A stretch of DNA of 64,000 nucleotides, taken from assembly GCA_947460975.1 (NCBI GenBank), contig CANHGO010000003.1, positions 112,517 through 176,516 on the forward strand, written 5' to 3'. The notes below the pieces were generated by a model. That model saw only the letters and a program-made list of their open reading frames with translations. It was not told the origin of the DNA and searched no databases. The position numbers and the translations under genes were made by a program. Source of the stretch: Cytophagaceae bacterium. GTDB lineage: Bacteria > Bacteroidota > Bacteroidia > Cytophagales > Spirosomataceae. Positions 1-64,000 of the stretch are shown piece after piece (the stretch's first letter is position 1; each line of letters opens with the position of its first letter).

Positions 1-2
1 CC

Positions 3-338
3 GAAATCTCCGAAGCCATCAAAGAATATTTGGTAGGCAATCCATGCATTCGTCCCGGTTTTAATTTGACTCAAATGTCTTTGGAAATACAAATCCCCAA
101 ACACCAGTTGACCTACTTTTTCAACGATCACCTCAAAATCACATTCAACGATTGGAAAAATGAAATTCGAATCACGCACTTCATGCTTTTGGTGAAAAAT
201 GGACAGGCCATAAATAATACATTAGAAAGCCTTTCCCAATCTTCAGGATTTTTATCTAGATCTAAATTTACAAATGCCTTTAAAAAGAGTCAAGTTAAGA
301 CGCCTTCAGCCTTTCTAAAAGAATTTAATTTAGATTAA
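3..338 (+). CDS. AraC-family transcriptional regulator, C-terminal HTH fragment (5' end outside the window)
   Basis: The frame is open upstream of the listed TTG start (EISEAIKEYLVGN...), so the gene continues past the left edge. The C-terminus resembles an AraC HTH (SLSQSSGFLSRSKFTNAFKKSQVKTPSAFLKEF). Confidence 0.75.
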   Translation, partial: EISEAIKEYLVGNPCIRPGFNLTQMSLEIQIPKHQLTYFFNDHLKITFNDWKNEIRITHFMLLVKNGQAINNTLESLSQSSGFLSRSKFTNAFKKSQVKTPSAFLKEFNLD

Positions 339-555
339 CTTGTACCTTTTGGACAAAAGGGTTTTATTCAAAAAACTTTCTGGTGCTATCTAAATCACTT
401 ATCCTTAAGGCAATTTGGACCTTTTTAATCATTGGGTCCAAAAGTAAAGCTAGCCATGCCCCATGAAAAAAATTCTTTCCATATTTTTGATCCAATCCTC
501 CTAAGGATATATTTAGATCAGATGATTCTAACCACTAATGAAAGAAGGTTTCCTA

Positions 556-586
556 AAAGCAGGGTTTTATAAACCCTGCTTTTTTT
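556..586 (+). terminator. Rho-independent terminator
   Basis: AAAGCAGGGTTT-TAT-AAACCCTGCTTT perfect stem followed by a T run. Confidence 0.75.
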
Positions 587-673
587 GTGCCCTCATGGTG
601 ATTTCTGAGTGTTTCATTTGAACGTTCCTTCCATTATTTCACAACAATTTCTTAGTCCATTCGTTAGATTCAC

Positions 674-1285
674 ATGAAATCATTCTCTATTGAACAAATT
701 AAATTGATGGATCGTTTTACACGAACTCATTTCATAAATACCCTTAGCGGCTTTAAAAGTGTCTCTTTGATTGGAACAATCAATAAAGTCGGACAGACCA
801 ATTTGGCCATATTTAGCAACCTGGTGCACATAGGGGCGGATCCAGCTTTAATCGGATTCGTCAATCGGCCTACCGAAGCCGCCCCGCATACCTTAGCCAA
901 TATTCAAGCCACAGAGTTTTATACAGTGAATCATGTACACCAAGATATTTATGCCAAGGCCCATCAGACCAGTGCAAAATATCCAGAACATATTTCTGAG
1001 TTTGAGGCCGTGGGTCTAACACCTCTTTTTAGGCCTGGAATTTCTGCTCCATTTGTGGAAGAGTCTAAAGTTCAATACGTACTTAAACTGGAAGAGGTAA
1101 TTCCGATCAAATTGAACGGGACATTTTTGGTTGTGGGCTCGCTCCAACAAGCATTTATTCCGGAGGAAATCATGGACGAGGATGGGTATTTGTCCATCGA
1201 AAAAGCCAATAGCCTTTGCTCACTAGGGATTAATGGCTATTACGAAACAAAACTTTTGGAAAAGCTACCTTACGCCAAAGCCTAA
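674..1285 (+). CDS. Flavin reductase-like (FMN-binding split barrel) protein
   Basis: 203 aa; 'VSLIGTINKVGQTNLAIFSNLVHIGADPALIGFVNRP' resembles the flavin-reductase-like domain. Confidence 0.75.
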   Translation: MKSFSIEQIKLMDRFTRTHFINTLSGFKSVSLIGTINKVGQTNLAIFSNLVHIGADPALIGFVNRPTEAAPHTLANIQATEFYTVNHVHQDIYAKAHQTSAKYPEHISEFEAVGLTPLFRPGISAPFVEESKVQYVLKLEEVIPIKLNGTFLVVGSLQQAFIPEEIMDEDGYLSIEKANSLCSLGINGYYETKLLEKLPYAKA

Positions 1286-1286
1286 T

Positions 1287-3446
1287 TTATTCTATTAAAT
1301 ACCAAGTGTACGAATCAGGAGCAATCGTAAAGTCCAACGTAATATCTTTGGTAGGACTTAACAAAATGGCTTTTTTCTTTCCTTCTTTCGAGGTAAGATT
1401 AGCTATTTTTGAAATGCCCGTATAATACAAAGGCAAGGTGATTTTCCGCTGCATAATTTCTTTGGTCGGATTATAGAGCATCACAAAACCTTTATGCTTT
1501 CCCCCGGGATTTACATGTAAAAATCCATCCCAATCCCGGCCATCCGGTCGGCGCAATTGGATCATATCCGCATTCAACACAACGCGGTATTTTTTGTACC
1601 AGTCTAACGTTTCTTTCACCATGATTCTAGTTTCTTCACTATCAAAAAGTCTTGGCCCTCGATAACAGGCTTGTACCCCCGCCCCGTAATATTGAATCAT
1701 GAGTTGGTGATAATCTTTTAGATGCTCTTTTAACGGTTCTAAAACCGCCTCAGGCCCGCCCCCTTGATACCGGGTTAATGGCACAAAACCCCAGCTCATC
1801 GCCGCTGTTTTTTCAATCGTCCCATCATGGATATTTTGTCGATTCAATATTTTTTGTTGGTCCCTCGAAAGGCTAAAATTCACCTCGCGATACCCGATGC
1901 CAATCTTATGCGTCCCATCTAAAAAGTACCAATCGGGAGCATTGATATAGACGCCTTTTTCATTGAGCCAACGATATAATTCCTTCTGAATTTCCATTTG
2001 GCGCCACTGGGAATCTTTCAAACCTTCATGGCCCGGGTGTACCGTAGAAGCACAAACATCTCCCGGATAAGGCCCGTCATTTTCCCAAATATCAAAACCC
2101 GTTTTCGTATAAAATAACTTTATTTTATCTCGATAAGCCAGTCCCCACGGACTTCCAAAACAAGGAGCATTTCCAAAAAATGCACCACCTGGTTTGCCCG
2201 TTTTGGGATCGATGACATCGTCGGCGTCGCTGATGCGCCGACTACTAAACAATGAATATCCGCCAATCAAAATGTTTTTAGCGTGGGCATAATCGGCTAG
2301 TGATTTCCAACGATTTATATTCGCCGCGGTCGAATCCTCCATTTTCAAATGACTCCCAAAACTCAGAATAACCGCTTCATAACCCGTAGCCACACATTGG
2401 TCAATGGCCGTTTTAACTTCAGCATCATTCTTACTAACCAGGTGCATAAAGATCGGATTTTGAGTTGTCCACGGCGCAATTTTTTGATACATTTTTCGAA
2501 TCATTAAACCCCTTCTTTGGCGATCATAACTATCCATGAGCAACTCATGCGTTCTCGGAGATTTAAAAACCTCACCTGGTTTCAAGTCGATGCCCGGGGC
2601 TTTCTCTGGATAAATTTCCAACAAACAGGGCGTCTCAAAATTATAGTTGACCTGCGAAGTATAAGTAGGCTCCGTCTTCCAATGCGTCGTTTGATCACTT
2701 ATGTCATAGCGCATCGCATTGTTAAATGCGTAATTGGTCTCCACATAAATGCCATGCTGTTTCTTCATTTCCTCCGGTTTCCCTACTACCGCACTTTCTT
2801 CTTCCACTAATCCCAACACCTCATGAATCACTCGGTCAACCCCTATTTTCACCAAACTCTTGTTTTCAATTTGTACCCATTTGACGAGCAAGGGCAACCC
2901 GTCGATCAACTCATAATTCACATATACATGAATGCCTTTAAGTTCCGGAAGGGGCGAGGTAAATTCAAAAGAAATTTGTTTTCCCGTAGCCTGCCCATGA
3001 TTGGAAGCCCATGTTTTTCTTTGCCAAGAAATAAAGGGTTTCACATCTGAAATAGTCGAGCCGACAAATACAAAATCCTCTTTTCCCGCAGTCATTTGCG
3101 ATAACCATTCGGGCTTTAAATAGGCCCTTTCTTTTTGGCCCTCCATGCCTCCCACCGCATACATTTTCCCGTTTAAAACGACCTTTGCCTCAGGCTGCAC
3201 CGCCCGCAAAAGTTGTTGGCCATTGCTTACATTGACATAACTATAACAGGCTAAATTCTTACCTAGGTAAAATTCTCTTCTCAAAAGGCCATTGTCTAAA
3301 ATAATATTGGAACCCTTTTGGATGATCGTCGATTTCTGTTGGGCAGGCTTAACTAACCAATCATTTTGCAGGGGAACAAATTGGCTTTTACTTTCTAATG
3401 ATAAGAAAATTAGGATTATAGGGAAATATTTTAGTATTTTCATCAC
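1287..3446 (-). CDS. Putative secreted glycoside hydrolase (alpha-galactosidase-like)
   Basis: 719 aa with signal peptide. Central region resembles a TIM barrel (WENDGPYPGDVCAS, INAPDWYFLDG) and the C-terminus a beta domain (GFVMLYNPTKEIMQRKITLPL). Family assignment is tentative. Confidence 0.55.
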   Translation of the reverse strand: MMKILKYFPIILIFLSLESKSQFVPLQNDWLVKPAQQKSTIIQKGSNIILDNGLLRREFYLGKNLACYSYVNVSNGQQLLRAVQPEAKVVLNGKMYAVGGMEGQKERAYLKPEWLSQMTAGKEDFVFVGSTISDVKPFISWQRKTWASNHGQATGKQISFEFTSPLPELKGIHVYVNYELIDGLPLLVKWVQIENKSLVKIGVDRVIHEVLGLVEEESAVVGKPEEMKKQHGIYVETNYAFNNAMRYDISDQTTHWKTEPTYTSQVNYNFETPCLLEIYPEKAPGIDLKPGEVFKSPRTHELLMDSYDRQRRGLMIRKMYQKIAPWTTQNPIFMHLVSKNDAEVKTAIDQCVATGYEAVILSFGSHLKMEDSTAANINRWKSLADYAHAKNILIGGYSLFSSRRISDADDVIDPKTGKPGGAFFGNAPCFGSPWGLAYRDKIKLFYTKTGFDIWENDGPYPGDVCASTVHPGHEGLKDSQWRQMEIQKELYRWLNEKGVYINAPDWYFLDGTHKIGIGYREVNFSLSRDQQKILNRQNIHDGTIEKTAAMSWGFVPLTRYQGGGPEAVLEPLKEHLKDYHQLMIQYYGAGVQACYRGPRLFDSEETRIMVKETLDWYKKYRVVLNADMIQLRRPDGRDWDGFLHVNPGGKHKGFVMLYNPTKEIMQRKITLPLYYTGISKIANLTSKEGKKKAILLSPTKDITLDFTIAPDSYTWYLIE

Positions 3447-3465
3447 GTCAAAATTGGTTTAAATC

Positions 3466-5079
3466 ATGCGAAATATACTCATAATTTTTTGTTCTCTTTT
3501 TCCCTTATCTGGGCTATTTGCAAACCCACAAAATCCAGTCAAAAAACCCAACATTGTTTGGATCGTGTGTGAAGACATGTCGCCTCACCTCGGTTCCTAT
3601 GGCGAAAAAGTCGCTAAAACACCGGTATTGGACCAATTAGCCAAAGAAGCAGTTCGCTATACCCAAGTATATTCGACCGCCGGAGTATGTGCCCCAAGTC
3701 GCTGTGCGCTCATCACCGGAAATTACCAAACCGCCATCGGTGGACATAACATGCGCACCTTAGGTCTTTCTGCCAATGCATTAGATGATTATCCCAAAGG
3801 CCTAAAACCCTATTCGGCCGTCATTCCAGCTGGCGTAAAATGCTTTTCCGAATACCTCCGAATGGCAGGCTATTATTGCACCAATAATGCCAAACAAGAT
3901 TATCAATTTGACGCACCGGTAACAGCATGGGACGAGAGTAGCAAGAAGGCTCATTGGCGTAAAAGGCCAGATAAATCTCAGCCTTTTTTCTCTGTTTTTA
4001 ATATTGAGACAACACACGAATCCCAAGTTTGGGTTCGAGAAAAACAAGCCCTTTTGGTTAATCCCAAAGATGTAATGGTGCCGCCTTTTTATCCCGATGA
4101 TTCGGTGAGCCGTAAAACCATGGCGCGTTTTCTGTCGAATGTGATGGTGATGGACCAACAAGTTGGCGCGATCATCAATCAATTAAAAGAGGATGGTTTA
4201 TATGAAGAAAGCATCATCTTTTTTTACAGCGATCACGGCGATGGGATGCCTTTTGTGAAGCGGGAATTAAGCCAACGAGGCCTAAAGGTTCCATTGCTGA
4301 TTAAAGCACCTAATTTGCCCAAAGGAAAAGTAGATAATCAATTGATCAGCTTCGTTGATTTTGGACCTACAGTCCTTTCCTTAGCCGGCGTGACCTTGCC
4401 TAAAACGCTTCATGGACAGCCTTTTTTAGGGAGTCAAAAAGCAAAAGCAAAGCGTCAATATATTTATGCCGCCCGCGATCGAATGGATTCGGAATATGAC
4501 CGAGTGCGTGCTGTCAGTGATGGCCGATTTAAGTACATCCGGAATTATATGCCTGAAAAATCATACTATCAAAACATTAAATACCGACTTCAAAACCCGT
4601 TGATGTTACACATCTTAGCACTGAAAGATGCGGGTAAATTGAATGAAACGCAAATGAAATGGTTTAGGCCAACCAAAGCCTTGGAGGAATTATTTGACAC
4701 TCAAAACGATCCGCATGAGTTTAATAATTTGGCGAATAACCCAACCTATAAAGATAAATTAGTCGAGCTAAGAGGAAAGCATTTGGCTTGGATAAAACAA
4801 TATGGTGACCTGGGGGCTAAGCCTGAATTAGAGATGATTAAAGAATGGTGGAACGGCCAAGATAAACCTCCGGTAACGGAAAAAAGTAATGTGGCCATCG
4901 CAAATGGAACAGTCCAATTATCATGTCCAACGGCCGGTGCATCCATTGGTTTTAGAAAGAATTCTAAGGAGACTTGGCAAGTGTATACGAAGCCATTCTC
5001 ATTAAACAATGGAGATTCGCTGTACGTCATGAGCCATCGAATTGGCTTTGTACCTACCGAAATACGGTTGAAAAATTAG
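3466..5079 (+). CDS. Secreted sulfatase (Cys-type) with C-terminal beta extension
   Basis: CAPSR motif (AGVCAPSRCALITG) for formylglycine formation; N-terminal NIVWIVCEDMSPHLGSYG and FFYSDHGDG motifs; signal peptide. Confidence 0.9.
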   Translation: MRNILIIFCSLFPLSGLFANPQNPVKKPNIVWIVCEDMSPHLGSYGEKVAKTPVLDQLAKEAVRYTQVYSTAGVCAPSRCALITGNYQTAIGGHNMRTLGLSANALDDYPKGLKPYSAVIPAGVKCFSEYLRMAGYYCTNNAKQDYQFDAPVTAWDESSKKAHWRKRPDKSQPFFSVFNIETTHESQVWVREKQALLVNPKDVMVPPFYPDDSVSRKTMARFLSNVMVMDQQVGAIINQLKEDGLYEESIIFFYSDHGDGMPFVKRELSQRGLKVPLLIKAPNLPKGKVDNQLISFVDFGPTVLSLAGVTLPKTLHGQPFLGSQKAKAKRQYIYAARDRMDSEYDRVRAVSDGRFKYIRNYMPEKSYYQNIKYRLQNPLMLHILALKDAGKLNETQMKWFRPTKALEELFDTQNDPHEFNNLANNPTYKDKLVELRGKHLAWIKQYGDLGAKPELEMIKEWWNGQDKPPVTEKSNVAIANGTVQLSCPTAGASIGFRKNSKETWQVYTKPFSLNNGDSLYVMSHRIGFVPTEIRLKN

Positions 5080-6569
5080 CTTCCCGACGACTTTTGCTTG
5101 GCCGTTCTTCCCCAATCAGGAAGGTCGATATGCAGGTTATCGTGCTTTTCCAACATCTCCTTTTTCAATAGATTTCGCATCCTTAAAACTTGACTTTGTC
5201 GGGCTTTATCTTGCGCCAAATTATGCTTTTCCCACGGATCTTTTTTAAGGTTAAATAGTTGGCTTGTCAACACCCCATCCACATTATACAAAATCAATTT
5301 GTAGCCATCCTTTGTTTTCAAACTCCTGCTCCAATGCCCATATACGTTATAAATTTGTTCTCTAACGGCTTTGGTTGGATTGCGGATAATCGCCTGTAAA
5401 CTTTTTGCCTCTACGCTTTTAGGTGCTTTGATATTCAAATAATCATAAATCGTAGGCGCAATATCACTCAGATAAACAAAGGAATTATTCCGCACATTTT
5501 TGGGTATTCCCGGACCCGAAAAAATCATAGGAACTCGAATGCTATGTTCGTATAAATTTTGCTTTCCCAAGAGGCCATGTTGGCCCATCGCCAAGCCATT
5601 ATCTCCCGCAAAAACAATCAACGTATTTTTTAAAAATCCTTCTTTTTCCAGCGTCGACATGATTCGCCCGATCTGCTCGTCGAGCTCTGAAATCATTCCA
5701 TAATATGCCGCGATATCTTCTTTAATCGCTTCTTCGGTTCTTGGGTGTGGCAGTAAATTCTCATCACGCACATTTAAATCACCATTGTTAAAGGGATGCT
5801 CCGGAAGGAAATTAGTGGGCAAAGAAATTTTGGAAGGATCGTATGCTTTGGCAAATTTTGCGGTGGGTGTCCTCGGGTCATGCGGGGAGGTGAAGGCCAC
5901 GTAGGCAAAAAAGGGCTTTTCTTTTGCCGTAGGACTTTGTAAAAAATCAATGGCAGTTTGCGCGTACAAATAGGAGCTGTAGGTTTCACTTAAAAAACTT
6001 TTTTCAGCGGGATATTTCCCCGTGGGATCAAAGTGGTTCACCCGAGGATGTTCCTGTCCACCTTCTTTTGGAAAGTGCATGCCACCAAAAAATATATGAT
6101 CGGCTTTTGAAAACATACGCGTATAGGAATTTTTGTCACTATGCCATTTGCCTGTATGAAAAGTGGTATATCCTTTTTGGCGCAACACTTCGGGTAGACT
6201 AACCAAGCTGTCGGGAATTATATTTCCATCACCCGGCAATCGATTTACATATCTCCCCGTCATTAACATCGCCCTGGAAGGAATACAAACTGCGCCCTGA
6301 TGTCCACCCATCACGTGTGCTTGTTGGAATGTCAAACCAACCTTGACCAACTTATCCAAATTTGGGGTTTTGATTTCCTTGTTCCCTAATGCTTGAATCG
6401 TTCTGAATGTTTGATCGTCACTGTAAAGGATAATTACGTTTTTTGCCGGAGCAGTTTTAGCCTTTGTATGTGAAATAACTTGGCCCATCATGTCGTTTAT
6501 GGTCAGTGACCATATGCATAAAAACAATAACTTGAGAACGGGATTTTTCATGATTTTAGGTCTAAACAA
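5076..6569 (-). CDS. Secreted sulfatase (Cys-type)
   Basis: NVIILYSDDQ, CIPSRAMLMTGR and GDNGLAMGQHGLLGKQNLYEHSIRVPMIFSGPG motifs. Confidence 0.9.
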   Translation of the reverse strand: MFRPKIMKNPVLKLLFLCIWSLTINDMMGQVISHTKAKTAPAKNVIILYSDDQTFRTIQALGNKEIKTPNLDKLVKVGLTFQQAHVMGGHQGAVCIPSRAMLMTGRYVNRLPGDGNIIPDSLVSLPEVLRQKGYTTFHTGKWHSDKNSYTRMFSKADHIFFGGMHFPKEGGQEHPRVNHFDPTGKYPAEKSFLSETYSSYLYAQTAIDFLQSPTAKEKPFFAYVAFTSPHDPRTPTAKFAKAYDPSKISLPTNFLPEHPFNNGDLNVRDENLLPHPRTEEAIKEDIAAYYGMISELDEQIGRIMSTLEKEGFLKNTLIVFAGDNGLAMGQHGLLGKQNLYEHSIRVPMIFSGPGIPKNVRNNSFVYLSDIAPTIYDYLNIKAPKSVEAKSLQAIIRNPTKAVREQIYNVYGHWSRSLKTKDGYKLILYNVDGVLTSQLFNLKKDPWEKHNLAQDKARQSQVLRMRNLLKKEMLEKHDNLHIDLPDWGRTAKQKSSGS

Positions 6570-6667
6570 TTGGGAGGTGTTCTGTCAAAAAATAAGAAGT
6601 ATTAAATCTTAAATACCTAAGAACCGATCGAATAATTCGAGGATAATTTTGCTCTAAATAAATCGTA

Positions 6668-8143
6668 CTATTTAGCTGTTTCTTCCACTCGAACGGTGTC
6701 AATTTCCAAAGGCCATTTGCCTTTGAAACCAAAATCAACCGTTAAACCCGGCCTCATTTTTTTCAATTTGGCCACACCCGCTTCGGTAAATTTGCTTTGC
6801 CATAGAAACACTCTTTTCAACGATTTGATTTTCGCTAAACTCAAGATGGCCGCATCAGAAACTTGGGTCCCGTATAGATTTAATGATTCTAAATATTTCA
6901 AATTTTCTAATGCTACAACCCCCTTATCACTTATGTTGGTATGGTCTAAATCCAACTGGATTAATATCGGCATGTCAGCAATTTGAGGCATAAAACTATC
7001 GGTAACTTTCGTTTGCCCTAATTTTAATTGGACTATTTGCTCTTGAACCGAAGACAATTCCGACAATTCTTTATCGGCAAGTCCATGTGCATTCACGGCA
7101 TTGACCTCCAAAAATGCTTGGTCTTTCGCCGCTGGGTTCACCAATAATCCCAATTTTCGTAGGCTGGCAATATCATCCTCATCAGCCTCAGAAATGGACA
7201 TTTTAAACACTGGAGACCAATAAGGTTCCGTCGACGATGTACCCGATGCATATTTGGCCAAAATGGTTTTTATTTTAGCATCGGCAGGCAAAGCCACCAC
7301 CTTTTTCTTGAAGTCAGCTCCATGTTGGACCCACCACTGCAAAACAGCAATCTCATCCTCCGTCATCGGGGTTTTTCCTTTAGGCGGCATGTGATGCTCT
7401 TCACTCGCATCCATTAAAAGTCTTTTGATCATTTCACTTTCCAGTGGCATTCCCGCTTTAATAATAGCACCATCCTCTCCACCCGCCATTAAAAACTCAG
7501 GCGTATCCATCCTTAATTTCCCCTTTTGCTTTTCGGCATTGTGGCAAGACCAGCACTTTTGTTTTAAGACCGGTTGGACTAATTGCTGGTACACAATCGC
7601 TTGTTGGATATTGTCAATCTTTGGAATAATAGCTCCGCCCTCAGCCGCTTCGGCCCGAGCTTCCATCCCGACCCAACCTCGAATTGGTTGAGGCAAGTAA
7701 GCAGTTAAATAATCCGAACCATGCGTTAAATTTCCGCCTAAATGTCCTGTGATGGTGATTAGAACTAATGAAACCCATAAGACGGGTTTAAACAATTTCA
7801 TCATCGTTTTTTCATCGGACCAAAACTTAGCCATATAAGCCAAGGCCGCTGAAATTACCCCCGTAGAAATGCCTAACCATTGGTGAAAAAACAAGGTATC
7901 TTCATCGTATTCACCTGTTTGGGACAAAGCCCAGCCCATGGCGCATGAAATGAAGGCACTCAAAGAAGCCCATAAAAATATAGTCGCAACAGATTTTTGA
8001 CGCAAGCCCTCGTGCTGTTCTTTTGAAAAAAAGTACATTAAAAAGGCAAGCACGAGCATCCCGACAGGCAAGTGTACGAGTACGGGATGAAAATGCCCAA
8101 AAAACAATACCCAATCCGATGGGCCTGCGTCCAATAAAATCAT
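6668..8143 (-). CDS. Membrane protein with c-type cytochrome domain (PSCyt1-like) and LRR-like C-terminus
   Basis: N-terminal transmembrane segments (DWVLFFGHFHPVLVHLPVGMLVLAFL...); heme motif CWSCH; HMPPKGK; C-terminal leucine-rich repeats (LKYLESLNLYGTQVSDAAILSLAKIKSLKRVFLWQSKFTEAGVAKL). Confidence 0.8.
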   Translation of the reverse strand: MILLDAGPSDWVLFFGHFHPVLVHLPVGMLVLAFLMYFFSKEQHEGLRQKSVATIFLWASLSAFISCAMGWALSQTGEYDEDTLFFHQWLGISTGVISAALAYMAKFWSDEKTMMKLFKPVLWVSLVLITITGHLGGNLTHGSDYLTAYLPQPIRGWVGMEARAEAAEGGAIIPKIDNIQQAIVYQQLVQPVLKQKCWSCHNAEKQKGKLRMDTPEFLMAGGEDGAIIKAGMPLESEMIKRLLMDASEEHHMPPKGKTPMTEDEIAVLQWWVQHGADFKKKVVALPADAKIKTILAKYASGTSSTEPYWSPVFKMSISEADEDDIASLRKLGLLVNPAAKDQAFLEVNAVNAHGLADKELSELSSVQEQIVQLKLGQTKVTDSFMPQIADMPILIQLDLDHTNISDKGVVALENLKYLESLNLYGTQVSDAAILSLAKIKSLKRVFLWQSKFTEAGVAKLKKMRPGLTVDFGFKGKWPLEIDTVRVEETAK

Positions 8144-8148
8144 GTAGA

Positions 8149-9216
8149 CTAAATTCGTTCTAATTTAATAGGATACGTTTTTTGAGACGCCCACTGAGGC
8201 ACATAAATATTATGGTCCGAATCTGCATACACATCGTGTGGATGGATAAACACTTTGTTTTCATCCTCCTTATATTGTCTCTGTAAAACGCCATTTTTAT
8301 AGATAGGATCTGATCCACCAGGGGTAGAAACAACCTTCATGTTTTTGTCTAAAATTTGCACATATCCTGAGCCAGCCCACGATCCATCCGTGCTTCTAAA
8401 ACAAGCGGCAATGATGTAGTCGCCATGTAAAACAGGCCGACAAACAAATGAACCTGGAAGGTGGTAACGCGTGATGAATTTACCGTCTAATGTGAACCTT
8501 TTTAAGCTGTTGTTCACTCGGTCTGTGATCAATAAAGTCCAATTGTTTGGATCACGTGTATCGACTAACACACCATGGCAGCAATTGAATTTATCGTCCG
8601 CATATTCACTGGTTTTTCCACCAAAATGACGAATATAGCGGCCTTTTGAATCGTATTGTGTGATGTAATTCGCTCCGTAACCGTCAGCTACATAAATGTC
8701 TCCGTTCTTAGGATTGACCGCAGTTTCAGTTGGAACAAATTGGTTTGGATGATCGTAAACACCTGTTTCCTTCGGGTATTCAATTTTAAATATTTCTTTT
8801 CCTTTTAAATCTGTTTTGATTACTTGGTGGCGGGTATTGTCGCAAATCAATAAAAACTGCTCGCCCCCTTCATTCAAAATGGTTAAGCCGTGAGCACCCG
8901 GATATGAATGTCCCCAAGTCTCTAATAATTTACCTGATTTATCGTAAATGATGACGTTATTTCTGACTTCGTTGGTCAATAAAATCAATCGGCCTTTTGC
9001 ATCTTCCACCATTTCATGGCAATCGTTCACTGGGTTTTTGCCAGCGTCTAAGATACCCCAATTGGGTACTACTTTGTATTTGAAATTTCCATGTCCAAGG
9101 ACAATTTCTCCGGCTTTTGGGGCAATTTTTTTCATAGGGGTTGAGGTTAAAAGCGATCCGCCAATAAGCGCTGAACTTGTTTTCAAGAAGTCTCTGCGCG
9201 GTAAATGCTCGTTCAT
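8149..9216 (-). CDS. NHL/6-bladed beta-propeller protein with Tat-type signal
   Basis: RRDFLKTSSALIGGSLL signal; repeated propeller strands (GDIYVADGYGANYITQYDSKGRYIRHFG; HPHDVYADSDHNIYVPQW). Confidence 0.75.
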   Translation of the reverse strand: MNEHLPRRDFLKTSSALIGGSLLTSTPMKKIAPKAGEIVLGHGNFKYKVVPNWGILDAGKNPVNDCHEMVEDAKGRLILLTNEVRNNVIIYDKSGKLLETWGHSYPGAHGLTILNEGGEQFLLICDNTRHQVIKTDLKGKEIFKIEYPKETGVYDHPNQFVPTETAVNPKNGDIYVADGYGANYITQYDSKGRYIRHFGGKTSEYADDKFNCCHGVLVDTRDPNNWTLLITDRVNNSLKRFTLDGKFITRYHLPGSFVCRPVLHGDYIIAACFRSTDGSWAGSGYVQILDKNMKVVSTPGGSDPIYKNGVLQRQYKEDENKVFIHPHDVYADSDHNIYVPQWASQKTYPIKLERI

Positions 9217-9263
9217 AATGAATTAGGTTTATTTGTAAGGTCTAAATTAATCAAATATGTTGA

Positions 9264-12044
9264 TTATGGTTTATTTATACTTTCATCAATATTAAATAAT
9301 GCATTTGCCACCATAGTTTTGGCCACCAAAATAGCCGGGTCTTTAGGTACATTATTGTCAGGGCAAAGTTTTAAAAAGGCCAAAGTCTCCTTGTTATTCT
9401 TTGAATAGTAGGCCAGCATATTCGCATAAAAAGCATTTAATTTGGCCAATTTATTTTCCGAAATAGGCTTTCCAAATAAATCTAAATACCCTTTTTTAAT
9501 AAATTCAGCGCCAGTGATTGGATACTTACGCGCAAAAAATTGGGATGCTTCGATGAACACCGGATCATTTAACGTGTTCAAAGCCTGCATGGGAGTATTC
9601 GTCCTGATTCTTCGAGAAAGACAAACATCTCGAGTCCCGGCGTCAAACGAAACCATCGTCGGATAGGGACTACTTCTCCGCCAGTATGTATAAAGCGATC
9701 TGCGCCATTGGTCTTCTCCATCACTCTTTTTCCATTGCATCCCACTATATGGGGCATTCCAAATACCATCGGGTTGGTCTGGCATGACACTCGCTCCCCC
9801 CAATTTAGTGGATAATATTCCTGACCAAAGCAGCGCTTGGTCACGCAATTGTTCTGGGTTCAATCGAATTCTTGGGCCCCGAGTGATGTAGCGATTGTAT
9901 GGATCTTTCTCACGCACCTTTTCCGAAACTATGGAGGATTGTTGGTAACTCGCAGACATCACGATGTATTTCAACAACTCTTTCGGTTGGTACTTAAATG
10001 TATATTGAAATTGATACGCCAAATGATCTAATAAACCTTGGTTTACAGGGGTCAGGCCTTGGCTGCCTAAGTCCTCTAAAGTTTCTACAATTCCAGTACC
10101 AAACAACTGCTCCCAAAAACGATTCACCGCCACTCTGGCTGTCAATGGATTCTCTTTTCCACCCATCCATTCGGCTAATTCTAAGCGATTTGAAACTGGT
10201 TTTTTACTAAACAAAGCTGGAATTCCCCGCGTCACTTCTTGGCCTTGATTTAGCCACGAGCCTCGGTTAAATAGTCGGGTAGGCCTAGTAAATTCCACGG
10301 GATTTTCTAATATAACGGGTGTCGTCGTTTCTGGCGATGCGGAAATAATTTGATACGCAATTTTTTGAAAATCAGTCGGTTTTAAATTGGCCGGGACCTC
10401 GGGGATCATCATCCAAAAACCGATCGAAGCCGTGTTTTGATCTGGCTTTGTTTTAGCATTTTTAAACTCCCAAACTAAGTCTTGTTTTCCAGCTAAGGAA
10501 GAAATTTTATAGAAAGCATAAGCCCAACCTTTAACCCATGTGCCCTTAGGTTTAGCATATTTTTCTTGTAGGGTTGTGTCTAATTTTAAGCGGGCAACAA
10601 TGGGCCCCGAATTAGTTCCTTGGCGAATGGTAATATAGGTAGGTGCTGGGCCAGAGTTTTTACAAGCAATCATTAAGTTTGTTTTTCCCATTAATGGCAC
10701 GGCTTTAAATCGGACCGATCCTCCATTTCTTACGGCCAAATATTTGTTATCTGATAGAGCCCCGTTGACAAATTGGTCTGCCCAATGGGGGTGAATTTTA
10801 GGTTCTACAAAACGTAAGGTTTGAGTCCACTCCTTTTGTATTTGCTTCGGCTGAGTTAATAAATAATTCTTTAAACTATCCAATTTTCCTTGATCTTGCT
10901 GCTTAAAATGGCGATAATTAGGCGAATCGTCGGGGATATCCTCGTCCCGCGAATTATTAAAGAAGGCCATGAACTTATAATATTCTTCGTGGCGAATGGG
11001 ATCGTAAGGATGTGAATGACATTGCACACAACCAAAACTTGTTCCCTGCAACACTTCCCAAGTGGTATTTACTCGATCTAAAATGGCTGCAGTTCTAAAT
11101 TCCTCATCTTCGGTTCCTCCTTCGTCATTGTTGGTTGTATTCCGATGAAAAGCCGTGGCAACATAATCGGATTCGGTGGGATTTGGCAATAGGTCGCCGG
11201 CCAATTGCTCTTTTAAAAATAGGTTGTAAGGTTTATTTTGATTGAAGGCGGAGATGACATAATCGCGGTATTTCCAAATGGTTCGCGCATCGTCTTTTTC
11301 ATATCCTTTGGTGTCGGCATACCGTGCTAAATCCATCCACATCGACGCCCATTTTTCACCAAAATGTTGGGATTTTAATAATTTATCGACTTGCTTTTCA
11401 TAGGCATTGTTTGACGCATCAGCCTCAAATTCTTGATATTCTGCTGGCGTGGGTGGCAATCCAGTTAGATCTAAATAAAGCCTGCGTAGTAAATCTGGTT
11501 TTGATGCTTTTTCGGCGTGGCCTAAGCCTTGTTTTTTTTGTTCTGCGGCTACAAAATAGTCGATGTCATTAGCTTCCCAGCCCGATTTAATTCCAATGAA
11601 TGCGAGGGTTCTACTCCACCAATTGCCATTTGGAATGGAAGGCTCTTTAAGGGGCTGGTATGCCCAATGTTCTCCCCAACGTGCACCTTCTTTGACCCAG
11701 GTGGTTAAAATATCGACCTCATCTTTTGTCAATGAAGGCCTTTGATAAGGCATTTTTTCCTCTGGATTTTTGGAATGCAATCGCTGAATGAAACTCGAGT
11801 TTTCCGGTTGGCCCGGAATGATAGCCGGCTTCCCCGACTTCGTTTTGCCCAAAGCCTCTTCTTGGAAAAGTAGGCTAAATCCACCTTGTTTTTTCACACC
11901 GCCATGGCATGAAATACAGTTTTTATTGATGATAGGTTTGACCTGTGTGCTATAATCGATGGTGTAGCTTGGCCCAGAGCCCATTTGGAAAAAAGTCCAA
12001 ATCCCTCCTAATATCACAGCCCCAAAAAGAATGAATGCTTTCAT
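9264..12044 (-). CDS. DUF1549/DUF1553 protein with N-terminal cytochrome c-like (PSCyt1) domain
   Basis: CISCHGG heme motif; DLTGLPPTPAEYQEFEAD and WMDLARYADTKGYEKDD (DUF1549); NPLTARVAVNRFWEQLFGTGIVETLEDLGSQG and RIRTNTPMQALNTLNDPVFIEAS (DUF1553). Confidence 0.92.
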   Translation of the reverse strand: MKAFILFGAVILGGIWTFFQMGSGPSYTIDYSTQVKPIINKNCISCHGGVKKQGGFSLLFQEEALGKTKSGKPAIIPGQPENSSFIQRLHSKNPEEKMPYQRPSLTKDEVDILTTWVKEGARWGEHWAYQPLKEPSIPNGNWWSRTLAFIGIKSGWEANDIDYFVAAEQKKQGLGHAEKASKPDLLRRLYLDLTGLPPTPAEYQEFEADASNNAYEKQVDKLLKSQHFGEKWASMWMDLARYADTKGYEKDDARTIWKYRDYVISAFNQNKPYNLFLKEQLAGDLLPNPTESDYVATAFHRNTTNNDEGGTEDEEFRTAAILDRVNTTWEVLQGTSFGCVQCHSHPYDPIRHEEYYKFMAFFNNSRDEDIPDDSPNYRHFKQQDQGKLDSLKNYLLTQPKQIQKEWTQTLRFVEPKIHPHWADQFVNGALSDNKYLAVRNGGSVRFKAVPLMGKTNLMIACKNSGPAPTYITIRQGTNSGPIVARLKLDTTLQEKYAKPKGTWVKGWAYAFYKISSLAGKQDLVWEFKNAKTKPDQNTASIGFWMMIPEVPANLKPTDFQKIAYQIISASPETTTPVILENPVEFTRPTRLFNRGSWLNQGQEVTRGIPALFSKKPVSNRLELAEWMGGKENPLTARVAVNRFWEQLFGTGIVETLEDLGSQGLTPVNQGLLDHLAYQFQYTFKYQPKELLKYIVMSASYQQSSIVSEKVREKDPYNRYITRGPRIRLNPEQLRDQALLWSGILSTKLGGASVMPDQPDGIWNAPYSGMQWKKSDGEDQWRRSLYTYWRRSSPYPTMVSFDAGTRDVCLSRRIRTNTPMQALNTLNDPVFIEASQFFARKYPITGAEFIKKGYLDLFGKPISENKLAKLNAFYANMLAYYSKNNKETLAFLKLCPDNNVPKDPAILVAKTMVANALFNIDESINKP

Positions 12045-12047
12045 AAT

Positions 12048-13508
12048 TTAGGTCAAAATGGGTTTAATAACTTTACCATATACATCGGTCAATCGGAAAT
12101 TTCTTCCTTGGAATGGAAATGTAAACTCCTCATGATTAAATCCAAGGCAATGTAAAATAGTCGCCTGAAGGTCATAAATGGATGTTTTTCCATTGACCGT
12201 CGCATAGCCCAGTTCATCCGTTTCCCCAAAACTAAATCCAGGTTTTATTCCTCCACCCGCTAGCCACATCGTGAATGCGTCTGTATGATGGTCGCGACCA
12301 AAATAGTCTTGAGTCTTTCCTTCTCGGTTTTCTTGCATCGGTGTGCGTCCAAATTCCCCGCCCCAAACGACCAAGGTTTCATCCAATAAACCTCTTTGTT
12401 CTAAGTCGATGAGCAGAGCTGAAATCGCGCGATCTGTTTCTAAACATTTTTGATGCAATCCGTAGTCGACCGATCCGCTTTTACTCGTTCCGTGTGAATC
12501 CCAACCCCAATCAAATAATTGGACAAATCGCACTCCTTGCTCGACCATTTTGCGGGCGAGTAAGCAGTTGTTGGCAAATGCCTCTTCCCCCGGTTTGGTT
12601 CCATACAATTGATGGATGTATTCAGGCTCCTTGCTGATGTCCATGACTTCGGGCACCGAGCTTTGCATTTTATAGGCCATCTCATATTGGGCAATTCTTG
12701 CCACCGTTTCTGGGTCGCCAAATTCCTTAAACGTCTCTTCGTTGACCGAATTGATTGCGTCAATGCTTGCTTTTCGAATATCAGCATTCACCCCATCGGG
12801 GTTTTGAATGAACAACACAGGTTCGCCGGCGGATCTACATTGGACGCCTTGGTATACGGAAGGGAGGAAGCCACTTCCCCAGGCCGACTTCCCCGCGTCG
12901 GGGTTTTTGCCGCCTGAAGCGAGGACCATAAATCCGGGTAAATTTTCATTTTCAGAGCCTAGGCCATAGGAAACCCATGAACCTAAAGAGGGCCGACCTA
13001 ATCTCGCCGAACCCGTGTGCATGAGCAATTGGGCCGGCGCATGGTTAAACTGATCCGTGTACATCCCCTTTAAGAAGGTTATTTTATCGGATTGAGTGGC
13101 CAAATGGGGCATGTGGTCGGATATCCAATGTCCTGATTTTCCGTGTTGGGCAAATTTAGCTTTGGGCCCCAATAAATTAGGGATGCCTCGAATGAAGGCA
13201 AATTTCTTTCCCTCGATCAATTCTTTGGGACATTCTTTTCCGTCAAATTTGGCTAATACCGGTTTATAATCGAACAGTTCCAGTTGGGAAGGCGCCCCAG
13301 CCATGTGCAAAAAGATAACCGATTTTGCTTTGCCAAAATGGGGAGGAATTTTAAATGCTGAGTTTTGTGGCTTGCTAGAAGTCTGGCAGTTCCAAAGGGC
13401 AGATCCCAAAGCAAGGGAACCAATACCCGTACCTAGAGTATTTAAAAAATGCCTTCTAGTCGCTAAAATAGCTTCGTTTTCAATAGCCTCTTTAAATATT
13501 TTTTCCAT
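12048..13508 (-). CDS. DUF1501 domain-containing protein with Tat-like signal
   Basis: TRRHFLNTLGTGIGSLALGSALW; KSVIFLHMAGAPSQLELFDYKP; WGGEFGRTPMQE; GRDHHTDAFTMWLAGGGIKPG. Confidence 0.92.
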   Translation of the reverse strand: MEKIFKEAIENEAILATRRHFLNTLGTGIGSLALGSALWNCQTSSKPQNSAFKIPPHFGKAKSVIFLHMAGAPSQLELFDYKPVLAKFDGKECPKELIEGKKFAFIRGIPNLLGPKAKFAQHGKSGHWISDHMPHLATQSDKITFLKGMYTDQFNHAPAQLLMHTGSARLGRPSLGSWVSYGLGSENENLPGFMVLASGGKNPDAGKSAWGSGFLPSVYQGVQCRSAGEPVLFIQNPDGVNADIRKASIDAINSVNEETFKEFGDPETVARIAQYEMAYKMQSSVPEVMDISKEPEYIHQLYGTKPGEEAFANNCLLARKMVEQGVRFVQLFDWGWDSHGTSKSGSVDYGLHQKCLETDRAISALLIDLEQRGLLDETLVVWGGEFGRTPMQENREGKTQDYFGRDHHTDAFTMWLAGGGIKPGFSFGETDELGYATVNGKTSIYDLQATILHCLGFNHEEFTFPFQGRNFRLTDVYGKVIKPILT

Positions 13509-13513
13509 AGCAA

Positions 13514-14884
13514 TTAATCCATGATGGGTCTACCTTTTGTTTCTGGCAAATATATGATACCTACAATTACCGTGATCGCAGCCAAGGTGATGGGGTAAAA
13601 AATTCCGGCAAAATTGGAATGTGTGACGGCACCTAACCAGGTGGCTACGAAGGGAGCGCAACCTCCAAAAACGCCATTGGCAAAATGATAGGGGATAGAC
13701 AACGAGGTATAGCGAATTTTGGTGGGGAATAGTTCCACTAAAAATGCGGCAATCGGGCCATAGGCCATCGCGGCAAAAGTCACTAATAAACAGCAAATAA
13801 ACGCGAGTTCTATTTTACCCCAGTTGGTCAGCAGCACCGCCCCATTCACCATCGTTCCTTCTTTGCCCACAATATCAGACATCCAAGCAAACAAGGGATA
13901 ATAAAAAATAGCGGCTAGGGCCATACCGCCTAACATAATAACTTTTCGGCCCACGCGATCTGAAAGTGAACCAAACACGACAAATAATGGCGTTCCCACG
14001 ACCAAGGAAGCGGCAATCACTAAATTGGTCGTGACAAAGTCGACCTGCAGTATTTTATTAATGAATATTTGCGCGTAGAACTGACCTGTATGCCAAACGA
14101 CTCCCTGGCCTATGATGGCCCCAAACATCGCAATCAGCATTAATCGGCGGTTTTCTTTCGAAGCAAATGCCTCCTTCAATGGATTTTTAGATAGTCCGCC
14201 TTCCGCTTTTAATTTTGCGAATAAAGGCGATTCATGCATATTTCTACGAATAAAATAGGAGACCACGACTAAAATTCCCGAGAGGGCAAAGGGAATGCGC
14301 CAACCCCATTCTTTAAATTCCGCATCGCCAATGATATTTTGGCAAACCAAAACCACAATGATGCTGACAAAAAAACCTAAGGTTGCCGTAGTTTGAATGT
14401 AGGCTGTGTATTTTCCTCGGTGTGCATCTGGCGCATATTCAGCGACATATGTGGCGGCGCCTCCATATTCACCCCCTAATGCTAAGCCTTGGATGATACG
14501 CAAGAATAATAAGATGGCAGGAGCTACTAGGCCGATTTGAGAATAGGAGGGAATGAATGCAATGGCAAACGTGGATCCTCCCATTAATAATAAGGTTAAC
14601 AAAAAGGTATATTTTCTGCCGATTCGGTCTCCCAGGCGTCCAAAGATGACTCCTCCAAAAGGCCTTGCGATAAATCCAGCCCCAAATGCCGCTAACGTGG
14701 ATAAAAAGGCGGCCGTTGGGTCATCTTTAGGAAAAAATGACAAAGAAATAATAGCTGATAAAGAACCAAAAATATAAAAGTCATACCATTCAATCACCGT
14801 TCCTACGGAGGAGGCAATAATGACTTGCCATAGTTTTTGAACAGGTATTTTATTATTATCGAATTCAGGATTCGAAGTGGGCAT
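13514..14884 (-). CDS. MFS transporter, metabolite:H+ symporter (MHS)-like
   Basis: SVGTVIEWYDFYIFGSLSAI; ARPFGGVIFGRLGDRIGRKYTFLLTLLLMGGSTFAIAFIPSY; RIIQGLALGGEYGGA. Confidence 0.88.
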   Translation of the reverse strand: MPTSNPEFDNNKIPVQKLWQVIIASSVGTVIEWYDFYIFGSLSAIISLSFFPKDDPTAAFLSTLAAFGAGFIARPFGGVIFGRLGDRIGRKYTFLLTLLLMGGSTFAIAFIPSYSQIGLVAPAILLFLRIIQGLALGGEYGGAATYVAEYAPDAHRGKYTAYIQTTATLGFFVSIIVVLVCQNIIGDAEFKEWGWRIPFALSGILVVVSYFIRRNMHESPLFAKLKAEGGLSKNPLKEAFASKENRRLMLIAMFGAIIGQGVVWHTGQFYAQIFINKILQVDFVTTNLVIAASLVVGTPLFVVFGSLSDRVGRKVIMLGGMALAAIFYYPLFAWMSDIVGKEGTMVNGAVLLTNWGKIELAFICCLLVTFAAMAYGPIAAFLVELFPTKIRYTSLSIPYHFANGVFGGCAPFVATWLGAVTHSNFAGIFYPITLAAITVIVGIIYLPETKGRPIMD

Positions 14885-14907
14885 ACGTGACAGGTTTAGA
14901 AAGATGA

Positions 14908-14938
14908 AATTAGGAAGCGAGGGGGAAAATTCCTAATT
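14908..14938. repeat. Inverted repeat, candidate operator
   Basis: AATTAGGAA-N13-TTCCTAATT perfect 9-nt arms, 24 bp upstream of the MFS start and in the divergent intergenic region. Confidence 0.4.
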
Positions 14939-15009
14939 ATTTGCCAACCGTCATACTTAGACTTCCCTGATACTTATCAAATGAATGTAATTTTTTCATC
15001 TAAAATTGA

Positions 15010-15017
15010 TACATTTG
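15010..15017 (+). promoter_or_regulatory. Candidate Bacteroidota -7 element
   Basis: TACATTTG exact match to TAnnTTTG, 35 nt upstream of the LacI-like start; no clear -33 TTTG seen. Confidence 0.4.
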
Positions 15018-15051
15018 ATTAGTTAACCAATATAAAAATTCAAGAATTTAG

Positions 15052-15342
15052 ATGGGAAACACTGTTTCAATTAAAGACCTTGCCCGTAAATTCAAGTGTG
15101 CCCCTTCCACTATTTCTCGGGCTTTGAATGATCATCCGATGATCAACATAGACACGAGAAAGACTATTCAGGAATATGCAAACAAAGTGGGGTATCAAAA
15201 AAATACGATATCCCTCAGTTTATTAAATAAGTGTTCAAAGACTTTAGGTGTTATCATTCCCTCCATTTCTCATTATCACGAGACGTCCATTATAGAAGGG
15301 CTTGAGGCTGTTTTACAACCTTGCCAGCTTTTCTTTTTATAG
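15052..15342 (+). pseudogene. Truncated LacI-family regulator (HTH plus start of ligand-binding domain)
   Basis: VSIKDLARKFKCAPSTISRALNDHPMINIDTRKTIQEYANKVGYQKN is a clear LacI HTH; the ORF stops at 96 aa just after LGVIIPSISHYHETSIIEGLEAVLQP. In-frame translation past the stop gives PVCISF then another stop. Confidence 0.7.
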
Positions 15343-15380
15343 CCTGTTTGCATTTCATTTTAGCTTGCAGGCTTTTTTTT
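15341..15380 (+). terminator. Possible terminator (weak stem, T8 tract)
   Basis: AGCCTG...CAGGCTTTTTTTT with a 21-nt loop. Confidence 0.4.
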
Positions 15381-15441
15381 ATAATTAGTCTATAAAAATC
15401 AAGAATCTGATTAAATTTGTTTTTTATCTAAATAAAATTCT

Positions 15442-16044
15442 ATGTTTAATCGAAGAGAAGCAGTTTCCCGAATAGCCATGATGGTCGGTGGTGCATTTAC
15501 CGCACCTACTTTATTTGCCATGGATGTGAAGGAAAGCGGGAAATTTTTGAATGCAGATGTGTTTTCATTAACAGACGCTCAAAGACAAATAGTGGCTGCC
15601 GTGGCAGAACACATTATCCCTAAAACAAATACAGCTGGCGCAATCGACGCAGGCGTTCCCGCATTTATAGAATTGATGTTGAAGGACTGTTACAAAGCTC
15701 CTGAACATGCCAGTTTCCTAAAGGGCGTGAACGATTTAATGAAAGCTAAATTTTTGTCTCAAAATCAGGATGGCCAAGTGGCTGTTTTGACGCTTTTGGA
15801 ATCGAATACAAAGGACATGATGCGCAGCTATCAACAACGTAGAATGAAGGTGGGTGATAACGTAGACAAGGAAACGTTGGAAGGTGCGAATGGCGTTCCA
15901 TTTTGGCGTTTGATCAAAGAATTGACTCTTTTAGGATACTATACTTCAGAAAAAGGGATAGAGGCATCGTTTGTATACCAACCTATCCCCGGGAAATTTG
16001 AGGCAACCAAATTATTGCCTGGTCAAAAATCATTTCAATATTAA
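15442..16044 (+). CDS. Gluconate 2-dehydrogenase subunit 3-family protein (Tat signal)
   Basis: NRREAVSRIAMMVGGAFTAPTLFA signal; LTDAQRQIVAAVAEHIIPKTNTAGAIDAGVPAFIELML; located directly upstream of a GMC oxidoreductase. Confidence 0.88.
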   Translation: MFNRREAVSRIAMMVGGAFTAPTLFAMDVKESGKFLNADVFSLTDAQRQIVAAVAEHIIPKTNTAGAIDAGVPAFIELMLKDCYKAPEHASFLKGVNDLMKAKFLSQNQDGQVAVLTLLESNTKDMMRSYQQRRMKVGDNVDKETLEGANGVPFWRLIKELTLLGYYTSEKGIEASFVYQPIPGKFEATKLLPGQKSFQY

Positions 16045-16057
16045 TTTTTAGCATAAG

Positions 16058-17776
16058 ATGAACATAAATATAGATGCCATAAAGGGTCAAACTTTCGACG
16101 CGATTGTCGTTGGCTCAGGAATTTCAGGCGGTTGGGCCGCCAAAGAATTAACAGAAAAGGGATTAAAGGTAGCCGTTATTGAGCGTGGTCGTGAGATTAA
16201 ACACATTGAAGGATACGAAACTGCGATGAAACACCCTTGGGAATTTGATCACAGAGGCAGACCTACCAACATGGCCGCGGAGGAATATTGGGCGGGTATG
16301 CGAACTGGGTATACGCCTAATGAGGAGCATCGTTATTTGTTTGAGAATGATAAACAAAATCCATACATCGAGAAGAAAGGTGGGTTTGATTGGATACGCG
16401 CGTACCATACCGGAGGAAAATCTCTTTTATGGGGACGTCATTCGTATCGTTGGAATAAACAAGATTTTGAAGCGAATGCCAAAGATGGCATCGGGACCGA
16501 CTGGCCTATTCGCTATGAGGATATGGCGCCATGGTATTCTTACGTAGAGAAATTTGCAGGAATTTCAGGCCAAGCCGAAGGATTGGATGTGTTGCCAGAT
16601 GGTGAGTTCCAACCAGCGATGGCGATGACGGCTCCGGAAGTACATTTTAAGAATGAAGTAAATAAAAAATTAGGCCGACCTGTTACTTTAGGCCGTGTGG
16701 CACATTTAACAAATCCTGGAAAAGTTCACACGGATTTAGGTCGAAGCTCATGTAATTTTAGAAATAAATGTATGCGCGGATGCCCTTACGGGGCTTATTT
16801 TAGTTCTTTATCGGCGACCTTACCAGCAGCGATGCGCACAAAACGTTTGACGATGGTGCATAATTCGATTGTCTCTGAAATTATCTATGATGAGGCTACC
16901 CAAAAAGCGAAAGGGGTACGTGTGATTGATCAAAATACCATGGAGGTAAGAGAGTATTTCGCAAAAATTATTTTTGTGAATGCGGGGGCTATCGGCTCTA
17001 CCTCTATTTTAATGAATTCAAAATCAAGTCGTTACCAAAATGGATTAGGAAATGATAGTGACCAATTAGGTCGCAACATCATGGATCATCATTTAAATGT
17101 GGGGGCTTCGGCAACCGTTGAAGGATTTGAGAGCGATTATATGTTTGGTAACAGACCTAACAGCCTTTATATCCCTCGTTTCCGCAACTGGGGAAAAGAT
17201 AAGCGTGATTATATCCGTGGATTTGGATATCAGGGTGGAGCCAGTCGTGATGGTTGGGGACGCGGAACGGGTATGGACGGATTTGGGGCAACTTTCAAAG
17301 AAAGCTTAACTCATCCTGGAAAATGGAATGTAGGATTTGGTGGATTTGGTGAAATTTTACCTGATCCAAACAACCGTTTCCAATTGAGTCAAACCGTGAA
17401 AGATAAATGGGGACTTCCTGTGTTGGAATTTGAAACTTCTTTTGGATCCAACGAACTAAAAATGAGGGAAGATATGATGCATGATGCGGCAGAAATGTTA
17501 GAGGCTGCTGGATTTAAAAATGTCAATGCGTACAACAGACAAGGAACGCATATTGGCTTAGGTATTCATGAAATGGGTACGGCACGTATGGGTACCTCTG
17601 TTAAGAATTCTATTGTGAACAAACACAATCAAGTGCATGAGGTTAAAAACGTGTTTATGACGGATGGGGCTGCCATGGCTTCCTCATCTTGTGTAAATCC
17701 ATCGTTGACTTACATGGCGATGACCGCACGTGCAGCTGATTTTGCGGTAAGTGAATTGAAGAAGAAAAACTTATAG
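16058..17776 (+). CDS. GMC-family oxidoreductase
   Basis: FDAIVVGSGISGGWAAKELTEKGLKVAVIERG FAD site; C-terminal GTARMGTSVKNSIVNKHNQVHEVKNVFMTDGAAMASSSCVNPSLTYMAMTAR. Confidence 0.92.
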   Translation: MNINIDAIKGQTFDAIVVGSGISGGWAAKELTEKGLKVAVIERGREIKHIEGYETAMKHPWEFDHRGRPTNMAAEEYWAGMRTGYTPNEEHRYLFENDKQNPYIEKKGGFDWIRAYHTGGKSLLWGRHSYRWNKQDFEANAKDGIGTDWPIRYEDMAPWYSYVEKFAGISGQAEGLDVLPDGEFQPAMAMTAPEVHFKNEVNKKLGRPVTLGRVAHLTNPGKVHTDLGRSSCNFRNKCMRGCPYGAYFSSLSATLPAAMRTKRLTMVHNSIVSEIIYDEATQKAKGVRVIDQNTMEVREYFAKIIFVNAGAIGSTSILMNSKSSRYQNGLGNDSDQLGRNIMDHHLNVGASATVEGFESDYMFGNRPNSLYIPRFRNWGKDKRDYIRGFGYQGGASRDGWGRGTGMDGFGATFKESLTHPGKWNVGFGGFGEILPDPNNRFQLSQTVKDKWGLPVLEFETSFGSNELKMREDMMHDAAEMLEAAGFKNVNAYNRQGTHIGLGIHEMGTARMGTSVKNSIVNKHNQVHEVKNVFMTDGAAMASSSCVNPSLTYMAMTARAADFAVSELKKKNL

Positions 17777-17823
17777 GTTCGCGATTGGGTTAACTAAATA
17801 CATCCGAATCGTTTGTAAATACA

Positions 17824-17859
17824 ATAGGCCGAAGAAATGTTTCTTCGGCCTATTTTTTT
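17824..17859 (+). terminator. Rho-independent terminator after the GMC oxidoreductase
   Basis: ATAGGCCGAAGAAA-TG-TTTCTTCGGCCTAT followed by a T run. Confidence 0.85.
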
Positions 17860-17891
17860 GTTCAAATTTCTTTGAAAAGATTCGTAGCGGA

Positions 17892-19418
17892 CTATTTTAT
17901 TTCAGCGATGGATTTGCGCATAATTCTAGTCCAAATCTCGTAGCCTTTTTCATTAAAATGAAGTTTATCATCGATATGTAATTGGGGTTGATATTTTCCA
18001 TCAGCACCTAACAGAGCGCTCGCCGTTTCGACAAAATACATGTTGGGTTTAGTGGAGCTGTAATTTTTTATCAGCTCATTGGTCTCCTGAATTTTATCCC
18101 AAACGGCCCAACGGCGTTCATTGGGGGAAATCGCAATGTAATAAATGGGGGTATTCGGGAATTTTGAACGAAGTAATTTTACGACATATTTATAGGTTTC
18201 AAGAATTTGGAGTGGGCTTTTATCTTGCTTGCTCACCGACAAATCATTGCTTCCAGAATACATATAAATAGCTTTTAAGGAATGATTAAAAGCGATTCTT
18301 GGAATGTAATAAGCCATTTCACTGATGTTTGATCCCCCAAATCCATGGTGAATAATTTCAGCTGGGCCCAAATCTTTTTTAATGGTTTTCCATAATCGTA
18401 TGAATGAGCTGCCCGTAAATAATAGGGCATTAGAAGAGTAATTTGTTTTTGAATCTTCTATTTCATGCGCTTTTATCTCTTTTTCAAACCGAGTAATATT
18501 GGGCGTTGTTTTAGAGCGATTGACCAGGGCATAAAGCCATTCGCCAACTTCCTGCAGCGAAGAAAGGATGGCGGGCTTATTGTTGTCTAAGGTGTGACCT
18601 AAATTTTCGGATAATTTGACACCCGTGGGCACCCCTTGGTTTAAGGCTCTTTCAAAAATAATTTGGCTTCCATATTTAAAATTATGGTAGGCAAAAGAGG
18701 AATCAAAAGGAACTGTTTTATCTGCCGTTCCATGGACATTGAATACGGGAACGTCTCCCGTATTTAGCCAGTTAAAATTGACCATCGCCCCCCAGAAATT
18801 AACCACTCCATGTATTTTAGACGAAAATCCTTCGTTGCCCGAAGTCCCTTCCATGCTGCCATTTTTTGCCAAATCGATGTAAGCGGGAACTTCTTTTTGA
18901 TCCAAATAGGCCAAGTGCAAAGCGGTCATCGCGCCGGCAGATCCACCAGCAATGTAAATTTTACTTGTATCGATGCCGTAATTTTCCGCATTTTTTCTAA
19001 AAAATCGAACCGCTGCTTTCGCATCTTGAACGGCACGAATCATGGCCTCAAAATAGGATACGTCTGATTTAGGTTCTGCAATTCCTAATCGGTAATTGAT
19101 GGACCCCACCACAAACCCTCTATGACTTAGATTTTCCGAAACGACTCTCGAGTAGCCAGTTCGTTTATCGCCATTCACAAAACCGCCCCCATGGACAAAA
19201 ACGACTAATGGGCGTTTTTTCAACGTGTCATTTTTAGGAGAGTAGACATCCAGGGAATGCTTCTCTATTTCATTTTTAATATTGACCGATTGGCCATATG
19301 GAATATTCAATAAGGTATCAATAGCTTCAAAAACGATATTTTTATAACGCTTTTGGCCTTGGCTAAAGCTAGAAAAGGAGATAAAAACAAGAATTAAGGG
19401 GAAGTATATTTTTTTCAT
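17892..19418 (-). CDS. Two-domain esterase: alpha/beta hydrolase fused to SGNH/GDSL-type hydrolase
   Basis: N-terminal LVVFVHGGGFVNGDKR and IYIAGGSAGAMTALHLAY (HGGG oxyanion hole, GxSAG); C-terminal LLFTGSSFIRLWKT, HHGFGGSNISEM, YSGSNDLS, LHFNEKGYEIW (SGNH-like blocks). Confidence 0.85.
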   Translation of the reverse strand: MKKIYFPLILVFISFSSFSQGQKRYKNIVFEAIDTLLNIPYGQSVNIKNEIEKHSLDVYSPKNDTLKKRPLVVFVHGGGFVNGDKRTGYSRVVSENLSHRGFVVGSINYRLGIAEPKSDVSYFEAMIRAVQDAKAAVRFFRKNAENYGIDTSKIYIAGGSAGAMTALHLAYLDQKEVPAYIDLAKNGSMEGTSGNEGFSSKIHGVVNFWGAMVNFNWLNTGDVPVFNVHGTADKTVPFDSSFAYHNFKYGSQIIFERALNQGVPTGVKLSENLGHTLDNNKPAILSSLQEVGEWLYALVNRSKTTPNITRFEKEIKAHEIEDSKTNYSSNALLFTGSSFIRLWKTIKKDLGPAEIIHHGFGGSNISEMAYYIPRIAFNHSLKAIYMYSGSNDLSVSKQDKSPLQILETYKYVVKLLRSKFPNTPIYYIAISPNERRWAVWDKIQETNELIKNYSSTKPNMYFVETASALLGADGKYQPQLHIDDKLHFNEKGYEIWTRIMRKSIAEIK

Positions 19419-19510
19419 AGTGGAGGTAAATTTAATATAAGAAATTCGAATAAATTGGGGTATTCTTATTTTGTTTTTATTTGGGTATTTTTGTCGTATA
19501 ATTTTTTCTT

Positions 19511-20677
19511 TTGAAAAACCGCATCCTTCTTTTTGATACGATTACGGACGGGCATCACCCCGACTATCTCATTCATGTAATTGGGTTTTATAGTGGGAAT
19601 AAGGATGTTGAATTATATGTGTCAACGGGCGAATCTTTTAAGTCGCAATTTGATGAAAGGCAGAAAACAGAGGCTAATCCCTGGGGAAATAACGTGACAT
19701 TTCTCGGCATCCCAACCGATCAATTAAACTCCATCCATTCAAAACCCATTTATTTGCGTTCCATCATTGAATGGAATTTGCTGGTTGAAACAGCTAAGGA
19801 AATAAACGCGAGCCAAGTTTTGTTGATGTATTTCGATTATTATCAACTCGGCATATTGATCGGAAAAAAAGCTCCATGTGCCGTTTCAGCCATCTATTTC
19901 CGGCCCAATTTTTCAGAAAATGACCATGGGATTTATCCTCAAATAAAAAAGTGGATGCTTTCCAAAGTCCTAAATAGCGGGCAAATTCAAAACTTATTTT
20001 GTTTGGTTCATGCATTGGTTCCGTATATGGAAGCGCAAAAAACGCAGACCCGTATTGTCCCCATTTGTGACCCGGTAAAACAGTTTGAAGTCGCAAGTCC
20101 TGAGGTTGCCGAGTTTAGAAATAAATTCAAAATCCCGACAGATAAAAAGATATTCTTAAACTTTGGATACCTGGACGACCGAAAAGGTATGGAGGTATTT
20201 ATCGACGCATGTGCGACCCTAGCCAAAGATGAGCTTGCTAAAATTTGTTTAATGCTCGCAGGTCCCGTACCTGAATATTACAAGAACATAATAGAAGCTA
20301 AACTAGCCCAGGTCCCAGCACTTGAAGTCATTCGCTGCTATGGATATTTACCTGCGCGCGAAGTCCAAATTTCTTTTGAAATAAGTGATGTGGTGCTAAT
20401 CTTATACCAAGATTTCCTGAATATGAGCTCTGTGTTGATTCGGGCGGTTATGGCAAATAAGCCAACTTTCGCGACCCAAACTGGGATGATCGGTGCTTTG
20501 GTGTCGAGTAATAATTTGGGTCTTACTGTGGATGCAACTTCTGTGATTGAGGTTTCGAACGAATTAAATGCAATAATTCAACATGGAATTTCCTATTCTG
20601 AAGACAATTTAAAGCAGCTCGCGGAGGAAAACTCACTGTATTCTTTTTTGTCAACCATCGATCAGGCCATTCGCTAG
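19511..20677 (+). CDS. Glycosyltransferase (GT4-like)
   Basis: 388 aa, TTG start; KIFLNFGYLDDRKGMEVFIDACATLAKDELAKICLMLAGPVPEYYKN; LEVIRCYGYLPAREVQISFEISDVVLILYQDF. Confidence 0.75.
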   Translation: MKNRILLFDTITDGHHPDYLIHVIGFYSGNKDVELYVSTGESFKSQFDERQKTEANPWGNNVTFLGIPTDQLNSIHSKPIYLRSIIEWNLLVETAKEINASQVLLMYFDYYQLGILIGKKAPCAVSAIYFRPNFSENDHGIYPQIKKWMLSKVLNSGQIQNLFCLVHALVPYMEAQKTQTRIVPICDPVKQFEVASPEVAEFRNKFKIPTDKKIFLNFGYLDDRKGMEVFIDACATLAKDELAKICLMLAGPVPEYYKNIIEAKLAQVPALEVIRCYGYLPAREVQISFEISDVVLILYQDFLNMSSVLIRAVMANKPTFATQTGMIGALVSSNNLGLTVDATSVIEVSNELNAIIQHGISYSEDNLKQLAEENSLYSFLSTIDQAIR

Positions 20678-21804
20678 AGCGGGATGTATTGAATGTGATT
20701 TTTTAAGCTTTTTAAAAGACTTTTGGTCCGTTCGGGTCTCGCATCCGTGATAAACACTTGGCCAAAATGATCCTGTGCCATCATTTCAATCAATCTCTGA
20801 ATTCTTCGGTCATCCAATTTGTCGAAAATATCATCCAATAATAACAAAGGTTTTCTGGGTTTTGCAGCCACAAGGGAGTCAAATTGGGCTAATTTCATCG
20901 CCACCACAAAACTTTTTTGTTGGCCTTGAGAACCGAATTTTTTAAGCGGGAAATTATTGATTTCAAAAGAAAATTCATCCCGATGAATTCCGATGGTACT
21001 TCGCTGCGCAGCTAAATCTTGTTGTTCCCCCGCTTTCAATGTCGCATCGAATTCCCCTGAAATAAAAGTTGATTCCAGCGTGATACTGACCTGCTCCCGA
21101 TCATCCGATAAAGCCGCATAATGCATTTGGAATTGCGGCAAAAAGCTAGCCAAAAATTCAATTCTTGCCTGATGAATTTGCTCTCCCAAAGTGACCATGG
21201 GTTCATGGTAAATGGCTAATTGCAAATGGTCCACTTGGCCCCTTTCTGCAAATTGTTTTAATAGAATATTTCGCTGCTGAACGACCCGATTATACCTCAA
21301 TAAGTTTTCTAAAAATCCCCGATCTAACTGTGACATCATGCCATCAAAAAACCGTCGCCGTTCTTCACTTCCCTCCCGAACTAAATCAGTATCGTGTGGA
21401 TCCATTAATACAATAGGGAAATTTCCAATATGATCCGCTAATCTTGGATACGGTTTTTGATCCCTCAGTAGTGATTTTTTATGTCCCCGTTGCACAGCAC
21501 AAGTGATTTGTGTTTCACTTTCAGGAATTCCAGATTCCAAATGTTTTTGGTAAATAAAACTTCCTTGAACCATAAAAAAGTCTTTTTCATGCTGAATACA
21601 AAGCGGATCTGCAATGCCTCTAGCACTCTTGGTCATGGACAAAAAATGAATTGCGTCAAGCAGATTCGTTTTTCCAATCCCATTTTCGCCCACAATGCAG
21701 TTTATTTCTGGAATGAAGTCAAATTGAGCCTCCTCATACGATTTAAATTGCTTGACCTGTAAAGATTTTAGGTACATGAACGAGGAATAAAATGGCTTAA
21801 ACAT
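20674..21804 (-). CDS. recF: DNA replication/repair protein RecF
   Basis: CIVGENGIGKTNLLDAIHFLSMTKS Walker A; FGSQGQQKSFVVAMKLAQF; PLLLLDDIFDKLDDRR Walker B. Confidence 0.93.
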   Translation of the reverse strand: MFKPFYSSFMYLKSLQVKQFKSYEEAQFDFIPEINCIVGENGIGKTNLLDAIHFLSMTKSARGIADPLCIQHEKDFFMVQGSFIYQKHLESGIPESETQITCAVQRGHKKSLLRDQKPYPRLADHIGNFPIVLMDPHDTDLVREGSEERRRFFDGMMSQLDRGFLENLLRYNRVVQQRNILLKQFAERGQVDHLQLAIYHEPMVTLGEQIHQARIEFLASFLPQFQMHYAALSDDREQVSITLESTFISGEFDATLKAGEQQDLAAQRSTIGIHRDEFSFEINNFPLKKFGSQGQQKSFVVAMKLAQFDSLVAAKPRKPLLLLDDIFDKLDDRRIQRLIEMMAQDHFGQVFITDARPERTKSLLKSLKNHIQYIPL

Positions 21805-21938
21805 GTAAAAATAAAGAATTTAATGTGATTTTTTGGAAGGAATCGAGGGAATTTGAAGCAATTTTTGGCAGCTACGTTGTTTTGTTTTAATTTCGCATGA
21901 TTAATAGGACTCGGGATTTTCCAACAGCCCTATTTTAA

Positions 21939-22964
21939 ATGAATCAATATTCGATGGCAAAGAAAGACACACAAGCACCTAAGTATTCCAAAGAGACCTA
22001 CACCTATTGGTATGAATCAATGCAGTTGCAACGCAAGTTTGAAGAGAAATGCGGCCAATTGTATGGAATGCAAAAAATTAAAGGTTTTTGTCACTTATAT
22101 ATAGGCCAAGAAGCTTGTTCTTCAGGGTCAAAATCGGCTTTAATCGAAGGCGATAAGTACATCACAGCGTACCGAGATCATGGTATCCCATTGGCTTTAG
22201 GAACTTCTCCTAACGTCATCATGGCGGAACTTTATGGTAAAATCACTGGAGCCTCAAAAGGCAAAGGAGGTTCTATGCATATTTTTGATAAAAGCGTTGG
22301 ATTTGTAGGAGGTCATGGAATTGTAGGCGCCCAAATACCTTTAGGAGCTGGATTAGCCTTTGCAGAAAAATACAAGAAAACAGGAAACCTTTCGATTTGT
22401 TATTTTGGGGATGGTGCGGTACGTCAAGGTGCTTTGCACGAAACATTCAACATGGCCATGCTCTGGAAATTGCCTGTGATATTCGTGGTTGAAAACAATG
22501 GTTACGCGATGGGAACTTCCGTTTCCAGAACGTCAAACGTAACCGATTTGTATACAATAGGCGAAGCATACGATATGCCTTCTGAACCGGTGGATGCCAT
22601 GAATGTTGAGTTAGTTCACGAAGCAGTGTCAAGAGCAGCTGCTCGTGCGCGTGCTGGTGAAGGACCTACTTTTTTAGAGTTTAGAACCTACCGTTACCGT
22701 GGACACTCGATGTCGGATCCACAAAAATATCGTTCTAAAGACGAGGTGGAATCCTACAAGGATCGCGATCCCATCGAGCAGGTGAAGCATACGATCTTGA
22801 CAAATAATATTTTATCCCAAGCAGATTTAGATAAAATCGACGAAAAAATTAAAGTGCTTGTTCAAGAGTCTGTGGATTTTGCGGAGGTGTCTCCATTCCC
22901 TGATAAATCAGAGGCGTACAAGGACGTTTACGTAGAGGAGAATTATCCTTTTATTGAGGAATAA
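21939..22964 (+). CDS. pdhA: Pyruvate dehydrogenase E1 component subunit alpha
   Basis: GFCHLYIGQEA; GKGGSMHIFDKSVGFVGGHGIVGAQIPLGAGLAFAEKY; GDGAVRQGALHETFNMA; TYRYRGHSMSDPQKYRS. Confidence 0.92.
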   Translation: MNQYSMAKKDTQAPKYSKETYTYWYESMQLQRKFEEKCGQLYGMQKIKGFCHLYIGQEACSSGSKSALIEGDKYITAYRDHGIPLALGTSPNVIMAELYGKITGASKGKGGSMHIFDKSVGFVGGHGIVGAQIPLGAGLAFAEKYKKTGNLSICYFGDGAVRQGALHETFNMAMLWKLPVIFVVENNGYAMGTSVSRTSNVTDLYTIGEAYDMPSEPVDAMNVELVHEAVSRAAARARAGEGPTFLEFRTYRYRGHSMSDPQKYRSKDEVESYKDRDPIEQVKHTILTNNILSQADLDKIDEKIKVLVQESVDFAEVSPFPDKSEAYKDVYVEENYPFIEE

Positions 22965-22971
22965 AATTTCA

Positions 22972-23001
22972 AATGGGTTAGGGCTAAAATCTTAACCCAT
23001 T
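22972..23001. terminator. Bidirectional terminator-like hairpin between pdhA and uvrB
   Basis: ATGGGTTA-N12-TAACCCAT followed by T-rich sequence. Confidence 0.55.
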
Positions 23002-25023
23002 TTATTTTAAGGCCATTTTTTCGATGGCATTCATTTCGTCTCTCAATTTAGCGGCTAATGGGAAATCCAATTCTCTCGCTGCTTTTTCCATCTCTTTGCG
23101 GACGTTTTCCAATTGCTTGCCTAATTCCTTCTTAGACATGTATTGAAGAAGTGGATCTGCCACTTGCAAACGCTCTTCCGGGCTAAGTCCGTATGATTTG
23201 GTAGGCCTAGTCATCCGATCGGCAATGGAAGTTTGCTCCATAATTTCCTCATGACTTCGCCAAATGGTTTTTGGGGTTATCCCATGTTCCTCATTATAAG
23301 CCATTTGAATGGCTCTTCTCCGATTGGTTTCCGAAATCGCATTGGTCATCGAGCCCGTCATTCGGTCCGCATACATGAGTACTTTCCCATTTTCATTTCT
23401 GGCTGCCCGACCGATCGTTTGAATTAAGGACCTAATGTCACGTAGGAACCCTTCTTTATCGGCATCCATAATAGCAACCAACGAAACTTCCGGTAAATCT
23501 AGGCCCTCGCGAAGTAAGTTGACCCCCACTAATACGTCAAAAACGCCAAGCCTTAACTCCCTCAATATTTCAACCCGCTCTAGCGATTTGATTTCTGAAT
23601 GTATATAGCGGCATTTAATCCCCACTCGGTCTAAGTATTTCGATAATTCCTCCGCCATTCGTTTGGTTAGGGTAGTTATCAACACCCGCTCCTGACTTTT
23701 TATCCGGCCATGAATCTCGTCCAACAAATCGTCGATTTGATTTTTCGTTGGCCTTACTTCAATCAAAGGATCCAAAAGGCCTGTTGGCCTAATGACTTGC
23801 TCCACCACCACGCCCTCTGAACGCCTCAACTCATAATCGGAAGGCGTCGCAGAAACAAAAATGGTTTGGCCGATGACGTCTTCAAATTCCTGAAAAGTTA
23901 ATGGCCGATTGTCCATCGCGGACGGCAACCTAAATCCATATTCGACCAAGGATTCTTTTCTAGACCGGTCGCCACCCCACATGGCTCTGATTTGCGGCAT
24001 CGTGGCATGACTTTCGTCGACGACCATCAGGAAATCATCAGGGAAAAAGTCTAATAAGCAAAAGGGTCTTTGGCCCGGTTTTCTTTGATCAAAATAGCGG
24101 GAATAATTTTCGATGCCTGAGCAATAACCCAATTCTCGCATCATCTCCAAATCAAATTCCGTCCGCTGCTTAATTCGCTCTGCTTCCGTTAGTCGGCCCT
24201 CTTTACCAAAATAGGAAATCTGCTTGACCAAATCTTCTTGGATAAATGAAATGGCTTGATTCAATGTCTCTCTACCCGTCACAAATAAATTCGCTGGGAA
24301 AATAGCAATCAACGTTTCGGTGGAAATTTTCTTTCCCGTCCATGGATCTATCCGATGGATTTGTTCAATCTCATCGCCAAAAAAGATGATCCGATACCCG
24401 AAATCTGCATAGGCTAAAAATATATCTACGGTATCACCTTTGACCCTAAAAGTTCCCCTCAAAAATTCGCCTTCTGTACGTGCGTACAAAATCTCCACTA
24501 AGCGAAACAAAAACTGATTTCTGGAAATTACTTCCCCCACGCCTATGCGTAAAATCGAATTCCGGTATTCATCAGGATTTCCCATGCCATAAATACAAGA
24601 GACCGAAGCGACTACGATAATGTCTCTTCGGCCAGACATCAACGAGGACGTTGTGGCGAGACGTAATTTCTCAATTTCTTGATTGATCGATAAGTCTTTT
24701 TCTATGTAAGTCCCGGTGGAGGCAATAAACGCTTCGGGTTGGTAATAGTCGTAATAGGAGATAAAATATTCGACCGCATTTTCAGGAAAAAAGGACTTGA
24801 ATTCCCCATACAATTGGGCTGCCAAGGTTTTATTATGGCTTAAAATTAACGTGGGTCTATTGATTTGCTGAATTACGTTTGCAATGGTAAACGTCTTGCC
24901 TGATCCTGTGACGCCCAGCAATGTTTGCGCTTGTTCATTATTGGCAATTCCTTCTACTAATTGGCGTATAGCGGTGGGTTGATCGCCGGTAGGACTATAA
25001 GCAGAAGTGAGTTTGAAATCCAT
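23002..25023 (-). CDS. uvrB: Excinuclease ABC subunit B
   Basis: TLLGVTGSGKTFTIANVI; YFISYYDYYQPEAFIASTGTYIEKD; GVNLLREGLDLPEVSLVAIMDADKEGFLR; C-terminal UVR motif. Confidence 0.97.
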   Translation of the reverse strand: MDFKLTSAYSPTGDQPTAIRQLVEGIANNEQAQTLLGVTGSGKTFTIANVIQQINRPTLILSHNKTLAAQLYGEFKSFFPENAVEYFISYYDYYQPEAFIASTGTYIEKDLSINQEIEKLRLATTSSLMSGRRDIIVVASVSCIYGMGNPDEYRNSILRIGVGEVISRNQFLFRLVEILYARTEGEFLRGTFRVKGDTVDIFLAYADFGYRIIFFGDEIEQIHRIDPWTGKKISTETLIAIFPANLFVTGRETLNQAISFIQEDLVKQISYFGKEGRLTEAERIKQRTEFDLEMMRELGYCSGIENYSRYFDQRKPGQRPFCLLDFFPDDFLMVVDESHATMPQIRAMWGGDRSRKESLVEYGFRLPSAMDNRPLTFQEFEDVIGQTIFVSATPSDYELRRSEGVVVEQVIRPTGLLDPLIEVRPTKNQIDDLLDEIHGRIKSQERVLITTLTKRMAEELSKYLDRVGIKCRYIHSEIKSLERVEILRELRLGVFDVLVGVNLLREGLDLPEVSLVAIMDADKEGFLRDIRSLIQTIGRAARNENGKVLMYADRMTGSMTNAISETNRRRAIQMAYNEEHGITPKTIWRSHEEIMEQTSIADRMTRPTKSYGLSPEERLQVADPLLQYMSKKELGKQLENVRKEMEKAARELDFPLAAKLRDEMNAIEKMALK

Positions 25024-25113
25024 GGAAAAATATTTGACGTTAAATTACGGAATTAAAATTTGTTGGGATAGGGATTAACTTTGATTCTATCTATTTTTGA
25101 TTCAAAATAATTT

Positions 25114-25983
25114 ATGATGCACAAACGATTTTTACTGACGGCCGGGATTTTTATCTCAATGTCTTTGGCTTGCCAGTCGGCTGAAGAGAAACTTCCTCTA
25201 AGCCAACAAGCTCCCGCGCCAATAGTTTCAGCGCCTAAGGTCTTTACTTTTACGGCAACGCCTATTTGGGCAGATGAATTTGACACACCGGGATTACCGG
25301 ATTCAAAAATTTGGTCTTATGATGTTGGAGGTTCTGGTTGGGGTAATAATGAATTGCAATATTACACGGAGGCCGACAAAGACAATGTGCATATCGAAAA
25401 TGGCTTGCTAACGATCGAAGCCAAAAAAGAAAATTTTGGAGGTAAGAATTACACTTCAGCGCGCATCGTTTCTAAGGGCAAAAAAGATTTTTTATATGGC
25501 AAGGTAGAGGTTCGCGCGAAAGTTCCTGTGGGTAGAGGCAATTGGCCTGCTATTTGGACCTTAGCGAGTCAGTCGGATTATGGTGGACAGTATTGGCCGG
25601 ACAATGGGGAAATTGATATCTTGGAACATGTGGGTTTTGACCCGACCGTGATGCATTTTTCGGTTCACACAAAAGCGTTTAATCATGTGATAGGAACGCA
25701 GAAAACGTCAACCACTAAAGTGGATGATTTTGATACCGCATTTCATGTGTATTCCATTGAGTGGACTCCTAAAACGATCCAAGCCTATATTGATGGGAAA
25801 CAATACTTTTATTTTGAGAATTCGGGCAAAGGTTGGGAAGAATGGCCATTTGACAAAAAGCAACACATCTTATTAAATCTAGCGATAGGTGGAAATTGGG
25901 GTGGCCAAAAGGGGGTTGACGATTCGATATTTCCTAATAAATTTGTTATTGACTATGTCCGTTTTTACGGCTTAAACCCATAA
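25114..25983 (+). CDS. GH16-family beta-glucanase-like lipoprotein
   Basis: GEIDILEHVG (ExDxxE catalytic motif); WADEFDTPGLPDSKIWSYDVGGSGWGNNELQYYT; lipobox-like SLAC. Confidence 0.9.
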   Translation: MMHKRFLLTAGIFISMSLACQSAEEKLPLSQQAPAPIVSAPKVFTFTATPIWADEFDTPGLPDSKIWSYDVGGSGWGNNELQYYTEADKDNVHIENGLLTIEAKKENFGGKNYTSARIVSKGKKDFLYGKVEVRAKVPVGRGNWPAIWTLASQSDYGGQYWPDNGEIDILEHVGFDPTVMHFSVHTKAFNHVIGTQKTSTTKVDDFDTAFHVYSIEWTPKTIQAYIDGKQYFYFENSGKGWEEWPFDKKQHILLNLAIGGNWGGQKGVDDSIFPNKFVIDYVRFYGLNP

Positions 25984-26772
25984 ATGATGCGATATCCAGA
26001 AGCGGCGGAGGCCTTTGATCGATTACTTTGTATGATGGATGACTTGAGGGAAAAATGCCCTTGGGATAAAAAACAAACGATGGATTCTTTGCGTCATTTG
26101 ACGATAGAGGAAACCTACGAATTATCTGAGGCGGTCCTTCAGGGCGATTTAAATGAAGTCAAGAAAGAGGTAGGCGATTTGTTTTTGCATCTAGTTTTTT
26201 ATGCGAAAATTGGTTCGGAGACGGGTGCTTTTGACGTCACTGATTCGTTGAATAGCTTATGTGAAAAATTGATTTCGCGCCACCCTCACATTTATGGGGA
26301 TGTGGTGGCTGAGACGGAAGAACAGGTGAAGGCCAATTGGGAAACATTAAAATTAAAGGAGGGGAACAAATCCGTTTTAGGCGGCGTGCCAAATTCCCTG
26401 CCGGCCTTAGTTAAGGCGATGCGCATTCAGGAAAAAGCTCGGGGCGCGGGATTTGATTGGGAGGAAAAGGAGCAGGTCTGGGAAAAAGTGGAGGAGGAAT
26501 TAGGGGAATTTAAGGAAACGTTTGTGGGTAAAGATTTATCCGAAGCGGATCGAAATGAAGCGGAAGGTGAATTGGGGGATCTTATTTTTAGTCTGGTCAA
26601 TTTTGCAAGGTTTATCGACCTAAATCCCGAAACGGCGGTGGAGCGAACGAACAGAAAATTTATTAAACGATTTCAGCACCTTGAAAAAAGAGCGGCCGAA
26701 ATGGGAAAAGCTTTGTCGGAAATGACCTTAGCTGAGATGGATGTGTATTGGGAGGAGGCAAAAAAATTATAA
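25984..26772 (+). CDS. mazG: Nucleoside triphosphate pyrophosphohydrolase MazG
   Basis: LREKCPWDKKQTMDSLRHLTIEETYELSEAV; EVGDLFLHLVFYAKI; GELGDLIFSLVNFARF. Confidence 0.95.
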   Translation: MMRYPEAAEAFDRLLCMMDDLREKCPWDKKQTMDSLRHLTIEETYELSEAVLQGDLNEVKKEVGDLFLHLVFYAKIGSETGAFDVTDSLNSLCEKLISRHPHIYGDVVAETEEQVKANWETLKLKEGNKSVLGGVPNSLPALVKAMRIQEKARGAGFDWEEKEQVWEKVEEELGEFKETFVGKDLSEADRNEAEGELGDLIFSLVNFARFIDLNPETAVERTNRKFIKRFQHLEKRAAEMGKALSEMTLAEMDVYWEEAKKL

Positions 26773-26773
26773 A

Positions 26774-26809
26774 ATAGGTTTAAGGGAATTTGATTTCCCT
26801 TAAACCTAT
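26774..26809 (-). terminator. Terminator of galM (minus-strand reading)
   Basis: ATAGGTTTAAGGGAA-loop-TTCCCTTAAACCTAT, followed on the minus strand by TTTATAATTTTTTT. Confidence 0.75.
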
Positions 26810-26815
26810 CATTGA

Positions 26816-27967
26816 TTACTGAACGAAAAACTTATAATTGGTTTTAGTAGTATAGCGATTTCCGGGTCTCAACACAGTGCTCGGGAAGCTTGGTTGGTTC
26901 GGAGAATCTGGATAGTGCTGGGTCTCAAGACAGAAACCTGATCTTTTTCCATAAACAGCTCCATTCTTTCCTTTTAGGTGTCCGTCCAGAAAGTTGCCCG
27001 TGTACAACTGAACTCCAGGTTCGGTGGTCGACGCTTCTAACGTACGGCCGGAAATGGGATCATGTGCGATGGCTACCACGGCAAATTGGCCTACTGGTTT
27101 GTCAAATGCAAAACAATGATCGTAACCACCCCCACGCTTAATTTGCTCATTTTCTGTTTGATCAATTCTGCTGCCAATCACTTGAGGCGTTAAAAAATCG
27201 AATGGCGTTCCTGCCACAGGAATTAAATCACCGGTCGGGATTAATAGATTATCTACAGCTACAAGTTTAGGAGCGTTTAATTGCAAGGTGTGACCCAACA
27301 CATTTTGCTTTCCATTTCCGCTTAAGTTGAAATAACTATGATTACACAGGTTGATCACCGTTGCTTTATCAGTCGTCGCAGAAAATTCAATCGACAATTC
27401 ATTTTTAGCTGTTAATATATACGATAAATGAACTGTTAAGTTTCCTGGAAATCCTTCTTCCATATCGGTGGATATATATTTTAAAACAAGTTTAGGTCCA
27501 TCTGCCGTTTCGCCTGATGAAATTACTTGCCAGACCTTTTTGTCAAATCCTTTTAAACCTCCATGTAGGGAATTTCCATTATTATTAAGAGGTAATTGGT
27601 ACCCAACACCATCTAGTGTAAATTTTCCTTTGGCAATTCTATTGCCATAACGGCCTACGGATGCACCAAAAAACGGGTTTTCTTTGATGTATTCATCTAA
27701 TGTTTCAAAACCTAACACCACATCTTCGACGATACCATTTTTATCGGGAGTTAAAATTTTAGTGATGATACCTCCATAATTCATGATTTGAACTTCCATT
27801 CCAGAAGCATTTTTCATGGTAAATAGGGTAACAGATTCTCCTGAAGGGGTTTTGCCAAAGGATTTGGACGAAATTGCTGCCATGGGTTTATTTGAATTTT
27901 GTGAAAAACTAAGGAAAGAAAAAAGAATGAAGGCCATTAGTAAGCCCAAAAGATTGATTTTTTTCAT
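26816..27967 (-). CDS. galM: Aldose 1-epimerase (galactose mutarotase)
   Basis: NYGGIITKILTPDKNG; FFGASVGRYGNRIAKGKFTLDG; NLCNHSYFNLSG; LETQHYPDSPNQPSFPSTVLRPG. Confidence 0.95.
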   Translation of the reverse strand: MKKINLLGLLMAFILFSFLSFSQNSNKPMAAISSKSFGKTPSGESVTLFTMKNASGMEVQIMNYGGIITKILTPDKNGIVEDVVLGFETLDEYIKENPFFGASVGRYGNRIAKGKFTLDGVGYQLPLNNNGNSLHGGLKGFDKKVWQVISSGETADGPKLVLKYISTDMEEGFPGNLTVHLSYILTAKNELSIEFSATTDKATVINLCNHSYFNLSGNGKQNVLGHTLQLNAPKLVAVDNLLIPTGDLIPVAGTPFDFLTPQVIGSRIDQTENEQIKRGGGYDHCFAFDKPVGQFAVVAIAHDPISGRTLEASTTEPGVQLYTGNFLDGHLKGKNGAVYGKRSGFCLETQHYPDSPNQPSFPSTVLRPGNRYTTKTNYKFFVQ

Positions 27968-28028
27968 GTTTGATAGGTCTTGAGAATTCGAATTTAAAGA
28001 AATTCATTGAATATGAAATATTTTTATT

Positions 28029-28036
28029 TATCTTTG
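28029..28036 (+). promoter_or_regulatory. Candidate -7 element upstream of rpsA
   Basis: TATCTTTG matches TAnnTTTG. Confidence 0.45.
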
Positions 28037-28116
28037 CACCCCGATTTAAAATTTAATTATACACTTAAGTTCAGCATGTTAGCCCGACGTGTTGATGTAA
28101 CCAGGGCAAAAAATTT

Positions 28117-29955
28117 ATGTCAAAACAACCAAAAGATTTCGACTGGGATTTAGTTGAAGGTAAAGGATTCGGTGGCAGTTATGCGGCTGATGTTAAAGAA
28201 AAAATGGAGGCTGCTATTGAGGCAACCTTAAATTCGGTGACTGAGAAAGAGGTAGTGAAGGGGGTAGTAGTGAGCAAAACAGACCGTGAAGTAATCATCA
28301 ACATTGGATTTAAATCAGATGGATTAGTATCTGCTTCTGAATTCCGTGATATGCCAGATTTAAAGCCTGGTGATGAAGTAGAAGTATACATTGAAAACCA
28401 AGAAGATGCGAATGGCCAATTAACATTGTCTCGCAAATTGGCTAAGGTAATGAGTGCTTGGACGAACATTGAGAAAGCTTTGGAAGAAGATGTTATCATC
28501 AATGGTTTTGTTAAGCGTCGTACTAAAGGCGGTTTAATTGTTGATATTTTTGGAATTGAGGCGTTCTTGCCAGGTTCTCAAATTGACGTGAAGCCAATCC
28601 GTGATTTCGATATTTTTGTAGGTAAAAATATGGAGGTTAAGGTGGTTAAGATTAATCATACAAATGACAACGTAGTTGTTTCCCATAAAGTTTTAATTGA
28701 AAAGGATCTTGAGGCTCAACGTCAGACTATTTTGACGAATTTAGATAAGGGTCAAGTATTAGAAGGAGTGATTAAAAACATGACTAATTTCGGTGTGTTC
28801 ATCGATTTAGGTGGTGTTGACGGCTTACTTCACATTACTGATATTTCATGGGGCCGCATAAACCATCCACAAGAAGTGTTGAAATTGGATCAAAAAATCC
28901 AAGTGGTTGTGTTGGATTTCGATGAAAACAAAAAACGTATCTCTTTAGGTATGAAGCAATTACAAGCACACCCTTGGGAGGCTTTAGCTGCGGAAACTGA
29001 AGTTGGTTCGAAAGTAAAAGGTAAAATTGTTAATGTGGCCGATTACGGTGCATTTTTAGAAGTTCTTCCAGGCGTTGAAGGTTTAATCCACGTGTCTGAA
29101 ATGTCATGGTCTCAACATTTACGTAATCCACAGGATTTCTTGAAAGTAGGCGATGAGATGGAAGCTGTTGTGTTGACTTTAGATCGTGCTGAGCGCAAAA
29201 TGTCATTAGGCGTTAAGCAATTGACAGAAGATCCTTGGAACAAAACAGATTTACTTGCTAAATATGCGATTGGTACCAAACATAAAGGAACAGTTCGTAA
29301 CCTAACTAATTTTGGTTTATTCCTTGAGTTAGAAGAAGGTATCGACGGATTAGTTCACGTATCTGATTTATCTTGGACCAAGAAAATCAAGCATCCATCT
29401 GAATTTGTTAAAGTAGGTGATGCTTTAGATGTGGTTGTGATAGAATTAGACGCTGAAAATCGTCGTTTAGCTTTAGGACATAAGCAATTAGAAGAAAATC
29501 CTTGGGATACTTTTGAAAGCGTATTTACATTAGGATCCGTTCAAAAAGCAACCATCATTTCTAAGACAGATAAAATGGCTGTATTAGAATTGCCTTACGG
29601 GATAGAAGGTTTAGCTCCTTTGAAGCAATTAGTTAAGGCTGATGAGTCTGTGGCTGAAGTAGGTGAGGCATTGGATTTCGTAGTCATTGAATTCCAAAAA
29701 GAAGATCGTAAGATTATTCTTTCTCACACAAGAACGTTTACGGAAGCTACGGCTGAAGAAGTAGCAGCTGCTACGGCTAAGCCAGAGAAAAAGAAAACGA
29801 CTAAAGCGGCAGCTGACAAACCAGCAGCTTCTACAGCTGAGAAATCGACCATGGGTGATATCGGTGCTTTATCTGCTTTAAAAGAGCAAATGGAAGGCGC
29901 TGAAAGAGCTCAAGCGATTAAAAAATTAGAGAAAAAATCTAAGAAAGCTGAGTAA
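28117..29955 (+). CDS. rpsA: 30S ribosomal protein S1 (six S1-like repeats)
   Basis: Repeated S1 motifs such as GVIKNMTNFGVFIDLGGVDGLLHITDISW, GKIVNVADYGAFLEVLPGVEGLIHVSEMSW and GTVRNLTNFGLFLELEEGIDGLVHVSDLSW. Confidence 0.96.
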   Translation: MSKQPKDFDWDLVEGKGFGGSYAADVKEKMEAAIEATLNSVTEKEVVKGVVVSKTDREVIINIGFKSDGLVSASEFRDMPDLKPGDEVEVYIENQEDANGQLTLSRKLAKVMSAWTNIEKALEEDVIINGFVKRRTKGGLIVDIFGIEAFLPGSQIDVKPIRDFDIFVGKNMEVKVVKINHTNDNVVVSHKVLIEKDLEAQRQTILTNLDKGQVLEGVIKNMTNFGVFIDLGGVDGLLHITDISWGRINHPQEVLKLDQKIQVVVLDFDENKKRISLGMKQLQAHPWEALAAETEVGSKVKGKIVNVADYGAFLEVLPGVEGLIHVSEMSWSQHLRNPQDFLKVGDEMEAVVLTLDRAERKMSLGVKQLTEDPWNKTDLLAKYAIGTKHKGTVRNLTNFGLFLELEEGIDGLVHVSDLSWTKKIKHPSEFVKVGDALDVVVIELDAENRRLALGHKQLEENPWDTFESVFTLGSVQKATIISKTDKMAVLELPYGIEGLAPLKQLVKADESVAEVGEALDFVVIEFQKEDRKIILSHTRTFTEATAEEVAAATAKPEKKKTTKAAADKPAASTAEKSTMGDIGALSALKEQMEGAERAQAIKKLEKKSKKAE

Positions 29956-29975
29956 TCTTTTGAAATAAGTTTAGA

Positions 29976-30006
29976 AAAAAGGGGAGGCGAAAGCTTCCCC
30001 TTTTTC
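29976..30006 (+). terminator. Rho-independent terminator of rpsA
   Basis: GGGGAGGC-GAAA-GCTTCCCC with T tract (one G-U pair, GNRA tetraloop). Confidence 0.8.
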
Positions 30007-30163
30007 GTTTATTGTAGTTCTAGAAAAATAAAATATATCTCATTCGGTTTGCTTTTTGCCAATTTTTAATCAATTTTACTAAATCATGTGGTTTTAATTA
30101 TCTAGAGTATTTGGATTAATAAAATCATCTTATCCGATTTAACTAACCTAAATAACGATTATT

Positions 30164-31612
30164 ATGAGTAATGATTCAAGGCGAAACTTTATCAAAAATG
30201 CTTCAGTAGCCGCCGCAAGTTTTTACATTGTTCCTCGCCACGTGTTGGGCAAAGGTTTTACAGCTCCTTCCGATAAATTAAACATCATGGGAATTGGTGC
30301 CGGCGGTAAAGGGTATAGCGACATTATGAGTTCTTTTAATAAAGGAGCAGAAAACATCGTAGCCCTGGTGGATGTCGATGATCGCCAATCAGCAAAAGCC
30401 CGCAAGGAGCTTCCAAACGCTAAATATTACAAAGATTTCCGCAAAGCTTTAGAGGCAGAAGGAAATAATGTAGATGCCGTTATTGTATCTACTCCTGACC
30501 ATACGCATACGACTATAGCGATGGCGGCGATGAACCGTGGAAAGCACGTGTACGTTCAAAAGCCTTTGACGCACGATATTTTTGAGGCTAGAATGATGAC
30601 CGAAAAAGCACGTGAAATGAAGTTGGTGACCCAAATGGGAAATCAAGGCTCCTCAGGAGACGGTGTTCGTCAAATGATGGAGTGGTTTGACGCGGGGGTT
30701 ATTGGCAAAGTTCATACGGTACAAGTTTGGACAAACCGCCCAGTTTGGCCACAAGGAATTACCTACCCAGCTGCGGGATCACCTGCACCCCAAGAGTTAG
30801 ATTGGGACCTTTGGTTAGGACCTGCTAAATATAGAGAATACAATCCAGCCCTTTTGCCATTTAAGTGGAGAGGTTGGTGGGATTATGGTACCGGAGCCTT
30901 AGGAGATATGGGATGTCACTTATTAGATCCTCCATTTAAAGTGTTGGGAATTCGCGATGCCTTAACTGTGGAATGTTCAGTGGGATCCGTATTCTTACAA
31001 GATTGGGTTCCTGAGTGGATTCCAGAAGGATGTCCACCATCATCCATGACGACTTTACGCTATGCGCCATCAGCTAGAAATAAATCGGCTGTTACGTTGA
31101 CTTGGTACGACGGAGGACTTCGTGCCCCACATCCAGAAGGAATTCCGGCGAGTGAGGTGATTGGCGATCCAGATGGAACGAATGGCGTAATTTTAATTGG
31201 CACTAAAGGAATCATGACTTGCGGTACTTATGGAATGTATCCTAAGGTTTTCAAAAATGGAAAGCAAGTGCCAGAAGCGGAATTGCCAAGCAAAATTACG
31301 TATGCTCGTGTAGCTAATGGACCAGCAGGTCATCAGACTCAATGGGTTGAGGCTTGTAAAGCAGGATATGGTAAAATGGAAGTGAGCTCTGGGTTTGACT
31401 ATTCAGGACCATTTACAGAATCCGTTTTGATGGGAAATATTGCCATTCGTACTTATATGCTTCGTGAAGGAGAGGGTAGAACGGCTAAATATATTGGTCG
31501 TCAGCAGCTCGACTGGGATGCGGCCAATATGAGGATTACGAATTTTGAGGCCGCAAACCAATTTGTTAAGCGCGAATATCGTGCGGGTTGGAAGCTTGAC
31601 GAGAAGAAGTAA
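30164..31612 (+). CDS. Gfo/Idh/MocA-family oxidoreductase with Tat signal
   Basis: SRRNFIKNASVAAASFYIVP signal; LNIMGIGAGGKG; DAVIVSTPDHTHTTIAMAAMNRGKHVYVQKPLTHDIFEARMM. Confidence 0.92.
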   Translation: MSNDSRRNFIKNASVAAASFYIVPRHVLGKGFTAPSDKLNIMGIGAGGKGYSDIMSSFNKGAENIVALVDVDDRQSAKARKELPNAKYYKDFRKALEAEGNNVDAVIVSTPDHTHTTIAMAAMNRGKHVYVQKPLTHDIFEARMMTEKAREMKLVTQMGNQGSSGDGVRQMMEWFDAGVIGKVHTVQVWTNRPVWPQGITYPAAGSPAPQELDWDLWLGPAKYREYNPALLPFKWRGWWDYGTGALGDMGCHLLDPPFKVLGIRDALTVECSVGSVFLQDWVPEWIPEGCPPSSMTTLRYAPSARNKSAVTLTWYDGGLRAPHPEGIPASEVIGDPDGTNGVILIGTKGIMTCGTYGMYPKVFKNGKQVPEAELPSKITYARVANGPAGHQTQWVEACKAGYGKMEVSSGFDYSGPFTESVLMGNIAIRTYMLREGEGRTAKYIGRQQLDWDAANMRITNFEAANQFVKREYRAGWKLDEKK

Positions 31613-31637
31613 TCAATTATAACATTATATTTTATTC

Positions 31638-31667
31638 AAAAGACGGGAATCTTTTCCCGTCTTTTTA
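31638..31667 (+). terminator. Rho-independent terminator
   Basis: AAAGACGGGAA-TCTT-TTCCCGTCTTT then T-rich. Confidence 0.8.
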
Positions 31668-31689
31668 TTTTTGTAAAAATTTATAAAAC

Positions 31690-32205
31690 ATGCTGCCAAT
31701 ATTTGAAAGTAATTTGACTGCCCAAGAAGTTTTCGAAAAGGTAGAAACCTATATTGCTGAATTAGGATATCAAGTGATTTCCAAAGATTTTTCTAGACCC
31801 TGGGGAGGTTTTTTTGTTTTGGACGAATCACAGGCACCTAAGTTCGCGGCTCAATTTTTCCCTAACTTGAGCATGGATGCGATTCAAATCACCAATAAAT
31901 TAAGTCCCAAATTTTTGATTGTAGCCCCTGCAAAACGCCTTTCCTGGCAATACCATTTTAAAAGAGCGGAAATCTGGACCGTCATTTCTGGGCCTGTCGG
32001 CATCGCCATCTCAGATACAGACGAACAAAGCTCCGTGGGTTCTTATGATGCTGGGGATTTTATTAAACTCCAACAAGGAGAACGCCACCGATTAATCGGC
32101 TTAGATCGCTGGGGAGTAGTGGCGGAAATCTGGCAACATACCGATGAAAACCAACCTTCTGACGAATCAGATATCGTCCGCTTGCAAGATGATTTTGGCC
32201 GTTAG
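31690..32205 (+). CDS. Cupin-fold mannose-6-phosphate isomerase type II-like protein
   Basis: SRPWGGFFVLDES; LSWQYHFKRAEIWTVISGPVGI; LQQGERHRLIGLDRWGVVAEIWQ. Confidence 0.75.
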   Translation: MLPIFESNLTAQEVFEKVETYIAELGYQVISKDFSRPWGGFFVLDESQAPKFAAQFFPNLSMDAIQITNKLSPKFLIVAPAKRLSWQYHFKRAEIWTVISGPVGIAISDTDEQSSVGSYDAGDFIKLQQGERHRLIGLDRWGVVAEIWQHTDENQPSDESDIVRLQDDFGR

Positions 32206-32248
32206 TCAAAATTAATCTTTTATTAATCTAAAAATAATACAAGAAAAC

Positions 32249-32279
32249 TTTGTAGTCTCTAAAAGTTTCCGTAGTTTTG
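32249..32279 (+). promoter_or_regulatory. Bacteroidota-type promoter (-33 TTTG / -7 TAGTTTTG)
   Basis: TTTG at 32249-32252 and TAGTTTTG at 32272-32279 with 19-nt spacing, just upstream of the TetR/RND operon. Confidence 0.6.
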
Positions 32280-32307
32280 CAACTCAATTACCCTCAGAGT
32301 TTAGCAA

Positions 32308-32913
32308 ATGAAATCGCGTATTTTAATTAAAGGAACTGAATTATTCTTTCGTTACGGAGTAAAGACCGTCACGATGGATGCGATTGCGAATGAATTAGGG
32401 ATTTCGAAAAAAACGATATATCAACATTTTCCTGATAAGGATTCAATGGTATATGAAGTGGTTAAAATGTTCACTGAAGAGGATTTTGCCAAATGGAAAG
32501 AGCTGGATAGGCTCTATTCAAACGTGATCGAAAAGATGTTCAAGTCTTTCGAGATGACCAAGGATTTAATCACCCAAATGAATCCTCGTCTTTTATACGA
32601 GATTCAAAAGTATTTCCCAAATGCCTTTACCCTTTTCGTAGAGCACAGCGAAAAATGTATCAACGAAAATCTGATTGCAGACTTTAAAAAAGGCGCACAA
32701 TTTGGCTATTTCAGAAATGATATCGATTTCGAATTATTAGCGCGCTTGCGGATGGCCGAAGTTAATTTTGCCTTTAATCCTGATTTTTATCCAAATAACA
32801 AATTACCCTTGTACGAAACCCAACTGGTCATGTTGGATATTTTCATGCGCGGGATTTTAACCGAAAAAGGTTTAACACTATACACATCTTATAAAAACAA
32901 TTTACCCTTATGA
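32308..32913 (+). CDS. TetR/AcrR-family transcriptional regulator
   Basis: ILIKGTELFFRYGVKTVTMDAIANELGISKKTIYQHFPDKDSMV. Confidence 0.92.
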   Translation: MKSRILIKGTELFFRYGVKTVTMDAIANELGISKKTIYQHFPDKDSMVYEVVKMFTEEDFAKWKELDRLYSNVIEKMFKSFEMTKDLITQMNPRLLYEIQKYFPNAFTLFVEHSEKCINENLIADFKKGAQFGYFRNDIDFELLARLRMAEVNFAFNPDFYPNNKLPLYETQLVMLDIFMRGILTEKGLTLYTSYKNNLPL

Positions 32914-34250
32914 TCCGCCTAAGAAATATTTTTGTCGGCTTTTCCTTTTTAATTTCTTTTGGAAGCTTGGCGCAGTCTTTTAGCTTAAAAGAAGCGATTG
33001 ACTATGCCATCATTCATCATGTACAAGTGAAGAATAGCCAAATTGATTTGCAAAATGCAGGAGCCAAAATCAATGAGATTAAAGCAATAGGTCTCCCCCA
33101 AGTAAACGGTGGGGTTCAATTTGTGAATAACCTGATTTTGCAACGTGTATTTATTCCAGCAAGAATTTTTAATCCTGCAGCTCCTGAGAGCGAATTGATC
33201 GCTGCAAAATTTGGTGTGGAAAATTCTGGATTTGCTAATGTATCGATGAGCCAACTCGTTTTCGACGGAACGTATTTATTGGGCTTAAAAGCATCCCAAG
33301 TTTACAAAGATCTTTCTGTGAAGGGTGTGACTCAGTCTAAGCAGCAAGTGGCCGAAAATGTGACTAAAGCGTATTATGGTATTTTGGTGAATGACAAGCG
33401 CATGCAATTATTGCAGGTGAATGTTAGCCGACTGGATTCCCTATTGAAAGAAACAAAAGCCTTGAATGCTCAGGGATTTGTAGAGAAAATAGACGTACAG
33501 CGCTTAGATGTCCAAGCAAATAATTTAAAGACGGAGTTAGAGAATGTATACCGACTTCAAGAAATGTCCTATTCGCTGTTGAAATTCCAAATGGGATATC
33601 CCATGGAAGAGTCGATTCGCTTAAGTGTTAGCTTGGAGCAAATTGAACTACAAAACAATTTTAACGACTTGGCTGGACCTTTTAACTATGCCAATCGAAT
33701 TGAATATTCCATTTTGAAAACCCAAGAAAACCTAGCGGAATTGGATTTGAAAAGCATTAAGGCGGGCTATTTACCCCGATTATTATTGAATGCTAATTAT
33801 GGATATAATGCGGGTGCAAATGCTTTTGGTGATTTATTGTCAAAGCAATGGTTTGATAATGCAGCTATTTCAGTTTCTCTTCAAATCCCGATTTTTGACG
33901 GTAATTCCAAAAAGTACAAAGCGGTACAATCGGCCAATAATCTTCAAAAAGTTCGCCAAAGTTTTGATTTGTTGAAGTCTTCGATTGATTTCCAACGGTC
34001 TCAGTCAACGATAACCTTGAAAAATTCATTGGAATCGCTGAAGCAGCAAAAAGCAAATCTGATGTTGGCAAATGAAATTTCACGTGTGACGCGTGTGAAA
34101 TACCAACAAGGCGTCGGATCTAATCTTGAAGTTTTGAATGCAGAATCATCTATTAAGGAATCTCAAGCAAATTATTTTACTTCCTTATACAACGCCCTCA
34201 TCGCTAAAGTTGAGCTAGAAAAGGCAAATGGTACTTTATATATTGACTAA
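32910..34250 (+). CDS. TolC-family outer membrane efflux protein
   Basis: Signal peptide; SLKEAIDYAIIHHVQVKNSQIDLQNAGAKINEIKAIGLPQVNGGVQF; ATG overlaps the tetR stop (ATGA). Confidence 0.92.
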   Translation: MIRLRNIFVGFSFLISFGSLAQSFSLKEAIDYAIIHHVQVKNSQIDLQNAGAKINEIKAIGLPQVNGGVQFVNNLILQRVFIPARIFNPAAPESELIAAKFGVENSGFANVSMSQLVFDGTYLLGLKASQVYKDLSVKGVTQSKQQVAENVTKAYYGILVNDKRMQLLQVNVSRLDSLLKETKALNAQGFVEKIDVQRLDVQANNLKTELENVYRLQEMSYSLLKFQMGYPMEESIRLSVSLEQIELQNNFNDLAGPFNYANRIEYSILKTQENLAELDLKSIKAGYLPRLLLNANYGYNAGANAFGDLLSKQWFDNAAISVSLQIPIFDGNSKKYKAVQSANNLQKVRQSFDLLKSSIDFQRSQSTITLKNSLESLKQQKANLMLANEISRVTRVKYQQGVGSNLEVLNAESSIKESQANYFTSLYNALIAKVELEKANGTLYID

Positions 34251-34271
34251 TAAGAATTTTAACAAACACTC

Positions 34272-35381
34272 ATGAAAAATTTATTCATCCTCCTAAGTGG
34301 AATTTTAATGGTTGCCGCATGCAACAAATCCGTTGACAAAAAACAAGAATTAGCCGATTTAAAAAATCAAGCTAAAGAAATTAATGCAAAAATTATTGCC
34401 TTAGAAAGTGCCATGGGGAAAGTGGAAACAGGCGAAAATTCAAAAGTAATAGCTGTTTCTGTTAGCCCAGTAAGTCCTCAAACTTTTAAGCATTTTGTGG
34501 AAGCTCAAGGAAATGTAATCGCTGAAAATACGGTTTTAGTGAGCCCTCAAACGGGTGGAATGATTGTCTCTTTGCCAGTGGTGGTAGGTCAAAATGTTTC
34601 AAAAGGGCAGCTTATTGCCACCTTAGATAATAATATTTTGAAAGAGTCCATGGAAGAGGTGAAGCATCAGTTGGCCCTCGCAAAAACACTTTTCGACAAG
34701 CAAAAAACGCTTTGGGATCAGCAAATTGGAACAGAGGTACAATTTATTAGTGCCAAGTCAAACAAGGAATCTTTGGAAAAAAGATTGGTTACGTTGCAGG
34801 CCCAATTAGGCTTATCGAAGGTCGTTGCACCTATTTCAGGAACGATTGAATTAGTTAGGCAAAAAGCGGGTGAGATGGCAGCTCCAGGTTTGCCGATTGT
34901 CCAAATCGTTAATTTAGGCAATTTGAAAGTGATGGTTAAAATTGCGGATTCGTACGTGGGAACGGTTAAAACAGGTGATCCTATTGTCATTAAATTTCCA
35001 GACATTAATAAGGAGATTTCAGCTCGAATTTCATTAGTTTCTAAAATGGTTAATCCATTAACAAGAACTTTTGATGTAGAGGCTAAAATTCCAAATGGAA
35101 GTGACGTGAAACCAAACCAGTTGGCCGTCATTAACATCAACGACTCATCCAAATCAAATGCTTTAGTGGTCAGTGAGAACATTATTCAAAAGACCGAGAA
35201 AGGTAATTTGGTTTATGTGGCTGTCGAGGAAAATGGAAAAAAAATTGCGAAGGCTCGCCCAGTTACGATAGGACTTACTTTCAATGGACAAGCTGAAATC
35301 CTTACGGGGCTTCAAGCAGGCGATTTAGTCATTACGCAAGGATTCCAAGAATTAGTGGATGGCCAATCAATTTCATTTTAA
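34272..35381 (+). CDS. RND efflux periplasmic adaptor subunit (lipoprotein)
   Basis: LMVAACNKS lipobox; VLVSPQTGGMIVSLPVVVGQNVSKGQLIATLDNNILKESMEEVK; LSKVVAPISGTIELVRQKAGEMAAPGLPIVQIVNL. Confidence 0.93.
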   Translation: MKNLFILLSGILMVAACNKSVDKKQELADLKNQAKEINAKIIALESAMGKVETGENSKVIAVSVSPVSPQTFKHFVEAQGNVIAENTVLVSPQTGGMIVSLPVVVGQNVSKGQLIATLDNNILKESMEEVKHQLALAKTLFDKQKTLWDQQIGTEVQFISAKSNKESLEKRLVTLQAQLGLSKVVAPISGTIELVRQKAGEMAAPGLPIVQIVNLGNLKVMVKIADSYVGTVKTGDPIVIKFPDINKEISARISLVSKMVNPLTRTFDVEAKIPNGSDVKPNQLAVININDSSKSNALVVSENIIQKTEKGNLVYVAVEENGKKIAKARPVTIGLTFNGQAEILTGLQAGDLVITQGFQELVDGQSISF

Positions 35382-35399
35382 TTCCAAATAATTCTTAGC

Positions 35400-38300
35400 A
35401 TGGAAAAAAATTCAAAAAATGAGCAATTGCCCGAAGGCAAAGGCTTTATATATAACATGGTGGGTTGGTTGGCTCAAAATCGCACCACTGTTTACATTTT
35501 TACATTCATCATTTTTGTGGCGGGTTTTGGGATTTATTCCAGCCTTCCCAAAGAGCAATTCCCTGATATCGTTGTACCTCAAATGGTTATACAGACCGTA
35601 TATGCAGGAACTACGCCCTCGGATATTGAAAATGTAATTAATAAGCCGATTGAAAAACAAATCAAGTCAATTACGGGAGTTAAGCGTGTAAAATCGAATG
35701 CGCTCCAAGATATTTCGGTGATTATTGTCGAGTTTAATACGGATGTCTCCGTCCCCATTGCGAAGCAGAGGACGCAGGATGCGGTGGACAAAGCCATCAG
35801 CGATCTACCCAAAGATTTAACTCGGGAGCCTTCAGTCGCGGAAATTAATTTTTCCGAGTTCCCTATTATGAACGTCAATATCGCGGGGGATTACCCGTTG
35901 GACAAGTTGAAGAAGTATGCGGAAGATTTACAGGATGAGATTGAGGGGATGCCTGAAATTAACCGAGTGGATATTTTGGGAGCTTTGAAGAGGGAGATTC
36001 AGGTCAATTTGGACCTGTATAAAATGCAGAGTTATGGCTTGACATTTTATGATATTCAAAGCGCGGTTCAAGGAGAAAATGTTAATATTTCAGGAGGAGA
36101 TTTAGCGGTCAATGGTGTTCGTCGTTCCCTTCGGGTTACCGGGGAATTAAAGTCGGTGGACCAATTAGCCAATTTGATGGTAGGGTCATCTACGGGTGCC
36201 CGAGTTAGACTAAAGGATGTAGCTGAGGTGGTCGACAGTTATGAAGAAAAGCAGGATTTTGCTCGATTGAACAACAAATCAGTAATTACGCTGAACGTCA
36301 TTAAAAGAGGTGGAGCTAATTTAATTGAAGCTGCGGATCGCATCGAAAAGACGATTGAAGAATTTAAGAAGACAAGATTTCCGAGTGGTTTAGTCGTGAC
36401 GGTTACGGCGGATTCTTCTGAAAGAACACGTGGCGACTTAGCGGATTTGATCAACACAGTAATCCTCGGATTCTTGTTTGTGGTGATTGTATTGATGTTC
36501 TTTATGGGTGTTCGTGATGCGGTGTTTGTTGGACTTTCTGTTCCTCTTTCCGCTTTATTGGCCTTCCTCTTTATGCCAAGTTTGGATTTCACCTTAAATA
36601 CCATTGTTCTTTTTGGGTTTTTATTGGGCTTAGGAATTGTGGTGGATGATGCCATTGTGGTCATTGAAAATGCACATAGGCTGTTTAATAATTTCAAAAA
36701 ACTGACGATTGTCGAGGCCGTTAAATTAGCCGCTTCGGAAGTTTTTGTTCCAGTTTTGACAGGTACATTAACCACGATTTCTCCATTTTTGCCTTTGCTT
36801 TTCTGGCCTGGTATCGTGGGTGAATTCATGAAATACCTACCTATCACGTTAATTATCACCTTATTTGCTTCGCTATTTGTGGCCTATGTGATGAATCCTG
36901 TTTTTGCCGTATCCTTTATGAAACGACATGATGAGGAGGCGAATGATGTGAAAGCACCCAAATTTGCTGACATCCGAAGGACTGTATTTATCCTGTTAAG
37001 CTTAGCTATTTTTGGATATGTGATTGGGTTTGGACTAGGCCATTTTGGCTTTGGTAATTTCTTTGTTTTCGCACTTTTGTTGTATGTGTTTAATCATTTT
37101 GTGATTACACCTAAGTGGGTGGTACCGTTCCAAGAAAGGGTTTTGCCTAATTTTAAAAATAATTATCGCCGGTTGATTTCATGGGTATTGACTGGTAAAA
37201 GATCTATTTTTGTCACTCTGGCAGCGTTTTTATTATTGGTATTTACCTTCGTCTTAATGGGCATTGTGAAACCAAAAGTAGTCTTTTTCCCTTCAGGCGA
37301 TCCAGATTATATTTATATCTACTCGAAGAATCCAATCGGTACAGATGCGGTAGTCACGGACTCGATCACAAAAGTGATTGAAAACCGCGTATTTACATTC
37401 ATCAAAAAAGAGGGATACGCAAAAATTGTTAACTCTGTGATTTCCAACGTGGGTAAAAATGCGGGAGATCCGATGAACCCTGACCGTGGCGCTACTCCTC
37501 ACAAGAGCAAAGTCACAATCGCCTTTGAGAAATTGCAATTGCGCGATGGAATCAAAACGGGTGAAGTATTAAATAAAATTCAAAAGGAATTTTTTAACAA
37601 TCCGATCCCGGGAGTTGAAATGGCTATCGAACGCGAAAGCAATGGCCCGCCTACAGGGAAACCCATTTCGATCGAAATTGCCGGAGATGATTTTGCGATT
37701 CTTCAAGATTTAGAAAAGAAAGTTCGTCAAACAATCATTAAATCCGGTGTTCAAGGAATTCAGGAATTGAAGTCTGACTTGGTGACCAATAAACCAGAAA
37801 TTATCATTGACGTAAATCGTGAAAAAGCGTCTCGAGAAGGAATATCTTCCGCTCAGGTGGCTATGGCGATTAGAACTGGATTGTTTGGAACAGAGATTTC
37901 TAAATTCCGCGACTTGAAGGATGAATATCCAATTCAATTGAGATTAAAAGGGGATTCGAGAAATCAAATTGAGAAATTACTTTCGATGAATATTACCTAC
38001 CGCGATATGAATATGGGTGGTGCTTTACGCCAAGTTCCTTTGAATTCTATTGCCGACATTCACTATGCGACCTCGTTTAGTCAGATCAACAGGAAAAACC
38101 AAGAGCGTGTGATTACCCTAGGCTCTGATGTAGTACAAGGATATAATGCCAATGAAATCGTAGGGGAGTTGACTACTCTATTTGAAAGTATAGATGTTCC
38201 TCAAGGATACAAAATTCGAATGGGCGGTGAGCAAGAAGATCAAAAGGAAGCAGGGTCATTCTTGGGCATAGCATTCCTTGCCGCATTGATTTTGATTTAT

Positions 38301-38819
38301 TTAATTCTGGCCACCCAATTTAATTCTGCCGTTAAACCGCTCATTATTTTCGCCACGATTTTGTTGTCTTTAATTGGCGTGCTTTTAGGTTTTATGGCTT
38401 TTGGGATGACCTTTTCGATCATCATGTCTGGGGTAGGGGTCATCGCCTTAGCAGGTATCGTAGTTAAAAATGGAATTTTACTAATCGAATTTATCGAAGA
38501 ACTTAGGTTGAAACGTGGCTATGACTTGAAGGAAGCCATTATCGAAGGTGGTGGTATCCGTTTAACGCCCGTTTTATTAACTGCATCTGCGGCTGTTTTG
38601 GGACTTATTCCATTGGCATTAGGCCTGAGCATTAATTTTACCACCTTGTTTACCGAGCTAGATCCACACATTTTTATAGGTTCTGACTCCGCCGTATTTT
38701 GGGGGATTCTTGCTTGGACCATCATTTTTGGATTAACTTTTTCTACCATTTTGACGTTGATTATCGTTCCTTGTATGTATTACATTTCAGAACGGATTAA
38801 ACAAAAATGGAGTAATTAA
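35400..38819 (+). CDS. RND efflux permease (AcrB-like)
   Basis: 1139 aa; PKEQFPDIVVPQMVIQTVYAGTTPSDIENVINKPIEKQIKSITGVK; VVDDAIVVIENAHRLF; GVIALAGIVVKNGILLIEFI. Confidence 0.95.
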   Translation: MEKNSKNEQLPEGKGFIYNMVGWLAQNRTTVYIFTFIIFVAGFGIYSSLPKEQFPDIVVPQMVIQTVYAGTTPSDIENVINKPIEKQIKSITGVKRVKSNALQDISVIIVEFNTDVSVPIAKQRTQDAVDKAISDLPKDLTREPSVAEINFSEFPIMNVNIAGDYPLDKLKKYAEDLQDEIEGMPEINRVDILGALKREIQVNLDLYKMQSYGLTFYDIQSAVQGENVNISGGDLAVNGVRRSLRVTGELKSVDQLANLMVGSSTGARVRLKDVAEVVDSYEEKQDFARLNNKSVITLNVIKRGGANLIEAADRIEKTIEEFKKTRFPSGLVVTVTADSSERTRGDLADLINTVILGFLFVVIVLMFFMGVRDAVFVGLSVPLSALLAFLFMPSLDFTLNTIVLFGFLLGLGIVVDDAIVVIENAHRLFNNFKKLTIVEAVKLAASEVFVPVLTGTLTTISPFLPLLFWPGIVGEFMKYLPITLIITLFASLFVAYVMNPVFAVSFMKRHDEEANDVKAPKFADIRRTVFILLSLAIFGYVIGFGLGHFGFGNFFVFALLLYVFNHFVITPKWVVPFQERVLPNFKNNYRRLISWVLTGKRSIFVTLAAFLLLVFTFVLMGIVKPKVVFFPSGDPDYIYIYSKNPIGTDAVVTDSITKVIENRVFTFIKKEGYAKIVNSVISNVGKNAGDPMNPDRGATPHKSKVTIAFEKLQLRDGIKTGEVLNKIQKEFFNNPIPGVEMAIERESNGPPTGKPISIEIAGDDFAILQDLEKKVRQTIIKSGVQGIQELKSDLVTNKPEIIIDVNREKASREGISSAQVAMAIRTGLFGTEISKFRDLKDEYPIQLRLKGDSRNQIEKLLSMNITYRDMNMGGALRQVPLNSIADIHYATSFSQINRKNQERVITLGSDVVQGYNANEIVGELTTLFESIDVPQGYKIRMGGEQEDQKEAGSFLGIAFLAALILIYLILATQFNSAVKPLIIFATILLSLIGVLLGFMAFGMTFSIIMSGVGVIALAGIVVKNGILLIEFIEELRLKRGYDLKEAIIEGGGIRLTPVLLTASAAVLGLIPLALGLSINFTTLFTELDPHIFIGSDSAVFWGILAWTIIFGLTFSTILTLIIVPCMYYISERIKQKWSN

Positions 38820-38843
38820 ATTGGTTATTTGGGTTGAAATTCA

Positions 38844-38876
38844 AAATCCTGCACAAACATTTGTGCGGGATTTTTG
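38844..38876 (+). terminator. Terminator of the RND operon
   Basis: AAATCCTGCACAAA-CA-TTTGTGCGGGATTT then T-rich. Confidence 0.8.
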
Positions 38877-38881
38877 TTTAA

Positions 38882-38902
38882 ACCGGAAAGCTATTTTCCG
38901 GT
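38882..38902. repeat. Inverted repeat (short hairpin)
   Basis: ACCGGAAA-GCTAT-TTTCCGGT. Confidence 0.6.
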
Positions 38903-38933
38903 AAAATCATTCTGACTCTCAGTTATGGTTTTA

Positions 38934-38966
38934 AGCTTTACCAACTTTTTAAAAGTTGGTAAAGCT
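38934..38966. repeat. 33-bp palindrome upstream of ggt
   Basis: AGCTTTACCAACTTTT-T-AAAAGTTGGTAAAGCT; perfect 16-nt arms around one central T. Confidence 0.85.
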
Positions 38967-39008
38967 AGCGAAATTAAATTATCTTAGAGGTACAAAAACT
39001 GATAATCT

Positions 39009-40697
39009 ATGAAGTACTATTTACTATTTTTCTTATTGCCTTTCGCACTTTTTTCACAGGACAGACCTTATGGAAAATTATGGGCGACTCGATCTCAAGT
39101 GATCGCTCAGAATGGAATGGCGGCAACTTCACATCCCTTATCGACCCAAGTGGCACTTGACGTTTTAAAGGCTGGAGGCAATGCTATTGACGCTGCCATC
39201 GCTGCCAATGCGATGGAAGGTGTTGTGGAACCGCATGTGAACGGAATCGGAGGGGATTTATTTGCCATTGTTTGGGATGCTAAATCCAAAAAGCTTTACG
39301 GGCTGAATGGCTCGGGAAGATCACCTAAATCGTTGACCTTAGCCGAATTTAAAAAGCGTGGCCTCAAATATATTCCATCCACGGGTCCTTTGCCTGTCAG
39401 TGTTCCGGGTTGCGTGGATGCCTGGTTTGAACTACATAAAAAGTTTGGCTCTATGCCTATGAATAAGGTCCTAGAAAAAGCTGTTTCATATGCAAGAAAT
39501 GGCTTCCCCGTGCATGGAGAATTAGGTTCTGCCTTAGCTAGGGTTCAGGCCAATTATGGGAAATACCCGAATGTGGACAAGCATTATTATCCAAATGGCA
39601 AGGTGGCCGGAGAAGGGGATATCTTCAAAAATCCTAATTTAGCCAATACCCTTGAACGTTTAGGAAAGGAAGGCCGAGATGTATTTTACAATGGAGACAT
39701 GGCTAAAACCATGGATGCTTTCATGAAAAAAAATGGAGGGTTTTTGAGTTATGAAGACTTAGCTTCGCATACTTCAACATGGGTTGACCCGGTTTCGGTC
39801 AATTACCGTGGCTATGATGTATGGGAATTGCCGCCCAATGGCCAAGGAATCGCGGCTTTACAGATGTTGAATATCTTAGAAGGATATGATTTTTCTAAAA
39901 TCAAAGTAGGAAGCGCGGAACATATTCACCTGTTTACGGAGGCTAAAAAATTGGTTTTTGAAGATAGAGCCAAGTATTATGCGGATATGGACTTTGCCAA
40001 AATCCCCGTAAAAAGTTTAATTTCTAAAGAATATGCTGCAGAAAGACGTAAGTTGATCAACCCAAATCGCGCATCAAAACACTTCGATGCTGGAAATCCT
40101 GCATTAAAAGATGGGGATACGATTTACTTGACGGTGGCCGACAAAGATGGCAATATGGTATCTTTAATTCAAAGCAATTATCGGGGTTTTGGATCGGGTA
40201 TGATGCCAGATGGTTTAGGATTTATGTTCCAAGATCGCGGAGAGATGTATAGCCTGAAAGAAGGCGAGAATAATACTTATGCGCCTGGAAAGAGGCCATT
40301 CCATACGATTATCCCTGCTTTTATGACGAAGGATGGTCAGCCAATCATGTCTTTTGGCGTGATGGGTGGTGCATTCCAACCTATGGGGCACACACAAATT
40401 GTGATGAATGTAGTGGATTTTGGTATGAACGTTCAAGAGGCTGGCGACTTTCCTAGGATTAATCACGAGGGTTCTTCGGAGCCCACGGGGGAGGTTATGG
40501 AGCCAACAGGCGGTATGATTACGCTTGAAAGCGGATATCCATATGAAGTAATACGGGAGCTTTTGCAGAAAGGACATCAAGTTGGTTATATGGCTGGAAT
40601 TTATGGGGGATACCAATGTATTCGCTATGATCCAATCCGAAAAGTATATTTTGGCGGAACAGAATCTAGGAAAGATGGGCAGGCCGCAGGATATTAA
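39009..40697 (+). CDS. ggt: Gamma-glutamyltransferase
   Basis: GGNAIDAAIAANAMEGVVEPHVNGIGGDLFAIVWDAKSKKLYGLNGSGRSP; DGDTIYLTVADKDGNMVSLIQSNYRGFGSGM. Confidence 0.93.
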   Translation: MKYYLLFFLLPFALFSQDRPYGKLWATRSQVIAQNGMAATSHPLSTQVALDVLKAGGNAIDAAIAANAMEGVVEPHVNGIGGDLFAIVWDAKSKKLYGLNGSGRSPKSLTLAEFKKRGLKYIPSTGPLPVSVPGCVDAWFELHKKFGSMPMNKVLEKAVSYARNGFPVHGELGSALARVQANYGKYPNVDKHYYPNGKVAGEGDIFKNPNLANTLERLGKEGRDVFYNGDMAKTMDAFMKKNGGFLSYEDLASHTSTWVDPVSVNYRGYDVWELPPNGQGIAALQMLNILEGYDFSKIKVGSAEHIHLFTEAKKLVFEDRAKYYADMDFAKIPVKSLISKEYAAERRKLINPNRASKHFDAGNPALKDGDTIYLTVADKDGNMVSLIQSNYRGFGSGMMPDGLGFMFQDRGEMYSLKEGENNTYAPGKRPFHTIIPAFMTKDGQPIMSFGVMGGAFQPMGHTQIVMNVVDFGMNVQEAGDFPRINHEGSSEPTGEVMEPTGGMITLESGYPYEVIRELLQKGHQVGYMAGIYGGYQCIRYDPIRKVYFGGTESRKDGQAAGY

Positions 40698-40702
40698 TAG
40701 GT

Positions 40703-41788
40703 ATGCAAGAAATCAGATTTGACAAAATTTTTACCGGTTCAGAATGGATTCGAGATAAGTCAATTGTCATCGAGTACGGAAGGATTGCCAAGTTTGCTCC
40801 AGGCGATGGCGAGGGAGCTAAAAATGGCTTTTTATGCGCTGGATTTGTAGACCTTCAGCTGTATGGAGGAGGAGGAAAATTATTTTCAAACCAAGCAACT
40901 ACGGAGTGCATTAGGTCAACTTTCGAGGAACATATTAAAACAGGAACGGTTGCCTTTCAAATCACTTTAAACTGTTCGCCCAAAACGACCATGTCACAAG
41001 CGATCCAAGCTTGTAAAAATTACCAAGGGAAAGGGCTTGTCGGCCTACATTTAGAAGGACCTTTTTTTAATCCGGTTCGTCGGGGTGCACACCAAGAAAC
41101 ATTCGTTCAAAAGCCGGATATGGCTTTTATCGAGTCGTTAATTTCGGAGACCGTTGGCCTGCCTACTTATTTGACCATTGCCCCAGAAATGTTTGAATCT
41201 TCAGTTTTAAATCGTTTGATTGAGAGCCCCATCATGGTTTCCATTGGGCATTCTGAGGCGAGTTTTGAGCAGGCAAATGCGGCAATTAATCAAGGAATTT
41301 CAAGAATCACCCATTTGTTTAATGCCATGTCCCAATGGCAAAGTAGGGCTTTGGGTATCGTAGGGGCTAGTTTTTCCTCCGATGCGTGGACGAGTATAAT
41401 CGTTGACGGTCTACATTGCGATTTCGAATCGGTCAAATTAGCCAAAAAACTCAAAGGGGATCGCTTGTTTTTAATTACGGATGCCGTGACCAACGACGTG
41501 TCGGGACCTTATTTTTTCTCGCAGACAGAGGGCCGATTTACCAATGATGCGGGGACATTATCAGGGTCAAGTTTAACGATGCAAGAAGCTGTTCAAAATT
41601 GCGTAGAAAAAGCCAATATTTCTTTGGAAGAGGCGATTAGGATGGCCACTATTTACCCGGCAAAAGTCGCTAATCTAGATCAAGATTTAGGAAGTATAGA
41701 GGAAGGCAAACGAGCTTGTTTCATTCATTTTTCAGATGACCTCACAATCCAACAAGTTTGGTATGATGGTGAACCCTGTATAAATTAG
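40703..41788 (+). CDS. nagA: N-acetylglucosamine-6-phosphate deacetylase
   Basis: CAGFVDLQLYGGGGKLF; GLHLEGPFFNPVRRGAHQE; ITHLFNAMSQWQSRALGIVGA; LFLITDAV. Confidence 0.92.
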   Translation: MQEIRFDKIFTGSEWIRDKSIVIEYGRIAKFAPGDGEGAKNGFLCAGFVDLQLYGGGGKLFSNQATTECIRSTFEEHIKTGTVAFQITLNCSPKTTMSQAIQACKNYQGKGLVGLHLEGPFFNPVRRGAHQETFVQKPDMAFIESLISETVGLPTYLTIAPEMFESSVLNRLIESPIMVSIGHSEASFEQANAAINQGISRITHLFNAMSQWQSRALGIVGASFSSDAWTSIIVDGLHCDFESVKLAKKLKGDRLFLITDAVTNDVSGPYFFSQTEGRFTNDAGTLSGSSLTMQEAVQNCVEKANISLEEAIRMATIYPAKVANLDQDLGSIEEGKRACFIHFSDDLTIQQVWYDGEPCIN

Positions 41789-41792
41789 TAGT

Positions 41793-42938
41793 ATGATCAC
41801 ATTTCCATCTAAGCAACCTTTTGTTGCAACGACCATATTTACCAAAATGTCTCAAATGGCCTCAGATGAAGGGGCCTTAAATTTGGCCCAAGGATTTCCG
41901 AGTTTCGATTGCTCTGAAGGACTACAGGATTTGCTTAGATTTTATTCCAAAGGGCACAATCAATATGCGCCCATGGCCGGCGTTCCAGTCCTAAAAAGCA
42001 GTATTGCTGCTAAAACGGAATCATTTTATGGTATTTCGCTCGATGCCAACACGGAAGTGACCGTTGTCTCTGGAGCGACTGAAGCTATTTTCGCTTCGAT
42101 CCATTGCTGTGTTTTTCCTGGCGACGAAGTGATCATGTTTGATCCGTCGTATGACGCCTATGATCCTATTGTCCGATTAGCTGGTGGAATCCCTATTCAT
42201 ATTTCTTTAAAGGCATCCAATGGTTACCGCATCGATTGGGATGAATTAGCGCGCAAGATTACGCCTAAAACGAAGGCCATTATGGTTAATTCGCCTCATA
42301 ATCCGACAGGCTCGATTTGGGACCCTTCGGATTTAGATGCTTTTGCCAATGTCATTAAAGGGACCCAAATTTTAATTGTTTCAGATGAAGTATATGAGCA
42401 TATTGTTTTTGATGGTGCTTCGCATGCCAGTGTTTTGTTGCATCCCGAATTGAGAAAAAGAAGTTTTGTTTGTGGTTCTTTTGGCAAAACTTTTCATGTA
42501 ACAGGTTGGAAAATGGGCTATTGCCTAGCCCCACCATTTTTAACGGCAGAGTTTAGGAAATTACACCAATGGGTTACTTTTTCGAGTGCCACTCCTTTGC
42601 AATATGCGCTATCGGAGTACTTAAAAGATCCCAATAATTACCTTTCATTAAGTTCTTTTTATCAAAAAAAGCGCGATTTGTTTGCCAGTTTTTTTGTCAA
42701 TTCTAGATGGAAAATTTTACCAAGCCACGGAAGCTTTTTTCAATGCTTAGATTACAGCGCGATAACGGATGAAAAGGATGTTGACCTAGCCGACCGATAT
42801 ACCAAAGAATTAAAAGTAGCGTCTATCCCAGTTTCAGTCTTCTATGAAACCCCTCCAGAAGATAAGATATTGCGGTTTTGCTTTGCTAAAGATGATGCCA
42901 TGCTGGAAGAAGCGGGACGAAAATTGGCCGCCTTATAG
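41793..42938 (+). CDS. PLP-dependent aminotransferase (methionine/kynurenine aminotransferase-like)
   Basis: TIFTKMSQMASDEGALNLAQGFPSFDC; MVNSPHNPTGSIW; SDEVYEHIVFDG; SFGKTFHVTGWKMGYC (PLP lysine). Confidence 0.9.
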   Translation: MITFPSKQPFVATTIFTKMSQMASDEGALNLAQGFPSFDCSEGLQDLLRFYSKGHNQYAPMAGVPVLKSSIAAKTESFYGISLDANTEVTVVSGATEAIFASIHCCVFPGDEVIMFDPSYDAYDPIVRLAGGIPIHISLKASNGYRIDWDELARKITPKTKAIMVNSPHNPTGSIWDPSDLDAFANVIKGTQILIVSDEVYEHIVFDGASHASVLLHPELRKRSFVCGSFGKTFHVTGWKMGYCLAPPFLTAEFRKLHQWVTFSSATPLQYALSEYLKDPNNYLSLSSFYQKKRDLFASFFVNSRWKILPSHGSFFQCLDYSAITDEKDVDLADRYTKELKVASIPVSVFYETPPEDKILRFCFAKDDAMLEEAGRKLAAL

Positions 42939-44078
42939 GTATTTTAGGGCTATTTCCTCTCCCAATTGTTCTAAATAAATGGCTGCATTTTCCATTGAAT
43001 CTTTCGCATTTTTCGCCTTAGATAGGACTGAATACACCTCCTTTGAATCAAAAAATATTGGCAATTTTTCCGGATCTTCAAAAACACCACAAACCAGAAT
43101 CGCTTGTTTGAATTGTTTGTCGCACCGAGCAATTACTTGTGAAATCAATTTGCCTCCCCAGGTTTGTCCATCTATTTTTCCTTCTCCTGTAATGACGTAA
43201 TCAGCCTTTTTTACAGCTCGATCAAAATGAATTTTAGTTAATAACCATTCCGCCCCCATCGCGATTTCAGCTTGTAAAAAATAAATGGCACCCGCACCTA
43301 AACCGCCAGCAGCGCCTGCACCTTTCATCTCGCCAATGATCCCTTTTTCTGTTTGGCCAATTAATTTTTGTATATTAATTAGACCTTTGTCTAAATATTT
43401 AATCATTTCGGCATTTGCTCCTTTTTGTTTGGCAAATACATGAGCGGCACCTTCTTTTCCGGCCAATGGATTTTGTACGTCGGTGATTACTTTAAATTTT
43501 ATGGAATGGATTTTACTGATCAATGGGCTAGGAATAATGGAATCGATGAGGGGCAAACTTTCGCCTATCGCTTTTAGTTCTTCTTGGTCTTTGTTTAAAA
43601 ATTTAAATCCTAAAGCCTCTGCCATACCGATTCCGGCATCATTGGTTGCTGATCCGCCAATCGTTAAAACTATTTCGGTGGCCCCTTTTTCAATGGCGTC
43701 CAGAATGAGTTCTCCCGTACCAAATGTGCTGGTTAAATAAGGATTTCTTTCTTTGGTTTTTAAAAGCTCTATGCCAGAGGCTCTTGACATTTCGATGTAG
43801 GCTATTTTCTGATCAGCCAGCCATAGGTAGTTGGCCTCAATGGGTCTAAACAAAGGATCATTCACCTTTTTTTGAATCCATTCCCCACCATGAATGGTTT
43901 TAATGACTTCTAAAGTGCCTTCTCCTCCATCTGCTAAGGGCATCAACTGAATAACGGATTTGGGCCTTCGCCTTTTTATGCCAATTTCCAAAGCCTCGCA
44001 AACTTGTTGGGCCGTGAGGGAATCTTTAAACTTATCTGGGCAAATTAGAATGTTCATATAATCGTAATGATGACCCAA
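42933..44078 (-). CDS. Glycerate kinase
   Basis: LICPDKFKDSLTAQQVCEALEIGIKRR; PLADGGEGTLEV; LTIGGSATNDAGIGMAEALG; ITGEGKIDGQTWGGK. Confidence 0.93.
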   Translation of the reverse strand: MGHHYDYMNILICPDKFKDSLTAQQVCEALEIGIKRRRPKSVIQLMPLADGGEGTLEVIKTIHGGEWIQKKVNDPLFRPIEANYLWLADQKIAYIEMSRASGIELLKTKERNPYLTSTFGTGELILDAIEKGATEIVLTIGGSATNDAGIGMAEALGFKFLNKDQEELKAIGESLPLIDSIIPSPLISKIHSIKFKVITDVQNPLAGKEGAAHVFAKQKGANAEMIKYLDKGLINIQKLIGQTEKGIIGEMKGAGAAGGLGAGAIYFLQAEIAMGAEWLLTKIHFDRAVKKADYVITGEGKIDGQTWGGKLISQVIARCDKQFKQAILVCGVFEDPEKLPIFFDSKEVYSVLSKAKNAKDSMENAAIYLEQLGEEIALKYL

Positions 44079-44094
44079 TTTACGTACAATTCTT

Positions 44095-44102
44095 TACTTT
44101 TG
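44095..44102 (+). promoter_or_regulatory. Candidate -7 element
   Basis: TACTTTTG matches TAnnTTTG, 17 nt upstream of the 44120 start. Confidence 0.4.
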
Positions 44103-44119
44103 TATTCTACAAAATATTT

Positions 44120-44503
44120 ATGAAAGCCATATTCTTCTCTCTTTGTGTTATTTTTCTACTGGCCTCTTGTACCCATAAACCGGATTTAAATGGCCTAGAT
44201 GTGGCATTATTTAAAAATGATCGTGGCGCTTGTAAAGGAGATCGACTACAACAAATGGCTTGGTTGAAGGCCAATAAAGTGACTTGGAAAGGGGTGAGCT
44301 CTAACGATGTGGAAGCTATTTTAGGGAAACCAGATATCCAGCAATTAGCCGACCGAAACCAAGAATATTATATTTATTTTCTGGAACGGGGTGAGCATTG
44401 TGCTAAAATCACTAATCCTTCCCAAGCAAAAACCATGGCTTTTCGATTTTCCGCGATTGGCTTAGCGACCGAAATCACCTTTCAAAATGGATTGCCAGAT
44501 TGA
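44120..44503 (+). CDS. Small putative lipoprotein, BamE/SmpA-like
   Basis: LLASCTHKP lipobox; WKGVSSNDVEAILGKPDIQQLADRNQEYYIYFLERGEHC resembles SmpA/OmlA-type repeats. Family assignment is weak. Confidence 0.6.
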   Translation: MKAIFFSLCVIFLLASCTHKPDLNGLDVALFKNDRGACKGDRLQQMAWLKANKVTWKGVSSNDVEAILGKPDIQQLADRNQEYYIYFLERGEHCAKITNPSQAKTMAFRFSAIGLATEITFQNGLPD

Positions 44504-44510
44504 TTAGAGG

Positions 44511-44849
44511 CTATTTCGTGAATAGGCCGACCAAGCTATTCGAGATTCCAAGAATAAAACTGAAAATGAGCGGGGCGATAAATCCTGTCACATGAAATCC
44601 TGTAATATAATGGGCGACTAAATACACAAGTCCCACATTGATAACTAAGGAGAACAAACCTAAGGTGATAAATGTGATCGGGAAACTGATTATTTTAAGG
44701 ACGGGCTTCACAAAAGAATTCAAAAATCCCATCGCCAAGGCTACCCAAAGCGCTACCGTAAATCCATCCACCGTGATTCCTTTGAGGTATCTTGGGATGA
44801 CCATCACAACGATGGCGATAACGATGTAGCGTATAATGAATCCGATCAT
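44511..44849 (-). CDS. Phage holin family / YvlD-like small membrane protein
   Basis: MIGFIIRYIVIAIVVMVIPRYLKGITVDGFTVALWVALAMGFLNSFVKPVLKIISFPITFITLGLFSLVINVGLVYLVAHYITGF. Start moved to the internal Met at 44849, because the upstream 41 codons lie in hisIE antiphase. Confidence 0.8.
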   Translation of the reverse strand: MIGFIIRYIVIAIVVMVIPRYLKGITVDGFTVALWVALAMGFLNSFVKPVLKIISFPITFITLGLFSLVINVGLVYLVAHYITGFHVTGFIAPLIFSFILGISNSLVGLFTK

Positions 44850-44850
44850 A

Positions 44851-45447
44851 TTATTTTTGATGTCTTTCTTGTAGCAATTTAATGACTTCTTCCAAGCCGA
44901 TGCCTCGGTCTTCCAACAAGACCAATAGGTGAAATAGTAAATCAGCGGCTTCTCCTTTGAACAATTCATCATTCTTCATTAAGGCTTCTATTACTAATTC
45001 AACGGCCTCTTCCCCTACTTTTTGGGCAATTTTATGTGTACCTTTTTGGAATAAGGAGGCTGTATATGATTTCTCAGCAGTCTCATTTTTTCTAGATCGA
45101 ATGACATGCTTTAGGTAATCTAACCATGCCGCATTATCTTGATTAGACTCGTTGAAACAAGTATCTGCTCCCGTGTGGCAGGTTGGCCCCTCCGGATTTG
45201 CTTGAATTAAAATGGTATCTTGATCACAATCCACGAGGATGTTGACGACCTGTAAATAATTTTCAGACGTTTCCCCTTTGGTCCACAAACGATTTTTTGA
45301 TCGGGAAAAAAAAGTCACCCTTTTCTCTGCGATCGTTTTAAGATAAGCCTTTTCATTCATGTAGCCTAGCATCAACACTTTTTGTGTTTTGGCATCTTGT
45401 ATGATGGCTGGAATTAGGCCCTTAGAAAAATCAGGTTGTTGGTTCAT
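44851..45447 (-). CDS. hisIE: Bifunctional phosphoribosyl-AMP cyclohydrolase/phosphoribosyl-ATP diphosphatase
   Basis: VLMLGYMNEKAYLKTIAEKRVTFFSRSKNRLWTKGETS; CDQDTILIQANPEGPTCHTGADTCF; HisE domain at the C-terminus. Confidence 0.95.
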   Translation of the reverse strand: MNQQPDFSKGLIPAIIQDAKTQKVLMLGYMNEKAYLKTIAEKRVTFFSRSKNRLWTKGETSENYLQVVNILVDCDQDTILIQANPEGPTCHTGADTCFNESNQDNAAWLDYLKHVIRSRKNETAEKSYTASLFQKGTHKIAQKVGEEAVELVIEALMKNDELFKGEAADLLFHLLVLLEDRGIGLEEVIKLLQERHQK

Positions 45448-45470
45448 AACGTTAATAATCTGTGAATTTA

Positions 45471-46226
45471 TTAAATCCGCATGGGAATTCCTTTTTTGGC
45501 CAAATAATTCTTTAGGGCATTAATTTCAATCTCTTTAAAGTGGAAGATGCTGGCAGCTAATCCTGCATCTGCTTTTCCCAACGTAAATACGTCGTAAAAA
45601 TCTTCCATCGTACCCGCACCACCCGAGGCAATGATGGGAATGGATGCGTTTGTAGATATTTCAGCCGTTAATTTATTGGCAAAACCTGCTTTTGTTCCAT
45701 CCGTATCCATGGAGGTTAATAGAATTTCTCCTGCGCCTCTTTGCTCGACTTCCTTCGCCCATTCAACGGTTTTGATGGGTGTTATATTTCTTCCTCCGTG
45801 AGTATGTACCCAATCGACGCCCTCCACAAATCGGGTATCTATAGCCACAATAATGCATTGTGAGCCAAATTGCAACGCTAACTCGTCGATTAACCCCGGT
45901 CGGCGAACCGCTGAGGAATTAATCGAAACTTTGTCGGCTCCGGCATTTAATAAGGCCGAAACGTCCTCAATAGATCCTATTCCACCGCCAACGGTAAACG
46001 GAATGTTTACTTGTCGGGCTACCTGTCGCACTAATTCTACCAGCGTTTTTCGGTTATCAATGGTCGCGGTGATATCTAAAAAAACTAACTCATCTGCCCC
46101 ATTTTCCGCATAAAATGCACCCAGTTCCACGGGATCTCCAGCATCACGCAAGTCGACAAAATTTGTCCCCTTCACGGTTCTACCTTCTTTAATATCAAGA
46201 CAGGGGATGATTCTTTTTGTTAACAT
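45471..46226 (-). CDS. hisF: Imidazole glycerol phosphate synthase subunit HisF
   Basis: [61 protein letters not shown]. Confidence 0.97.
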
Positions 46227-46954
46227 AACGAGTTATTTGAAAATGAAGCCAATTCATCCAACGTGATCCTGCCTTCATAAAAAGCTTTTCCCACAATGAC
46301 GCCAAAAAGATTCATTTCTTTTAATTGATTCAAATCGCCCATGCTCGCTACCCCACCACTGGCGATGATGTGTAAGCTAGGATTCTGAGTCTGTATTTTT
46401 TCATATAATTCAAAACTGGGGCCTTGCAATAATCCATCTTTAGCTACATCCGTTGAAATAATGTAACGGGCTCCAGCCTTTTCATAATCGCTTAAGAAGT
46501 CAAATATGGAAATATTTGAATTTTCTTGCCAACCCGAAACGGCGATCTGCTCATGGTGAGCATCTGCACCCACAATGATTTTGTCCGCTCCATATTTTTG
46601 GAACCAACCTATCACCATGTCCCTATTTCTAACCGCAATACTTCCAGCCGTTATTTGAGATGCTCCCGCCGAAAAAGCTAAGTCGACCATTTCATCAGAT
46701 TGAACGCCACCACCAAAATCGATTTGCAACGAAGTCCCTTTGGCGATTCGCTCAAGAACATGAATATTCACTATTTTTCTTGCTTTTGCCCCATCTAAAT
46801 CCACTAAGTGCAACCGCTTAATTCCCGCGCCTTCAAATGCCTTGGCTACTTCTAAAGGATCCGAAGAGTACACTTTTTTTTGTGCATAATCACCCTGAGT
46901 CAATCGGACACATTGGCCTTCAATTAAATCTATGGCTGGAATGATTTGGAACAT
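46220..46954 (-). CDS. hisA: HisA phosphoribosylformimino isomerase
   Basis: [54 protein letters not shown]. Confidence 0.96.
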
Positions 46955-46960
46955 AATGGA

Positions 46961-47548
46961 TTATAAATCTAAAAAGTTTTGTATGATTTTTTGGCCTACT
47001 TTCCCACTGATTTCAGCATGAAATTGTGCCGCAAAAAAATTATCCTTTTGTAACATCGCTGAAAAAGGTTGTATATAATCGCAAATGGCCGAGGTATTTT
47101 GATAAACAGGCGCGTAAAATGAGTGAACGAAATAGACAAATTCTGTTTCATTCAAACCTTTCATAAGGTCATTTTCACCCTGGGATTTAATGGAATTCCA
47201 ACCTACGTGCGGAATTTTTAACGTATTGGATTGAAAACGGGTGATGTTTACATCAAAAACACCCATGCAATCCGTATCATTTTCCTCCGAATGTTTACAT
47301 AATAATTGCATACCAATGCAGGTCGCTAATACCGGTTGCTTGAGCGTAGGAATTAATTGATCTAATTTCTTCTCCTTCAAATAGGCCATGGCCGTACTCG
47401 CTTCACCCACACCAGGAAAGATCACTTTATCCGCGGCTTGGATTACTTTTTCATCATCTGTCCATGTATATTTTGCCCCGATTCTATCTAAAGCATACAT
47501 GACCGAAGCCACATTACCCGCATTATATTTAATAATAGCAATGTTCAT
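46961..47548 (-). CDS. hisH: Imidazole glycerol phosphate synthase glutaminase subunit HisH
   Basis: KYNAGNVASVMYALDRIGAKY; VIFPGVGEASTAM; LATCIGMQLLC (nucleophile Cys); AAQFHAEISGKVGQKII. Confidence 0.95.
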   Translation of the reverse strand: MNIAIIKYNAGNVASVMYALDRIGAKYTWTDDEKVIQAADKVIFPGVGEASTAMAYLKEKKLDQLIPTLKQPVLATCIGMQLLCKHSEENDTDCMGVFDVNITRFQSNTLKIPHVGWNSIKSQGENDLMKGLNETEFVYFVHSFYAPVYQNTSAICDYIQPFSAMLQKDNFFAAQFHAEISGKVGQKIIQNFLDL

Positions 47549-47577
47549 ATGGAGAAATTAATGCGCAAAACGCGTTG

Positions 47578-47585
47578 CAAAGGTA
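47578..47585 (-). promoter_or_regulatory. Candidate -7 element upstream of hisH
   Basis: Minus-strand TACCTTTG matches TAnnTTTG; no clear -33 seen. Confidence 0.35.
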
Positions 47586-47603
47586 GGGAAAAGGGCTTGC
47601 ATT

Positions 47604-48311
47604 ATGAAAACTGATGTATCTTTGTTGGCCCAACCCAAGCCCATGCCATTTAGCCGCAAAATGATTATTGAATTTTTATACCTTGTTTGGATGGGGGCTT
47701 TGCCTTTAATTTCAAGTAGCGTTTTAGGCTATTATGCCATTTCTAATCCTGATTTTTTCCAATCTTTAGAGGGCCTTGACTTACTTGTTTTTTGGTGTTT
47801 AGCCATTTTTATAATGGGCCTCGCGTTTAGCCCAACCACTTTTTTTGCCTTATTTACGGGATATATATGGGGTTTAAACGGCATCATCCCCTTAATTGTT
47901 GCGTACTCAATCGCTTCATTGCTTGGTTTTTTTGTCGCTAAATTATTGAAAGGTGAGGCCATTTTATCGTTCATTAAATCAAAATTCAAAGCAGCTTCAT
48001 TTTTAGACCATGTTCAGTCGAATTCATTTTCTTGGGTATTTTTAGCCCGACTATCCCCCGTTTTCCCTTTTGCCATCACGAACGCCATCATGGCATTTTT
48101 AGGCGTAAGTGCCCAGAAATTTTTTATGGCAGGGACATTGGGGATGTTGCCCAGAACCTTGTTGGCCGTTTGGACGGGCATGCAGGCAAAATCCATCGAA
48201 AATTTATGGAATAATCCACAGAGTGCTCATTGGCAAGACTTTGTCAGTCTCGCCCTGTTAGTTTTGTCGGGAGCGGGGATGTTTTATTTAGCAAAAAAAC
48301 ATGCTCATTAA
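47604..48311 (+). CDS. VTT/TVP38/DedA-family membrane protein
   Basis: FFALFTGYIWGLNGIIPLIVAYSIASLLGFFVAKLL; FLARLSPVFPFAITNAIMAFLGVSAQKFFMAGTLGMLPRT. Confidence 0.85.
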   Translation: MKTDVSLLAQPKPMPFSRKMIIEFLYLVWMGALPLISSSVLGYYAISNPDFFQSLEGLDLLVFWCLAIFIMGLAFSPTTFFALFTGYIWGLNGIIPLIVAYSIASLLGFFVAKLLKGEAILSFIKSKFKAASFLDHVQSNSFSWVFLARLSPVFPFAITNAIMAFLGVSAQKFFMAGTLGMLPRTLLAVWTGMQAKSIENLWNNPQSAHWQDFVSLALLVLSGAGMFYLAKKHAH

Positions 48312-48337
48312 AATTCATTGAGAATTTAATGAGCACG
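48301..48337 (-). terminator. Terminator of the minus-strand Dabb gene, overlapping the 3' end of the VTT gene
   Basis: TGCTCATTAAAATTC-ATTGA-GAATTTAATGAGCA stem (one bulge); read on the minus strand it is followed by TGTTTTTTTGC. Confidence 0.65.
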
Positions 48338-48360
48338 TAAGGAAATAATCGGGGTAGCTT

Positions 48361-48753
48361 TTAGATCATTTGGGAGTCAAAAACTTGAACTTTTCCCCAT
48401 AAATGCTTGTTGTCATCTATGAATTTTTTATGCAACGGATGATATAGATATTCCTTTTCTTTTTCAGCGTTATCAAAGATTAACACCACTGAAAAGGTAT
48501 AGCTAGCTTCTGTAACGGGTTTGTCAAAGTCTGTAACGATAGGCTTTCCCACATGTGCGGATTGAATCATAGGTAATTTACCTAAGGATTTTAAGGCTTT
48601 GAATAACTGATCTTTTTCGGATTGATTTTCAGGGTTTTTGGCCCAAAAGAGTACATGATGTATAAAAGTCATAGAGGCAGGAGCGTTTAAGCCATTTGAC
48701 AATCCCGCGGCCATCAGCCCAGATTGTTGAATAAATGTACGTCGGTCAGTCAT
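48361..48753 (-). CDS. Dabb (stress-responsive alpha/beta barrel) domain protein with Tat-like signal
   Basis: DRRTFIQQSGLMAAGLSNGLNA; MTFIHHVLFWAKNPENQSEKDQLFKALKSLGKLPMIQSAHVGKP; YTFSVVLIFDNAEKEKEYLYHPLHKKFID. Confidence 0.85.
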   Translation of the reverse strand: MTDRRTFIQQSGLMAAGLSNGLNAPASMTFIHHVLFWAKNPENQSEKDQLFKALKSLGKLPMIQSAHVGKPIVTDFDKPVTEASYTFSVVLIFDNAEKEKEYLYHPLHKKFIDDNKHLWGKVQVFDSQMI

Positions 48754-48793
48754 TTTTTGGAAGTTTTTTAATTAAAATATATTCAATTCTACT

Positions 48794-49480
48794 ATGGAAA
48801 AAGTTAAAATCAAAATTATAATTACGGGTGCTACTGGAATGGTGGGCGAAGGGGTCCTACATGAAGCACTAAATTCAATTTATATAGAGGAAGTTTTAGT
48901 GATTGGGCGTAAGCCAACGGGCCACATTCATCCAAAATTGAAAGAATTCCAATTGCCTGATTTTTATAAACCCGAGGGATTGAGTGATCTTGTTCGGGAA
49001 TATGATGCCTGTTTATTTTGCTTGGGTGTTTCTTCGATTGGCATGAAAGAAGAGGAATTTACGTTGAAAACACATACGTTGACGATTGGCTTCGCCACCG
49101 TTTTGGCTAAATCGAATCCCAGCATGACCTTCAGTTATATATCAGGTTCGGCAACGGACTCCACAGAAAAAGGAGCTATCATGTGGGCGCGTGTAAAAGG
49201 AAAAACGGAAAATGACTTGGCAAAATTAGGCTTTAAAAACACGTTTGCATTTAGACCGGGCTACCTGCAACCGACTGTAGGCATGAAAAACACACTCCCA
49301 TACTACAAATACATTGATTGGATTTATCCATTTTTGAAAGTAATCATACCCAATCACACATCTAGGTTATCGGAATTAGGGAAGGCAATGATTGAGTGTG
49401 CGGTTTTTGGACATCAAAAAAATATTATTGAGGTGAAAGATATTTTGGTGTTGTCCCAACAAATGAGCGATCGTCAATAG
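48794..49480 (+). CDS. NAD(P)-binding epimerase-like protein (SDR)
   Basis: IIITGATGMVGEGVLHEALN; FSYISGSATDSTEKG; MWARVKGKTENDLAKLGF. Confidence 0.85.
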   Translation: MEKVKIKIIITGATGMVGEGVLHEALNSIYIEEVLVIGRKPTGHIHPKLKEFQLPDFYKPEGLSDLVREYDACLFCLGVSSIGMKEEEFTLKTHTLTIGFATVLAKSNPSMTFSYISGSATDSTEKGAIMWARVKGKTENDLAKLGFKNTFAFRPGYLQPTVGMKNTLPYYKYIDWIYPFLKVIIPNHTSRLSELGKAMIECAVFGHQKNIIEVKDILVLSQQMSDRQ

Positions 49481-49530
49481 ACATTTATCTGTATTTTGGT
49501 TAATTTTATAAAATTGTAAGCAAAATTTCT

Positions 49531-51051
49531 GTGAATAAAAAAGTAGTATTAATGATTTTAGATGGTTGGGGCATCGCGACCAACCCGAAAGTTTCCGCCA
49601 TCGACGCGGCCAAAACACCTTTTATAGACTCCCTTTATCAAAAGTATCCACATGCAAAATTAGAAGCATCGGGTTTGGCAGTGGGTTTGCCGGAAGGCCA
49701 AATGGGAAATTCGGAAGTGGGGCACATGAATTTAGGCGCGGGCCGAGTAGTATACCAAAACTTAGTTAGAATTAATAAAGCAGTTAAAGAGAATACCTTA
49801 GGCCAGGAAGTAGAACTAGCCAAGGCCTTTGATTATGCTTCTCAAAATAATAAATCCGTTCATTTTATTGGACTAGTTTCTGATGGTGGCGTTCACGCCC
49901 ACATCGAACATTTGAAATCGTTGTTGACCACCGCTTCAGAGGCGGGTTTAAAAAAAGTCTTTGTTCACGCATTTACAGACGGACGCGATACGGATCCTAA
50001 ATCGGGCTTACATTTTTTGACCGACTTATACCAACATACCCTAAAAACGAATACGCAAATTGCCACCGTTACAGGTCGTTATTTTGCGATGGACCGCGAT
50101 AATCGCTGGGAGCGAGTAGCCCTTGCTTACAACGCGATGGTTCACGGAACGGGTGATGCGAGCCAGGATGTTTTAGCATCTATTTCAAAAAGCTATGCGG
50201 ATGGCGTAACGGATGAGTTTATTAAACCCATCATTATGACAAATGCTGATGGCACCCCCAAGGGAAATATTGAATCCGGTGATGTAGTCATTTGTTTCAA
50301 TTTTAGGACGGATCGCGGTAGAGAAATTACGCAGGCTTTGACCCAAAAAGAATTTCCGGAACAAGGAATGAAACCCTTGGATTTATATTATTTGACGATG
50401 ACAGAGTATGACAAAGAATTCAATGGAGTTCATGTGATATTTAATGATTCCAATTTGCCGATGACGATGGGGGAGGTTTTAGAGGGGGCCGGTAAAAAAC
50501 AAATTCGCATCGCTGAAACGGAAAAATACCCACACGTAACTTTTTTCTTTTCAGGAGGAAGAGAAAACCCATTTATTGGACAAACGAATTTGATGCGAAA
50601 TTCTCCTAAAGTGGCAACTTACGATTTGCAACCGGAAATGTCGGCGGCTGAATTAAGAGATGCGTTAGTACCTGAATTAGAAAAAGAAGAAGTTGATTTT
50701 GTGTGTTTGAATTTTGCAAACCCAGATATGGTTGGCCATACAGGTGTTTTTCAAGCGGTAGTTAAGGCAGTTGAGACCGTTGATTCTTGTGCGGAATCGG
50801 TGGTCAATGTGGGCCTAAAGCATGGATATTCTTTTATTATCATCGCCGATCATGGAAATGCGGACGTCATGATCAATGAAGATGGGTCACCCAATACGGC
50901 TCATTCGACCAATTTAGTGCCTTGTATATTAGTGGATAAAGATTTTCACCCTACGTTATCGGATGGTAAGTTAGGGGATGTATCGCCAACGATCTTAAAA
51001 TTAATGGGTGTGGATCAGCCAAAGGAAATGACAGGGGTAGCCTTGTTTTAA
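49531..51051 (+). CDS. gpmI: 2,3-bisphosphoglycerate-independent phosphoglycerate mutase (GTG start)
   Basis: VLMILDGWGIATNPKVSAIDAAKTPFIDSLYQKYPHAKLEASGLAVGLPEGQMGNSEVGHMNLGAGRVVYQ; ADHGNADVM. Confidence 0.97.
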   Translation: MNKKVVLMILDGWGIATNPKVSAIDAAKTPFIDSLYQKYPHAKLEASGLAVGLPEGQMGNSEVGHMNLGAGRVVYQNLVRINKAVKENTLGQEVELAKAFDYASQNNKSVHFIGLVSDGGVHAHIEHLKSLLTTASEAGLKKVFVHAFTDGRDTDPKSGLHFLTDLYQHTLKTNTQIATVTGRYFAMDRDNRWERVALAYNAMVHGTGDASQDVLASISKSYADGVTDEFIKPIIMTNADGTPKGNIESGDVVICFNFRTDRGREITQALTQKEFPEQGMKPLDLYYLTMTEYDKEFNGVHVIFNDSNLPMTMGEVLEGAGKKQIRIAETEKYPHVTFFFSGGRENPFIGQTNLMRNSPKVATYDLQPEMSAAELRDALVPELEKEEVDFVCLNFANPDMVGHTGVFQAVVKAVETVDSCAESVVNVGLKHGYSFIIIADHGNADVMINEDGSPNTAHSTNLVPCILVDKDFHPTLSDGKLGDVSPTILKLMGVDQPKEMTGVALF

Positions 51052-51062
51052 ATAGCTTTATT

Positions 51063-51722
51063 ATGTCTAAAATTGTCATATTTGGGAATACCCTAACCGC
51101 TGAGCTGGCACTCTATTATTTACAAAATGATAGTGAGCATGAGGTGGTAGCTTTTACGGTAGAGGAAGAGTTCATTGACGAAGATCAGTTTCACGGCTTG
51201 CCTTTAGTTCCTTTTGAAACGGTTGAACAATTGTATCCACCTGCTGAGTTTAAATTCTTTGCGCCATTAACGGAGAAAAACATGAACCAAGTTCGGGCAA
51301 GAGTATACGAACAAGGTTTAGAAAAAGGCTATACTTATATTTCTTACATTAGTTCTCATGCTACGGTTTTGACGGATAAGATTGGCGAAAACTGTTTTAT
51401 TTTAGAAGACAATACGATACAGCCTTATGTGACGATAGGCAATAATTGTGTTTTGTGGTCTGGAAATCACATCGGTCATCACGGTACCATAGGGGATCAC
51501 GTATTTTTCACCTCACATGTAGTGCTTTCAGGGCGCTGTGAAGTGGGAGATTATTGTTTCTTTGGCGTCAATGCTACTATTCGCGATAAATCGGTTTTGG
51601 GCGAAGGAACTTTAGTGGCCATGGGAGCAAATTTAACTCGACAAAAAACGGAACCTTGGAGTATTTGGAAAGGAAATCCAGCAGAAAAATCAAGTTTGTC
51701 CAGTAAAGACATTAAGATATAA
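51063..51722 (+). CDS. Sugar O-acyltransferase-like hexapeptide-repeat protein (NeuD/PglD-like)
   Basis: N-terminal Rossmann-like region; left-handed beta-helix repeats (IGENCFILEDNTIQPYVTIGNNCVLWSGNHIGHHGTIGDHVFFTSHVVLSGRCEVGDYCFFG). Confidence 0.85.
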   Translation: MSKIVIFGNTLTAELALYYLQNDSEHEVVAFTVEEEFIDEDQFHGLPLVPFETVEQLYPPAEFKFFAPLTEKNMNQVRARVYEQGLEKGYTYISYISSHATVLTDKIGENCFILEDNTIQPYVTIGNNCVLWSGNHIGHHGTIGDHVFFTSHVVLSGRCEVGDYCFFGVNATIRDKSVLGEGTLVAMGANLTRQKTEPWSIWKGNPAEKSSLSSKDIKI

Positions 51723-51754
51723 AAAAAGCCCTTTCGATGGAAAGGGCTTTTTTG
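51722..51754. terminator. Bidirectional terminator
   Basis: AAAAAAGCCCTTTC-GATG-GAAAGGGCTTTTTT. Confidence 0.85.
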
Positions 51755-51774
51755 TGATAAGTCTGAATAAAAAA

Positions 51775-52092
51775 TTAACGTTCGATGGGTTGATTATTTT
51801 CGTCAACCACCACGAAGATATCTTCTTTTGGTTTTTTCATCAAATACTTTTCTCTTGCATATTTTTCTAATAAAGCAGGGTTTCCGATGACTAGTCGGCG
51901 TTCTTTTTCCAACTCCTTTAATTTTTTCTGGTAGTAGTTCTTTTCAGATTTGATATTGCTTAGTTCATCCCATAATCGGTATTGAACAGACAAATCATTC
52001 GTATCTAAAAAAAACATCCACACAAATAATACACTCGTAGAAATAGAGTAAAATCGATAATTGCCCCAAAAAAGCTTTTTTATCAGATTCAT
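51775..52092 (-). CDS. FtsB/DivIC-like septum formation initiator
   Basis: One transmembrane segment plus coiled coil (LSNIKSEKNYYQKKLKELEKERRLVIGNPALLEKYAREKYLMKKPKEDIFVV); immediately downstream of eno. Confidence 0.85.
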   Translation of the reverse strand: MNLIKKLFWGNYRFYSISTSVLFVWMFFLDTNDLSVQYRLWDELSNIKSEKNYYQKKLKELEKERRLVIGNPALLEKYAREKYLMKKPKEDIFVVVDENNQPIER

Positions 52093-52099
52093 ATGTGCA

Positions 52100-53419
<1,320 letters not shown>

Positions 53420-53509
53420 TTAAATTGCGTTGCAAAATAACACATTTTTTGGATAAAATCCTTTGATTTACGCCAATAAACATATTAAATATCTGTAAAT
53501 AAACCTTTT

Positions 53510-54232
53510 ATGAAATCTAACTCGCTTTACAAACTATATCTTCTCGGTGCATTTTTAGCACTCAATTTTTCGGTATTTGCTCAAAATCTTCCTGTCGAAT
53601 CTTTTGAAAAGAAATTACAAGAAACCTCTAATGCCTTTTTACTAGATGTAAGGACATCCGGTGAATTTGGCGGAGGCCATTTGCCTAAGGCGACTAACAT
53701 TGATTTTAGGTCTCCCGATTTTACCAATAAGATCAAGGAATTACCTAAAGATAAACCCGTTTTTGTTTACTGCCTTTCTGGAGGTCGATCTGCTCAGGCC
53801 GCAGAAATATTACGCAAGGAAGGATTTCAAGTGACTGAGCTTCAAGGTGGGTATTTAAAGTGGACCACAAAATTGAAACCTTTAGAAGGAGTTCCCAATG
53901 TGAAGCATGATGATGCTTGGGATCTAAGCGCATTTGGAAAACTAATTCAAAGCGAAAATGCTGTGGTGGTGGATTTTTATGCTAAATGGTGTGCCCCTTG
54001 CCTAAAAATGATGCCAACGGTCGATAAATTATCTAATGATTATAAAGGCAAAGTAACCGTATTGAAAGTGGAGGCCGATGGCAATCAGGCGGTATTACAA
54101 AAATATGAGATAGACGAAATCCCGAGTTTTTTAGTATTCCAGAAAGGGAAATTGTTGCAAAAAACATCGGGATTTCGAGAAGAAGCGCAATTGAAAGAAT
54201 TATTTGATCAATCTATTGGGACCATTCGGTAG
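53510..54232 (+). CDS. Rhodanese-thioredoxin fusion, exported
   Basis: Signal peptide; rhodanese active site YCLSGGRSAQAA; thioredoxin VVDFYAKWCAPCLKMMP and EIPSFLVFQKG. Confidence 0.92.
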   Translation: MKSNSLYKLYLLGAFLALNFSVFAQNLPVESFEKKLQETSNAFLLDVRTSGEFGGGHLPKATNIDFRSPDFTNKIKELPKDKPVFVYCLSGGRSAQAAEILRKEGFQVTELQGGYLKWTTKLKPLEGVPNVKHDDAWDLSAFGKLIQSENAVVVDFYAKWCAPCLKMMPTVDKLSNDYKGKVTVLKVEADGNQAVLQKYEIDEIPSFLVFQKGKLLQKTSGFREEAQLKELFDQSIGTIR

Positions 54233-55232
54233 GTTGGCGTTCCCAACGGTGACTTCTTAATTCCTCCAGTTTGCCTTTTGGTAATCCTTGTCCGTCTGAG
54301 CAAGAGATATTACTTTGCACATGCTTAATCTTACGCATTCCAGGTATAATGGTTCCTACATCAGGATTGGAAAGGATAAATCTCAAAGCCATTTCGGGCA
54401 TATCCATTCCTTCTGGAATGATCGGTTTCAATGCATTCGCATGATCTACACTTGACGTTAAATTTTCAGGTACGAAATAGGTTGATCGCCAGTCATCTGC
54501 AGGAAATATAGTGTCATACGTTAGCAAGCCAGTCAAACTTCCTTCGTCAAAAGGTACGCGGGCAATAATGCCCACATCCATTTTTTTACATAAAGGGAAA
54601 AGCTCATCCTCTGGATTTTGATCGAAAATATTATAAATCACTTGGACCGATGAGATCAATCCCGTTTCGATTGTTTTTAGGCAGTTATTAGGCTCCCAAC
54701 GATTCACCGATACTCCCCAGTGGGCCACTTTACCTTCTTTGGTTAATTTTTCGATGGCCGACTTCCACTCGTCTTGATCTGCCCAGGCATCTTCCCAAAC
54801 GTGAAACTGCTGCAAGTCGATTTGCTCGACATTCATGTTTTTTAAACTCTTTTCCGTGTATTCGATGATATGAGAAGCTGGGAAGCAGTCCTTTAATTGA
54901 AATCCGGCTTTGGATGGCCAAATAAAATTCTTAGGGGGTATTTTTGACGCACCATATAATTTTTTATTCGCATGCCTGCGTAACAATTTACCCAATATCT
55001 GCTCGCTTTTTCCTTCTCCGTATCCCCAAGCAGTATCAAAAAAATTACACCCTAATTCTACGGATAACTCTAATGACTTCTCTACCTCGTTTTGATCAGA
55101 ACCAGACCAATCGACTAATCCCCACATGCCATAGCCTAGTTCACTTATCAGCCAATTTGTTTTACCGAATTTTCTAGTTTTCATTTTTTTAATTTTAGAA
55201 CTGCAATTTAAATAATGTTTTTTAAGGCTCAA
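54213..55232 (-). CDS. Aldo/keto reductase (true start possibly at 55184)
   Basis: TRKFGKTNWLISELGYGMWGLVD; FFDTAWGYGEGKSEQILGKLL; HWGVSVNRWEP. An internal Met at 55184 fits the usual N-terminus better. Confidence 0.9.
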   Translation of the reverse strand: MSLKKHYLNCSSKIKKMKTRKFGKTNWLISELGYGMWGLVDWSGSDQNEVEKSLELSVELGCNFFDTAWGYGEGKSEQILGKLLRRHANKKLYGASKIPPKNFIWPSKAGFQLKDCFPASHIIEYTEKSLKNMNVEQIDLQQFHVWEDAWADQDEWKSAIEKLTKEGKVAHWGVSVNRWEPNNCLKTIETGLISSVQVIYNIFDQNPEDELFPLCKKMDVGIIARVPFDEGSLTGLLTYDTIFPADDWRSTYFVPENLTSSVDHANALKPIIPEGMDMPEMALRFILSNPDVGTIIPGMRKIKHVQSNISCSDGQGLPKGKLEELRSHRWERQPTEWSQ

Positions 55233-55468
55233 TATTTGATAAAAAAAATATAAAAATCGACTTCAGATTATTTTTTATTAGACAAGATATATGTGTTTCA
55301 ACATAAATTATTTTTTTTCGTATTTACCGTTAAATAATTGATTTAAATCCAATAATAGTCAATAACGCAAATAACACGATTCGGTTAATTCTTGAAATTA
55401 TTAAAAGGTAAATTTGTTTTGATTGGTTGTGTCTAACGTACTTCTAATTTAAGTTAAAACATAATACT

Positions 55469-55783
55469 ATGGTGGAATATGTTGTACTGGGTTCAGTAAA
55501 AATACCCGTGAAAGAAATAATAGTAATTAGAGGGGAGGGAAATTATTCCAATATATTTACCCAGGATGGCAAGCGTATTTTGACTTGTCGGACCTTAAAG
55601 TATTTTGCTACTATGTTATCGGAATACCAATTTATCCGCCCTTCAAAATCGGCATTAATTAATCCAGATTCCATAGAGCACATTGATTTTAAGTCTCAAA
55701 AGGCTATTCGATTAGTAAATGGTGATGTTATTTCCATTTCTCGAAGAAATGTGCGTCCGTTGCGCGAGCAATTCAAAGCTTAA
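55469..55783 (+). CDS. Stand-alone LytTR DNA-binding domain protein
   Basis: IIVIRGEGNYSNIFTQDGKRILTCRTLKYFATMLSEYQFIRPSKSALINPDSIEHIDFKSQKAIRLVNGDVISISRRNVRPLREQF; no receiver domain. Confidence 0.9.
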   Translation: MVEYVVLGSVKIPVKEIIVIRGEGNYSNIFTQDGKRILTCRTLKYFATMLSEYQFIRPSKSALINPDSIEHIDFKSQKAIRLVNGDVISISRRNVRPLREQFKA

Positions 55784-55799
55784 ACCTAGTTCTAAAATC

Positions 55800-56510
55800 T
55801 TAAATTATAAATTTTTGCCAAAACGAAGGATTGTATTTTTCCCAAGCATGGCACCCAAAGGGTAATGAATCCTCATGTAGGCTGTAGCTTATTTGAGGAT
55901 TTTTTTCAAATGCAAAGGACAGCCCTTCTTTCCAAGTCGGTAATTTTAACATGAATCTCAACGGGAAAGCTCTTTTGTGATATACAGAGAATAAGCTGTC
56001 CTCATTGGCAGGCCAAGCAGGAATGAAAGTATTGTAAACCTTTAAGAATTTAATGATAGGCTTAATTCGCCTGAGTGAGAATCCTCCATTAAATAATATA
56101 GGTTCAAAAATAGGCATGATGAAAGGATTTTTTTCCTTGAAAAACTTGAGTTTTAATTTGGGAGCCCCTATATAATCATACCCTTTATCACACCATTTTT
56201 CCAGTTCATCTTTGAACACATAGGCGTCTAATTGATAAATCAAAATAAACTCATATGTTATAAATCGTTCATAAAACAAGGGGTTTATTAATAATTTATT
56301 ATAGGTTTTTGGACTTTTAAAATAAGCGTCATCAAATCTTTCTACTTGATCTTCAGTAGTAAAAAAATCTGCATCTAAACTTTCAGGAGCAACAAAAATG
56401 ATGGGGTATTGGTGTAACACCTTTTTGCATTGTACTAGGGATTTAGCCTCATTTACGCTTAAGGTATCTTTATAAACCGGTATGATAATTGCAGCACGTT
56501 TAGACATCAT
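55800..56510 (-). CDS. DUF5672-like protein (putative glycosyltransferase-related)
   Basis: AAIIIPVYKDTLSVNEAKSLVQCKKVLHQYPIIFVAPESLD; YEFILIYQLDAYVFKDELEKWCDKGYDYIGAP; NGGFSLRRIKP. Confidence 0.75.
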   Translation of the reverse strand: MMSKRAAIIIPVYKDTLSVNEAKSLVQCKKVLHQYPIIFVAPESLDADFFTTEDQVERFDDAYFKSPKTYNKLLINPLFYERFITYEFILIYQLDAYVFKDELEKWCDKGYDYIGAPKLKLKFFKEKNPFIMPIFEPILFNGGFSLRRIKPIIKFLKVYNTFIPAWPANEDSLFSVYHKRAFPLRFMLKLPTWKEGLSFAFEKNPQISYSLHEDSLPFGCHAWEKYNPSFWQKFII

Positions 56511-56511
56511 T

Positions 56512-57498
56512 TTATTCTAATAAGTCACCTAAAGCGGGTCTCCACCATTTACCCCCATCGTGTAATTGATAATTGCCGCTGATTACATGATTAACGATAG
56601 GTAAAAATCTTTTCATGCGGTTACTAGGCAATTGGGATCTCATTTGATAATGCAACATGCGATCTTTTATTTTTTCAATGGTGTGATTGTCTAGTAGGGG
56701 TAAAGCACTAAAGTAATCAAATAATGCTTTTGCATCGTCAAATTTCTTTTGTAATCGCAATAATTTATCTTCCCTGGAGCGCAAAAAGCGGTCTTTTAAC
56801 GTGATCGTTGGCTCTTTTCCTTGCAGGCCAACTTGCTGGCTCGCATGCTCTCGGTATTGGATTAAAGGATCGCTGATAAATCCGATTTTTTGTTGGCGCG
56901 ATAAGTACAAACTAATCCAACCATCATGAATTAACTCAGGAATTATTTCTGGAACAGGAAATACCTCAGCACATATTTTTTTTCTGATCGCTAACGTTGC
57001 CCCTGTCACCACATAGCCCTTTAATAGCATTTCAAACGCATGTCCTAAATTCCATTTAACCTGCATTTCAGGATAAAATTCTATTTGGTCAAATGATGTA
57101 TTTCCAGTTGGAATGCCTTTTTGGTCTACCATGACTGCGTTTGAAAAAACGGCGTCAATTTCTGGATGAGCATTAAAAAATTCAATTTGTCGCTCCACTT
57201 TCTCCTCATACCACCAGTCGTCTTGGTCACACAGGAATACAATATCTCCAGTACATAATTGGATGCATTTCTCAAAGTTTTTGCTAGATCCCAAATTGCT
57301 GGAATTTACATGAATCTCTATGGGAAAGTTCACATGCGTTTTGAAATCTTCTAAAATAGAAATCGTTTGATCCTTTGAGCCGTCATCGCATACAATCAAC
57401 TCATGAATGCCAAGCGTCTGATTCTTGATGGATTCTAGTTGGTGCTGCAAATATTTCTCTCCATTATATGTGCAAAGAGCGACGGATATTTTTGACAT
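56512..57498 (-). CDS. Glycosyltransferase family 2
   Basis: ISVALCTYNGEKYLQHQLESIKNQTLGIHELIVCDDGSKDQTISIL; DIVFLCDQDDWW. Confidence 0.93.
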   Translation of the reverse strand: MSKISVALCTYNGEKYLQHQLESIKNQTLGIHELIVCDDGSKDQTISILEDFKTHVNFPIEIHVNSSNLGSSKNFEKCIQLCTGDIVFLCDQDDWWYEEKVERQIEFFNAHPEIDAVFSNAVMVDQKGIPTGNTSFDQIEFYPEMQVKWNLGHAFEMLLKGYVVTGATLAIRKKICAEVFPVPEIIPELIHDGWISLYLSRQQKIGFISDPLIQYREHASQQVGLQGKEPTITLKDRFLRSREDKLLRLQKKFDDAKALFDYFSALPLLDNHTIEKIKDRMLHYQMRSQLPSNRMKRFLPIVNHVISGNYQLHDGGKWWRPALGDLLE

Positions 57499-57508
57499 AA
57501 TTTACGCT

Positions 57509-58153
57509 TTACATGGGCACATACACCACTTTTTTTGATTCGAAGAATTCTTCTTTGAAAAGGGAAGATAATTCAAAAACTTTATGTTTTTTACATAGCT
57601 CAACTAATTCTTCCGTTAAATCTCCTCCCTTTAAGCAAATTAACCCATTTCTAAGGGTATGAAAATGATTTGGGCTTACCTTATTTTTAACCCAATAATA
57701 AAAGGGCGTTATGCGCGTTACGGCTCTACTGATAATAAATTCAAAGTCTTGATCTACATCTTCAGCTCGCACATTGAGCGCTGTTACATTGGTTAAACCC
57801 AATGACTCTGAGACCCCTTGGACCACTTTTATTTTTTTTCCTATGCTATCGACCAAAGTAAACTTTGCCTCTGGGAATAAAATAGCCAACGGAATTCCTG
57901 GGAATCCTCCGCCAGTACCCACATCCAGAATTTCCGTACCAGGCCTGAAGGGAATAATTTTTGCGATGGCCAATGAATGCAACACATGGTGAATCATTAA
58001 GTTCTCGATGTCTTTTCTAGAAACGACATTTATTTTCTCATTCCATTCTTGGTACAAAGGAAAAAGCAGCTCAAATTGCTCTAGCTGCTTTTCTGTAATC
58101 TCTGGAAAGTATTGTTTAATCAGCCCTGCCTTCATATTTCTGGTAAAACACAA
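57509..58153 (-). CDS. rsmG: 16S rRNA (guanine-N7) methyltransferase RsmG
   Basis: LYQEWNEKINVVSRKDIENLMIHHVLHSLAIAK; ILDVGTGGGFPGIPLAILFPEAKFTLVDSIGKKIKVV. Confidence 0.95.
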   Translation of the reverse strand: MCFTRNMKAGLIKQYFPEITEKQLEQFELLFPLYQEWNEKINVVSRKDIENLMIHHVLHSLAIAKIIPFRPGTEILDVGTGGGFPGIPLAILFPEAKFTLVDSIGKKIKVVQGVSESLGLTNVTALNVRAEDVDQDFEFIISRAVTRITPFYYWVKNKVSPNHFHTLRNGLICLKGGDLTEELVELCKKHKVFELSSLFKEEFFESKKVVYVPM

Positions 58154-58177
58154 AGATACAAAAATGACTTTAGTTTA

Positions 58178-59635
58178 TTAGCCTATGATCCAGCGGAAAA
58201 AAACGAAGAGTAGGGCCGATAAAATGATGGTCACAGGAAGTGTTAATACCCAGGCCATCACGATATTTTTTACGGTTCCCCCTTGTAGGTTCTTTATTCC
58301 TCTGGACGCCACCATAGTACCGGCAATACCCGAACTTAAAACGTGCGTGGTACTTACAGGCCATTTATATGCCGTGGCTAATCCGATGGTAATCGATGCA
58401 ATTAATTCTGCTGATGCTCCTTGCGCATAGGTTAAATGGTCTTTGCCAATTTTTTCTCCGATGGTGATGACAATTCTTTTCCAACCAATCATCGTTCCTA
58501 AACCCAATGAAAGTGCGATCATCCACATCACCCAAGCAGGGGCAAAATCTGTCACTCCAGCCATGCCAGTGGCAGAAGAGGCGCCAAAAGCAAAGAAGGG
58601 CGCTTTATCGCCTTGAGTTGCTTTTTTGAAAGCTGATTTATCTTCATCTGAAAGGGAAACCGACTCGCTCTCAATTAATTTTTTTGAATTCTTATTAATT
58701 GTTAAGGCCGCTTTTCTAATATTGAATTTTTGAGCGGTGCTTAGATTTTTAATGTCAGGCTTATTCGCTAAAATGGTCTTTAAATCTGCCGATGAGGCTA
58801 ATAATTGGTGGTAGCTAGCTAATTCTTTTTCTGATAGGGGAAGGGTATCAATTTTGACTGAAACAGTTTGAACAGTATTCAAACTATTCTGAACCATATT
58901 TAAATCTAGTGATGTATTAATGGCAAAATAGCCGGGTAAAAATGCAATTAAAATGACCATGACCAAACCTATTCCTTTTTGCCCATCATTTCTCCCATGG
59001 AAAAATGAAACGAGTGTACAGGTGAAAATTAAGATGGATCTGATCCAAAGCGGGGGTGGCGAGTTTTTCTTAGGCTCTTTAAATATATCCTTATTTGAAA
59101 TGGTTTTTTTCAAAATATACATCAAGATGATCGCTAAAGAAAAACCAAATAATGGAGAAAGAAAGAGCGCTTGCCCTATCTCAATGACCTTATCCCAGTT
59201 GACAGATGATATGTCTTTATTCGAATTCTCTGGCAATAAAGCGTGACCTAGGCCTATGCCAATAATGGAACCAATTAACGTATGAGAACTGGATGCTGGA
59301 ATTCCAAAATACCAAGTTCCTAAATTCCATAATATGGCGGATAGCAACAAAGCGAGTGCCATGGCCATGGAATGATACACATTGGAATCAATGAGGAGCT
59401 CTGTTGGCAGTAGACCAATAATACTCATCGTAACACCTACGCCACCGGTAAGTAAACCAAGGAAATTCATGAATCCTGACCAAACCACCGCCTGTGTAGG
59501 CTTTAATGAATGGGTATAAATGACCGTTGCCACCGCGTTTGCTGTATCGTGAAATCCGTTGACAAATTCAAAAGCACATGCAGCAAACAAGCAAAAGAAT
59601 AGCAGGAAAAAAAGGGTTGGGTCAAGTCCAAACAT
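58178..59635 (-). CDS. PiT-family inorganic phosphate transporter
   Basis: FEFVNGFHDTANAVATVIYTHSLKPTQAVVWSGFMNFLGLLTGG; GIPASSSHTLIGSIIGIGLG; KWPVSTTHVLSSGIAGTMVA. Confidence 0.93.
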   Translation of the reverse strand: MFGLDPTLFFLLFFCLFAACAFEFVNGFHDTANAVATVIYTHSLKPTQAVVWSGFMNFLGLLTGGVGVTMSIIGLLPTELLIDSNVYHSMAMALALLLSAILWNLGTWYFGIPASSSHTLIGSIIGIGLGHALLPENSNKDISSVNWDKVIEIGQALFLSPLFGFSLAIILMYILKKTISNKDIFKEPKKNSPPPLWIRSILIFTCTLVSFFHGRNDGQKGIGLVMVILIAFLPGYFAINTSLDLNMVQNSLNTVQTVSVKIDTLPLSEKELASYHQLLASSADLKTILANKPDIKNLSTAQKFNIRKAALTINKNSKKLIESESVSLSDEDKSAFKKATQGDKAPFFAFGASSATGMAGVTDFAPAWVMWMIALSLGLGTMIGWKRIVITIGEKIGKDHLTYAQGASAELIASITIGLATAYKWPVSTTHVLSSGIAGTMVASRGIKNLQGGTVKNIVMAWVLTLPVTIILSALLFVFFRWIIG

Positions 59636-59730
59636 TGGCTAATTTAATTAAGGTATTGGTTAATCTTAGTAAAGATGGCTAATATCAATATAAGAGTTTT
59701 TATAAAGGTATTAAGGAATTGTTAAATATT

Positions 59731-60963
59731 TTATTTTCGCTTTCTTCTCGCTTTTTTTGACTCGGCTAATAGCTTTTTAGCCTCAGTATGTTGGGACGAT
59801 TTCCGATCCGCTTTATCTAATACTTCTTTGCAATAATCAACGGCCTGGTCGTAATTTGATTCTTGAAATGCGATTCTTGCTAAGCCTAAAACGGAAGCCC
59901 AATAATACCCGGAATCCATGGAATCCGTTTGCTTGGAGAATGAAAGGCACTCATTAAAATATTTTTTTGCGTCGATTGGATTTTTGAAAATGTACAGATA
60001 ATAATAACCCAAAATATAACTGGCATATCTACCTGAGGTAGCCTCATAGCCGATTTGATGTTGGTCTATTTTCAATAAAATATCTTTCGACAATTCCATG
60101 GCCTGATCTAATTTGCCAGTCATAAAAGCTGATCTCGCTAAATATCGATGGAAAAATGGATTATCAGGGAAGTTGGCATGCGTATATTTAGCCAAGTCAT
60201 AAGCTTTATCCGACATATTTTCCATCCCATAAATTTGAAGTAGAAAATAGCGCGCTTCTGTGCGTGTATAAAATGCTTGGTAGCTGACCTTTTCTAGTTG
60301 TTGAATGCCCATCAACTTATTTGCCTTTGGGAAAAGCCATAATACGGGTCTTAGAAGCGGAAAATTTTGTTTGATAAAATGATAGTAATAATTGTAAAGC
60401 CCATCGCCAAACATCAATTCCGGACTGAAATCTGCAAATTCCCTTGAATATTCTAAATACTTTAAAGCATTTTTTGCCGCTAATGTCGCCCGTGTCCAGT
60501 TTTTTCTTTCGGCATGAAGCCTGCCCTTAAAACCATAAGCAGCAGCCATAAAGAATGCCGCCTCAGGGTTTTCCGTTTCATCCCAAATTTTCTCCGCTTT
60601 TGCGATGCTCTTGTCCATGTATTCAACAAGACGATCATCAAAAACTTCATTTCCGGTGTTGGGAACAATCTTCCACCATTGCATTAAGCCTAGTAGAAAG
60701 TCAGGAAGTGGATGGTTAGGGTATTTGACTTTTAAATAATTAAATTCCCTTTCAGCTTCAGGAAATTTAAAGTTATACATTTGATTGATTGCTTGAGTAG
60801 CTTCAATCTGTACTTCAGAAGTCAAAAGCAACATTCCTTTGGAACGTTCTTTTTCCGCTTCTTCCGTCTTTTTCCACCATTGGCCTTGAGATGAGAAGGC
60901 CAATGGGAGAAAAAATAATATTAAAACTGCATGTCTAAGATGATATTTCAATTTCATCTCCAT
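59731..60963 (-). CDS. Tetratricopeptide-repeat protein, exported
   Basis: Signal peptide; NQMYNFKFPEAEREFNYLKVKYPNHPLPDFLLGLMQWWKI; C-terminal TPR-like helices. Start overlaps the 3' end of the RNase G gene by 29 nt. Confidence 0.75.
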   Translation of the reverse strand: MEMKLKYHLRHAVLILFFLPLAFSSQGQWWKKTEEAEKERSKGMLLLTSEVQIEATQAINQMYNFKFPEAEREFNYLKVKYPNHPLPDFLLGLMQWWKIVPNTGNEVFDDRLVEYMDKSIAKAEKIWDETENPEAAFFMAAAYGFKGRLHAERKNWTRATLAAKNALKYLEYSREFADFSPELMFGDGLYNYYYHFIKQNFPLLRPVLWLFPKANKLMGIQQLEKVSYQAFYTRTEARYFLLQIYGMENMSDKAYDLAKYTHANFPDNPFFHRYLARSAFMTGKLDQAMELSKDILLKIDQHQIGYEATSGRYASYILGYYYLYIFKNPIDAKKYFNECLSFSKQTDSMDSGYYWASVLGLARIAFQESNYDQAVDYCKEVLDKADRKSSQHTEAKKLLAESKKARRKRK

Positions 60964-62491
60964 TTTGGTTTAAGAATTTGAATTCCGTTATTCCAAATGA
61001 GGAGTCTTCTGTAATCGAAATCCAGGTTTTATATTTCATAAACCAAGACATACGAACAGAAGGAAAACCTTTGGTAAAATATGCGTGTAAAAATGGGTGT
61101 ACTAGCAAAGTGAGCTTCTTCTCATTTTGTTTGTAAACTAAATGTTCCACATGCTGCGCGATGGTATCTGAAACAGCAATACTGGCTGTAATCGTACCTG
61201 AACCGCCGCAACTAGGACAAGTTTCATGTGTGGCCACATTCATTTCCGGACGAACTCGCTGACGCGTAATTTGCATCAATCCAAATTTAGTCAAGGGCAG
61301 AATCGTGAATTTCGATCGGTCTGTTTTCATTTCATCACGCATGATGTCTTGAATCATTTTCCGGTTATCGGCTTTCTTCATGTCGATAAAATCAATCACG
61401 ATAATACCTCCCATGTCCCTTAAACGCAATTGGCGCGCAATTTCCTTCGCCGCCTCTCGATTGACACTCAAAGCCGTAGCTTCTTGGTCATCTTCAGCAT
61501 TTGACTTATTTCCTGAGTTTACATCGATGACGTGCAATGCCTCAGTGTGTTCGACGATTAAATATCCACCACCTGGCAAAGAAACAGATCTACCAAAAAG
61601 CATTTTCAATTGCTTCTCGATGCCTACTTGCTCAAATAATTTAATTTTGCCCGTATGAAGCTTCACGATTTTTTCCTTCTCAGGAGCCACCGTGTGCACA
61701 TATTCTTTGGCCTCATTATACAAATCAGGGTTATCTACGATGACATTGTCAAAGTCATTGTTTAATAAATCACGCAACATGGAAGTGGCCCGACTCATTT
61801 CGCCGATAATCCTGTCGGTAGATTTTGCTTCTGCTAATTTCTTAATCCCCTCTTCCCATTTAGAGATCGAGTCTTTTAAGTCGCGCTCCATTTCCTCAAT
61901 TGCCTTTCCCTCAGCTACGGTTCGTACAATTACGCCGTAATTTTTCGGTTTAACGGAAGACATTAATTTTTGAAGTCGGTTACGCTCAGAACGGGATGTA
62001 ATTTTTTTCGATATATTAACCCCATTTGCAAAGGGAACTAAAACCAAAAATCTTCCGGCAATGGAAATATCACAGGAAAGCCTTGGGCCTTTAGTCGAGA
62101 TAGGCTCCTTGATGACTTGAACTAAAATCTGTTGGCCCTTCGTTAAGGCCTTTTCGATTTTACCTAGCTTATCGATTTCCTCGTCTAGCTTATAATTTTC
62201 GATTCGGACATTTTTGCCTTTTTTAGTTAGGACATCCCGAGTGAATTTTTGAACGGTATTTAAGTTTGGGCCTAAGTCATGATAGTGCAGAAATGCATCT
62301 TTTTCATAGCCTATGTCTATAAATGCGGCATTTAGCCCTGAAACTAATTTTTTAACTGTGCCTAAATAGATATCTCCTACGGAGAATTTAGGCTCAGACT
62401 GTTCAATGTGGTATTCTACGATTCTTTTGTCATGCAAAAGAGCAATTCTATCGCCCGTGGGGGTAGAATTTATGATTAATTCATTGCTCAC
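60935..62491 (-). CDS. rng: Ribonuclease E/G family protein (GTG start proposed)
   Basis: VSNELIINSTPTGDRIALLHDKRIVEYHIEQSEPKFSVGDIYLGTVKKLVSGLNAAFIDIGYEKDAFLHYHDL; GGIIVIDFIDMKK; CPSCGGSG. The 23 listed upstream residues do not look like the family N-terminus, so I place the start at GTG 62491. Confidence 0.92.
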   Translation of the reverse strand: MSNELIINSTPTGDRIALLHDKRIVEYHIEQSEPKFSVGDIYLGTVKKLVSGLNAAFIDIGYEKDAFLHYHDLGPNLNTVQKFTRDVLTKKGKNVRIENYKLDEEIDKLGKIEKALTKGQQILVQVIKEPISTKGPRLSCDISIAGRFLVLVPFANGVNISKKITSRSERNRLQKLMSSVKPKNYGVIVRTVAEGKAIEEMERDLKDSISKWEEGIKKLAEAKSTDRIIGEMSRATSMLRDLLNNDFDNVIVDNPDLYNEAKEYVHTVAPEKEKIVKLHTGKIKLFEQVGIEKQLKMLFGRSVSLPGGGYLIVEHTEALHVIDVNSGNKSNAEDDQEATALSVNREAAKEIARQLRLRDMGGIIVIDFIDMKKADNRKMIQDIMRDEMKTDRSKFTILPLTKFGLMQITRQRVRPEMNVATHETCPSCGGSGTITASIAVSDTIAQHVEHLVYKQNEKKLTLLVHPFLHAYFTKGFPSVRMSWFMKYKTWISITEDSSFGITEFKFLNQNGDEIEISS

Positions 62492-62641
62492 AAGTTTATT
62501 TGAGAAGAATGTGTGGCAGAGCTGTAAGCCCTTTATAATATACAACAAATTTAACGCCAAAAGCAGGCTCTTTATCGGATGATAAAAGGCCTGTTCTTGC
62601 GCTACCTAATTACATTTCCAGTGGAAATTGTAATTAATACA

Positions 62642-62731
62642 CTACTTCTTCTTGTGACGATTTTTACGTAGACGTTTCTTTCTCTTGTGAGTTGAAATCT
62701 TATGACGTTTTCTTTTTTTTCCGCAAGGCAT
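62642..62731 (-). CDS. AURKAIP1/COX24-like small basic ribosomal-type protein (29 aa)
   Basis: Minus-strand translation MPCGKKRKRHKISTHKRKKRLRKNRHKKK*; absent from the ORF track, whose shortest entries are 60 aa. Confidence 0.85.
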   Translation of the reverse strand: MPCGKKRKRHKISTHKRKKRLRKNRHKKK

Positions 62732-62812
62732 ACCTTTTAGCGTTTAATGTTTAAATAATTTGTAAAGCTGATTTTCAACTTTATTTTTTTGTTCAGACAA
62801 ATTTTGTCTACA

Positions 62813-63664
62813 CTATTTTTGCAGCATTTCTGCCAGCAATTCTTTGGCGGCTTTTGTTTCTTCAGGGTTCTTGCTTTTCGCAACAACTTCTTTGAGAACT
62901 TTTTTAGCCTCTTCTTTTTTATCTAACTGTGCCAAACAAAAACCGAGATTTAATGCGGCTTTGTAATTGGTTGGATCCAGCTTCAATATCTGTGCAAATC
63001 TTTCTTGGCCTTTGCCAAATTGATTTGACTTGATCGACAGTATTCCTAAATTAAACAAAGCCGGAATGTACGTTGGCTCCTGTTCAATCACCTCCCTAAG
63101 CAGCGTAATGCCTTTCATAGGAGTGGGGGTGTCTACATAGGTCATGGCAAGATTTGTTTTAACCAACAGGTTATTTGGATCTTGCGTCAATGCTTTTTCA
63201 AAATAAAATCTTGCCTTTTCTCCCATCAAGCTAGCTTTTTTGGGGTTAATGGCGTAGGCTTGGGCTTCAAAATAAGCTTGGCCGGCTCTTAACACATAAT
63301 TGATTCCCGGATGTGAATCCGAAAACTGGCCTGCATAAATAGCCGCACTATCATATTTTGAAAACTCCATAAAAGCAAGCATCAATTTTTCTAATGCAAG
63401 GGATTGGCTTGCCTCAGTGGATGCAGTCTTTAAGGAAGATTTTAAAGTAGCAATCTGTTTTTGTTGGCCTGGGGTCAACGGTTCAGCATGCGTTTCTTCC
63501 GTTTTGGACGAATCTATTTCCGTATTTTTACCATTCGCGTCTCGATTGGCACCCCCATTCGCGGTGGATTCCGTTTTTGCACTTACATTCCCCTTCGGTA
63601 ATTGAGAAATTAGCGCTATTAACCCTAGTCCAATAAATAAAATAATTGCAAGCTTTTTATTCAT
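62813..63664 (-). CDS. Tetratricopeptide-repeat protein, membrane anchored
   Basis: N-terminal transmembrane segment; TPRs (ARFYFEKALTQDPNNLLVKTNLAMTYV; GQERFAQILKLDPTNYKAALNLGFCLAQLDKKEEAKKVLKEVV). Confidence 0.85.
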   Translation of the reverse strand: MNKKLAIILFIGLGLIALISQLPKGNVSAKTESTANGGANRDANGKNTEIDSSKTEETHAEPLTPGQQKQIATLKSSLKTASTEASQSLALEKLMLAFMEFSKYDSAAIYAGQFSDSHPGINYVLRAGQAYFEAQAYAINPKKASLMGEKARFYFEKALTQDPNNLLVKTNLAMTYVDTPTPMKGITLLREVIEQEPTYIPALFNLGILSIKSNQFGKGQERFAQILKLDPTNYKAALNLGFCLAQLDKKEEAKKVLKEVVAKSKNPEETKAAKELLAEMLQK

Positions 63665-63694
63665 TTTAGAAGACCTTAAAAAAGAATAATCTTT

Positions 63695-63988
63695 TTATTT
63701 AGCAGGGTCAGTGCTCGTTTTTATTTGTTCTACAAAGACCTTAGCTGGTTTAAAGCTAGGTACATAGTGCTCCTCAATCGTGATCGAAGTATTTTTTGAA
63801 ATATTTCGAGCAATTTTCTTAGCCCTTTTTTTATTGATAAAACTTCCAAACCCACGAACATAAATGTTTTCTTGGTTGGCCAAATTATCTTTTACTACTT
63901 GGAAGAAATTTTCTAACGTTTCAGAAACATCTTTTTTGTCAATCCCTGTTTTGCTGGAAATCTCAGCAATTACATCTGCCTTAGTCAC
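63695..63988 (-). CDS. HU/IHF-family DNA-binding protein
   Basis: MTKADVIAEISSKTGIDKKDVSETLENFFQVVKDNLANQENIYVRGFGSFINKKRAKKIARNISKNTSITIEEHYVPSFKPAKVF. Confidence 0.95.
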   Translation of the reverse strand: MTKADVIAEISSKTGIDKKDVSETLENFFQVVKDNLANQENIYVRGFGSFINKKRAKKIARNISKNTSITIEEHYVPSFKPAKVFVEQIKTSTDPAK

Positions 63989-64000
63989 GGTAATTAATGC

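Follow-up and report, generated by a model that had tools for sequence, protein, structure and literature searches.

Conservation of a four-gene cytochrome and beta-propeller core in Aquirufa and other Bacteroidota, with a possible role in oxidative carbohydrate breakdown in the envelope

Which of six closely spaced genes in a genome of Aquirufa (Cytophagales) belong together, and what might they do? The genes lie in a window of 64,000 nucleotides, the whole stretch of DNA that was analyzed. A first-pass annotation had described a six-gene minus-strand run with short gaps and CxxCH motifs in two of the proteins, and had suggested that this is one operon for an envelope redox system acting on a sulfated or oxidized carbohydrate or carboxylate. 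The open reading frames and their translations agree with the description. All six are confirmed between 5076 and 14884, with intergenic gaps of 98, 5, 47, 3 and 5 bp in the order C to H.

5076..6569, minus strand: C, sulfatase; an addition 3′ of the core that only the closest relatives share (Pfam Sulfatase; gene orders)
6668..8143, minus strand: D, core gene; DUF2231-like membrane domain, PSCyt1 heme c and LRR-like C-terminus (Pfam, alignment)
8149..9216, minus strand: E, core gene; Tat-type NHL beta-propeller with a PAL-like active site (Pfam, profile and fold search)
9264..12044, minus strand: F, core gene; PSCyt1, PSCyt2 (DUF1549), CBM6-like insert and PSD1 (DUF1553), with two heme-c motifs (Pfam, model, fold search)
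12048..13508, minus strand: G, core gene; Tat-type DUF1501 protein (Pfam, alignment)
13514..14884, minus strand: H, MFS transporter nearest to the metabolite/H+ symporter subfamily (Pfam MFS/Sugar_tr; TIGR00883)

Pattern scans for promoters and terminators found no clear split in this run, which is weak evidence. An Rfam search of the window gave no match, and gene A (1287-3446) matched no Pfam family and resembled no solved protein convincingly.

How far is the set preserved in other genomes? The conserved unit is the four-gene core D-E-F-G, to which H is added within Aquirufa, and C in the closest relatives only. Of the 80 Bacteroidota loci that hold E, 62 have at least one of D, F and G in the same directional run, and these partners are kept in several different gene orders; in the other 18 loci E has none of the three in its own run. 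PSCyt2 is found in 37/38 Cytophagales genomes with E and in 6/108 without it, counts that ignore phylogeny. A functional link between the four core genes is very likely, and the co-location of orthologues across Bacteroidota is in favor of the earlier proposal. The six genes are not upheld as one unit, because C is a local addition and H is confined to Aquirufa. C is absent next to D in most other genera, and in other Aquirufa a large invasin-like gene follows D instead. The best match of H is to TIGR00883 (MHS) at 349.6 bits, under the curated cut-off of 443.45, and it is therefore called MHS-like. In one branch H is replaced by GntP together with a Gfo/Idh/MocA protein.

Three CxxCH motifs occur across the cassette, two in F and one in D. 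Their positions, and that of a further domain within F, are as follows.

7541..7555, minus strand: D heme-c motif CWSCH, residues 197-201 (translation; invariant in 60/60)
10395..10787, minus strand: F insert between DUF1549 and DUF1553, a CBM6-like beta-sandwich at about residues 420-550 (model strands, fold search)
11016..11030, minus strand: F second heme-c motif CVQCH, residues 339-343 (translation; kept in 48/48 aligned full-length homologues)
11904..11918, minus strand: F first heme-c motif CISCH, residues 43-47 (translation; kept in 47/48 aligned full-length homologues)

This conservation, too, speaks for the earlier reading. The Pfam domains of F are clear (PSCyt1 53.3 bits against a cut-off of 22, PSCyt2 273.4 against 29.8 and PSD1 273.7 against 28.5). 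CBM6 structures are among the top fold matches for the insert, and homologues of F carry CBM_6 (L062, L109) or Laminin_G_3, while the fold search with the F model gave no match for DUF1549/DUF1553 beyond the CBM6 part. G matches the full DUF1501 profile at 493.5 bits against a cut-off of 27; compared with solved structures, DUF1501 gave weak matches only, to sulfatase/LtaS-type proteins. We know of no reaction for DUF1549, DUF1553 or DUF1501, and a literature search found no paper treating DUF1501 and DUF1553 together. Both G (TRRHFL) and E (PRRDFL) have twin-arginine starts.

In D the PSCyt1 domain is above the Pfam cut-off, and DUF2231 is a weak match at 24.6 bits against a gathering cut-off of 26.4, reaching 27.6 bits in the paralogue L060. 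His19, His24, His87, His134 and His141 are invariant, together with the CxxCH motif, in 60/60 aligned full-length homologues. From this pattern the five membrane histidines probably bind b-type heme. A literature search on DUF2231 met it only in a single paper, on a database. Elsewhere in the same genome a single 932-aa protein combines DUF2231, PSCyt1, PSCyt2 and PSD1, and is thus a fusion of the D and F types. This paralogue, the probable b-heme domain of D and the PAL-like site of E all go beyond the earlier annotation.

PAL is an animal peptide-hormone enzyme. A profile search matches E to rat PAL at 6e-13, and PAL (3fvz) is its best match in a fold search of the PDB (1.3e-13, TM 0.64/0.69). 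Six of the seven PAL site residues are present. The propeller fold, the three zinc histidines, the catalytic Tyr/Arg pair and an equivalent of Asp787 are all shared, and H109, Y180, H214, R233, H327 and D328 of E are invariant in 81/81 sequences. PAL Arg533 aligns near N82 of E, which is N in 78/81 and D in 3/81. Arg533 is not conserved, and E is therefore named PAL-like rather than a PAL. It differs further in being bacterial and Tat-exported, and in adjoining cytochromes rather than a copper monooxygenase. On balance E is probably a PAL-type lyase.

Further genes lie outside 5076-14884, across a divergent promoter.

15052..15342, plus strand: remnant of a LacI-family regulator, divergent, 96 aa of about 342 (sequence; full-length copies in relatives)
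15321..15322, no strand: deletion junction, with the 3′ part of LacI, SusC and SusD gone (blastn breakpoints)
15442..16044, plus strand: I, Gdh3-type small subunit with a twin-arginine start; looser partner (Pfam Gluconate_2-dh3; 3′ of SusD in relatives)
16058..17776, plus strand: J, GMC oxidoreductase; looser partner (Pfam GMC)

Measured against L162, the deletion spans about 5.7 kb. Relatives have LacI-SusC-SusD-Gdh3-GMC opposite the cassette across the divergent promoter, with SusC and SusD present in L067-L070 and L162. Neither the deleted genes nor the Gdh3-GMC pair had figured in the first-pass annotation. The arrangement in relatives resembles the SusC/SusD polysaccharide utilization loci (PULs) of Bacteroidota; the window differs in having lost SusC and SusD, and the core proteins are redox- or lyase-like, not glycoside hydrolases. 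The solved protein nearest to J is the large subunit of fructose dehydrogenase (6.5e-42), and J is close to the catalytic subunits of fructose and glucose dehydrogenases. With J as GMC subunit and I as Gdh3 subunit, the pair is like LacABC lactose 3-dehydrogenase and the FAD dehydrogenases of fructose and glucose. It differs from them in that the window has no separate cytochrome gene beside I-J, the nearest being F and D, and in its loose tie to the core. Orthologues of I-J also occur in Aquirufa genomes without E, and outside Aquirufa J is within 10 kb of the core in two further loci only. As strict members of the set, H and I-J were rejected, both being found without the core. An envelope redox set in a carbohydrate setting, as first proposed, is nevertheless borne out by the conserved heme motifs, the co-location, the CBM6-like domain of F and the LacI, SusC and SusD genes of relatives, and we consider a combined redox and carbohydrate role of the core likely.

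The neighborhoods across relatives do not agree on one substrate. In Emticicia a phosphogluconate dehydrogenase and a gluconokinase-family kinase lie beside E, and GntP is a neighbor of the cassette in relatives. These give a hint of gluconate as product; gnd_rel was not found in this genome, which is incomplete. GH29-type genes accompany E-D in Arcicella (L090, L094), and in L155 and L157 they stand between H and I-J, with Pfam confirming the assignment for L155. Fucose was tried as the substrate in the window and dropped, because the strong GH29 genes of the genus are mostly in Aquirufa genomes without this E, and a GH29 search of this genome found none. Nor is a sulfated substrate, which the first-pass annotation had favored, a defining trait, because sulfatases flank E in few relatives only.

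Quite possibly, D-E-F-G is a conserved, membrane-linked envelope system for the oxidative breakdown of carbohydrate. F would bind and oxidize carbohydrate, or else be reduced by a GMC dehydrogenase, for example I-J. E, using zinc and its Tyr/Arg pair, would cleave the oxidized intermediate by lyase chemistry at a hydroxyl-bearing carbon, and G would take off a substituent. Electrons would enter D at heme c and pass through membrane b-hemes to quinone, and in Aquirufa H may import the small, probably acidic product. The whole chain F-E-G-D-H in this form is tentative. As a reading of the sequences, the system is suggested by the linkage of the core, the invariant heme motifs and histidines, PAL-like E, the CBM6-like domain of F, the D-F fusion, the carbohydrate-related neighbors and the seven DUF1080 genes of this genome; the DUF1549/DUF1553 regions that have no fold match, the loss of Arg533, the discordant neighborhoods and the loci with E alone count against it.

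The genes might instead be adjacent by descent alone, with no common function. The 18 loci with a lone E could be read in this way, yet the same partners recur through several gene orders, the genome-level co-occurrence is strong even if it ignores phylogeny, and the D-F fusion exists, so that this is scarcely credible. If the genes do work together, E might act on peptides as PAL does, the set modifying or recycling envelope peptides rather than carbohydrates. The fold and active-site residues of E would fit, as would an aldolase-family gene that E follows in L110, whose match to 3-hydroxy-D-aspartate aldolase is below cut-off. However, Pfam recognizes no copper monooxygenase beside the cassette in the window, Arg533 is lost, F homologues carry CBM_6 or Laminin_G_3, and SusC/SusD, GntP, sugar kinases and GH29 are among the neighbors in relatives. 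We consider a role in peptides very unlikely.

Two alternatives keep the carbohydrate. F and D could be electron carriers only, replacing the missing cytochrome subunit of I-J, which would be the true dehydrogenase, a LacABC-like glycoside 3-dehydrogenase, with E and G processing its 3-keto product. The position of I-J across the divergent promoter, 3′ of SusD in intact relatives, the affinities of J and the absence of a cytochrome gene beside the pair are all consistent with this. A 3-keto route through LacABC and DUF1080 has been studied, in Bacteroidetes among others (PMC9007349), and this genome has seven DUF1080 genes. The occurrence of I-J in Aquirufa without E, and its rarity near the core elsewhere, argue the other way, and the carbohydrate-binding insert suggests that F contacts sugar directly; we think this arrangement unlikely. 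A dedicated system for sulfated glycans or sugar acids, with sulfatase C and transporter H as integral parts, is more doubtful still. In its favor are the two sulfatases that flank the core, in the window as well as in its nearest relatives, the sulfatase-like genes close to E in L109 and L139, and the sulfatases that are common neighbors of PSCyt genes in freshwater Verrucomicrobia (PMC5615132). Against this stand the gene orders, in which C is missing beside D in other Aquirufa and most other genera, and H is tied to the core in Aquirufa alone and gives way to GntP and Gfo/Idh/MocA in one branch.

How does the proposed carbohydrate system relate to the PSCyt2-PSD1 systems of Planctomycetes and Verrucomicrobia? 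F has the same domains and a CBM insert of the kind reported there (PMC5615132, PMC2754498), and the sulfatases of the window match frequent neighbors. PSD1 and PSC2 are each given as present 41 times in Rhodopirellula baltica (PMC2754498). The Bacteroidota differ in a partner set fixed as D-E-F-G, and neither a PAL-like propeller such as E nor a membrane cytochrome such as D is described in the parts of those two reports that were consulted.

It is conceivable, though unlikely, that the core is a distinct glycan-breaking machine, in which F, as a carbohydrate-binding diheme enzyme, introduces or oxidizes a hydroxyl group, E as a PAL-type zinc lyase cleaves a hemiacetal- or hemiaminal-like intermediate, and D returns the electrons to the quinone pool. 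If so, this would be a two-step route of oxidation and then lyase cleavage, parallel to the glycoside hydrolases. Genes of the PSCyt, DUF1549, DUF1553 and DUF1501 families are numerous in Planctomycetes and Verrucomicrobia, and a small, fixed set of partners with one recognizable zinc-lyase site and one likely exit for electrons makes the question of their function a testable one.

The six minus-strand reading frames of the cassette are as the first-pass annotation had described them, separated by 98, 5, 47, 3 and 5 bp. Pfam assigns them as follows:

5076-6569, minus strand: C, sulfatase
6668-8143, minus strand: D, PSCyt1 with weak DUF2231
8149-9216, minus strand: E, NHL
9264-12044, minus strand: F, PSCyt1-DUF1549-DUF1553
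12048-13508, minus strand: G, DUF1501
13514-14884, minus strand: H, MFS

The assembly holding the window is 1.5 Mb and 63% complete. D, E, F and G form a real, conserved gene set. Among the best 80 Bacteroidota loci with E, one or more of D, F and G share its directional run in 62 (D+F+G 37; D only 12; D+G 9; D+F 3; F only 1), although contig ends interrupt some of these runs; the co-location of orthologues expected from the earlier annotation is thus borne out. Several orders exist (GFED, EFGD, EDFG, FGED, DGE), and therefore the association has outlasted rearrangement. Of 146 Cytophagales genomes, 38 carry E and 43 carry PSCyt2 (DUF1549), with both in 37, E alone in one and PSCyt2 alone in six (Fisher p = 3.7e-27, uncorrected for phylogeny); 20 of the 38 have PSCyt2 within 10 kb of E. 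The order H-G-F-E-D recurs within the genus Aquirufa; only in the closest genomes is it bordered by gene A and by the sulfatases B and C. Gene A (1287-3446) encodes a secreted-looking 719 aa protein beside the sulfatases in these relatives, with no match in Pfam or NCBIfam. In several Aquirufa a very large repetitive invasin/Big_1-like gene adjoins D (L071:5292-20000, G025; L048:3-6743), in which one open frame extends over 4902 aa or more inside the stretch.

E resembles the animal peptide-hormone enzyme PAL. A profile search with E matched rat PAL (3fvz, E 6e-13) in addition to several NHL propellers, and PAL is the top PDB fold match (E 1.3e-13) of the AlphaFold model (mean pLDDT 85.6). The HMMER alignment places PAL H585, Y654, H690, R706, H786 and D787 on H109, Y180, H214, R233, H327 and D328 of E, a single offset accounting for all six PAL residue numbers, and these E residues are invariant (81/81 sequences). 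The zinc ligands of PAL are H585, H690 and H786, and Arg533 and Asp787 also belong to its active site. Arg533, which aligns near N82 of E, is not retained in E, so we call E PAL-like and not a PAL. The chance of matching 6/7 sites is ~2e-4 at ~18% identity, a rough figure because the sites were picked after alignment. The PAL catalytic dyad is Tyr651/Arg703 in human numbering (PMC10303134).

The heme motifs noted previously proved to be conserved, that of D being invariant (60/60) and those of F present in 47/48 (first) and 48/48 (second) homologues. The F model (mean pLDDT 78.2) has a predicted beta-sandwich between DUF1549 and DUF1553. In Foldseek it matches best to CBM6 structures together with GH43 enzymes, all over one short stretch, and homologues carry Pfam CBM_6 or Laminin_G_3 at the beta-sandwich position; the fold search matched no solved fold to the DUF1549 and DUF1553 parts. 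PSCyt genes with CBM inserts have been described before in Verrucomicrobia (PMC5615132). In D, M252 and the membrane histidines H19, H24, H87, H134 and H141 are also invariant (60/60), and this histidine pattern suggests b-type hemes. A 932-aa paralogue in the same genome (L060, 13463-16261; G000:C2) comprises membrane DUF2231, two PSCyt1, PSCyt2 and PSD1 (DUF1553). Since D-type and F-type domains are fused in one protein, this supports a putative contact between D and F. The fusion gene belongs to a second PSCyt cluster, adjoined by SusD-like and SusC-like genes; a DUF1080 gene lies ~8 kb off.

In relatives LacI-SusC-SusD-Gdh3-GMC lies divergent to the cassette. In the window LacI is a 96 aa remnant (15052-15442 region), the sequence jumping at 15321 to the region 3' of SusD; ~5.7 kb is missing compared with the relative L162, and SusC/SusD are cleanly gone. 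A close relative (G010, L072) has lost the same genes and kept both flanking modules; because its breakpoints differ, the loss probably occurred on two or more occasions. Aquirufa genomes where E was not found also contain H and the Gdh3/GMC pair (near each other in L155 and L157, distant in L158 and L159), which are thus looser partners. A flavin-reductase-domain protein is encoded at 674-1285; one homologue also lies near H in L155, where its neighbours are an MFS gene and a gene for a zinc alcohol dehydrogenase. Gene K (17892-19418) fuses a BD-FAE-type esterase to a GDSL lipase domain. By eye, 25114-31612 encodes GH16-like secreted, aldose-epimerase-like and Tat-type Gfo/Idh/MocA-like proteins. 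In L067 and L068, from other Aquirufa, similar genes lie close to the locus.

PSCyt2-PSD1 genes are already known, as are their CBM inserts and the sulfatases and conserved unknown genes beside them, with function unassigned (PMC5615132, PMC2754498). The literature searched, which covers few subscription journals, yielded no account of these four genes as a set or of a PAL-like active site in the set's NHL member.

How might the cassette work? On our best reading, with substrate and reaction order both inferred, F would bind and oxidise a carbohydrate, or take electrons from a GMC dehydrogenase; E would split the product of F by lyase chemistry, G would take off a substituent, D would hand electrons to quinone and H would take up the product. 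In one branch of the genus (L044, L046) the place of H beside the core is taken by the permease GntP and by a Gfo/Idh/MocA protein. Of these, GntP hints at a sugar acid, as do a phosphogluconate dehydrogenase (above cut-off) and a gluconokinase-family kinase (below cut-off) that adjoin E in Emticicia. The genome has seven genes for DUF1080 (3-keto-disaccharide hydrolase), compatible with 3-keto chemistry (PMC9007349). A hint of fucose did not hold up within the genus. The hypothesis for the cassette is now sharper than that of the first-pass annotation, and it is testable.
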